Of a stretch of DNA of 32,215 bases, positions 1 through 32,215 are shown piece after piece. The stretch covers positions 1-32,215 of IMG/VR virus record IMGVR_UViG_3300005260_000006. One strand, 5' to 3'. Source of the stretch: a virus. The first letter of the stretch is position 1, and each line of letters starts with the position of its first letter. Made by a program: the position numbers and the translations under genes. Below the pieces are notes generated by a model that saw only the letters and a list, made by a program, of their open reading frames with translations, searched no databases and was not told the DNA's origin.

Positions 1-96
1 TCACAAAGGAGAAGCACATCATAAAGTACACTATCTAAAAAGCAAATCTTTTTTTATTTACTAAATATATCTTAATTGTTGGAAAGGATCTGACAC

Positions 97-279
97 ATGG
101 ATGATTTGCAGAGCAAATTGGAACTCGTCAAAAAAGGCAAAAAATTGCTTTTTAAAACCTTTGCTCATCATCCCCCTACGCCACAATCAAGACAAGATTT
201 TTACCGCTCCCTGCGCCTATATGACGCGCTCGAGCAATATTTTATTAACCACCATACCCCCGAGGTCAGCCATGACTAA
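97..279 (+). CDS. small protein upstream of replication genes
   Basis: A 60-aa protein of unknown function, rich in basic and aromatic residues, with no domain I recognise. The start is supported by GGAAAGGA at 80-87, a normal distance before the ATG. Its last codons overlap the next gene in another frame (ATGACTAA), an arrangement typical of translational coupling. It is the first gene of the rightward replication block, so a role in early replication or its control is possible but only inferred from position. A longer reading frame shifted by one base over the same stretch belongs to the next gene, which really starts at 272. Confidence 0.6.
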   Translation: MDDLQSKLELVKKGKKLLFKTFAHHPPTPQSRQDFYRSLRLYDALEQYFINHHTPEVSHD

Positions 280-532
280 ATTTTGCGCCCAAGGCGATCC
301 AATCTACAATAAAGAAATCAACATATCCCCCTTTCTCGACCCAAGATTAAGCATCTTCGAAAAAGGCATTTTAATATCCCTGCTAGCCCTAACCGATGAT
401 GATCAAACCATTCCAATTGATTACTTTCTTGAACGAATAAAGAGCAAATACCCATCTATTATTTGTCATGACATCGAAGCCGCAATTGCCCATTTATTTA
501 ACTTAAACTACCTCTGCACAGCAGGAGAATAA
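272..532 (+). CDS. small winged-helix-like protein, replication block
   Basis: An 86-aa protein. The reading frame is open further upstream, but the ATG at 272 overlaps the stop of the preceding gene by 8 bases and is the natural coupled start. After a short N-terminal arm (about 1-25), the pattern SIFEKGILISLLAL, then an acidic turn, IPIDYFLERI, and IEAAIAHLFNLNYL resembles the helix-helix-wing arrangement at the N-terminus of phage replication initiators and replisome organizers. It ends three bases before the initiator gene at 536, so I infer an accessory DNA-binding role in origin recognition or helicase loading. No catalytic motif is visible. The fold is a guess from pattern and would need structure prediction. 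Confidence 0.6.
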   Translation: MTKFCAQGDPIYNKEINISPFLDPRLSIFEKGILISLLALTDDDQTIPIDYFLERIKSKYPSIICHDIEAAIAHLFNLNYLCTAGE

Positions 533-535
533 AAA

Positions 536-1399
536 ATGAAAACCTATAATTTCTACCCAGAAGACGCACAAAGATATGGCCTAAATGAAGCAGTAATTTT
601 ATACAATCTCAAGTTTTGGGCGCAGACAAATATGCGCAATAACCATAATTTCCATGATGGTAATTGGTGGACCTATAATACATTGGATGCATTTGTTAAA
701 TGGTTTCCGTGGTGGAACAAATATCAAATCCAGCGATTCTTAAAAAGCTTAATTGCACAAAAGGCCATAATGAGCGGGTCATATTCTAAGAACAAATTCG
801 ATCGCACAGTTTGGTACGCTGTACTAAATTTGAACGAAATAAAGGATTCATGGGATGATGAAAGCGGCCAAAAGTGCAATGTCGATATTGCAGAAAGTGG
901 ATCATCGGCCGTTACTGGGCTGCAGAGCCAAAATGACCCAGAGGCCGCAGAACTCCTCATATTGCAAAAATGCAACGTCCACGTGGCAGATATGCAATAT
1001 GTTAGAAGAAATACAGATAATAAACCAGATACAAAAAACACTAGCAACGCGCGTAATCGCTCACGCGATTACTTTGTGTCCTCTTTCCAGAAATTTTGGG
1101 AACTATATCCAAACAAAGTGGGTAAAAAGTCTGCATTCAAATCTTGGTCAAAATTAACACAAGAAGAGCATGATGCCTGTGTACCTGCATTGCAAGCACA
1201 AATAACTGAGCGCGAACTGAAAGAAGACGCTGGCTTAAATTTTATCCCCGCATGGAAAAACCCGACCACATGGTTGAACCAAGGTTGTTGGGAAGATGTC
1301 GTCATGAGCAAAAAAGAAATCGAGCGGCAAGCTAAGCAGCAAAATCGAAACGTTAAACCAGACCCAGCCTTGTCTGCATTCGACGGGGTAATTTTTTAG
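536..1399 (+). CDS. phage replication initiator / replisome organizer-like protein
   Basis: A 287-aa protein with the two-part build of phage replication organizers. Residues 1-100 form a Trp/Tyr-rich winged-helix-like domain (YGLNEAVILYNLKFWAQ; GNWWTYNTLDAF; WWNKYQIQRFLKSL) found at the start of many such proteins. Residues about 100-178 are a low-complexity polar linker holding a degenerate repeat (QKCNV at 112 and again at 144). Residues 179-255 form the C-terminal module FQKFWELYPNKVGKKSAF...WKNPTTWLNQGCWED, which recurs in lambda O-like and DnaT-like phage proteins. The family binds the phage origin and recruits the helicase, here encoded 20 bases downstream. A purine-rich GCAGGAG stretch lies before the start. 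The family-level call is firm; the exact mechanism is inferred. Confidence 0.82.
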   Translation: MKTYNFYPEDAQRYGLNEAVILYNLKFWAQTNMRNNHNFHDGNWWTYNTLDAFVKWFPWWNKYQIQRFLKSLIAQKAIMSGSYSKNKFDRTVWYAVLNLNEIKDSWDDESGQKCNVDIAESGSSAVTGLQSQNDPEAAELLILQKCNVHVADMQYVRRNTDNKPDTKNTSNARNRSRDYFVSSFQKFWELYPNKVGKKSAFKSWSKLTQEEHDACVPALQAQITERELKEDAGLNFIPAWKNPTTWLNQGCWEDVVMSKKEIERQAKQQNRNVKPDPALSAFDGVIF

Positions 1400-1419
1400 C
1401 TTAAGCACAGGAGTGAGTC

Positions 1420-2367
1420 ATGGATGAGTACGCAGGATTAATTAACATCGCGACTAAGTTGCAAGCGGAGCAAGATGCTGGTTTAGCCAAGCTTGTGCTT
1501 GAGTCATTTTATCCCCCGGGTGGAGTGCCTCTGGGGTATCAACCGCCGATCGAGAGCCTACGTAACAATGTTTTGTTCCGCCCAAACGAGCTAAGCATCT
1601 GGTCAGGGATTAACGGTCATGGTAAATCCAATTTTCTCGGCCATGTCATGCTCTCCTGTATGCGGCAAGGAGCAAAAATATACGTCGCAAGTCTTGAGCT
1701 ACGTCGACATATACTGCTCAAGCGCTTAATCATCCAGGCGACATGCATGAAACTGCCATCCCCTAATTACATCTTGGCAGCCCTGGAATGGCTAAAAGAT
1801 AAGCTCTATGTTGAGCCAAATGTCGGCAGTGCTAGCATCGATGGCATTTTATCGGCATACAAAGTCTTTAACGAATATAGCGGCTATGACGTGCTGGTGC
1901 TGGACTCGTTGATGATGCTGCGAGTGGCTGAGGATGATTATCGCGGACAGAAAGATATCGTGAATAAGCTTTGTGATTTTAAAAACGAGAACAACTGCCA
2001 TATACATATGGTGGTACATCCCAGGAAGGGCAGTGATGAGGGACAGAAGCCTGGGAAGTTAGATGTGAAGGGTTCCGGGGTGATTACTGACTTGGCGGAT
2101 AATTGTTTTACCATTTGGCGCAATAAGCGCAAAGAAGACGAAATTGCTAAAAAATCGACCAATTCGGCATTTAGCGCCGATATTTTGCAGCAGCCGGATG
2201 GAGTTTTTATTTGCGATAAGCAACGCAATGGTGAGTGGGAAGGCAAAGTTGGGATGTGGTACAAGGCTCATGCGATGCAGTATGTTGCCTGGGAGTCGCA
2301 AAAGCCTACGCGCTTTGTTGAATATAGCGGCTCTCCTTGCGATTCTTATGGTCACTCCGTAGGGTAG
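1420..2367 (+). CDS. DnaB/Twinkle/T7 gp4-type replicative helicase
   Basis: A 315-aa RecA-fold ATPase that lacks the primase or N-terminal collar of full DnaB (about 450 aa or more). Walker A is at about 63-70 (GINGHGKS) and Walker B at 157-163 (DVLVLDS). The His-bearing strand IHMVVHPRK (195-203) and the sequence GSGVITDLADNCFTIWRNK (218-236) match the region before the arginine finger in T7 gp4 and Twinkle helicases. It would unwind the phage fork as a ring, loaded by the initiator encoded just upstream. No primase zinc or TOPRIM motif is present, so priming would be done by the host or by a gene outside the window. The start has a GGAG-type site nearby. It is the last gene of the rightward replication block. 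Confidence 0.88.
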   Translation: MDEYAGLINIATKLQAEQDAGLAKLVLESFYPPGGVPLGYQPPIESLRNNVLFRPNELSIWSGINGHGKSNFLGHVMLSCMRQGAKIYVASLELRRHILLKRLIIQATCMKLPSPNYILAALEWLKDKLYVEPNVGSASIDGILSAYKVFNEYSGYDVLVLDSLMMLRVAEDDYRGQKDIVNKLCDFKNENNCHIHMVVHPRKGSDEGQKPGKLDVKGSGVITDLADNCFTIWRNKRKEDEIAKKSTNSAFSADILQQPDGVFICDKQRNGEWEGKVGMWYKAHAMQYVAWESQKPTRFVEYSGSPCDSYGHSVG

Positions 2368-2370
2368 CAT

Positions 2371-2483
2371 AGGGTTGGCGATAATAATTCAATGGCGGTG
2401 GTCTTTTGTTTGAAATTGGTGGTATTTGGGATGGGTTTGTGGAGTCGTTTATGAGTTTTTGGTGAATGGATGGATATTTGGTC
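2371..2483 (+). other. G/T-rich noncoding tract after the helicase gene
   Basis: This gene-free stretch has about 40 G and only about 6 C on the plus strand, including a C-free run from 2404 to 2445 and another from 2447 to 2482. It contains clustered GG pairs (GGCGGTGG, GGTGGT, GGGATGGG). It lies between the helicase gene and the converging minus-strand unit. Such asymmetric tracts can be single-strand initiation or origin-associated elements, or can form G-rich structures; which applies here is unknown. No convincing reading frame covers it. Confidence 0.45.
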
Positions 2484-2516
2484 AAAAAAAAGCCGCTACA
2501 ATGGGAAATAGCGGCT
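2484..2516 (-). terminator. rho-independent terminator of the leftward unit
   Basis: The arms AGCCGCTA (2491-2498) and TAGCGGCT (2509-2516) form a perfect 8-bp stem with a 10-base loop. On the minus strand the stem is followed by a run of T (plus-strand A run at 2484-2491). It lies downstream of the two minus-strand genes at 2597-3417. On the plus strand no T run follows, so it is one-directional. Confidence 0.8.
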
Positions 2517-2518
2517 AC

Positions 2519-2573
2519 AACATCACAAGAGAGAGTCTTATCATATGAACTTCTGTAGTTTAGCTGTGATGTT
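2519..2573. repeat. 9-bp perfect inverted repeat with long loop
   Basis: AACATCACA (2519-2527) pairs perfectly with TGTGATGTT (2565-2573) across a 37-base loop. It directly precedes the leftward terminator in the 3-prime untranslated region of the minus-strand unit. It could be an extra RNA stem protecting the transcript end, or a protein site. No function can be read from the sequence. Confidence 0.4.
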
Positions 2574-2596
2574 AGGTGCAATCAAGTTGTAATTTA

Positions 2597-2779
2597 TTAT
2601 TTTAAAATGGCACTAAATAGCTTTCCTATTTTGGTGTATTTTGCTGGCATGTTCGAAGGAGATGGGCGCAAATCGAGTATTTTATAGGAATTTGCGCCAT
2701 CTGATTCGCGACACTTGGGACAGGCTCTATCTCGATAGTTATATGCTCTTGCGCAATTGGTTTTATGCTTTAGCTTCAT
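2597..2779 (-). CDS. small Cys-containing basic protein
   Basis: A 60-aa protein with a CPKC knuckle (residues about 20-23) and one other Cys (residue 9), so a half or degenerate zinc-binding site is possible. It is rich in Lys and Arg at the N-terminus. AAGGA lies eight bases before the ATG, and the gene begins two bases after the stop of the upstream 211-aa gene, so the two are cotranscribed and probably coupled. The pair ends at the terminator near 2484-2516. The function is unknown. Its basic character contrasts with its strongly acidic partner. Confidence 0.62.
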   Translation of the reverse strand: MKLKHKTNCARAYNYRDRACPKCRESDGANSYKILDLRPSPSNMPAKYTKIGKLFSAILK

Positions 2780-2781
2780 GG

Positions 2782-3417
2782 CTATTTTCCTTGTTGTTCT
2801 GCCATTTCTTTTAATTCTTCGGCCCAGTTGTCATTGTATCGACCATCGTCTAGCAGATATTGAGCAATTTTTGGAGATAATTCGTCGCCAGCTCCCAAAG
2901 CGTCATACCATTGCTCTAAAATCATTTCTTTTACATCATCTCTGGTGGACTTTCTAAATTTAAAGTAATAACCATCTTCGCCGTCCATTTCATAAAACTT
3001 ATCAATAAATTGTTCGACAGTTTCATTTTCACCTATGTTAAAAAAATCAAAATAATCAAAATCGTGAATTCCGCCAGCGGGAACATAATTTAAAAATTTA
3101 TTATCATCTAAGCAATCTAAGCCTTCGGTGCTATCTTCAGCTTTATCTAAGATGTATTGAAAATATTCAAGGTTTTCTTCTAAAATGGAATAAATTTCAT
3201 CGGCTGTAAATTCATCCCGGATCTCCCAGCGCAAAACATGACCATTAAAAACATCGGAAGGTATTCCACCACCAATCTCGCCGTCATAATCAGCAGTGAC
3301 TTCGCCGTCTCTTAAATCTAGGCTAATGTACGCTTTTTGAGGGTTTATTTGACCATCATAATGGCAATGCAGAGGGAATAAGTCAGTTAATTCGAAATTT
3401 ATATAAGCTTTTGTCAT
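2782..3417 (-). CDS. highly acidic protein, possible DNA mimic
   Basis: A 211-aa protein with roughly 50 Asp/Glu against about 17 Lys/Arg by hand count, spread along the whole length (LDLRDGEVTADYDGEIGG; ILEENLEYF; DFDYFDFFNIGENE; MDGEDGYYFKF). It has no signal peptide or membrane segment, and I do not recognise a family. Small acidic phage proteins of this kind are often DNA mimics that block restriction enzymes, nucleases or polymerase, but I do not see the ArdA or Ocr signature, so that role is only a hypothesis. The start has GAGGATCC upstream. It is transcribed leftward from its own strong promoter at 3468-3496, away from the packaging genes, and that promoter carries an overlapping inverted repeat. 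Confidence 0.75.
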   Translation of the reverse strand: MTKAYINFELTDLFPLHCHYDGQINPQKAYISLDLRDGEVTADYDGEIGGGIPSDVFNGHVLRWEIRDEFTADEIYSILEENLEYFQYILDKAEDSTEGLDCLDDNKFLNYVPAGGIHDFDYFDFFNIGENETVEQFIDKFYEMDGEDGYYFKFRKSTRDDVKEMILEQWYDALGAGDELSPKIAQYLLDDGRYNDNWAEELKEMAEQQGK

Positions 3418-3467
3418 GTTTGGATCCTCTATCTAATATCTAAATTTAAGTATCAATTTACAAATTC

Positions 3468-3496
3468 ATTATTACAGATAGTAATAATGGAGTCAA
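3468..3496 (-). promoter_or_regulatory. sigma70-like promoter of the acidic-protein unit
   Basis: On the minus strand TTGACT (3496-3491) is followed by a 17-bp spacer and AATAAT (3473-3468). This is five of six matches at each box with optimal spacing. The predicted start site is near 3461, giving a leader of about 45 bases before the ATG at 3417. It is the clearest promoter in the window. Confidence 0.75.
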
Positions 3497-3509
3497 CAAT
3501 AATTATTAC
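3468..3509. promoter_or_regulatory. operator-like inverted repeat overlapping the promoter
   Basis: ATTATTAC (3468-3475), a five-base spacer (AGATA) and GTAATAAT (3481-3488) form a perfect 8-bp dyad covering the -10 box and spacer of the leftward promoter. A third copy of the half-site, ATTATTAC, lies at 3502-3509 just upstream of the -35 box. A dimeric repressor bound here would block polymerase. No obvious repressor gene is adjacent. Confidence 0.6.
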
Positions 3510-3580
3510 CAACCCTGATAATAATTTGCTTTAAACATTACGGTGGACTTGATTTACTAGGGCCCAGATCTGCCGCCCGA

Positions 3581-3648
3581 TATAGGGGAAAACCCCTATA
3601 TGCGCGTATAGTGGTAAACCCCTATATAACCAATGGTAAACCACTATA
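3581..3648. repeat. array of three operator-like dyads
   Basis: Three related 20-bp sites lie in tandem: TATAGGGGAAAACCCCTATA (3581-3600), TATAGTGGTAAACCCCTATA (3607-3626) and ACCAATGGTAAACCACTATA (3629-3648). The first has perfect 8-bp arms; the others degenerate progressively on the left arm. Centre-to-centre spacings are 26 and 22 bp. The third site is nested in a larger dyad, ACCAATGG (3629-3636) with CCATTGGT (3656-3663) around CACTATAGTG (3642-3651). The layout between divergent genes recalls lambda-type triple operators, but origin iterons are an alternative. The rest of the 3418-3743 gap holds no gene that I can support. Confidence 0.65.
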
Positions 3649-3716
3649 GTGTATGCCATTGGTGCCGATACTTAAACAGTATAAAAAGTGCATTAATTTT
3701 GCTATTGATTTTAATG

Positions 3717-3725
3717 TGATAGTAT
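3717..3725 (+). promoter_or_regulatory. possible extended -10 promoter for the packaging genes
   Basis: TGATAGTAT reads as an extended -10 element (TG, one base, TAGTAT). No good -35 box stands 16-18 bp upstream. Transcription would start near 3732, placing the GGGGGA ribosome site of the next gene at the very 5-prime end. The operator array lies 70-140 bp upstream. This is a weak call. Confidence 0.3.
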
Positions 3726-3743
3726 GTAATGGGGGATTTAAAA

Positions 3744-3968
3744 ATGTTTGAGAAATGCAATAAATGCTATGGGGCTAAAGATGTTGAAGGCTTTGGGTTT
3801 ATGCGGGTTAAATGTCCTGCGTGTGAAGGTGCGGGGGTAATTTATCATGTCGACGAACGAGTCGCTGACGCTCTTACAGCAGATGCAAAAACAGTGGCAG
3901 GAGAAGGCGTTAAAAGACGCGGTAGAGCTCGTAGCAAAAGAGCCGTTCAAATTCGCGACAAGGCATAA
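3744..3968 (+). CDS. small DnaJ-type zinc-finger protein
   Basis: A 74-aa protein. An ATG 15 bases further upstream is in frame, but GGGGGA at 3731-3736 is correctly spaced for 3744. Residues about 5-30 carry two CxxC knuckles, CNKC and CPACEGAG, separated by a short Gly/Phe hairpin. This is the zinc-ribbon pattern of the DnaJ central domain, but with only one CxxCxGxG-like unit. The C-terminal half is basic (VKRRGRARSKRA) and may contact nucleic acid. The last 122 bases overlap the following small-terminase gene in another frame. Free-standing DnaJ-like zinc proteins are common in phages and their role is unsettled. Confidence 0.6.
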   Translation: MFEKCNKCYGAKDVEGFGFMRVKCPACEGAGVIYHVDERVADALTADAKTVAGEGVKRRGRARSKRAVQIRDKA

Positions 3969-4293
3969 CGCGCTTATAGATAGTGAGTTTAAAAAAGTAA
4001 CGCGCAAGACTCGAGTGATGCGGCAGAAAGTTTTGGCTACTAGCAAGCTTTGCTCGTATGAAGATAAGTTGACTGTATTGATTAATGTTTTGGGTGAGAT
4101 AACTCCTATTAAGTCTGATGATTTGGACTTGATGAATAAAAAAGCTAGTGCGGTGGTTAAATTGATATCTGAGCTTAATAAGATGCAGGGGCATTATGCG
4201 CCTGAAAAGCATATGATTTTAAATGCTCAGCTTAATCAAGATCAATCTAATCGGGTTGAAACGCTTATCAAAGAATGCGAGGGACAATATTAA
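3847..4293 (+). CDS. terS: terminase small subunit
   Basis: A 148-aa mostly helical protein. The C-terminal half, KASAVVKLISELNKMQGHYAPEK, has the pattern of phage small terminases, in which a helical oligomerisation region precedes a HYAPEK-type tail. The N-terminal half (to about residue 70) is rich in Lys and Arg and would hold the DNA-binding helices. Small terminases recognise the packaging site and present DNA to the large subunit, encoded two genes downstream. GGGGG stands about nine bases before the ATG. The start lies inside the zinc-finger gene. A later Met near residue 15 is an alternative that would shorten the overlap. Confidence 0.68.
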   Translation: MSTNESLTLLQQMQKQWQEKALKDAVELVAKEPFKFATRHNALIDSEFKKVTRKTRVMRQKVLATSKLCSYEDKLTVLINVLGEITPIKSDDLDLMNKKASAVVKLISELNKMQGHYAPEKHMILNAQLNQDQSNRVETLIKECEGQY

Positions 4294-4586
4294 TGCATTT
4301 CACTGACACGCGCTTTTCAGTCGAAGAACTACTTAATCAAATTCATCATTTGCACAATCAGCTTGAGCTACTTCGTAGAGATTCCATTAAAGCTCAAAGT
4401 TATTTAGATGCGTTTAGCAGTGAAAATGCTTTGATGCATCAGTTCTTAACAGACTCTAAGCTTGATTATGACTTTCGCGTTTATAAAGAAAATCCAAAAA
4501 AATGGAATGAGCGTCGAGCTGTCTATATTGAGCAACAAGAGCAAAGACAAAAAGCTTTGCCTGAATTTGCAACAACGGGTACTTAA
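4293..4586 (+). CDS. small helical protein between terminase genes
   Basis: A 97-aa protein of unknown function. The ATG at 4293 shares its first base with the stop of the preceding gene (TAATG), and GAGGGA at 4279-4284 is well spaced. An in-frame ATG at 4275 is less likely. Residues about 10-45 look like a coiled coil (VEELLNQIHHLHNQLELLRRDS), followed by a second helix and a polar C-terminus. Its place between the two terminase genes suggests a packaging or head-assembly accessory role, by inference only. Confidence 0.68.
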   Translation: MHFTDTRFSVEELLNQIHHLHNQLELLRRDSIKAQSYLDAFSSENALMHQFLTDSKLDYDFRVYKENPKKWNERRAVYIEQQEQRQKALPEFATTGT

Positions 4587-4587
4587 C

Positions 4588-4613
4588 AAGGATTGTTCCA
4601 CATGGAACATTAA
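4588..4613 (+). promoter_or_regulatory. mini-ORF and palindrome before large terminase
   Basis: AAGGA (4588-4592) is correctly spaced for an ATG at 4602 that encodes only Met-Glu-His before a TAA at 4611-4613. A second in-frame TAA follows at 4617, and the terminase ATG comes at 4620 with no ribosome site of its own. TGTTCCA (4594-4600) and TGGAACA (4603-4609) form a 7-bp dyad across the mini-ORF start. Terminase translation may therefore depend on reinitiation after the three-codon peptide. Confidence 0.45.
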
Positions 4614-4619
4614 AAATAA

Positions 4620-6173
4620 ATGCTAATCACTGAGCAACAGCAGTCAGAGCGTGACACAAGACATCGAGTAAGATTGCTATCATCTTTACTGTTGTTTACT
4701 AAAGTAATGTATAAGCTCAGAACTAATAGAGACTTTATTGTTTCAAATCCAGCCGGCAATGAGCCACATGCTATAACGGTGTGTCGAGCACTAACTGATT
4801 TATTTCACAATCGCACCAATAATCTTTGTATCAATCTCGCCCCTGGCTGGGGCAAATCCGAGTTTGCTAAGCATTTTGTTGCGTGGGCCTTAGCTAGATA
4901 TCCAGACTGCAATTTCTTATATATTTCTTATGGTCAAGACTTAGCAGCAAAGCATACTGCAGGTATTAAAGAGATAATGCTATTGCCTGAGTATCAAAAG
5001 CTATTCCAGGTTTCGATCAGGCAAGACACTAGTGCTAATGCTTACTTTAAAACAGAGCAAGGCGGAGCTGTGGGAGCCTTTGGTAGTAAAGGTGGTATCA
5101 CGGGCTTTGATGCGGGCTTACCTGGCCTTAATCGCTTTAGTGGCTGCATAATCATGGATGATGCGCATAAACCAGATGAGGCTCATAGCGAGCTATCTAG
5201 AGATGCGGTAAGACGTAATTATTTCGAGACTATTAAGATGCGCAAGCGCTCGCCAACTATACCAATGCTGTTTATTGGGCAAAGAGTTCATGAAGAAGAT
5301 TTACCGGCATTGTTTATAAAGGGTGGTGATGGTGAGAAATGGGATAAGGTAATTTTAAAAGCTCGCGCTGATAATGGTTTTCCGCTCTACCCAGAAGTTC
5401 ACAATGAAGAAGTATTACAACGCGAAGAAAAGTTTAATCGTTATACTTACTGGGCGCAATTACAACAACAGCCAATCCCCGCCGGCGGCGGTTTATTTTG
5501 TCGCGAAGATTTTGTTCTATTAAAAGAAGAGCCTAAGATTTTAACCACATTTATTACTGCTGATATTGCCGAGACTGCGAAGACTTATAACGATGCCAGC
5601 GTTTTATCATTTTGGGGCGTTTACAAAATCGAACAATATGGCGTTGAGACTGATATCTATGCGTTGCATTGGATAGATTGTTTAGAGTTTCGAGAAGAGC
5701 CAAGATTTTTAGAAAATAAGTTTATGCAGTTTTATGCGAAGTGTTTGCAGCATCCTGTTAAGCCGCTCAAGATTTGTATCGAGAAAAAATCCGCTGGCGT
5801 GACTTTGCTTTCAGTTTTAAAGGCATATCGCGGTTTATCTTTGGTGGATATTGAGCGCAGTGTTGCCAGTGGTTCAAAGTGCGATCGCTTTGTCGCGATG
5901 CAATCCTATGTCAGTAAAAAACTTATTTCGCTGCCAGAGCAAGGCGCTCATGTTGAAACATGTCTTGCGCACATGGAAAAAATAACAGCTAACAATTCAC
6001 ATGCTCATGACGATATTTGTGACACTTGTTACGACGCAATAGATATAGCTTTAATTAAAGGTTTTATGACAACAAATCTCACGGCGATGAAAAATAATTA
6101 TCATTCAGAGCTTGGAGCCTACAACAGAAAAATAAATTCGCTAAAGGAGAAACGTTATGCGGCAACCAGGTGA
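4620..6173 (+). CDS. terL: terminase large subunit
   Basis: A 517-aa packaging motor with nuclease. The ATPase half has Walker A at 74-80 (APGWGKS), a Walker B strand at 176-183 (CIIMDDAH) and a coupling segment near 217-225 (LFIGQRVHE). The nuclease half has the acidic strand FITADIAETAKTYNDASVLSFWG from about 311, a Glu/Lys element near 385-391 (CIEKKSAG), and a late HDDICDTCYDAI motif, as in RNase H-fold terminases. Length is normal for the family. The protein docks on the portal, encoded directly downstream, and pumps DNA into the prohead. The upstream frame is closed by stops, which fixes the start to 4620 or later. The gene overlaps the portal gene by 17 bases. Confidence 0.93.
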   Translation: MLITEQQQSERDTRHRVRLLSSLLLFTKVMYKLRTNRDFIVSNPAGNEPHAITVCRALTDLFHNRTNNLCINLAPGWGKSEFAKHFVAWALARYPDCNFLYISYGQDLAAKHTAGIKEIMLLPEYQKLFQVSIRQDTSANAYFKTEQGGAVGAFGSKGGITGFDAGLPGLNRFSGCIIMDDAHKPDEAHSELSRDAVRRNYFETIKMRKRSPTIPMLFIGQRVHEEDLPALFIKGGDGEKWDKVILKARADNGFPLYPEVHNEEVLQREEKFNRYTYWAQLQQQPIPAGGGLFCREDFVLLKEEPKILTTFITADIAETAKTYNDASVLSFWGVYKIEQYGVETDIYALHWIDCLEFREEPRFLENKFMQFYAKCLQHPVKPLKICIEKKSAGVTLLSVLKAYRGLSLVDIERSVASGSKCDRFVAMQSYVSKKLISLPEQGAHVETCLAHMEKITANNSHAHDDICDTCYDAIDIALIKGFMTTNLTAMKNNYHSELGAYNRKINSLKEKRYAATR

Positions 6174-8307
6174 AAAAGTTCAAAATGAACTAGAAAGAAT
6201 TAAAACCAATGTTGAAAAAGCGTATCAATTCAGTGCGCCCAATTACCGAAGGTTTTCATACTCGCGCAGGTTTTTATACAAATCTACATTGAATGATACT
6301 GACTATGCTTATTTATCTGCGACTCAAAAGCCGCAAGTTGCATTTAATATTGGCGAGGCTTATATCTCGCGCTTGCGTGGTGAGTTTGCAGATCAAATAC
6401 CTGACATTGAAGTTGGCAGTAATGATTCTTCTCAAATTAGTGTGCAAACCATCGATAATATTGAAGGTCATATAAGACATATCTTTTGTGATAAGGCGCT
6501 GTTGCCTAATTCTATTTATGAAGAGCAATTAAGCGGTGGGTTTTCAGTAATGAAGATCTATACTGACTATGAAAATGAAATGGCCTTTGAGCAATGCATT
6601 AAAATTATGAAATGCTATGACCCTACTCTAGTTGGATTTGACCCCATGGCAGTAGAACCTAGTAAAAGTGATGGCAATTTTTGCTTTGAATGTTTTCCTA
6701 AAACCATTGAAGATTTTAAAAGAGAAAATCCAGAAGTGGATATCAGCAATTTGGAATTTGCTAAAAGTTCATTCGGCGCATTTAGTTGGTCATATCGCGG
6801 TGGCAAAGAAGATATCTTATTGCTGGTTGATTATTATGAAAAGAAGCGAAAAAAAGTAAGGCTTTTACAGTTGGCCAATGGAAAGGTTTTATTAGAAAAA
6901 CAATATGAGAAATATCTTGAGCAGTGGAATGCCGCGCAACATATTGAGCAGCCGGCTGCAGTAATTAAGGAGCGATGGACTACTAAAACAGTAATTGTTA
7001 GATATCGATTAATTGAAGATAAAATAATCGAGCAGAAGGAAACTGATTATGAAGACTTGCCATTAATTTATGTGCCTGGTAATGCTCAGCGGATAAAAGA
7101 TGATAACTCTGAAAACGTTGAAGAAATTGCAAGACCTTATCTTTATCACGCGCAAGATGCGATTCGCCTTAAAAACTTTGCTGGCCAATGTTTAGCGAAT
7201 GAATTAGAAAACATGATCCAACATAAAATCATTGCATCAAAAGAATCTATTCCAGACGAGCAAGATTATCGAGCGGCTTATACTAATATTCAGGCTCCAA
7301 GCAACTACATTTATAATGCTTTTTATCAAGGCGATCCAAATATTCCCCTGCAACCACCACAGCCTGTTGTGCGCCCACCTATTCCGCAAGAAATCATGTT
7401 GGCATTTACTACGGCAGATCAAACAGTGCAAGCGCTCTTAGGCTCATATGATGCTGCCCTAGGCGTAAATGGCAATGATGTCTCAGGCAAAGCTATTGTC
7501 GAAGGTGCCACACATTCTAATGCTGCAGCGATGCCCTATGTTATGGGTTATTTAAGCGCGCTAGAGCAAGCGGCTAAAGTAGTTGTTAATCTTATTCCTA
7601 AATATTTTAAAACACCGCGTACTATTCCAATCATTGATGATGAGGGTAAACGCTCATTTATTAAAATTGGTGAGAGCGATATGCAATATCAATCCAATGC
7701 TCTCAACGTCAAAGTGCGTGCTGGCGCTAATTTCTCTGTGCAAAAGAATAGAGCATTGCAACAAGTAATTGCTCTGTCCAAAGCATCGCAACAGTTTGCA
7801 GCTTTTTTTAATGAAAAAGGATTGCCAGTTATTTTAGATAACTTAGAAATTCGTGGCATTGAAAAACTAAAAGACATGGCGCGTGAATGGCAGAAAGAGC
7901 AAGAGCAAATGCGAAAGCAAGCTCAGTCGCAACCAAACCCAGAGATGATCAAGGCTCAAGCCGTCATGCAAAAACTGCAATTAGATGCAGCGAAGTTGCA
8001 AAAAGAAATGCAAGAAATGCATCAAGAGTGGACATTACGCAATAGACAGCTAAGTGCCGACGAAGAGAAAATGCAAAATGAAACTATGCGTATATTATTA
8101 GATGCGCACGAAGCTGGCCAAAATTCCGTTGTTCAAATGGCCAAAACCGCAACAGAACGTGAAGTGTCCCAACATGAGCTAGAAATGCGTAAACTAAGTC
8201 AACATCATGACCATGCTCATGACAAGGCGCGACTTGCTCATGACATCTTGGAAAGTGAGCGCAAGCATAGACGAAAGGAAGAGTTAAGTCAGGGCCAGCA
8301 ATATTGA
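6157..8307 (+). CDS. P22 gp1-like portal protein
   Basis: A 716-aa protein, close to the length of P22 gp1 (725 aa). The N-terminal part (YRRFSYSRRFLY...LSATQKPQVAFNIGEAYISRLRGEF, about 30-80) matches this portal family, and a phosphate-like conserved region near 425-455 (AALGVNGNDVSGKAIVEGA) is typical of it. The C-terminal 150 residues are a long helical, Gln/Lys/Glu-rich barrel or coiled coil. Twelve copies would form the vertex channel for DNA entry and the tail attachment site. AAGGAG at 6143-6148 supports the start. Terminase immediately upstream and scaffold and coat downstream confirm the assignment. Confidence 0.92.
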   Translation: MRQPGEKVQNELERIKTNVEKAYQFSAPNYRRFSYSRRFLYKSTLNDTDYAYLSATQKPQVAFNIGEAYISRLRGEFADQIPDIEVGSNDSSQISVQTIDNIEGHIRHIFCDKALLPNSIYEEQLSGGFSVMKIYTDYENEMAFEQCIKIMKCYDPTLVGFDPMAVEPSKSDGNFCFECFPKTIEDFKRENPEVDISNLEFAKSSFGAFSWSYRGGKEDILLLVDYYEKKRKKVRLLQLANGKVLLEKQYEKYLEQWNAAQHIEQPAAVIKERWTTKTVIVRYRLIEDKIIEQKETDYEDLPLIYVPGNAQRIKDDNSENVEEIARPYLYHAQDAIRLKNFAGQCLANELENMIQHKIIASKESIPDEQDYRAAYTNIQAPSNYIYNAFYQGDPNIPLQPPQPVVRPPIPQEIMLAFTTADQTVQALLGSYDAALGVNGNDVSGKAIVEGATHSNAAAMPYVMGYLSALEQAAKVVVNLIPKYFKTPRTIPIIDDEGKRSFIKIGESDMQYQSNALNVKVRAGANFSVQKNRALQQVIALSKASQQFAAFFNEKGLPVILDNLEIRGIEKLKDMAREWQKEQEQMRKQAQSQPNPEMIKAQAVMQKLQLDAAKLQKEMQEMHQEWTLRNRQLSADEEKMQNETMRILLDAHEAGQNSVVQMAKTATEREVSQHELEMRKLSQHHDHAHDKARLAHDILESERKHRRKEELSQGQQY

Positions 8308-8308
8308 T

Positions 8309-8515
8309 ATGGTTAAAACAACACGTTTAGAATTAAGAGTGACGCCTAATATTAAAAATCTTATCGAAATAGCCTGTCTAGTATCAGGCGTCACTCTAAC
8401 TGACTTTATAATTGCTTCTGCAACTACCGATGCAACTAAATTAACGTCAGAGTATCAAAGCGTCATTGAGTCAGTAAGACATATGAAGGCGGTAATAAGC
8501 GCCTTGAAATCTTAA
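8309..8515 (+). CDS. DUF1778/TacA-like ribbon-helix-helix protein, orphan
   Basis: A 68-aa protein. The N-terminal strand RLELRVTPNIKNLIEIA, then SGVTLTDFIIASA, has the ribbon-helix-helix pattern of DUF1778 (TacA-type) antitoxins, which bind DNA as dimers and neutralise GNAT acetyltransferase toxins with their C-terminus. No GNAT toxin follows; a terminator does. The gene starts one base after the portal stop with no clear ribosome site, so translation is probably coupled to the portal. It may be a stand-alone regulator of phage genes or an antitoxin mimic acting on host systems. The fold call is good; the role is unknown. Confidence 0.72.
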   Translation: MVKTTRLELRVTPNIKNLIEIACLVSGVTLTDFIIASATTDATKLTSEYQSVIESVRHMKAVISALKS

Positions 8516-8556
8516 ACCGATAATTTGCTTCACCCGCAGTTATCGGTTTTCTTTTG
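8514..8556 (+). terminator. rho-independent terminator after the packaging genes
   Basis: AAACCGATAA (8514-8523) pairs perfectly with TTATCGGTTT (8540-8549) across a 16-base loop. It is followed by a T-rich tail to 8556 interrupted by a single C. It overlaps the stop of the RHH gene and separates the terminase/portal transcript from the scaffold/coat transcript. Confidence 0.78.
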
Positions 8557-8683
8557 CTTAAAATTTGTACTGGCAACATTCCACAGCAGAAATATAAGGG
8601 ACTAAATTCACCCCTTTTTGGAACATAAAACTCACCTATAAAAAAGCATTCAAATAAAGTGCACTAATTTAGTGAGCTTTTAT

Positions 8684-8711
8684 TGCTTGACAATAACTTA
8701 CAAGCTATGAT
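8684..8711 (+). promoter_or_regulatory. probable promoter for scaffold and coat genes
   Basis: TATGAT (8706-8711) is a good -10 box. TTGCTT (8684-8689) stands 16 bp before it, and a perfect TTGACA overlaps at 8687-8692 but would leave only 13 bp. A promoter is expected here because a terminator lies just upstream and highly expressed head genes just downstream. The exact boxes are uncertain. The 317-base gap 8516-8832 holds no gene that I can support. Confidence 0.4.
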
Positions 8712-8717
8712 GGGCGA

Positions 8718-8832
8718 AGATAGAAACCGTGCTACGGGAAATTACTGAGCTATCAGGTCAAAATAGTCGCACCTACGCGTTCGTAGAGGTCAATACCGTG
8801 ACGGGGTTAACAGTCAAAAGGGGATAAATTAA
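8718..8832 (+). other. long structured 5-prime leader of the scaffold/coat mRNA
   Basis: About 115 bases separate the predicted start site from the scaffold ATG. They include a tight hairpin, CTACG-CGTT-CGTAG (8773-8786), extended by ACC/GGT with a bulged A, and two copies of AGGTCAA (near 8756 and 8786). AAAGGGGA at 8817-8824 is the ribosome site. The leader could stabilise the mRNA or tune translation of the most abundant structural proteins. This is an inference. Confidence 0.35.
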
Positions 8833-9492
8833 ATGACTGATGATGTTATGAGTGATTCTGGGGTTAATACTCCGGTTGAATCTACTCCCAATATTCCGGC
8901 CTCTGATGTTAAAACAATGCATCAGAGTCAGATAGATGCGATTGTGCGTGATGCGCATCATCGTGGGTATAGCAAGCGTGATAAAGAGTATGCGGCTAGT
9001 CAAGCGCAGCCAACGCAATTTAGCGGGATGACTCCTGAAGAAGTGCGCAAGATGGTAGCGGATGAATCGGCTAAGCAAATTCAAGATGCGCAGATGCGGG
9101 CTAGTGCTGATTTGGTGGTTAATCAATTTCAGCAAAAGATGCAGGCTGCGGCAAGCAAATACCCTGATTTTGCACAGCAAGTGGGCAAGTTAGACTTGGG
9201 CAAGATGGTTGATTTAGTCCAGATGACAAGCTCCTTAGATAACACTGGCGATATCATGTATGACTTGGCTCAGAACCCATACAAGATAGCATCATTGCAG
9301 CAGTTAGCGCAGATGCAGCCGCAATTGGCATATAGTGAGTTGCAGAAATTAAGCTCATCTATTAAGGCCAATCAATCGCAGAGTGCTCCGGATATTAAAG
9401 CGCCATTGAGTCAAGTTAATTCATCTCCGATCGGCATTAGCAGTGATGGCTTGCCAGATTGGGATCATTTTAGCCGTCGTTATAAGGGCTAA
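8833..9492 (+). CDS. scaffolding protein
   Basis: A 219-aa protein rich in Gln, Ala, Ser, Asp and Met, with little hydrophobic core. It sits exactly between portal and coat, as in P22. The middle (about 60-120) is charged and helical (MTPEEVRKMVADESAKQIQ). The C-terminus ends in a short conserved-looking segment, GLPDWDHFSRRYKG, with a basic tip of the kind that scaffolds use to contact coat. Scaffold guides prohead assembly and leaves before packaging. The start is set by AAAGGGGA eight bases upstream. The family is assigned mostly from position and composition. Confidence 0.75.
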   Translation: MTDDVMSDSGVNTPVESTPNIPASDVKTMHQSQIDAIVRDAHHRGYSKRDKEYAASQAQPTQFSGMTPEEVRKMVADESAKQIQDAQMRASADLVVNQFQQKMQAAASKYPDFAQQVGKLDLGKMVDLVQMTSSLDNTGDIMYDLAQNPYKIASLQQLAQMQPQLAYSELQKLSSSIKANQSQSAPDIKAPLSQVNSSPIGISSDGLPDWDHFSRRYKG

Positions 9493-9521
9493 AAACCTCT
9501 TTCTTTAGAGCGTCATTGTTA

Positions 9522-9546
9522 ATAACTCAATCCGTACCGGAGTTAT
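9522..9546 (+). promoter_or_regulatory. hairpin covering the coat-gene ribosome site
   Basis: ATAACTC (9522-9528) pairs perfectly with GAGTTAT (9540-9546) across an 11-base loop. The ribosome site GGAG (9539-9542) lies partly in the right arm, and the coat ATG is at 9551. This could lower or time coat translation, or keep coat coupled to scaffold translation. Confidence 0.45.
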
Positions 9547-9550
9547 AAAA

Positions 9551-10894
9551 ATGACCTCTACTACCAATATTTTGCAAACAGTCCAAGTATTTAACCGAGC
9601 AAACTTAGCGCGCTTACAAAACTCATATTGCGCTATTGCCATGTTCAATAAAAAATTCAAAAACTTTCAAAATGAAATTGCCAACTTAGGCAGTTCTACC
9701 ACTTTCGATTTACCACCACGCTTTACCGTTGCTGACGGTTTAGTAGCAAGCTTTCAGCCTGCGGTGCAAATTCCATATACATTGACGTGCGATCAAGCAG
9801 CCAACGTTTCAATGGGCTTTACCGCACAAGAGCGTATTTTTAACGTAGATAAAGAAGTTGATTCATACATGTCAGAATTTGGTGATTCTGCTGTTGTCAC
9901 CTTAGGTGCCAAAATTGAATCAAACATTTTGCTTAATGCTCACAGTGCCGTACCCGTTTATACCGTGGTCAATGGCCAACAAGTCCCAACAGGTGCATTG
10001 CACACTGAATCTGGGCCATTCAAGTTCTTTGGTGATGGTGCTACGGCGATTAATAGCTATCAACAATTAGAGCAAATGATCCAACAATTTAGAGTGACGG
10101 GTTCCCCTGATAAAATCTGGGTAATTCTGCCTAATACTTATATCCCTGCGATTATCGGTTCTGGTTTAAATCAATTTGCCATGAATCGAAATAATGATCT
10201 TGCTAACAGCTGGGAAATCGGCGGCTTTGGTACGCCAATTGTTCGCTATTACAGCTCTAACTTATTACCGGTACATGTTTCGGGTAACGTTGGTAATGCT
10301 GGTGGCACTAGCAATCAATTAACGGTTATTTCAACTAACGATCCAACCGGCCAAAATATCACGCAAATGACCTTAAGTGGCGCCACTGCAAGTGATGCTA
10401 ACGCCATTTCCCAAGGCGATGTATTCCAGTTTGTTGATGGTGTTGCCGGTCAAACCAATCTTAGATGTTTAACTTTCTATGGTGGTCAGCTAACTAACCA
10501 ACGCGTACAAAATCGCATTACTAATAATGCGGCTGCTGATGGTTCAGGTCATGTTGTTATTAACTTGGCGGTGCCATTTCAATCATCCGGTGCTATCAAT
10601 ACTTATAACCAAGGTATCAATGCAAATATTGTTGCTGGGATGAAAATCGCGGTTATGCCATCTCATCAAACCGGATTATTAGTGGCAGGTGATGCTGCTT
10701 ATTTAGCGATGCCAAGATTACCTGACCAATCACCATTTGCGACAGCTAATGAAGCCGATCCAAAAAGTGGTGCTGCATTAAGATTCACTAACGGTGCTCA
10801 ATTTGGTCAAAACTTCCAAGGTTCAATCCTAGATTGTACTTGGGGTTCTGGTTTACCGCCGTTTTACTGCATGCGCATGTTGTTCCCATTGTAA
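9551..10894 (+). CDS. major capsid (coat) protein, P22 gp5-like
   Basis: A 447-aa protein near the length of P22 coat (430 aa) and in its expected place after scaffold. The N-terminus (NILQTVQVFNRANLARLQN) and the early strand TTFDLPPRFTVADG fit this HK97-fold group. The segment FTAQERIFNVDKEVDSYMSEFGD begins the helical spine. A long Gly/Ser/Thr/Asn-rich insertion follows at about 235-300 (GNVGNAGGTSNQLTVIST), likely the inserted domain typical of P22-type coats. The C-terminus closes with GLPPFYCMRMLFPL. It forms the icosahedral shell. The gene is preceded by a ribosome-site hairpin, and two paralogous virion genes follow. Confidence 0.88.
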   Translation: MTSTTNILQTVQVFNRANLARLQNSYCAIAMFNKKFKNFQNEIANLGSSTTFDLPPRFTVADGLVASFQPAVQIPYTLTCDQAANVSMGFTAQERIFNVDKEVDSYMSEFGDSAVVTLGAKIESNILLNAHSAVPVYTVVNGQQVPTGALHTESGPFKFFGDGATAINSYQQLEQMIQQFRVTGSPDKIWVILPNTYIPAIIGSGLNQFAMNRNNDLANSWEIGGFGTPIVRYYSSNLLPVHVSGNVGNAGGTSNQLTVISTNDPTGQNITQMTLSGATASDANAISQGDVFQFVDGVAGQTNLRCLTFYGGQLTNQRVQNRITNNAAADGSGHVVINLAVPFQSSGAINTYNQGINANIVAGMKIAVMPSHQTGLLVAGDAAYLAMPRLPDQSPFATANEADPKSGAALRFTNGAQFGQNFQGSILDCTWGSGLPPFYCMRMLFPL

Positions 10895-10933
10895 TGGCGC
10901 AAGTAATTACTAACAATTTTAAGAGGATCTAAC

Positions 10934-11686
10934 ATGACCACGCAATTAACACCGGTAACTAATTTGCCCAGTTTATACGTTAACAAGCTTCCCTTTGCCT
11001 GGGGGAGCAACACCACTTTGACAATTGGCGTAGGCCAATGCCGAGATAGCTTAAATGTGATCGACATGAACGTCGCCGCAACCTTAACTATCAACGCCGC
11101 AGTAAATGGCGCCAATGGCTTAGATACAGGCTCGCTCGCAGCTTCTACTTGGTATTATGCCTTTGTCATAGGTGATTCCACTGCCTATAACGCCCCAGCT
11201 GCCTTGGTGTCATTATCTGCAACGGCACCGACTCTGCCTTTTGGCTATGATTCGTTTCGCTTGATTGGAGCCATGAGAACTGACGGTAGCTCACATTTCT
11301 TAAAATTCTGGCAAGCCGCATCTTCGGGCTCCATGAGAACATTATTTTATGATGTGAACCAATTGGTTAATGCAACCTTAACTTCCAATTCATTGGCAAC
11401 AATTAGCGTTGCTGTAGGGGTTCCGCCTCTGGCTGCAACTATGGCCTGGTTTAACCTTGCCTATACCGCTAACTCTGCTGCTAATACCGTAAGTTTTAGA
11501 ATTACCGGTAGCGCTGCAACTACTCCGCTTTTTAGTTTAGCCAATCCTGTTGCTGCTCAACCCATGGGCGCGCAAGTTAAGCTTTTAACTGAAGTATCGA
11601 GTAGTAACGCGAGTATCGACTATATCCTTTCGTCCGGCTCTGACAATTTATCATTGTCTGTTCAAGGATTTGAGCTGGCCTTATAA
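10934..11686 (+). CDS. virion protein, first of two tandem paralogs
   Basis: A 250-aa beta-rich protein with high Ser/Thr/Ala/Asn. Residues about 55-80 contain GANGLDTGSLAASTWYYAF, a motif seen in many phage decoration and fibre-type proteins, followed by GYDSFRLIGAMRTDG. The C-terminus ends in LSVQGFELAL. The next gene encodes a clear paralog, sharing all three blocks. Their place between coat and gp4-like genes suggests a head decoration or head-fibre role, possibly surface binding. This role is inferred. An AGAGGA ribosome site precedes the ATG. Confidence 0.72.
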   Translation: MTTQLTPVTNLPSLYVNKLPFAWGSNTTLTIGVGQCRDSLNVIDMNVAATLTINAAVNGANGLDTGSLAASTWYYAFVIGDSTAYNAPAALVSLSATAPTLPFGYDSFRLIGAMRTDGSSHFLKFWQAASSGSMRTLFYDVNQLVNATLTSNSLATISVAVGVPPLAATMAWFNLAYTANSAANTVSFRITGSAATTPLFSLANPVAAQPMGAQVKLLTEVSSSNASIDYILSSGSDNLSLSVQGFELAL

Positions 11687-11699
11687 AGGGGGATTTTAG

Positions 11700-12449
11700 A
11701 TGACGGCACAATTTAATTCTGTTAGCAATTTAGCTAGCCTTTATCTAGTTACTCTAGTTCAAGGTTTTTCTGGCGTTAATACGATAACCCTTAGGCCATT
11801 GCAAGCGAGGGATTCAAACAATCTCGTTGATATCAATTCTAGCGCTTTTATCGGTATTACCCGTACTGTTTCTGGCGCCAATGGCTTAGATACAGGAACA
11901 ATAGCGGCAAGCACTTGGTACTATGTTTTTGTGTTGGGAGATTCACGTGGGTTTAGAGCTGCTGCGGGATTAATTTCCACCTCGACAACCCCTGTTATGC
12001 CAGCTGGTTATGACAGCTATCGGCTAGTGGGCTTTGCTTTAACTGATGGCTCGGCAAATTTTATTCCGTTTAATACCCAGGAATCTGTTGGCTCATCAAG
12101 TATTAAGTCATATTGGTGGCCTCAAATGCCGGTAGTAAGTGCTGCGCTTACGGCAAATACACTTACTACTATTAGCGTTGCTGCGGGGGTGCCGTCATTT
12201 GGAAATTTTAATGTTTATTTTTGGGCGTCTTTCACGCCTAATGCGCCGGGTGATGTGGCGAGCTTTAGGATGCCGGGAGATAGCGTCACTACAAACTTAT
12301 TTACTATTGTTGGTAACGTTGCAGGCCAGCCTACAACTCAGCAATTTAAATTTTTAACGAGAGCGCCTTTAGGGGTTCCATCAATTGACTATAAAGTTAG
12401 TGCTGGCTCTCTTGCATTGTCGGTTCAAGGTTTTGAGGCATTTTTATAA
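11700..12449 (+). CDS. virion protein, second tandem paralog
   Basis: A 249-aa protein nearly the same length as its upstream neighbour and aligned with it throughout: GANGLDTGTIAASTWYYVF corresponds to GANGLDTGSLAASTWYYAF, GYDSYRLVGFALTDGS to GYDSFRLIGAMRTDGS, and both end with LSVQGFE. The surrounding sequence has diverged, so the duplication is old and both copies have been kept. AAAGGGGGA precedes the start. The stop overlaps the next ATG (TAATG). It is probably a decoration or capsid-fibre protein, possibly with a binding specificity different from that of the first copy. Confidence 0.72.
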   Translation: MTAQFNSVSNLASLYLVTLVQGFSGVNTITLRPLQARDSNNLVDINSSAFIGITRTVSGANGLDTGTIAASTWYYVFVLGDSRGFRAAAGLISTSTTPVMPAGYDSYRLVGFALTDGSANFIPFNTQESVGSSSIKSYWWPQMPVVSAALTANTLTTISVAAGVPSFGNFNVYFWASFTPNAPGDVASFRMPGDSVTTNLFTIVGNVAGQPTTQQFKFLTRAPLGVPSIDYKVSAGSLALSVQGFEAFL

Positions 12450-13153
12450 TGGCCTATTTAACCGCTGAGCTTATTACAAAATCGTTTTATTTATCTGGGG
12501 TGGTCAGTCAGAACTTAGAAGTTGTGACTGGCGACCAGGTAACTGAAGGTCTTGATTTGCTCAACGCAATGCTTGCAATCAAAAGCGCCAATCTAGACTT
12601 TATTACTTATTTTCAAGAGTACGATCTAAACGCCGTAGCAGGCCAGGAAAAGTATTTTATCCCGAATCTTGTTTTCGTAGACTCAATAACGTTTAACATT
12701 GGGGTTGTTCGTTATGCGATGTCGTCACAATCAAGAAAACAATACTTTGGAACAGGACGCGTCGATAATATACAAACATTGCCTTTTACTTGGCGTTTAG
12801 AGCGTACCTTAAATGGTTCGAATATTTACTTGTACTATCTGCCTGCAGATAATTATCCCATCAAGATATGGGGTAAATTTGGTTTAACTAATGTTATCTT
12901 GACGCAAGATCTATCTCTGACTTTAGATGCTTTCTACATCGAATATTTGCGCTATGAACTAGCGCAATATATTTGCTCAGAATATACAGTTTCATTGCCT
13001 GAGCAGACTGAAAAAACGCTGATGCAATATCGAAAAATAATCAATCAAGTTTCCACGCCAGATTTAACCATTCAGAAGATCTCCTGTTTTCAAAAACAGC
13101 CAGGTCTTACTTGGGCGGATGTGAATTTGGGACTTGGTTGGCGGCCCTCTTGA
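12449..13153 (+). CDS. P22 gp4-like tail accessory / connector protein
   Basis: A 234-aa protein. The N-terminal helix pattern AELITKSFYLSGVVS...VTEGLDLLNAMLAIKSANLDFITY (about 5-52) is that of gp4-like head-completion proteins, which bind below the portal ring, close the packaged head and receive the gp10 hub. The middle part is a beta domain. The C-terminal helical part (LDAFYIEYLRYELAQYICSEY, about 165-190) and the tail PGLTWADVNLGLGWRP end the protein. It is longer than P22 gp4 (166 aa). The gene is coupled to the upstream stop (TAATG) and directly precedes the gp10-like gene, as in P22. Confidence 0.8.
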   Translation: MAYLTAELITKSFYLSGVVSQNLEVVTGDQVTEGLDLLNAMLAIKSANLDFITYFQEYDLNAVAGQEKYFIPNLVFVDSITFNIGVVRYAMSSQSRKQYFGTGRVDNIQTLPFTWRLERTLNGSNIYLYYLPADNYPIKIWGKFGLTNVILTQDLSLTLDAFYIEYLRYELAQYICSEYTVSLPEQTEKTLMQYRKIINQVSTPDLTIQKISCFQKQPGLTWADVNLGLGWRPS

Positions 13154-13175
13154 TAATTTATGCGAGTGAAAAATT

Positions 13176-15101
13176 ATGAAGCCAAGCACACCGCCAACAA
13201 AACCAATTCCATTAAAAATGGTCGGTGGCTCATCATTTGGTCGCTATCCTAAAATATCGCCCGAAGTTACCTACAACATGTTAATAACCGATGGCTGGAT
13301 GGTTAACTTTCCTGGCTATGAGGTTCAATATGTCCCAGAGTCAAGCCCCCCAGAGCCGGTATTAAGTGGATCAGAAGGGCGGGCAATTTACTCTAGTGAA
13401 AAAGCAGGTGTTATCTTCGCGGTAATTGATAATACTCTCTACTCAATTGATGCAACGCTAAATGCGCAACGCCTCGGACAATTACAAACAAGCTCAGGTG
13501 ATGTTTTTATTGCCGAGAATAATGCAAGTCAAATTGAAATATGTGATGGAACATATCTCTACAATTATAATTATGCCACAGGAATTTTTAGCCAGGTTCC
13601 ATTCCCTACAACTCTTGCAGCCTATGCGGGGATAACATTCACCACCGCATCATCACAGGTGGTTAGTACTGTTGCGGGTACTACATTTACCGTGGGCGCG
13701 AATAATATTATCGTCACCACTCTCGGGGCTTATCAAAATGCTGCGGCAAATATTTTCCAAGGTGGCAATGTTCAAGTTGGAATATTTGACAATGCTGGTG
13801 CACTTGTTGTTTCGACAACAATATTCTCAACTATCAATCCCCCTAATTCTATAAGCTATGTCCCAATTGCGCCCACAACTTTAATTGCGGGGCAAAGTTA
13901 TACAATCCTGCAAACATTACTTGCCAATGCTCTGTTATTAACTACGGGGACTATTGTTGCGGGAAGTGCTATAACCATTACTGCAACGCGCTCTGCTGCG
14001 GCCACCGGCTTAACTTATACAACACTTAATACTTATGGCTATGCAAATGCCTATGGGCCAACATTTCAATATGCGACCAGTCTTAATACTCTGCGTCCAT
14101 TATATGTTGAGTTTCAGGACACATATTTCATTGTCACCGCAAGTGATGGTCAGTGGTATCTCTCTTACAATAATAACGGTTTAATATTCCCAATTGATTC
14201 ACAGCATATTGGTGAGTTTCAAACTAAGCCTGATTTGCCAATTGCGGCAAAGCGCATTCCTGGTAAGGGCAATAAACTTTTAATTTTCGGCACTAACGTT
14301 ACTGAACCTTGGGCGGATTTGGGATTGCAATTATTTCCCTATCAGCGCGACACATTTAACAATATTGATTATGGTTGTTTAAATGCGGCATCAATTGCAG
14401 CGCTTGAGGATTATGTTGTTTGGCTTGGTGGCAATGAGCAATCAGGGCCGACCATCATGTATACCGATGGCCAGAGTATTAAGCGATTATCGACTGATGG
14501 AATTGGTTTTGCCTTATCAAATCTATCTCAGCCCTCAAACTGTTATGGGTTTTTGTTTCGACAATACGATCATGTAATTTATGTCTTAGTTTTCCCCGCT
14601 GATAATTATTCGCTTTGTTATGATTTTACTAGCGGAAAGTTTAGTAATTTATGTGCGCCGGACATGACTGCGTTTATAGCAAAGCGTATTACATATTTTA
14701 ATAATAAATATTATTTTGTTTCTATCATCGATGGCAATCTTTATCAAATTGACTCCAATATTACCACTTACAACGGTGATGAAATTCCCTGCATTCGCAT
14801 TCCGCCAACTTTTAGATTGCCTGATGCATCGCGCTTTATTGGCAGTAATGCGAATTTTGTGATCGAGCAAGGGGCGCAAACAGATCCAAATGCAACCCAG
14901 GTGGTAGATCTATCCGTTTCAAAAGATGGTGGCAATACTTATGGGCCGGCCTATCGAAAACAATTAAACCCGCAAGCAAAAAGACGCAATCGCCTTAATT
15001 TCTGGAATCTTGGCGAGGCTAATGAACTTACTTGTCAGTTTAGATTTCACAGTTTTGGCAGAACAGTTTTTACCGACGGGGAGTTAAACGTTTATCAATG
15101 A
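13176..15101 (+). CDS. P22 gp10-like tail hub protein with inserted domain
   Basis: A 641-aa protein. Residues 1-145 (LKMVGGSSFGRYPKISPE; TYNMLITDGWMVNFPGYE; GRAIYSSEKAGVIFAVID) and the part from about 305 onward (FQDTYFIVTASDGQWYLS; PGKGNKLLIFGTN; LNFWNLGEANELTCQFRFHS) match gp10-type hub or packaged-DNA stabilisation proteins, which bind gp4 and carry needle and spikes. It is about 170 residues longer than P22 gp10 (472 aa). The excess is a Thr/Ala/Val-rich beta domain at about 148-305. GAGTGA stands six bases before the start. The stop overlaps the next ATG (ATGA). Confidence 0.86.
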   Translation: MKPSTPPTKPIPLKMVGGSSFGRYPKISPEVTYNMLITDGWMVNFPGYEVQYVPESSPPEPVLSGSEGRAIYSSEKAGVIFAVIDNTLYSIDATLNAQRLGQLQTSSGDVFIAENNASQIEICDGTYLYNYNYATGIFSQVPFPTTLAAYAGITFTTASSQVVSTVAGTTFTVGANNIIVTTLGAYQNAAANIFQGGNVQVGIFDNAGALVVSTTIFSTINPPNSISYVPIAPTTLIAGQSYTILQTLLANALLLTTGTIVAGSAITITATRSAAATGLTYTTLNTYGYANAYGPTFQYATSLNTLRPLYVEFQDTYFIVTASDGQWYLSYNNNGLIFPIDSQHIGEFQTKPDLPIAAKRIPGKGNKLLIFGTNVTEPWADLGLQLFPYQRDTFNNIDYGCLNAASIAALEDYVVWLGGNEQSGPTIMYTDGQSIKRLSTDGIGFALSNLSQPSNCYGFLFRQYDHVIYVLVFPADNYSLCYDFTSGKFSNLCAPDMTAFIAKRITYFNNKYYFVSIIDGNLYQIDSNITTYNGDEIPCIRIPPTFRLPDASRFIGSNANFVIEQGAQTDPNATQVVDLSVSKDGGNTYGPAYRKQLNPQAKRRNRLNFWNLGEANELTCQFRFHSFGRTVFTDGELNVYQ

Positions 15102-15373
15102 TAGCGGGCAATCAAAAAATTCAAATACCAAATTTATTCACCGGAAAAGTAGTGGATAAAGACGGATTTCTTACGCCTGAGGCATTGGCATTTTTTAATC
15201 AATTGCTAGTTAGCCTGCAATATATTTTATCGCCTGAGGGGGTAAGAGTGCCGCAACAACCATCAGCTAATCTTGGGTTGTTAACGGTGCCTGGAGCTTT
15301 GGTTTATACAAATGATACTAATACGCTGCAAGTAAATTTAGCGGGTATTTTTCACCAAATAATGACGTCATAG
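15098..15373 (+). CDS. small conserved podovirus tail protein
   Basis: A 91-aa protein with the recurring phage pattern GKVVDKDGFLTPEALAFFNQLLVSLQ, then SANLGLLTVPGALVYTNDTNTLQVNLAGIFHQI. Proteins of this type are found next to gp10-like or tail genes in many podoviruses. In P22 this slot holds gp26 (needle) and gp14, but the protein is too short for a gp26 needle and has no long coiled coil. The start overlaps the stop of the hub gene by four bases, so translation is coupled. I infer a minor tail or tail-plug component. Confidence 0.65.
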   Translation: MIAGNQKIQIPNLFTGKVVDKDGFLTPEALAFFNQLLVSLQYILSPEGVRVPQQPSANLGLLTVPGALVYTNDTNTLQVNLAGIFHQIMTS

Positions 15374-15383
15374 GGGGCAGATC

Positions 15384-16013
15384 ATGTTAGGAAACAATTT
15401 AGGTGGTTCATCTCCATGGGGTCAAATAGGTCAGGGTGCCGCTAGTTTATTTGGCAATTTATTTATGCCCAATCCAGGTGATAAAGCCAATGATTATTAT
15501 GAAAAAGCATTGCAGCAATTGCCACAATATTTTCAACCATGGATGCAGTCAGGCCAACAGGCTTTACCAGATTGGTTAAAGCAGGCGCAGCAATTAACAC
15601 AAAATCCTGGTGGCTTTATTAATAATATCGGGCAGAATTTTCAACAATCCCCTGGCTTGCAGTTTCAAATTCAGCAAGGCACACAGGCAGCTAATAATGC
15701 AGCATCAGCTGGTGGTATGGCGGGAAGTCCTCAGGCTCAGCAATATTCGGCGGGGATTGCGAACAATCTAGCTAACCAAGACTATTACAATTATTTGAGC
15801 AATGCGCTTAATCAATATGGATTGGGCTTTAAGGGCCTTGGTGATATCTCTGGTCAAGGCCAGCATTCAGCGCAGGCATTGGGTGAGGATACGTCGAATA
15901 TCTTAAACAATCAGGCGCAATTGCAGTATGCGGCTCAAAATAATCAGAACCAAGGTTTTGGCAGTGGGCTTGGGCAGCTTTTTGGTGGTGCTTTAGCGCT
16001 TTTTGGATTATGA
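15384..16013 (+). CDS. ejection protein, P22 gp7-like
   Basis: A 209-aa protein with very high Gln/Asn/Gly/Ala. An N-terminal helix-like part (SPWGQIGQGAASLFGNLF) is followed by repeated Gln-rich helices, the typical segment AGSPQAQQYSAGIANNLANQDYYNYLSNALNQYGLGFKGL (about 113-155), and a Gly-rich hydrophobic end (GSGLGQLFGGALALFGL) that could insert in a membrane. Length is close to P22 gp7 (229 aa), and it is the first of three genes in the gp7-gp20-gp16 position. Such proteins leave the virion with the DNA and help form the channel through the envelope. GGGGG precedes the start. Confidence 0.75.
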   Translation: MLGNNLGGSSPWGQIGQGAASLFGNLFMPNPGDKANDYYEKALQQLPQYFQPWMQSGQQALPDWLKQAQQLTQNPGGFINNIGQNFQQSPGLQFQIQQGTQAANNAASAGGMAGSPQAQQYSAGIANNLANQDYYNYLSNALNQYGLGFKGLGDISGQGQHSAQALGEDTSNILNNQAQLQYAAQNNQNQGFGSGLGQLFGGALALFGL

Positions 16014-16024
16014 GGGAGTAAAAG

Positions 16025-17287
16025 ATGGCAATAAATAATGCTAGTTTTCCGATTTTATCACCTGAGCAGGCCAACCCTGTTTTAACGGGTATGCAGCGCT
16101 CGCAGGAATTGCAGAAGCTCATTCAAGATACCATTGCGCAGAAGTTGCATAATCAAAAGATGCAAGCAATTATGCAATACATTGGGCCGCAAGCCCAAGC
16201 TGAGTTATATAAGCAGCAATTGGCAAATAGGTTGTCAGAAGGGCAGAACCCATCTTTAATATCCGAAGAGCAATCAAAAGCGATTTCTTCCAATTTGGGA
16301 TTAAATCAAGCGGCATTTAAGTCGGCTTTAATTAAGCAAATAGCGCAAGAGAAAGGGTTGAATTTAGGTGGTGCCCCAGATCAATCGCAATCACAGCAAA
16401 TTCCCAACGCTGGGCTGCCTATGTCTCAGGCTATTCGGCAAAAACTTGCCGCTAATTTGCAAGCTGGTGGAATGCAAGGGCAAGAAGCTCAAGAAATCCC
16501 AGGTGGTATCGATGCAGATAATTTAAGTCCTGGCGAGCAAGCACAAGCTGAGAGAATAGCTAATGCCCCGATATATCCAGCCCAAGGAAATGAAGCGCCA
16601 TCGCATGCTGATATGGTTAGCCAGCAGGTTAAAAAGTTGCAGGATGAGGCGCAGGAATATCAAATGGCTGGGCTTCCTGGTTCTGAGGCAAAGTTGAAGG
16701 TGGCAGATCAACTAATGCATGGAACCTTTCAGCAACAACGCCAAATATTAACTGACCAAGAAAAAATTCAAGACTATAAAGACATGGGCGCTCTTGCTTC
16801 TAATGGCACCTATTTCTTAAATGACTTTGACCGGCTGCTAAAAAAAGCTGGGGATGAATTATTCTATCCCGGCATTAGAAAAATATCTAACTGGACTCAA
16901 GACGATTATCAATCATTACGTCGCGATGCTCAATATATGGCCGCATCTCTTCCTCATCTATTAGGCGTCTCACCAAAGGGCATTAATCAACACCTGGAAG
17001 ACAATCTAAGAGCACTCGCCGGTGACCCTGAAGGCCAAGTTAAAAACACCTTAGTTCATGACTCGCAATTATTGCGAGAGTTATTTGAAAGAGGGTTATT
17101 AACAGGCTCGCTATGGGAAGGACATTTAAAAAAGAATGGCGATTTAAAAACTTATTCAGCTTTTAACGGCGATTTAATGAAGCATTTTGAATCTAAGGCC
17201 GAATTTAAGTCTTGGCTTGCTAAGCAATCTCCTGAAGTGCAAAAGGCTGCCTATAGTCAATTTCAAAAATCTAAAGGACAAAAGTAA
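16025..17287 (+). CDS. ejection protein, P22 gp20-like by position
   Basis: A 420-aa, Gln/Ala-rich, mostly helical protein with no membrane segment or catalytic motif that I can see. Residues 1-150 carry long Gln-rich helices, 150-240 are low complexity, and 245-420 look more globular (YKDMGALASNGTYFLNDFDRLLK; YPGIRKISNWTQDDYQSLRRD). Length is near P22 gp20 (471 aa), and the gene lies in the gp20 slot. Its product is inferred to be an internal virion protein ejected with DNA. GAGGGAG supports the start. The stop overlaps the next start (TAATG). Confidence 0.65.
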   Translation: MAINNASFPILSPEQANPVLTGMQRSQELQKLIQDTIAQKLHNQKMQAIMQYIGPQAQAELYKQQLANRLSEGQNPSLISEEQSKAISSNLGLNQAAFKSALIKQIAQEKGLNLGGAPDQSQSQQIPNAGLPMSQAIRQKLAANLQAGGMQGQEAQEIPGGIDADNLSPGEQAQAERIANAPIYPAQGNEAPSHADMVSQQVKKLQDEAQEYQMAGLPGSEAKLKVADQLMHGTFQQQRQILTDQEKIQDYKDMGALASNGTYFLNDFDRLLKKAGDELFYPGIRKISNWTQDDYQSLRRDAQYMAASLPHLLGVSPKGINQHLEDNLRALAGDPEGQVKNTLVHDSQLLRELFERGLLTGSLWEGHLKKNGDLKTYSAFNGDLMKHFESKAEFKSWLAKQSPEVQKAAYSQFQKSKGQK

Positions 17288-18606
17288 TGGCCTACAATAT
17301 TACCGATGAAGATTTTGAAGATGTCGCCCCGCATTTGGTTTCGCCTAAAAAAGACCAACAAAACAACCAAGTGACTGCCCAAGATAATAATGAGCAAGCG
17401 CCTCTTTATGATAAAGAGCGACTTGCTCAATTTATTCAAGCTTTAAAGCCAACTTATCGCTCAGCGCAAGATGTAAAAGCTGGCCTTGGTGGCTTTATGC
17501 GCGGAGCTGATGTGGCGCTAGAGGATATTGGCGGTAATTTGCAAAACATTCATGATAATTCATATCTAACCGACAGCATTAAAGATTTTTTGCAAAAACA
17601 AAATCCCCAAGTTGTCGCACCAGCTCAAGAGCTTGGCAAGATGGCGCCATTTGCAATGCTTCCAGGCGGTCTAGGTGAAGCCTTAGCTGGCAAATTAGGA
17701 ACTGGCGTGCTTGGCTCTATGGCCAAAGGCGCAATCGATGTTGGCGCGCCAAGTGCCGCCATTGCCGCGGGTCAAGGTGAAAATCCATTAACCCAGGGGG
17801 CAATAGGCGCTTCATTGGGCGGACTTATCCCAGGAACCATTGGAACGGCATTGCGTGCTGGCAAAGCTGTGTTTGCAAATCCTGAAAAAGCTAAGCTTGT
17901 TAGTAGTGGATTATATAACCAGGCAATTCATGAGCCAGAAGCGCAAGGGGCCGTAATTAATCCAAAATCATATAGAGATTACTTGCAGGCAACTATTGAT
18001 GAAGCGTCAAAAAAAGCGAGCATGTCAGCGCAAGTAAAAAAAGACATTGCCATGCAATTAATGAAGCACATGAAAGATGCAAATATCACGACAAAAATGT
18101 TGCCATCAGACGCGCATGATTTAATAAAAGACTTAAGAGCAGCCGCCTCAGCAACAGCAATTAAAGGCAATCTTGCAAGCCCAGAAGCGGCCTTAAGGCC
18201 TAACTTGCCTCTTGCATCTGAGTTTGGGCAAATGGCCAATAATCTTGAGCATGACTTATTAGGCGGCTTGCAGCGCAAAGGACATTCCGAAGCTGTTCAG
18301 AAGTATAAAGAAGCCAATGAATATTATCGCAAGAATGTAGCGCCATTACGCGCTTATCCTGTTAATAAGGGCATTCTTTCAGCGCAAGCGGTTGCGAGCC
18401 CAATTATGAAAGCCGCCGGTGTTTCGCCGATGAAGCAAATATTAGCTGAGCTCATGGCGCCAGAAGTATTGCAAACTGGCAACCCAGCAATAAATGTCTT
18501 GCGCCGAATGGGCAGTGAAATGCCAACCAATCTTAACCCGCAATTATTGCAGGCAATAAGTAGAATTTTGCCACCTTCGCTTGCAGCAAGAAAGGTGGGG
18601 CAATGA
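17287..18606 (+). CDS. ejection protein, P22 gp16-like by position
   Basis: A 439-aa protein. The acidic N-terminus contains DEDFEDVAPHL. A Gly/Ala-rich stretch at about 110-205 (GGLGEALAGKLGTGVLGSMAKGA...GAIGASLGGLIPGTIGTAL) reads like glycine-zipper, membrane-inserting helices, as in proteins that cross the inner membrane during ejection. The C-terminal half is helical. I see no lytic transglycosylase or peptidase motif, although some proteins in this position carry one. It is shorter than P22 gp16 (609 aa). AAGGA stands before the coupled start. It is the last gene of the morphogenesis run. Confidence 0.66.
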   Translation: MAYNITDEDFEDVAPHLVSPKKDQQNNQVTAQDNNEQAPLYDKERLAQFIQALKPTYRSAQDVKAGLGGFMRGADVALEDIGGNLQNIHDNSYLTDSIKDFLQKQNPQVVAPAQELGKMAPFAMLPGGLGEALAGKLGTGVLGSMAKGAIDVGAPSAAIAAGQGENPLTQGAIGASLGGLIPGTIGTALRAGKAVFANPEKAKLVSSGLYNQAIHEPEAQGAVINPKSYRDYLQATIDEASKKASMSAQVKKDIAMQLMKHMKDANITTKMLPSDAHDLIKDLRAAASATAIKGNLASPEAALRPNLPLASEFGQMANNLEHDLLGGLQRKGHSEAVQKYKEANEYYRKNVAPLRAYPVNKGILSAQAVASPIMKAAGVSPMKQILAELMAPEVLQTGNPAINVLRRMGSEMPTNLNPQLLQAISRILPPSLAARKVGQ

Positions 18607-18607
18607 T

Positions 18608-18745
18608 TCAATCATCTTTAGTGCGAAACATATTCCATCTTAAGTCCGGCAGCGTTGGGTCTTTTTTTCTTAAGGTTTTGTATTGCTCTTCTTCCTTAAG
18701 ACCGGCAATAAGGCAAATGATAAACAGGATAACTAATAAAAACAT
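18608..18745 (-). CDS. antisense membrane microprotein
   Basis: A 45-aa frame on the minus strand between two plus-strand virion genes. The N-terminus is a strongly hydrophobic segment, MFLLVILFIICLIAGLK, followed by a charged tail (EEEQYKTLRKKDP) ending RTKDD. This is the build of a single-span inner-membrane peptide with a cytoplasmic or periplasmic tail. GGGAGA lies seven bases before the ATG, a near-perfect ribosome site that is unlikely by chance in an intergenic gap. It fills almost the whole 18607-18776 gap and has no visible terminator. Its function is unknown; a holin/antiholin-like, superinfection-exclusion or toxin-like peptide is possible. Confidence 0.5.
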   Translation of the reverse strand: MFLLVILFIICLIAGLKEEEQYKTLRKKDPTLPDLRWNMFRTKDD

Positions 18746-18776
18746 TTCAATATCTCCCAGTTTGCGAGGCAATTAG

Positions 18777-20435
18777 ATGACAACACCATTAACAGATCAA
18801 TATATCGGAATGAACACATTCCAAACCTATCTAAACAATAAAGTTGATGGTACACCATTATCAGCCGGAGTAGTAAAGTTTTTTAGCGATATAAATCGCA
18901 CCACCTTAAAGACTGTCTATCAAATAAGCGGTAGTCCACCCAATTACAACGTAGTAGCAATTACCAATCCTAATACGCTAAATATTGATGGAACATTAAG
19001 CGGCGCTGCTGGAAGCCGTGTTATTCCTTATTTTTATCCCTATGATGCTGATGGCAATATAGAGCTTTATTATATAGAGGTATACGATCAGAATTCAGTC
19101 TTGCAAGAAACGCTAGAAGGCTTCCCCCCGAACGTTTTTAATGAAGCAGGCACAATAACTGCGGATATCTTAAATTACATCACCAATCCGCAATTGCTAC
19201 TTTGGGATTATACCCCAGTTACCTTTGGTAGTGGTTCTCCACTATCAGGTACCACAGTAGTAACTAGCACTGGCAGTATTGTTGCTGATGATACTCAGCA
19301 GCTAATTGTTGATGGCTGGTATTTTCAGAGAAATGCTTCAACAACTACTGACAATTTTTCTCAGCAGCAATTTGCTACGGGACAAGTCGCAGTCGAAGGC
19401 AATCCGCTTTATTATTTGCTTTATACTTGCTCTGCTGCAACTGGTGAAACCTACAAGTGGATAGTTCCGCAAATAAATTATAACAATGTTAATTTCTTGC
19501 AGGGGCAAACAGTAACTTTATCGTTTTGGGCTATAGCAAGCGCTAATACCAGAAAAATCGAGATAAAGTGGTATCAAGATTTTGGCGCTGGCGGTAGCCC
19601 CGTTCAAACTTCGGCAACGCTTGCAACAATTAACCTGACTACTAGCTGGGCAAAATATACAGTCAACTTTACTGTTCCATCGACACTAACTTTTACAGCA
19701 CTTCCAAATACATTAAATTATTGCGCCGTTATTTTGTCGCTTGATATAAACGTAGCTTGCACCTACGGCCTAACAAATGCCATCTTAACGCCAGGCATAG
19801 TAGCCGACCCCCCAGTTATTCCACTAAGCTATGCCCAGTACAAAGCTGCTATGGATTTCTGGTTTAAAATCCCCACCGGTACTTATCAATTCTTCGCTCC
19901 ATCTAGCGTTACGCAATTAGACATGTATGGATGGCTGCCTTTAATAGATTCAGAAACCCTAGGTAATGGCGGCTCAGGTGGTACCCACGTTGGCCTGTAT
20001 TACTACAATTTATATGTGTTTTTCTATACCTCTTACAGCGACGCAGTCTGCCCGGTTAGTACTGGCCGCGGTGCCGATGCGATAGCGGACTGGAATGCAG
20101 GGAAAAAACTGCAAGTACCAACAACCAATTCACGCTTATTAGGCGCGTCAGGCTCAGGCGCCGGTTTAACTGCCCGAGCAGCTGGCGCTACGGGTGGTGG
20201 TGAAAACGTATTAAAACCACATACCCACACTTTCGGCACCAATAAAAACATTCCTGGAATAACAGGAAGCTGGGTGAATGACGGCGCTTTAGATGGCGGC
20301 GCGGTAAACATTCCCGTTATTCCTGGTGGATTTCCTGGGACAGGGCCTAGCAACATTAGTGCAACCGATAGCGCTGGCAGTGGCACAGACACTATGAATC
20401 CATTTACTTTTCTTCAACTTTATGTGCACGTGTAA
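18777..20435 (+). CDS. tail fibre / receptor-binding protein
   Basis: A 552-aa protein. The N-terminus (FQTYLNNKVDGTPLSAGVVKFFSDINRTTLKTVYQ, about 14-50) is a virion-attachment domain common in phage fibres that start with this short beta module. Residues about 170-345 form a carbohydrate-binding-module-like beta sandwich (QTVTLSFWAIASANTRKIEIKWYQDFG). The C-terminus has the tail-collar or tip pattern GWLPLIDSETLGNGGSGGTH, QVPTTNSRLLGASGSG, KPHTHTF and a closing NPFTFLQLYVHV. It is likely the main host-binding protein. GAGG at 18766-18769 supports the start. No endosialidase or lyase motif is seen. Confidence 0.8.
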   Translation: MTTPLTDQYIGMNTFQTYLNNKVDGTPLSAGVVKFFSDINRTTLKTVYQISGSPPNYNVVAITNPNTLNIDGTLSGAAGSRVIPYFYPYDADGNIELYYIEVYDQNSVLQETLEGFPPNVFNEAGTITADILNYITNPQLLLWDYTPVTFGSGSPLSGTTVVTSTGSIVADDTQQLIVDGWYFQRNASTTTDNFSQQQFATGQVAVEGNPLYYLLYTCSAATGETYKWIVPQINYNNVNFLQGQTVTLSFWAIASANTRKIEIKWYQDFGAGGSPVQTSATLATINLTTSWAKYTVNFTVPSTLTFTALPNTLNYCAVILSLDINVACTYGLTNAILTPGIVADPPVIPLSYAQYKAAMDFWFKIPTGTYQFFAPSSVTQLDMYGWLPLIDSETLGNGGSGGTHVGLYYYNLYVFFYTSYSDAVCPVSTGRGADAIADWNAGKKLQVPTTNSRLLGASGSGAGLTARAAGATGGGENVLKPHTHTFGTNKNIPGITGSWVNDGALDGGAVNIPVIPGGFPGTGPSNISATDSAGSGTDTMNPFTFLQLYVHV

Positions 20436-20447
20436 GGAGCATTTAGA

Positions 20448-20807
20448 ATGGCAAAGTTTTTTTCAATGACTCGAGACATAAATGGCTATAACGGCTTTGG
20501 TTTGCAATTTCCAGACTATTGTTTTTCTGCCAACTTAAAAGCCAATGTGGCGTCTACTGCGCTGACTGTGCCAGGTGATGAAACATATTGGGTGGCAATA
20601 TTTCAAATTGCGCCAGGCTCAAATGTGTTTGTTTCGGTTAATGGTACTGCAGCGGTTGCTGGCAATAGTGGCAATTTTTCAGCGGTAACGAGTGTTTATA
20701 ATCCAACCGCATTAAAGGTTAGAAACACAGACACTATTACCTGCATTACTCCTGATACTACTGCGTATGTGACGATTTCATTTTATGCGTTATCGACAAA
20801 TGGATAG
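20448..20807 (+). CDS. small virion-associated beta protein
   Basis: A 119-aa beta-rich protein beginning MAKFFSMTRDINGYNGFGL, a start seen on many small proteins beside phage fibre genes. Ser/Thr/Val-rich strands follow (NVFVSVNGTAAVAGNSGNFS; TAYVTISFYALSTNG). There is no signal peptide. AAGGAG lies before the ATG, and the spacing to the fibre gene is 12 bases, so it is cotranscribed. A decoration or fibre-cap role is inferred from position and composition. Confidence 0.6.
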   Translation: MAKFFSMTRDINGYNGFGLQFPDYCFSANLKANVASTALTVPGDETYWVAIFQIAPGSNVFVSVNGTAAVAGNSGNFSAVTSVYNPTALKVRNTDTITCITPDTTAYVTISFYALSTNG

Positions 20808-20817
20808 GGGGGGTTGA

Positions 20818-20988
20818 ATGCCATTTTCAAATAATGAATTTTTCGGAATTCTAGATAATCCATTATTGGAAAGCCCTTATTTTGAAGGCAGTAAAAATGA
20901 GCCAACTCCAACGCCAGGGGATGCTTTTATTATTACTGATAGTGTTGAGAAAATTATTGCAGATAACGGCGATTACCTGATCACATAA
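20818..20988 (+). CDS. small tail-associated protein
   Basis: A 56-aa protein too short for many gene finders. A run of seven G ends about four bases before the ATG as the ribosome site. The sequence has two parts: [12 protein letters not shown] in the N-terminal half, and an acidic C-terminal half ([20 protein letters not shown]) that resembles the ITEDG-type short repeats at the ends of phage tail proteins. The gene sits between two virion genes with short gaps. I infer a small linker or cap protein of the tail. Confidence 0.55.
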
Positions 20989-21000
20989 GGAATAAAAAAA

Positions 21001-22253
21001 TGGTCGCAGAAGTTAAAATCGCAGATCTACCTGCAGTTATTACCCCCGCACTTACAGACGCTTTCCCCATAACCGCAGGCGGAGTAACATCTAAAGAGAC
21101 ACTTTCACAAGTGCAAACTCTTTTACATGTGGCCAGCGGTTCTACGCTAGGGATTACCGGACTTACACTGAGCGGCTTAAGCGCCAGCGGATTAATTGCC
21201 ACCGATGTCTCTAAGAATCTAACAAGCTCTATATCCGGATTATCGCCCACCTTTACGGGTCTTAACTTAAGTGGATTGAGCATAAGTGGTTTAGTTGCAA
21301 CGGATGCCTCGAAAAATCTAACCAGTTCCGTATCTGGACTATCACCAGCCTTTACTGGGCTCAATCTGAGCGGACTAAATGTTAGTGGGTTGGTTGCTAC
21401 AGATGCATCGAAGAATTTAACAAGTACTGTATCTGGGCTGGCACCGGCTTTTACTGGACTTAATCTAAGCGGGCTTACTGCATCAACAATTGTTGCAACA
21501 GATGTTTCAAAGAACTTGGCCAGCATATCCTCTGTTAATAGCGCGGTTTTGGTAACTAGTAATACTGGCGTGCCAAGTTTGAGCACAACATTGCCATCAG
21601 GACTTGCGGCAACGAATTTAACACTTACCACTCCAGCACTCGGAACACCCACTGCCGGAGTCTTGACCAGTTGCACGGGGTTGCCGCTCACAACTGGTGT
21701 AACTGGTAATTTGCCAGTTGCCAATCTCAACGGTGGATCTAGCGCTTCAGCCACTACATTTTGGCGCGGTGATGCCACCTGGGCGAGTATCCCAGCTAGT
21801 AGTGGTTCTATTTATCAAACGGTAAGCACGACCCTTACCTCAGTGCAAACCACAACCTCACCAATTCCCAATGATGACACCATTCCGCAAATCACCGAAG
21901 GTGGGCAATTCCTATCGCAAGCAATTACCGCCGGAAGTGCTAGCAATATCTGGCAAATTGAAGCAGTTCTTTATTGCACCTGCACGACAAACGCTATTGC
22001 CGTGGCTTTGTTTTTAGATTCTGGCACTGACGCAATCGCGGTTGCTTCTCAGGCTGTTGCATCAGCTCCCACTGGTATTCGCGTGACTTATAGAATGACG
22101 GCAGGTGACACTAGCGCTCATACTTTTACTGTTCGCGCAGGTGGTGAAGGCACCGGAACGCCTGGATTATTTGTCAATGGTGTCTCAGGCCCGCTTAGAA
22201 AATTTGGTGGTGCCATGTTTAGTTATATCCAAATCACAGAATACAAAGCATAA
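21001..22253 (+). CDS. repeat-bearing tail fibre
   Basis: A 417-aa fibre. Residues 1-50 form an attachment domain ([19 protein letters not shown]...[11 protein letters not shown]). Residues 53-178 are three full and one partial 33-residue repeats with the core [28 protein letters not shown] phage-fibre linker ([37 protein letters not shown]) follows at about 208-262, and a C-terminal jelly-roll-like head of about 145 residues ends [11 protein letters not shown]. The whole suggests a trimeric shaft with a terminal receptor-binding domain. AAGGA lies before the ATG. A long antisense frame over the shaft is a side effect of the repeats. Confidence 0.78.
21157..21534 (+). repeat. 99-bp tandem coding repeats (fibre shaft)
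   Basis: The repeats encode 33-residue units at residues 53-85, 86-118 and 119-151, and a partial unit at 152-178. The protein copies are nearly identical, while the codons differ widely at silent positions (for example AACTTAAGTGGATTG against AATCTGAGCGGACTA). Copy number could vary by recombination, but silent divergence argues for long-term selection on the protein repeat. Confidence 0.75.
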
Positions 22254-22263
22254 GGATGCGACA

Positions 22264-22413
22264 ATGCCATTAATTAAATCTTCATCAAAGAAAGCACGGC
22301 AAAAGAATATTGCGGTCGAAATAAAATCCGGGAAGCCAATTAAGCAAGCTGTTGCAATTGGTTATTCGGTGCAGAGGCAAGCAAAGACAAATAAAAAAAG
22401 GGCTAAAAAATAG
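22264..22413 (+). CDS. small basic phage protein
   Basis: A 49-aa Lys/Arg-rich protein of a type common in phages (MPLIKSSSKKARQKNI, then EIKSGKPIKQAVAIGYSVQR, ending in a basic tail). AAGGA stands about seven bases before the ATG. It closes the fibre operon, and its stop codon lies inside the terminator stem. The family function is unknown. The pattern KSGKPxKQAVAI suggests a small nucleic-acid-binding or virion-core peptide. Confidence 0.65.
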   Translation: MPLIKSSSKKARQKNIAVEIKSGKPIKQAVAIGYSVQRQAKTNKKRAKK

Positions 22414-22424
22414 CCCTTTTTTTT
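22393..22424. terminator. bidirectional rho-independent terminator
   Basis: AAAAAAAGGGCTA (22393-22405) and TAGCCCTTTTTTTT (22411-22424) form a strong stem with A and T runs on both sides. It can end the plus-strand fibre transcript and the converging minus-strand transcript of the 379-aa gene. The plus-strand stop codon TAG is at 22411-22413 inside it. Confidence 0.88.
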
Positions 22425-22436
22425 GATTAGCCAATA

Positions 22437-23576
22437 TTAGGTAATTGGAACAATGGAATAATAAACATACCATCTAGCAGAGCCACCAGTTCCTACTGCA
22501 AACACAGCAGTGGCATTGGTATAGGTTACCGCAGCATTGCCACAAGCCGATGTTGCAAGGCCCGTTGTGGTGTTGATATTACCATTACAGCTTACAGCTG
22601 TTGAGGCTCCAAGGCCGGTAAATAAAGTCGCCGGCAAATCAGTTGAAAGGGTTGCGTAGTTGGTGCCATGGGCTGTTGCGCCATATTGCAAGTAAGCGGC
22701 GCCGCCACCAGTGTAGGCAGCTGAACCATAAATTAATTCCAAAACAAAAGAGTGAATAACAACCATCAAATTAGCACCTGGCGCTGGGATTAATTCGATA
22801 GGGGTTGTATAAGCATTTTGAATTTGGCTAAGAGTAAGCGAGCCAGTTGCATAACGCGGAAGTGTATTAGCAAATGATAATGAGCCTGCGCCATTTGAAG
22901 ACAGGGGCACTGCAATTGTGGTTGCATCGGCATTGGCACTTGCATCACTGGCGGGGGAAGTGAAGCCGGCGTCAACAATTAAGCCTGCGGTTCCACTTGC
23001 CTTAACTAAATTGCCAGAAACTAATGCGGCGGGTGCTAAAACAAAATTAGCAGTTGCTGCAGCTGGATCTGGAATGGAGACAACGCTTGCTTGACCCATT
23101 GCGGCATTGCTAATGGTGGTGACAGTGTTGCCAGTGTTAGCTACGGCGGTTAAATGTAATGAGCCTTTAGATGCGGTAGCTGGGAAGGATGCTAAATAGC
23201 CAGCTGTTCCAGATAAGCCCGCTTGAATATTGCCGCCATTAATTGCGGTTGCAGCATCTTGACCTAAGGAGCCGGTGGTGTCGGTAAATATTGCAAAATG
23301 ATTTGCGGTTGACGAGCTAACCGTACCTTGGGCTGCGAGGGTTAATACCCCGGCGGTAATGGTTGCGGCAAAGGTGCCGATGTATTGGTTTTGATCGCCA
23401 TAGTTAAATATATAAAAATCACTCGCTGAAAAATTCACGCCTTCAACCAATCCAATGCTATTTAGATAACCTGCCGTTGTGATTTGCGCATATGTATCCG
23501 TGCACTGAATTCTCACGATGCGGGGGATTATTCCAACTTGGCCAGCTGGTTCTACTGATACATTTTGAACGCTCAT
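22437..23576 (-). CDS. reverse-oriented virion or fibre-like protein
   Basis: A 379-aa protein. The frame is open 90 bases further upstream, but the ATG at 23576 has AAAGGAC seven bases before it. It is low-complexity, beta-rich and full of Ala/Thr/Ser/Gly/Asn. The middle (SLHLTAVANTGNTVTTISNA, GQASVVSIPDPAAATANFVLAP, about 135-190) matches a module repeated in many phage fibre proteins. The C-terminal about 120 residues look like a compact beta head. It is the only large virion-type gene on the minus strand, converging on the fibre operon. It is probably an alternative receptor-binding or capsid-fibre protein with its own expression control. Confidence 0.7.
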   Translation of the reverse strand: MSVQNVSVEPAGQVGIIPRIVRIQCTDTYAQITTAGYLNSIGLVEGVNFSASDFYIFNYGDQNQYIGTFAATITAGVLTLAAQGTVSSSTANHFAIFTDTTGSLGQDAATAINGGNIQAGLSGTAGYLASFPATASKGSLHLTAVANTGNTVTTISNAAMGQASVVSIPDPAAATANFVLAPAALVSGNLVKASGTAGLIVDAGFTSPASDASANADATTIAVPLSSNGAGSLSFANTLPRYATGSLTLSQIQNAYTTPIELIPAPGANLMVVIHSFVLELIYGSAAYTGGGAAYLQYGATAHGTNYATLSTDLPATLFTGLGASTAVSCNGNINTTTGLATSACGNAAVTYTNATAVFAVGTGGSARWYVYYSIVPIT

Positions 23577-23622
23577 GGTTTTGTCCTTTTTGAGATATGG
23601 AATGGATGGGGTTGCAAAATTA

Positions 23623-23651
23623 TTGCATAAATTAAAGGGCTTATATATAGT
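23623..23651 (+). promoter_or_regulatory. probable promoter of the lysis cluster
   Basis: TTGCAT (23623-23628), a 17-bp spacer and TATAGT (23646-23651) fit a sigma70-like promoter reading rightward, with a start near 23658. A 15-bp dyad, TGCAA-AATTA-TTGCA (23613-23627), overlaps the -35 box and could be an operator. The gap lies between divergent genes, so a leftward promoter for the 379-aa gene must also be near; its boxes are not clear. Confidence 0.4.
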
Positions 23652-23686
23652 TAATTGCAGTTTCACATTAAATGAGGATTAGTCAA

Positions 23687-23821
23687 ATGGCCAAAATGAA
23701 AGCACCTTGCAAAAGCCCAGCAGCCAAAATGAAAAAAGACAAAATGCCTATGGATAAAAGCCGTGGCAAAATGGATAAAATGGGCAAAGACGAAATGAAG
23801 AAAGCCAAGAAAAGGATGTAA
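23687..23821 (+). CDS. Lys/Met-rich microprotein
   Basis: A 44-aa peptide made largely of Lys (about 15) and Met (9), with short motifs such as AKMKKDKMPMDK and KMDKMGKDEMKK. GAGGA at 23674-23678, eight bases before the ATG, and a stop three bases before the next ATG support it as a real gene. The positive charge suggests it binds nucleic acid or a membrane surface. I do not know its family. It is the first gene after the probable promoter of the lysis cluster. Confidence 0.55.
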   Translation: MAKMKAPCKSPAAKMKKDKMPMDKSRGKMDKMGKDEMKKAKKRM

Positions 23822-23823
23822 GG

Positions 23824-24126
23824 ATGAGCTTGATTGATATTTCCCAAGTCTTTGTCGATCTAAAAAATAAACCAATAGAAAATAATGGCGAAAGCTTTAC
23901 TTTAAAAGACGCCCTATTAACTGCATTAATGACTGAGTTTCCAAATGAACATCAATCAGTGGATGATAAGGTTAAGCGTTTCAAGTTAGCTATTAAAATT
24001 AATTCGTCATCTTGTGAAATTGAATTAACAGCAGAAGAAATTAGTTTTCTTAAAGCAATTGTTGGTCGAGTTTTTGGTGCATTAATAGTTGGTCAAGCTT
24101 ATGACTTACTGGAACAAAAAACTTAA
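23824..24126 (+). CDS. conserved phage protein (unknown function)
   Basis: A 100-aa protein with the layout of a widespread phage family: an N-terminal strand (VFVDLKNKPIENNGESFTLKDALLTAL), a middle KVKRFKLAIKI, and a C-terminal helix (IELTAEEISFLKAIVGRVFGALIVGQAYDLLE). The family is often encoded near lysis or tail genes; its function is not established. AAGGA at 23812-23816 is well spaced. The gene overlaps the following nuclease gene by 26 bases. Confidence 0.68.
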   Translation: MSLIDISQVFVDLKNKPIENNGESFTLKDALLTALMTEFPNEHQSVDDKVKRFKLAIKINSSSCEIELTAEEISFLKAIVGRVFGALIVGQAYDLLEQKT

Positions 24127-24496
24127 AGCTCGTCGGAATATGCCTAGCGAAGCAAAAGAGCAAGAGACTCTGTTTCGCTGGGCGAATTTGCAACCCCACA
24201 TCATTCCCTATCTTATTCATATCCCTAATGGCGGCTCTCGAACTATTCATGAGGGTGCGGCTCTAAAGCGTCAAGGTGTCAAAGCAGGTGTAAGTGATTT
24301 GTTATTTGCCTATCCGGCGGCGCCTTATCATGGCCTGTGGATTGAATTAAAGCGCATAGGCGGGATTTTATCGCCAATGCAGAAGGATTGGTTGCGGCTT
24401 ATGAATCTTGTTGGCTATAAGGCTATTGTGGCTTATGGCTGGGAATCAGCGCGCGATGAAATATTAACTTATCTATCTCAATGGGAGATCCAATGA
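24101..24496 (+). CDS. VRR-NUC domain endonuclease
   Basis: A 131-aa stand-alone VRR-NUC nuclease, a PD-(D/E)xK fold. Visible elements are SEAKEQETLFRWA (about 16-28), the IPNGGSR turn, KRQGVKAGVSDLLF with active-site Asp66, and GLWIELK with Glu82 and Lys84, followed by LSPMQKDWL with Gln94. These are the hallmarks of phage VRR-NUC proteins, which cut branched or flapped DNA and may process replication or recombination intermediates before packaging. The start is uncertain: ATG 24101 overlaps the upstream gene, a TTG lies at 24089, and another ATG at 24140. None has a strong ribosome site, so coupling is likely. Confidence 0.85.
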   Translation: MTYWNKKLKARRNMPSEAKEQETLFRWANLQPHIIPYLIHIPNGGSRTIHEGAALKRQGVKAGVSDLLFAYPAAPYHGLWIELKRIGGILSPMQKDWLRLMNLVGYKAIVAYGWESARDEILTYLSQWEIQ

Positions 24497-24912
24497 ACGT
24501 AAAAGATTTGATATTCAATCATGAGGGCTTACGTCTTCATCCTTATAAAGACACTCAGGGTTATTTAACAGTTGGCATTGGTCGCAATCTAGAGGGCAAT
24601 GGCATTTCAGTTGCCGAAGCAGAATTCTTATTGGATAACGATATTAAAAATTGTGAACAACAATTGCGCGATAAATTTCCTTGGTATGACGATTTAGACG
24701 AAGTACGCAAAGCAGTAATATTGGACATGTGCTTTGAGTTTGGCATTAAGAAGTTATTAACATTTACTGGCACGTTGGGATTTATTCGCGATAAAAAATG
24801 GAAGGAAGCGGCAAACGCCATGCGTTTGAGTCTTTGGCATAGACAGGTGCCGAATAGATGTGATGAAGACGCATTAATGATGGAAACTGGCCAATGGCCG
24901 AAGGTTAAATAA
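24493..24912 (+). CDS. endolysin, T4-type lysozyme (GH24)
   Basis: A 139-aa muramidase. With the start at 24493 (overlapping the nuclease stop as ATGA, with GGGAG upstream), the catalytic triad falls at Glu11, Asp20 and Thr26, the same numbering as T4 lysozyme (HEGLRLHPYKDTQGYLTVGIGRN). The helical C-terminal lobe follows (FPWYDDLDEVRKAVILDMCFEFG). There is no signal peptide or SAR-type anchor, so release to the periplasm would need the holin encoded next. It cleaves the peptidoglycan sugar backbone at the end of infection. Confidence 0.92.
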   Translation: MNVKDLIFNHEGLRLHPYKDTQGYLTVGIGRNLEGNGISVAEAEFLLDNDIKNCEQQLRDKFPWYDDLDEVRKAVILDMCFEFGIKKLLTFTGTLGFIRDKKWKEAANAMRLSLWHRQVPNRCDEDALMMETGQWPKVK

Positions 24913-25271
24913 TGGACCCCATTACCGCTATTGGAAATGCTATTACCGCGATTATTGACAGAGTTATTCCAGACCCAGCTCAAGCTCAGCAATTAAAGCA
25001 GCAGATAGTAGATAGCCAAGCGCAGGTTGTTATTGCTGAGGCTAAGGGCGAGAGCTGGATCCAACGTTCATGGCGTCCGATAACAATGTTAAGCTTTGTT
25101 GGCATTATCGTTAATAATTATTTGCTTTACCCTTATTTAAGTTTGTTCTGGCACAGTGCGCCAAGTTTGCCTATTCCGCCTGACATGTGGGAGTTATTGA
25201 AAATTGGCATTGGTGGTTATATTGTTAGCCGTGGTGGGGAGAAGATGATCAAGACCTGGGCTACTAAATGA
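24912..25271 (+). CDS. holin, GTA_holin_3TM-like
   Basis: A 119-aa protein. After an N-terminal helical part with DPAQAQQLKQQIV, the motif SWIQRSWRPITMLSFVGIIVNNYLL begins the membrane region. A second hydrophobic stretch (YPYLSLFWH) and a final helix (ELLKIGIGGYIVSRGGEKMIKTW) follow. This order and the RPITML, GGYIVSRGGEK elements fit the GTA_holin_3TM group. It would form the lesion that lets the lysozyme out. The start overlaps the endolysin stop (TAATG), and its own stop overlaps the next gene (ATGA). Confidence 0.8.
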   Translation: MDPITAIGNAITAIIDRVIPDPAQAQQLKQQIVDSQAQVVIAEAKGESWIQRSWRPITMLSFVGIIVNNYLLYPYLSLFWHSAPSLPIPPDMWELLKIGIGGYIVSRGGEKMIKTWATK

Positions 25272-25555
25272 AAAACCCAGACAACATCACAAGAATTTAT
25301 GTCCCTTTAGAAATATACAATGAGCTAAAAGACATTTGCTTTCGCTTAGAAAATATAGAAGATTCGCTACATCATCTCGATGAAACGGTTAATGAAGTAA
25401 GGGATAAGCAGGAGAACGACCATAACGAACTTAATAAAATAGTTAATGTCCGAGATTTCTTTTTTAAGTTTACATTGCCAGCTTTATTAGCTGCTTTCTC
25501 TGTTGGTTTGTTTTTTTCAAAAGTAATAGCGCATTTGAAGGTTATGGGCAGTTAA
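25268..25555 (+). CDS. coiled-coil single-span membrane protein, XhlA-like
   Basis: A 95-aa protein. Residues about 14-60 form a heptad-rich coiled coil (YNELKDICFRLENIEDSLHHLDETVNEVRDKQ) and 65-85 a hydrophobic span (FFKFTLPALLAAFSVGLFFSKV). This resembles XhlA-type holin partners, or a membrane-anchored spanin-like subunit, although no lipobox or periplasmic Pro-rich Rz1 gene is visible. It is coupled to the holin gene and is the last plus-strand gene. Its stop overlaps the stop of the converging minus-strand operon by four bases. Confidence 0.65.
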   Translation: MKNPDNITRIYVPLEIYNELKDICFRLENIEDSLHHLDETVNEVRDKQENDHNELNKIVNVRDFFFKFTLPALLAAFSVGLFFSKVIAHLKVMGS

Positions 25556-25890
25556 TAGGCATCTTTAAGGGCAAGGAATAATTTCATTATTAATTTTTCT
25601 AAATCGCTTTTTTCAAAAACCAAGAAAATTTCACAATCATCAAGCATCCCGTCTTGTGCAATTGCATCTTCCATTGGGTAAGAGGCTTTGTTATCCAGCA
25701 TTTCCCCTAATCTTTCCATTGCTTCATGATCGCTCGACGCCTCGATCCAATTAAATCTTTGATAGTAAAAATTACCATGGCCGCAAGACATGCGCTTTAT
25801 ACAAATATCTTCAAATTTAAAAATTGTACCCTTGCAAAAAACAGTACCCACGGGAAGATTTAAGAATTCATGTTTAGGATAAATTCTCAA
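25552..25890 (-). CDS. conserved phage accessory protein
   Basis: A 112-aa protein starting at TTG, with AAGGTG four to five bases before it; no suitable ATG is nearby. The opening IYPKHEFLNLPVGTVFCKGTIFKFEDICIK has the form of a common phage family (EFxxLPxGTxFCKG) whose function is not known. The C-terminus ends in a helix, LEKLIMKLFLALKDAY. It is the last gene of the minus-strand operon and meets the lysis cassette tail to tail with no terminator between them. Confidence 0.65.
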   Translation of the reverse strand: MRIYPKHEFLNLPVGTVFCKGTIFKFEDICIKRMSCGHGNFYYQRFNWIEASSDHEAMERLGEMLDNKASYPMEDAIAQDGMLDDCEIFLVFEKSDLEKLIMKLFLALKDAY

Positions 25891-25893
25891 TTT

Positions 25894-26028
25894 TCACCTT
25901 TCCGCTTTTTTTGCTCTTAGACGCCTAATTACATAGCGACAAGTATATCCAAGGCAATAATCTTCAAAAAACAAATCTCCAACATGAGTAACAAGTGTAA
26001 ATTTTTTGCATTTGGGGCATTTATTCAT
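25894..26028 (-). CDS. zinc-knuckle microprotein
   Basis: A 44-aa protein with CPKC at residues 4-7 and two later Cys (DYCLGYTC), giving a four-Cys zinc-ribbon layout, then a strongly basic tail (RYVIRRLRAKKAER). GGGG stands upstream. It overlaps the end of the previous gene by eight bases and ends three bases before the TTG start of the next. Probably binds nucleic acid or modulates a host enzyme; function unknown. Confidence 0.55.
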   Translation of the reverse strand: MNKCPKCKKFTLVTHVGDLFFEDYCLGYTCRYVIRRLRAKKAER

Positions 26029-26332
26029 GATTGCTTATCCCCGGAACTTTATCGCAACTCATCCAATATGAAATGTCATTAAGCGCCATGCATGACCCAT
26101 AAGAATAATCGCCAATTAAAACAAACCTATGGTCCTCTTGCGGATGCAGAACAAAAAAACAATGTTGAGGGATTTTACGCCTTTTATTCCACGCCATGAC
26201 ATAGGTGCGATTTTTGGGCAGCATAGCTGGGTATTTATGCCATCTCCCCCCATTGGTCATTTTGGGAATGCCAATATCTGCAAAATAATCTAAGTCTTCT
26301 TGTGAAAAGGAATATGTTTTATTATCGCCCAT
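26021..26332 (-). CDS. accessory protein, unknown function
   Basis: A 103-aa soluble protein. The N-terminal EDLDYFADIGIP is followed by a Trp/Tyr/His-rich core (HKYPAMLPKNRTYVMAWNKRRKIPQHCFFVLHPQEDHRF) and NDISYWMSCDKVPG. The last part faintly recalls DUF551-type phage proteins, but not enough to assign. GAGGA precedes the ATG, which overlaps the upstream stop (TAATG). Confidence 0.6.
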   Translation of the reverse strand: MGDNKTYSFSQEDLDYFADIGIPKMTNGGRWHKYPAMLPKNRTYVMAWNKRRKIPQHCFFVLHPQEDHRFVLIGDYSYGSCMALNDISYWMSCDKVPGISNHE

Positions 26333-26790
26333 TACTTATCCTCTACCTGCACCTTTAAATTATAAATCTTGGCATCAATTTCAAAAACATCATCAGCCAT
26401 TGAATCAAAGCCGCAATTTAATGTAGACATTTCCATCTTTAGATTTGCTATCTCTTCCTGAAGCACAATCAATGAACCATGTAGGGATATTAACTTTTCT
26501 TTTGCTTCTTCCTGCCATTCAATCATCGCATCAAGTCTCTTTTCAATGCGCCCAATTGATTTATTATTGCAATCCGCGGCATGATTATGCGCCTTGATCA
26601 AGAAATCAAATCCCTTCGCATGCTCATCAACTGCCTGACAAACATCTTTTAGCTTTCTTGCAATGCTTTCTTGTATTTTATTTTGTCGCGCAATAACTTC
26701 CCTATAAGTTGGCGAATGAATGCCCCCATTATGAGTGGTCAATGGAGCGAAAAGCTCTTCCAGTTCAAAATCAAGTTTATTTGTTGCCAT
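26332..26790 (-). CDS. coiled-coil accessory protein
   Basis: A 152-aa protein. The frame extends upstream, but the ATG at 26790, with AGGA eight bases before it, is preferred because the longer version would run deep into the preceding gene. It is mostly helical with heptad-like stretches (IARQNKIQESIARKLKDVCQAVDEHAKGFDFL; LISLHGSLIVLQEEIANLKMEMSTL), suggesting a long coiled-coil oligomer. No membrane segment or enzyme motif is visible. It overlaps the upstream gene by 14 bases. Confidence 0.62.
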   Translation of the reverse strand: MATNKLDFELEELFAPLTTHNGGIHSPTYREVIARQNKIQESIARKLKDVCQAVDEHAKGFDFLIKAHNHAADCNNKSIGRIEKRLDAMIEWQEEAKEKLISLHGSLIVLQEEIANLKMEMSTLNCGFDSMADDVFEIDAKIYNLKVQVEDK

Positions 26791-27043
26791 TCCAATATCC
26801 TGTATCTTTTTGCTTGCGAAATTTATGCTCACCGCGCGGTTGAAATTTTGAATCAAAACGTCTGTTATAATGACTGGCCCTTGGGTCTTTATCATCAACC
26901 AAAAGCAAATCATTGCTCTGCTGGTTAATAATATCATTATGGAGCGCGCGCATTGTCTCCGAAGGTATTGAAAGCGCTGTCATATGTCGAACCTCTGCCA
27001 ACACCTCTATTAGCAAAAGCAATTGTTTTTCAGTTATTAACAT
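26777..27043 (-). CDS. accessory protein, unknown function
   Basis: An 88-aa protein. A hydrophobic N-terminal helix (KQLLLLIEVLAEVRHM) is followed by a helix with INQQSND and a basic C-terminus (PRASHYNRRFDSKFQPRGEHKFRKQK) that could bind nucleic acid. The ATG has a GAGGGGAAGG stretch upstream inside the end of the preceding gene, which it overlaps by seven bases. I do not recognise a family. Confidence 0.6.
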   Translation of the reverse strand: MLITEKQLLLLIEVLAEVRHMTALSIPSETMRALHNDIINQQSNDLLLVDDKDPRASHYNRRFDSKFQPRGEHKFRKQKDTGYWNGNK

Positions 27044-27243
27044 TCCTTCCCCTCGCTATTTCTTCTAACACAAAAATGATGATGATTTGAGCATAAATAA
27101 TTGGTATATCTTATATTTGGATCATGTCGATGGTACTTTCCATCCTCATCATAATACTCATAAGTCGTCATTGCAGTGGTAGTGGTAGCACCTATCTCTA
27201 TAGTGCTTTTAAGGCCAAGTTTTAAACATTCCGGACATTTCAT
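27037..27243 (-). CDS. zinc-ribbon-like accessory protein
   Basis: A 68-aa protein with CPEC at 3-6 and a second pair, C51 and C58 (NYLCSNHHHFCVRR), plus several His. This is a zinc-ribbon layout with an intervening beta hairpin. The C-terminal end is charged and ends in Cys. It starts directly next to the stop of the upstream gene. A role in binding nucleic acid or host transcription factors is possible but unproven. Confidence 0.62.
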   Translation of the reverse strand: MKCPECLKLGLKSTIEIGATTTTAMTTYEYYDEDGKYHRHDPNIRYTNYLCSNHHHFCVRRNSEGKEC

Positions 27244-27492
27244 TTATAGGCGTTCCTCAATTTTTTCTACCTTTCCAACCAACCAATTAACCCTATAAGC
27301 TAGGGCATCTAATTGCTTTAGAGTCACTAGTAAATCAATGCAAAGACGTTCACAATCTGTTGCAGGAACAAACGCTGGCGTTTCTAGGGTTTTAATTCTC
27401 GCCTCTAATTCATTAAGCCTATTTGCAAATAACAAGGCAAGACGCTCCTCATCAGTTGCGCATTCTTCAAAATCAATATCTAGCTTTTTCAT
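27244..27492 (-). CDS. small helical accessory protein
   Basis: An 82-aa helical protein with acidic N-terminus (DIDFEECATDEERLALLFANRLNELEARIKTLE) and a second amphipathic helix (LCIDLLVTLKQLDALAYRVNWLVGKVEKIEERL), suggesting a helical hairpin or dimer. It abuts both neighbours with no gap. No family recognised. Confidence 0.6.
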   Translation of the reverse strand: MKKLDIDFEECATDEERLALLFANRLNELEARIKTLETPAFVPATDCERLCIDLLVTLKQLDALAYRVNWLVGKVEKIEERL

Positions 27493-27726
27493 TTAGCCAA
27501 CCTTATTTAAGGCTGGAAGCTCAGCCGCATATTTATCAAACATTTCCCTATATTGCGTTTCATATCGCTGTAGCAATGCAAGCTCAATTCGATATTGCGC
27601 AAGAAACTCTATAGGGGTTTCGGCGCCGACATTCACCATGCCAAGGCCTTGCACAAACTTTCTTTGCGGCTCCAGAACCTCAATGCAAAACTTTTTCAGC
27701 TTTTGATATTTGGTTTCATGCGTCAT
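27493..27726 (-). CDS. small helical accessory protein
   Basis: A 77-aa protein, mostly helical and charged (YQKLKKFCIEVLEPQRKFVQGLG; EFLAQYRIELALLQRYETQYREMFDKYAAEL). It abuts its neighbours exactly. I do not recognise a family, and no enzyme motif is visible. Confidence 0.58.
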   Translation of the reverse strand: MTHETKYQKLKKFCIEVLEPQRKFVQGLGMVNVGAETPIEFLAQYRIELALLQRYETQYREMFDKYAAELPALNKVG

Positions 27727-27981
27727 TTAATTCGCCTTGCTCAGTTTGTTTTCTTTCACATCATTAACAATGCATTTAAAAACATGACCCATAAAATCTG
27801 GCCCCGCATCGGTATCTAAGAATGCGCGCACCAACATCATTGCCGCAGCGCTTAGATAAGCTTTATTCCACACGCCATTACGTCTGCCCCCAGCAAGACC
27901 TGGATGTTTTTCTATCTGCTTTCTTAAGCGCATAGACATCTTTTCCTCGATCTCAGCAGCTATTTCATTAATCTCGCCCAT
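27727..27981 (-). CDS. accessory protein, unknown function
   Basis: An 84-aa protein. The ATG at 27981 overlaps the upstream stop (TGATG), and GGAG stands eight bases before it; an adjacent TTG one codon earlier is less likely. It begins with an acidic helix (EINEIAAEIEEKMSMRLRKQIEKHPG), then GGRRNGVWNKAYLSAAAMMLVRAFLD and a C-terminal helix. Soluble; no family recognised. Confidence 0.6.
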   Translation of the reverse strand: MGEINEIAAEIEEKMSMRLRKQIEKHPGLAGGRRNGVWNKAYLSAAAMMLVRAFLDTDAGPDFMGHVFKCIVNDVKENKLSKAN

Positions 27982-28190
27982 CAAATCGTCTCCACATCTT
28001 TTTTGTTTAAAACTCTAAAAGGCGGCAGTGGTAACCCTTTGCCTCTTTGGCGGCTTAACCATTCCTCACTTACAGCCAAATTATCACCGTGACGTTCAAA
28101 TTTAATAAATGTATTAAGCCAATGCTTCCAGTTTTCTGGGACATTAGTATTTAATGGTTTGTAGCGACCGTAAACTATTTTTGATTTCAC
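27981..28190 (-). CDS. accessory protein, unknown function (GTG start)
   Basis: A 69-aa protein starting at GTG, which overlaps the upstream stop (GTGA). AGGTG lies about ten bases before it. It contains ENWKHWLNTFIKFERHGDNLAVSEEWLSRQRGKGLPLPPFRVL; the WLSRQR segment and basic residues suggest a nucleic-acid contact, but I do not recognise a family. Confidence 0.55.
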   Translation of the reverse strand: MKSKIVYGRYKPLNTNVPENWKHWLNTFIKFERHGDNLAVSEEWLSRQRGKGLPLPPFRVLNKKDVETI

Positions 28191-28369
28191 AATTTGAAGG
28201 CACCTGTTATTCGATATATTTTTGCCATTCTCACAATCGCACCACGACCTTTTAAAATTCGTGAATCCTCATTTGGCCAATTGCACCAAGCACAAATTCC
28301 TTCCGGCACCATCATGCAATAGTTTTCTAATTTGCATCGTGGGCACCGATAAAGATAATTAGCGCTCAT
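28187..28369 (-). CDS. four-Cys zinc-ribbon protein
   Basis: A 60-aa protein with CPRC (9-12) and CAWC (26-29), separated by a short hairpin, forming a typical four-Cys zinc ribbon. A single extra Cys lies at 18. The basic C-terminus (ILKGRGAIVRMAKIYRI) may contact nucleic acid. The start overlaps the upstream stop (TAATG). It is the clearest zinc protein in this operon. Confidence 0.66.
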   Translation of the reverse strand: MSANYLYRCPRCKLENYCMMVPEGICAWCNWPNEDSRILKGRGAIVRMAKIYRITGAFKL

Positions 28370-28557
28370 TAAAACTCTCCTGCCTTAGCTTTGAGCTTTT
28401 GAATGTCATGCGCCATGTTTTGTATTAATTCATGATGTAGTTGCAATTGATCTTCTAGTGAATCAATTTTAATGCAAGCATCCATGAGCTTTCCTATTAA
28501 GAAAAGAAATGTATCTTTTCCTATTGACTCACTAATATCAAAGCTAAGCTTACTCAT
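28369..28557 (-). CDS. small coiled-coil accessory protein
   Basis: A 62-aa protein. The frame is open upstream, but the ATG at 28557 overlaps the previous stop (ATGA) and has GAGG upstream. It has a hydrophobic helix (DTFLFLIGKLMDACIKI) and a heptad region (LEDQLQLHHELIQNMAHDIQKLKAKAG), so a dimeric coiled coil is likely. Function unknown. Confidence 0.6.
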   Translation of the reverse strand: MSKLSFDISESIGKDTFLFLIGKLMDACIKIDSLEDQLQLHHELIQNMAHDIQKLKAKAGEF

Positions 28558-28772
28558 TTCTGAACCTCTTCCATTATTTCTGGAAAATAGAACGGCAATG
28601 CGTCTGCGCTCATTTTCAACATTAAGCAATATCCAAATCCTTTAAAGCCTTGAACAACAACCTCATGGCCGTCTGTCATTTGAGAATTTACTATTGCGCA
28701 TTCTTTTTCAGCATCATTTTTGCTATCGGTCATGTAATTATGGTATTTATGTTGAAATTCATCACGATTCAT
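28554..28772 (-). CDS. accessory protein, unknown function
   Basis: A 72-aa soluble protein. It begins MNRDEFQHKYHNYMTDSKNDAEKECA; the middle is a beta stretch (GHEVVVQGFKGFGYCLML), and the end is acidic (FYFPEIMEEVQK). AAGGAG lies rather far (11 bases) before the ATG, inside the upstream gene, which it overlaps by 11 bases. No family recognised. Confidence 0.58.
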   Translation of the reverse strand: MNRDEFQHKYHNYMTDSKNDAEKECAIVNSQMTDGHEVVVQGFKGFGYCLMLKMSADALPFYFPEIMEEVQK

Positions 28773-29058
28773 TTTTTATTTTGCTCCTTATTGCCATGAT
28801 TTCATTTTCAAGTTCATCAAGAAATTCCTTTATTACTTCAACTTCAACTAAAGGTGGTAATAGTTTCTCAACCGAGGCTAAATCATCTCGCCCAATATCT
28901 CCAGATAAAAACAATGCCACATCATGCAAAGCAGTTCCTATAGAATCCAGAAATTTTGCAAATGATAGCAGCATAATATCATTGCCAACTCTTTGCTTAA
29001 TTTCATATGCGGCATCTCTTACTTTGGCAAAAACATCATCTAATGATTCACCGCTCAT
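28762..29058 (-). CDS. helical accessory protein, unknown function
   Basis: A 98-aa, all-helical acidic protein (LDDVFAKVRDAAYEIKQRVGNDIMLLSFAKFLDSIGTALHDVALFLSGDIG; LVEVEVIKEFLDELENEIMAIRSKI). No membrane or catalytic motif is visible. It overlaps both neighbours by about 11 bases. Probably a helical bundle that binds a partner protein; this is inference. Confidence 0.6.
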   Translation of the reverse strand: MSGESLDDVFAKVRDAAYEIKQRVGNDIMLLSFAKFLDSIGTALHDVALFLSGDIGRDDLASVEKLLPPLVEVEVIKEFLDELENEIMAIRSKIKNES

Positions 29059-29326
29059 TATTTATTTCCTCATTAACAAATGCGACAAATTTTGGCGGTC
29101 GCTTTTCAAGCATTTCTATCATTTTGCGAATGTCTTGCCCGCACAAATCTTTATATAACACCCATATGCGGGAACCTGTTATGCCCATTTTATCAAGGCA
29201 GAGAATAATGCTTGCCCCATCAGGATGAGCTGATAACTGCGCTATGACATTAAGCGCGCCAGGATTACCTTTAGCCATTTTTATAGATGCCTCAAAAAGA
29301 GTTTCTCCCCCACTTAAAACGCTCAT
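29048..29326 (-). CDS. conserved phage protein with SRIWVLYKDLCGQD motif
   Basis: A 92-aa protein. The core GNPGALNVIAQL, SIILCLDKMGITGSRIWVLYKDLCGQDIRKMIEMLE follows a pattern I recognise from uncharacterised proteins of several phages (ALNVL, then a short loop, then GSRIWxLYKDxCGxD). The family has no established function. The start overlaps the upstream membrane microprotein stop (ATGA). Confidence 0.68.
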   Translation of the reverse strand: MSVLSGGETLFEASIKMAKGNPGALNVIAQLSAHPDGASIILCLDKMGITGSRIWVLYKDLCGQDIRKMIEMLEKRPPKFVAFVNEEINNER

Positions 29327-29451
29327 TTTTTGACCTCTTTCTGTAGCACGTCAAATACTTTGCAAACAAGTGTGGGAAACTCATAAGATAAGTAACCTAT
29401 GCCGACAATGGTTGCAATAGAACCTATTAATAAGCCGGATATGAAATGCAT
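29323..29451 (-). CDS. membrane microprotein
   Basis: A 42-aa protein with one hydrophobic span (FISGLLIGSIATIVGIGYLSY, about 3-23) and a charged C-terminal tail (VFDVLQKEVKK). GGAG stands nine bases before the ATG, which overlaps the stop of the upstream gene (TAATG), and its own stop overlaps the next start. The double overlap makes it very likely to be real despite its length. Confidence 0.6.
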   Translation of the reverse strand: MHFISGLLIGSIATIVGIGYLSYEFPTLVCKVFDVLQKEVKK

Positions 29452-29645
29452 TATTTTGACTCCTTAAATTTATGTTTATTCCACCACTCATCAAGTGCTG
29501 GATTTTCTTTAAAATTATAGTTCAGCCTTTCCAAGATAGAGCTAACAGAACACAATAAAGATATTAATCGTGCATTATCTTCAAACAATAATTGTTCTTT
29601 CTGTGTATCAAATTCTCTGCCCCATGGCGGCTCATAACATGGCAT
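29451..29645 (-). CDS. small accessory protein, unknown function
   Basis: A 64-aa soluble protein beginning MPCYEPPWGREFDTQKEQLLFEDNA, then a helix (RLISLLCSVSSILERLNYNF) and a Trp-containing end (LDEWWNKHKFKESK). AAGAGGAAG lies upstream. The WWNKH-type ending is common in small phage proteins. No family assigned. Confidence 0.6.
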   Translation of the reverse strand: MPCYEPPWGREFDTQKEQLLFEDNARLISLLCSVSSILERLNYNFKENPALDEWWNKHKFKESK

Positions 29646-29647
29646 CG

Positions 29648-29755
29648 TTATTTCTTCCTCTTGTTAAATTTAAAAATAAAATATCCCATTAAAAAAGCCC
29701 CGAAAATCATTCCCACCATAAACATTTCGATTACCCCCGTGATTGATATCAACAT
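29648..29755 (-). CDS. membrane microprotein
   Basis: A 35-aa frame with one hydrophobic span (MFMVGMIFGAFLMGYFIF) and a basic tail (KFNKRKK). The first ATG (29755) directly abuts the upstream stop and has GGGGG nine bases before it. A second in-frame ATG at 29725 also has GGGGG upstream, so a 25-aa form is possible. It fills the gap between two neighbours exactly. Confidence 0.48.
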   Translation of the reverse strand: MLISITGVIEMFMVGMIFGAFLMGYFIFKFNKRKK

Positions 29756-29944
29756 TTAAGTTAACCCCCTAAACATTAATATCAAATGATAAGCCGGCGC
29801 ACTAAGACATGCCGACTGAAGTATCAAATTACCAATTATCGCCCCGAATAACTCAGATCGCCTGTTAGCAAACTTAATCAATGCCTCAACCCAAAGCCCC
29901 AGGAGAAATATAAACGCAAAAACATTTAACATGTCGATTAACAT
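29756..29944 (-). CDS. small membrane protein
   Basis: A 62-aa protein with two hydrophobic stretches (LNVFAFIFLLGLWVEALIKF and IIGNLILQSACLSAPAYHLILMF) joined by a charged loop, ANRRSELF. A two-span inner-membrane hairpin is likely. It abuts its neighbours with TAAATG junctions. It lies in a run of membrane microproteins; a superinfection-exclusion or envelope-modifying role is a guess. Confidence 0.6.
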   Translation of the reverse strand: MLIDMLNVFAFIFLLGLWVEALIKFANRRSELFGAIIGNLILQSACLSAPAYHLILMFRGLT

Positions 29945-30226
29945 TTATTTACCTTCCCCGTCTGGATAAATTATATAAGACTTCCCAGATTTCCCTGCCG
30001 TTGCCTGCAAAATCTTTTCTTGGGTGCTCGGTAATTCAGATAATTCTTGATGGGGCAAAATATGCCCTAGTCTCTGCGCTTTAATTTCAGCCAGCCTAGA
30101 AACGCTATCTACATTTGCCTCATCAATGGCCTTCATTACTTTTTTATGGCTTCTAACCATATAGACAACAAACCCACCCATCAATATTACCCAGGGAACA
30201 CATGCAACAAACAAAATAAATTCCAT
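29945..30226 (-). CDS. single-span membrane protein
   Basis: A 93-aa protein with an N-terminal hydrophobic span (FILFVACVPWVILMGGFVVYMV, about 3-24), then a positively charged stretch (RSHKKVMK) and a soluble helical tail of about 60 residues ending YIIYPDGEGK. By the positive-inside rule the tail is cytoplasmic. AGGAG supports the start. Function unknown. Confidence 0.62.
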   Translation of the reverse strand: MEFILFVACVPWVILMGGFVVYMVRSHKKVMKAIDEANVDSVSRLAEIKAQRLGHILPHQELSELPSTQEKILQATAGKSGKSYIIYPDGEGK

Positions 30227-30243
30227 AGCTCACTCCTGATAAA

Positions 30244-30501
30244 TTAAATGTCGTCTTTGCGCTCTTCCCTTGATTTTATTAATTGCGTAACTTGGTATTT
30301 TATTAGCGCCTTGTCGAACTCAAATTTTTCTGACAAAAGAGTTTCAAATTGCACGGCTATATAAAACGCCTCTTGGCAATCCTCTAAATAATTCTTATTA
30401 TTTGCGCATGTGGCCTTTGAAAGGCAATGCATAAATTTTTTGCTTAAATCTTGATATCGCAGCTGAAAGTATAGAGCCTGATCTTGATGTTCTTTTAGCA
30501 T
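30244..30501 (-). CDS. small helical accessory protein
   Basis: An 85-aa, mostly helical, charged protein (QALYFQLRYQDLSKKFMHCLSKATC; EDCQEAFYIAVQFETLLSEKFEF; ALIKYQVTQLIKSREERKDDI). GGTGGG lies close before the ATG, and the start overlaps the upstream gene by seven bases. No family recognised. Confidence 0.58.
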   Translation of the reverse strand: MLKEHQDQALYFQLRYQDLSKKFMHCLSKATCANNKNYLEDCQEAFYIAVQFETLLSEKFEFDKALIKYQVTQLIKSREERKDDI

Positions 30502-30842
30502 TTCCCACCATCAAACTTTTGAATAAATTCCTCATAAGAATAAACCTCATTTTCGGATACACAAAGCTTGGCGCCGGTCACAAGTTGATAAAATGGCATA
30601 ATCACATAAGCGCGAGGGTCAAGCGAAACTTCTTTAACTTTGGCAACCCACCCGCGCTCATTAATAACAATATCCCCTACCTTAAACTTTGGCTTTGGCG
30701 GAGACAGCTCATCAATCAAATCATTTATTCGCTCATTTATTTCTCTAAAAATTTTTACAGCGATTGAAGAACATTCTTCAACTTTATAATAATAGCGAAG
30801 GCTTTCAAGTATCTTAATAACTTCCTCATTGGTCTTTCCCAT
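30495..30842 (-). CDS. accessory protein with helical N-term and SH3-like C-term
   Basis: A 115-aa protein. The first 50 residues are helical (EEVIKILESLRYYYKVEECSSIAVKIFREINERINDLIDEL). From about 51 the text PPKPKFKVGDIVINERGWVAKVKEVSLDPRAYVIMPF reads as a small beta barrel of the SH3/KOW type used by many phage and host proteins to bind RNA, DNA or proteins. GGAG precedes the start. A possible internal promoter lies just upstream. Confidence 0.65.
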   Translation of the reverse strand: MGKTNEEVIKILESLRYYYKVEECSSIAVKIFREINERINDLIDELSPPKPKFKVGDIVINERGWVAKVKEVSLDPRAYVIMPFYQLVTGAKLCVSENEVYSYEEFIQKFDGGKC

Positions 30843-30890
30843 AGCTCATCTCCAGTAAATTAATGTGGGCTCATAAAATGCTATTTTACC

Positions 30891-30924
30891 CAATGGGTTT
30901 GATTATATAGCTAAGCCCCCATTG
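30891..30924 (-). promoter_or_regulatory. possible internal promoter flanked by inverted repeat
   Basis: On the minus strand a perfect TATAAT lies at 30907-30902 in the only sizeable gap of the operon (30843-30925). CAATGGG (30891-30897) and CCCATTG (30918-30924) form a 7-bp dyad centred on this -10 box. No good -35 box is found 16-18 bp upstream, so activity may need an activator, or the match may be chance. Confidence 0.35.
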
Positions 30925-30925
30925 A

Positions 30926-31189
30926 TTATTCTTTACCCTCAATTGCCAAATGTTTCATCGTCCACATAAGCGCATTCTCAATTTCAGTCAGCGCAATTGA
31001 CAGCTCTCGACTTCTTCCTAGCGACTCAATCTTTCGATGAAAGGCAATAAATTCACTTCTAATATCCGCCATCTTCTTTACTGCCTCAGGATTGATTTTG
31101 CCAATATATTCTAAGTGCGCCACCCTACGTCTCCAACCAAATATTAAAATTACGCCCGCAACTGCTAATGCCAACCACTGCGGCCACAT
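30926..31189 (-). CDS. membrane-anchored helical protein next to vWA protein
   Basis: An 87-aa protein with an N-terminal span (WPQWLALAVAGVILIFGW), a basic stop-transfer (RRR) and a cytoplasmic helical tail (AVKKMADIRSEFIAFHRKIESLGRS; ELSIALTEIENALMWTMKHL). The start overlaps the stop of the vWA gene (TAATG), so the two are translationally linked and may work together, for example as membrane anchor and metal-dependent adaptor. Function unknown. Confidence 0.63.
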   Translation of the reverse strand: MWPQWLALAVAGVILIFGWRRRVAHLEYIGKINPEAVKKMADIRSEFIAFHRKIESLGRSRELSIALTEIENALMWTMKHLAIEGKE

Positions 31190-31833
31190 TAGCTAGCGCT
31201 CACGCCATGAACAAAAGAACCCATTACCGATTTTAAAAATGTAGTCTGCTCAAGGCGCATGACATGAAAAATATCAAAGTCTCTAGGGTTCTTGGCTTCT
31301 AAGTCGTCATGAAGATTATCAAGATATTGTTGCAGCCCTCGATCAATTGTCCCCACGGTTAACAACACAACATTAAATTCATCTTCTGATTTTATTTCAT
31401 TAGCAATTTTCACAAGAATATTAAGCACGGGCAATCTAGCTGTTGGCTCCCCATCAGTAAACACCAGCATCACGGTTCCAGGGTGAATCTCGCCCGCGGC
31501 TTCCATTTCTCTTTTCTTTTCAAGATGAATTGCATAAGCAGATTTAATAGCTAAATCTAAATTGGTAAAGCCTTCAAACGCTACTGAATCAAGGGCTGAA
31601 TTAACCTTCTCTAAAGTTGAGTCAGGGTAAACGTGAACATTCTCGCCAAACAATAATATTGTTGGGCCGTGTGGATCGTATTCCTCTGCTGTCTTGATAA
31701 ACTGTTTAAACTTTTCCAACATATATTTATAACGAGAACTATTCCCGCAAAGTGGATCAGCCATCGTCATTGAATTGGAAATATCTCCCGCAAGAATATA
31801 TTCTTTATTTGGATTAACTTCTAAAGTGCTCAT
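31189..31833 (-). CDS. von Willebrand factor A (vWA) domain protein
   Basis: A 214-aa single-domain vWA protein. The metal-ion-dependent adhesion site is complete: DISNS at 17-21 (DxSxS), Thr90 in GFTNLD, and Asp127 in VFTDGEP. The Rossmann-type strands (EYILAGDIS; TILLFGENV; TVMLVFTDG; FNVVLLTVGT) are clear. There is no signal peptide, so it acts in the cytoplasm, as TerY-type vWA proteins do. These domains bind protein partners through a divalent metal. No MoxR ATPase partner is seen; the next gene is a membrane protein. AAGGA stands about ten bases upstream. Confidence 0.85.
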   Translation of the reverse strand: MSTLEVNPNKEYILAGDISNSMTMADPLCGNSSRYKYMLEKFKQFIKTAEEYDPHGPTILLFGENVHVYPDSTLEKVNSALDSVAFEGFTNLDLAIKSAYAIHLEKKREMEAAGEIHPGTVMLVFTDGEPTARLPVLNILVKIANEIKSEDEFNVVLLTVGTIDRGLQQYLDNLHDDLEAKNPRDFDIFHVMRLEQTTFLKSVMGSFVHGVSAS

Positions 31834-31846
31834 TTTTATTATTTCC

Positions 31847-32167
31847 TTATAGCAAAGTTTTGATTAATTGACGCAGCAAATGATTTTGTATTTCCACTTC
31901 GTGAAGTCTTCGCTCTATCACCATGGATGGTGGCGCCATCATAGGCTCAGTAGCAAGTTCATTTGCAGATAATTTTTCAATTGGCTTGGAGTCTTTTGTT
32001 GCCGACTTTAAGCGCACCATTCCACTATTCTTTCTTTCTTCAGATTTCCACTTTGAAATGGCGCTTAACGAGACTTCATAATTATTTGCTACATCTTTCG
32101 CTGACTCTCCATTCGCGATTGCTGCTAAAACATACCCTTTTGTTTCTTTAGATACTCTTTTCCCCAC
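31847..32167 (-). CDS. transposase-type HTH protein (IS3 OrfA-like fold)
   Basis: A 106-aa protein. The GTG at 32167 with AAAGGGG six bases before it is preferred; the frame is open to the window edge. Residues about 5-40 (VSKETKGYVLAAIANGESAKDVANNYEVSLSAISKWKSEE) form a helix-turn-helix of the transposase family-8/IS3 OrfA type. The C-terminal region (VIERRLHEVEIQNHLLRQLIKTLL) is a leucine-zipper-like helix, also as in OrfA. No OrfB integrase or terminal repeats are present, so it is more likely a domesticated regulator or DNA-binding protein leading this operon than an active IS. A longer ATG start at 32215 cannot be excluded. Confidence 0.72.
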   Translation of the reverse strand: MGKRVSKETKGYVLAAIANGESAKDVANNYEVSLSAISKWKSEERKNSGMVRLKSATKDSKPIEKLSANELATEPMMAPPSMVIERRLHEVEIQNHLLRQLIKTLL

Positions 32168-32215
32168 AATAGACCCCTTTGTTAAGTTAAAATTAAAAAC
32201 AAGAATCAATACCAT

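Follow-up and report, generated by a model that had tools for sequence, protein, structure and literature searches.

Positions 25552–32167 of the analyzed window, the whole 32,215-nt stretch of viral DNA, carry a compact run of 25 minus-strand genes which, judging from sequence comparison, is a fast-turnover accessory zone and which contains a phage homolog of the Acb2/Tad1 cyclic-nucleotide sponges (g23). This P22-like podovirus has been seen in metagenomes only, and megablast of window positions 14000–32215 against phage records gave no match. Its capsid protein had eight genome hits, of which a Legionella maceachernii contig (44%) was the sole one from a named isolate. We propose, with a probability of roughly 0.6 for the model as a whole, that the run is a distal early accessory region for host-facing small proteins, among them a membrane-anchored g23 and a von Willebrand factor A (vWA) scaffold, g24.

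The 25 consecutive ORFs (35–214 aa, median 85 aa) take up 98.2% of the region (Table 1). Unbiased ORF tiling reached 99.4% on the minus strand and 46.7% on the plus strand, compared to a mean of 39.9% and a maximum of 51.3% in 100 dinucleotide shuffles. Almost all junctions (23/24) lie between −20 and +20 nt, 13 of them at exactly −4, −1 or 0 (ATGA, TAATG or abutting), and the sole real gap measures 83 nt. These data bear out an earlier note on this DNA, which had described a run of tiny minus-strand genes with abutting or overlapping neighbours and hardly any gaps. AGGA, GGAG or GAGG precedes 15 of the 25 starts, but only 9–10% of the other ATG/GTG/TTG codons on the same strand. Two genes probably start downstream of their longest ORF (g4 at 26790 instead of 26937, g12 at 28557 instead of 28629), and g25 starts with GTG at 32167. 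Most of the ORFs are short and without relatives, as might be expected of chance ORFs in a non-coding stretch. However, this explanation is refuted, with next to no probability left for it, by the tiling against shuffles, the enrichment of ribosome-binding motifs at starts and the third-position bias of substitutions relative to a sister phage in g24 (17 synonymous, 3 nonsynonymous codon changes) and g25 (16 synonymous, 7 nonsynonymous; 22/29 changes at third positions).

Table 1 Features of the 25-gene run and the adjoining lysis cassette (window coordinates; KD19, hydropathy in a 19-residue window).
Feature	Position	Strand	Description	Match or value
g25	31847–32167	-	106 aa, HTH DNA-binding-like (transposase/TerS-type HTH), probable regulator	HTH_Tnp_1 PF01527 8.5e-5, just under cut-off
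g24	31189–31833	-	214 aa, von Willebrand factor A protein, intact MIDAS	PF00092 4.5e-5, just above cut-off
g23	30926–31189	-	87 aa, Acb2/Tad1 hairpin domain (residues 34–82), N-terminal hydrophobic helix	PF24729
Gap g23/g22	30843–30925	-	83 nt, possible stem-loop AATGGGGGCTT...GAGCCCCCATT	
g22	30495–30842	-	with g21, two-gene cassette missing from sister	
g21	30244–30501	-	with g22, two-gene cassette missing from sister	
g20	29945–30226	-	93 aa; TM segment at the N-terminus followed by basic RSHKK and a tail of cytoplasmic type	KD19 maximum 2.57
g19	29756–29944	-	membrane microprotein	KD19 2.22
g18	29648–29755	-	membrane microprotein	KD19 2.01
g17	29451–29645	-	small protein	phrog_34941 5.6e-7 (no known function)
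g16	29323–29451	-	membrane microprotein	KD19 1.97
g15	29048–29326	-	soluble	no family above cut-off
g14	28762–29058	-	soluble	no family above cut-off
g13	28554–28772	-	soluble	no family above cut-off
g12	28369–28557	-	soluble; start corrected	no family above cut-off
g11	28187–28369	-	60 aa, two CxxC motifs, zinc-ribbon-like	
g10	27981–28190	-		no family above cut-off
g9	27727–27984	-		no family above cut-off
g8	27493–27726	-		no family above cut-off
g7	27244–27492	-		no family above cut-off
g6	27037–27243	-	one CxxC	no family above cut-off
g5	26777–27043	-		no family above cut-off
g4	26332–26790	-	152 aa, coiled-coil; start corrected	weak coiled-coil matches only
g3	26021–26332	-		
g2	25894–26028	-	one CxxC	
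g1	25552–25890	-	112 aa, last gene	phrog_11827 5.4e-9 (no known function)
Lysozyme	24481–24912	+		PF00959 2.7e-11
Holin	24912–25271	+		phrog_3427 3.2e-28
Small TM protein, lysis cassette	25268–25555	+	convergent with g1	

The gene run lies where the earlier note had placed an operon, but the operon does not start at g25 and continues past the window end. This is seen in a sister record (L004), which is 95–100% identical and extends 6.3 kb further upstream. Read via this sister, the 25 genes occupy the distal end of a leftward region of about 13 kb, in which they come after an AAA_24 ATPase, HNH, Gp157, Y-like RNAs and a TROVE protein of the Ro60 type, in this order; the TROVE/Y RNA module of this lineage lies outside the window. 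L004 in turn shares a 99-bp overlap with a contig (L001) that bears a divergent HTH gene and, at this regulator region, a leftward promoter match (10/12). TROVE/Ro60 and Y RNA (YrlA) modules occur in bacteria and jumbo phages (PMC7824862, PMC7790460, PMC7765460). Similarly, phages related to ours have Y-like RNAs directly upstream of the TROVE gene (YrlA RF02553, E = 9.3e-8 in relative G005), whereas here the module sits in a 40-kb podovirus, with several tandem Y-like copies and a separate vWA partner. The A6 search of 30 MCP relatives returned nothing, in a set that had no positive control and hence shows little.

The 25 genes point the same way as the recombination-type module of the sister and opposite to the genes for virion and lysis proteins. 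The lysis cassette (24481–25555, plus strand) converges on their g1 end, where the stop of g1 overlaps that of the small TM protein gene. This layout, the divergent regulator start and the gene turnover described below agree with the earlier suggestion of an early takeover or anti-defence region; the timing is inferred from layout, and the leftward region is probably used early in infection. A weak match of g4 (tail-needle coiled coil, phrog_1219, E = 0.017) could instead suggest that the small genes are late or virion-associated and are read from the opposite strand. We rejected this very improbable reading, since the strand is opposite to that of all identified structural and lysis genes and no structural family scored above cut-off. 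Matches to ordinary structural families, named beforehand as evidence against an anti-host role, did not arise among the 25 genes.

A comparable arrangement is the early left (PL) operon of phage lambda, which combines recombination genes with small anti-host genes, ral and kil among them. Contigs L001 and L004 together display the same plan: a leftward region, divergent from a Cro/CI-like regulator region, in which a recombination block is followed by small, candidate host-facing ORFs antiparallel to the late genes, like the mostly dispensable small ORFs of lambda. In contrast to lambda, the genes are all different, coupling is far denser, Y-RNA/TROVE and vWA parts are present, no integrase was recognised, and an internal terminator-like hairpin takes the place of known N-dependent sites. 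This hairpin (L004 3420–3475, −21 kcal/mol, followed by U7) separates the recombination genes from the Y-RNA/TROVE/small-gene part, so that the region may yield more than one transcript; a single transcript across it would require antitermination or a second promoter. Scans for sigma-70 promoters and terminators inside the region found no excess over shuffles, and an Rfam search of the window region returned nothing. The stem-loop in the 83-nt gap is perfect in the sister but not significant (fold z = 0.0 in the window, no better than shuffles, and −1.7 in L004). Under the proposed model, the divergent control region would drive the leftward recombination-type block and then the Y-like RNAs and the TROVE gene, while the translationally coupled accessory genes would come last and meet the late lysis cassette head-on.

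The sister cleanly lacks g21–g22 through a 616-bp indel (window 30848–30233 versus L004 7696/7697), whose junction falls within the repeated leader AATTTA(C/T)(T/C)(G/A)GGAG(A/T)(T/G)GAGCTATG, and g20 differs from its sister copy by 13 synonymous and 17 nonsynonymous changes. For about 20 of the 25 genes, no family scored above cut-off and the nearest phage genomes yielded no relatives; in a comparison with a smaller ORF set, relatives in related phages were found for g23, g24 and upstream genes only. It is the lack of relatives for these genes, together with the two genes missing from the sister, that marks the run as an apparent fast-turnover zone. The statement that almost no families are recognisable holds except for g23 (PF24729), g24 (PF00092) and the weak HTH in g25. 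NCBIfam and PADLOC searches gave nothing useful. Relatives of g1 were found at 26–37% in Mycobacterium, Cellulophaga and Gordonia phages and, among viral contigs, in the sister alone; none were found for g17 in phage records. The N-terminus of g5 resembles small ORFs of two relatives (L099 and L094) at 34–38%, as a hand-picked pair. Candidate assignments of g11 as a Ral antirestriction protein (PF11058, E = 0.052; phrog_1055, 0.065) and of g22 as a ParE-type toxin (E = 0.076) were below cut-off and were discarded.

We count this turnover between close relatives in favour of an anti-host reading, because accessory anti-host genes behave in this way. If the run were instead a plain delayed-early or middle operon, coding for replication and regulatory helpers with no host-directed function, this would fit its position downstream of the recombination genes in the sister, the HTH protein g25 and the coiled-coil and zinc-ribbon-like proteins typical of such helpers. 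However, core replication helpers seldom show fast turnover or come with an Acb2/Tad1 hairpin gene, and g21–g22 are entirely missing from the sister; we therefore consider this alternative unlikely. The preferred reading is that the gene run would serve as a zone for host-facing small proteins, five of which (g16, g18, g19, g20 and probably g23) are likely membrane proteins and three of which carry CxxC motifs.

The clearest indication of such a role comes from g23. Acb2-like hairpins are known counter-defence proteins; Acb2 proper is a soluble anti-CBASS sponge, a hexamer that binds cyclic di- and trinucleotides and thereby blocks CBASS, and its N-terminal segment, according to published summaries, helps to form the cGAMP pocket. 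g23 matches PF24729 at 1.4e-11 (44.8 bits, cut-off 27; sister copy 44.0 bits), and this family profile matches "Acb2 homolog 43" (PDB 9ptq), T4 Vs.4 (7uq2) and Tad1 (8kbh, 7uav). The core SRE-x5-T-x2-E-x3-MW is conserved, with S60-R61-E62, S64, A66, T68, E71, M75, W76 and K79 invariant in an alignment of 26 sequences. An AF2 model (pLDDT 86.6) has helices at 4–30, 34–56 and 61–84, including the expected two-helix hairpin; neither Foldseek of this model against the PDB nor a PDB sequence search with g23 alone gave significant or relevant hits. As in the phage-encoded Acb2 proteins (PaMx33 gp24, T4 Vs.4), the invariant SRE/T/E/MW/K core is carried by the hairpin. In contrast to these, the canonical N-terminal segment (SDxRTxNNxMRHxYRVL) is missing, Y28 alone aligning with the RHxY tyrosine, and is replaced by the helix at 4–30 with a hydrophobic stretch (about residues 5–19) followed by RRR. 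The hydropathy of this stretch (1.59 in a 19-residue window) is just below the usual 1.6; the sister retains it with conservative changes only (A9V, V13I, G18C), whereas none of 80 fetched relatives has such a helix and RRR ahead of the hairpin. With Tad1 (Thoeris anti-defence 1), g23 has the C-terminal hairpin in common, but it lacks the N-terminal beta-sheet domain and is thus not a Tad1. In one relative (L094), an Acb2-like gene lies within an AAA/DUF669 block.

These features make g23 most likely an Acb2/Tad1-type protein anchored in the inner membrane; its hairpin, given the basic RRR after the helix, is predicted to face the cytoplasm. There, close to membrane effectors, it would bind alarm signals made of cyclic oligonucleotides and so sequester them. 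Without the canonical N-terminal segment, its ligand binding may be changed or lost. More tentatively, g23 could represent a new sponge architecture, a membrane-tethered Acb2-type hairpin that would intercept the signals at the site of membrane-acting effectors, and be the first member recognised in an early counter-defence operon with fast gene exchange, whose other coupled microproteins would include further inhibitors. The anti-defence idea of the earlier note is thus supported for one gene (1/25 assigned to counter-defence); for the others, whose roles we infer, it is plausible by position, and anti-defence genes have often been discovered by their location beside known ones.

The neighbouring g24 has a vWA fold (AF2 pLDDT 82.5, pTM 0.84; many vWA folds in Foldseek, E about 1e-6, prob 1.00) and an intact MIDAS (D17-x-S19-x-S21, T90, D127) that is invariant in seven phage proteins. 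Relatives at 44–53% occur in five phage records. A g24-type gene adjoins TROVE in three phages and TerC in relative G001 (TerC 5.2e-44), and a NAMPT gene adjoins TROVE-vWA in relative L005. Neither tblastn of the vWA protein against phage and plasmid records nor a search of bacterial genomes gave a match, and PDB sequence searches with g24 or its profile gave nothing relevant. We propose that g24 acts as a vWA scaffold that binds metal and is conserved among related phages, where it lies beside TROVE or TerC. Ter-system vWA proteins with TerC occur in jumbo phages, where Ter genes were proposed to serve superinfection competition (PMC7824862). This proposal, the vWA gene beside TerC or TROVE and the membrane proteins of the run would suit a stress/membrane module of Ter-like vWA, Ro60/Y-RNA and membrane microproteins that mainly strengthens the infected cell or keeps superinfecting phages out, with counter-defence incidental and g23 a repurposed hairpin. 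However, a sequence link of g24 to TerF or TerY was not found (the plasmid search was empty), the partner in the window phage is TROVE with no TerC seen, and TerD/TerB/TelA or kinase partners were absent from the listed ORFs. The established counter-defence role of Acb2-like hairpins also speaks against such a module, which we regard as improbable, though somewhat less so than the helper operon.

Altogether, about 20 unassigned small phage genes accompany an Acb2-family hairpin gene and a vWA gene in one coupled block, and the near-identical sister provides a natural presence/absence pair for g21–g22. A membrane-tethered Acb2 hairpin, if true, would be a new use of a known sponge: protection would be predicted to act preferentially against membrane-acting CBASS effectors, and the ligand range might be altered, as g23 lacks the N-terminal element that contributes to the pocket in canonical Acb2.

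The earlier note had described 25 minus-strand genes (g25 transcribed first, g1 last) at 25552–32167, and ORF tiling, start motifs and junction spacing confirmed that they are real. Unbiased ORF tiling of this region covered 99.4% of the minus and 46.7% of the plus strand, against 39.9% (maximum 51.3%) in 100 dinucleotide shuffles. AGGA, GGAG or GAGG lies 5' of 15/25 starts but of only 9–10% of other start-like codons; 23 of the 24 junctions fall within 20 nt, 13 being exactly -4, -1 or 0. Two starts were corrected (g4 to 26790, g12 to 28557). Compared with the sister phage, third-position-biased change was observed in g24 (17 synonymous/3 nonsynonymous codons) and g25 (16/7).

The sister contig L004 (source record IMGVR_UViG_3300005258_000008), which is 99.4% identical to the window across 22576–30247 and 94.9% across 30839–32198, extends 6.3 kb upstream of the window end. 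Here, the order of transcription is AAA_24 ATPase, SSB/DUF669-like, HNH-like, Sipho_Gp157, TROVE, three small ORFs and g25–g1. The reverse complement of a second sister contig, L001, shares exactly 99 bases with the L004 start. A join is likely, because this is the overlap that a k = 99 assembler leaves between adjacent contigs, and both are probably adjacent assembly-graph nodes of a single phage of roughly 39 kb. On L001, an HTH_3 regulator is encoded on the opposite strand (5.2e-14), and a TTGACA-17-TAATAT promoter match lies directly upstream of the first leftward gene. Based on the L004 gene order, the divergent regulator and the promoter match, and given the likely L001–L004 join, the leftward region of ~13 kb is likely arranged like the lambda PL operon, with g1–g25 as its distal part. 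A strong hairpin followed by U7 separates the recombination genes from the Y-RNA/TROVE part; a single transcript would therefore need antitermination or a second promoter. At the distal end, the stop codons of g1 and the convergent lysis-cassette gene overlap, so that transcripts of the early and late genes would collide unless apart in time; from this convergence we infer that g1–g25 are probably expressed early.

The window is an IMG/VR virus record of 32,215 bases. Its plus strand holds a replication block of DnaD/helicase type as well as genes for terminase, capsid and tail, and then the lysis genes. The portal is P22-like, at 22–24% to phage records, and megablast of window positions 14000–32215 against 50,697 phage records gave no match. 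A VRR-NUC nuclease gene adjoins the lysozyme gene, as in the relative G001, and an acidic ORF of no convincing family lies alone within the replication block.

Among relatives with terminase, portal and capsid in common at 38–55%, convincing matches were limited to g23, g24 and the genes upstream, and the other small genes had none. Exceptions are the g5 N-terminus, resembling small ORFs of two relatives (a hand-picked pairing), and g1, with distant relatives in Mycobacterium, Cellulophaga and Gordonia phages. Between window and sister, g1–g19 are identical, g20 has diverged (13 synonymous/17 nonsynonymous), and the sister lacks g21–g22, a clean 616-bp cassette with its junction inside a leader sequence repeated 5' of g20 and g22. 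Exchangeable accessory cassettes give such a pattern.

Features of the window and related phage contigs
Feature	Location	Strand	Context	Basis
g23, Acb2/Tad1 hairpin protein (87 aa)	window 30926–31189	-		
g24, vWA protein (214 aa)	window 31189–31833	-		
Lysozyme, holin, small TM protein	window 24481–25555	+	after tail genes	
VRR-NUC nuclease	window 24089–24496	+	immediately 5' of lysozyme gene	PF08774 1.1e-6
Acidic ORF (211 aa)	window 2782–3417	-	plus-strand replication block	
AAA_24 ATPase	L004			1.6e-8
SSB/DUF669-like protein	L004			position and resemblance; no Pfam match
HNH-like protein	L004		between SSB/DUF669-like and Sipho_Gp157	
Sipho_Gp157	L004			4.4e-33
TROVE protein	L004			5e-14
Hairpin, then U7	L004 3420–3475			-21 kcal/mol, z = -2.7
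Y-RNA-like cluster	L004 3944–4188		immediately upstream of TROVE	
Y-RNA-like cluster	L005 about 5990–6490		immediately upstream of TROVE	
Y-RNA-like cluster	L114 3104–3220	-	immediately upstream of TROVE	
tRNA-Thr	L005 8700–8774		after vWA	
Four tRNA genes	L106 866–1185		right after TROVE	
HAD phosphatase/NAMPT-like pair	L005 9756–11647			Pfam
HAD phosphatase/NAMPT-like pair	L106 3070–4961			resemblance
Acb2-like gene (70 aa)	L094 5941–6153		between AAA_24 and DUF669-like gene	PF24729 4.5e-11
vWA gene and TerC-family membrane protein	L099 9717–11125 (G001)		TerC after vWA gene, in place of TROVE	TerC: PF03741 5.2e-44

The product of g23 matched the Pfam Acb2/Tad1 hairpin PF24729 (1.4e-11, 44.8 bits; cut-off 27), and a profile of g23 and its relatives matched the structures 9ptq ('Acb2 homolog 43'), 7uq2 (T4 Vs.4) and Tad1 (8kbh and others). 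The residues invariant in an alignment of 26 sequences are S60-R61-E62, S64, A66, T68, E71, M75, W76 and K79 (g23 numbering). The AF2 model comprises three helices (4–30, 34–56, 61–84; pLDDT 86.6); a Foldseek search with this small, helical model was uninformative. The N-terminus, MWPQWLALAVAGVILIFGWRRR, is unusual: its hydropathy is borderline (19-residue maximum 1.59), and the three sister differences in the N-terminal helix (A9V, V13I, G18C) all hold or raise hydrophobicity. Basic residues flanking a membrane helix mark its cytoplasmic side (positive-inside rule), so the RRR following the helix predicts a cytoplasmic hairpin. An N-terminal helix of this kind is absent from all 80 relatives that were retrieved from viral contigs. 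In two of them (L029 and L069, both around 6001), the Acb2-hairpin ORF runs without a stop into a C-terminal holin-like membrane protein, possibly a natural membrane fusion of opposite orientation to g23. Because the usual N-terminal segment is absent, we predict that the ligand range of g23 may differ. We give a probability of roughly 0.35 to g23 being a membrane-tethered Acb2-type sponge amid further inhibitors of unassigned kind.

In the neighbouring g24, the MIDAS residues D17, S19, S21, T90 and D127 are invariant across seven phage proteins, and the AF2 model (pLDDT 82.5, pTM 0.84) has hits to numerous vWA folds (E about 1e-6, prob 1.00). Relatives at 44–53% occur in five other phage records. 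The neighbour of the vWA gene varies, being TROVE in the sister, G003 and G005 and TerC in G001; TROVE proteins as well as Ter systems with TerC and vWA have been reported from jumbo phages (PMC7824862). Y-RNA-like clusters were found upstream of TROVE in three contigs. YrlA (RF02553) matches, both under the Rfam gathering score, were obtained in G005 (E = 9.3e-8) and L005 (0.0033, 6092–6222), and L004 holds three copies of TGGCGTAGA-N7-ACTTC, with 0 expected by chance. Several of these RNAs are unlike YrlA and may form a new Y-RNA-like group. tRNA genes follow TROVE or vWA in two relatives.

Comparable blocks of related phages hold known or likely counter-defence genes. The Acb2-like gene of L094 has a start/stop overlap with the start of the next gene. 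In L005, a NAMPT-like gene downstream of TROVE-vWA (PF04095 1.2e-43, PF18127 1.5e-9) may, in our view, relate to phage NAD+ reconstitution. A PNKP-type HAD phosphatase adjoins the NAMPT-like phosphoribosyltransferase in two TROVE-vWA phages, a pair possibly serving NAD+ repair. Across 26 capsid-related phage records, the Acb2 hairpin was detected in two at E <= 0.001 (one above the cut-off) and TROVE in none, so both are sporadic accessories.

Altogether, the proposal of an early takeover or anti-defence region is partly supported: strongly by layout and turnover, and well by homology for one gene, g23; by their position, the other small genes may plausibly be aimed at host processes too. The g1–g25 region represents a known type of region with a new variation in its content, a membrane-tethered Acb2-type sponge, if true.
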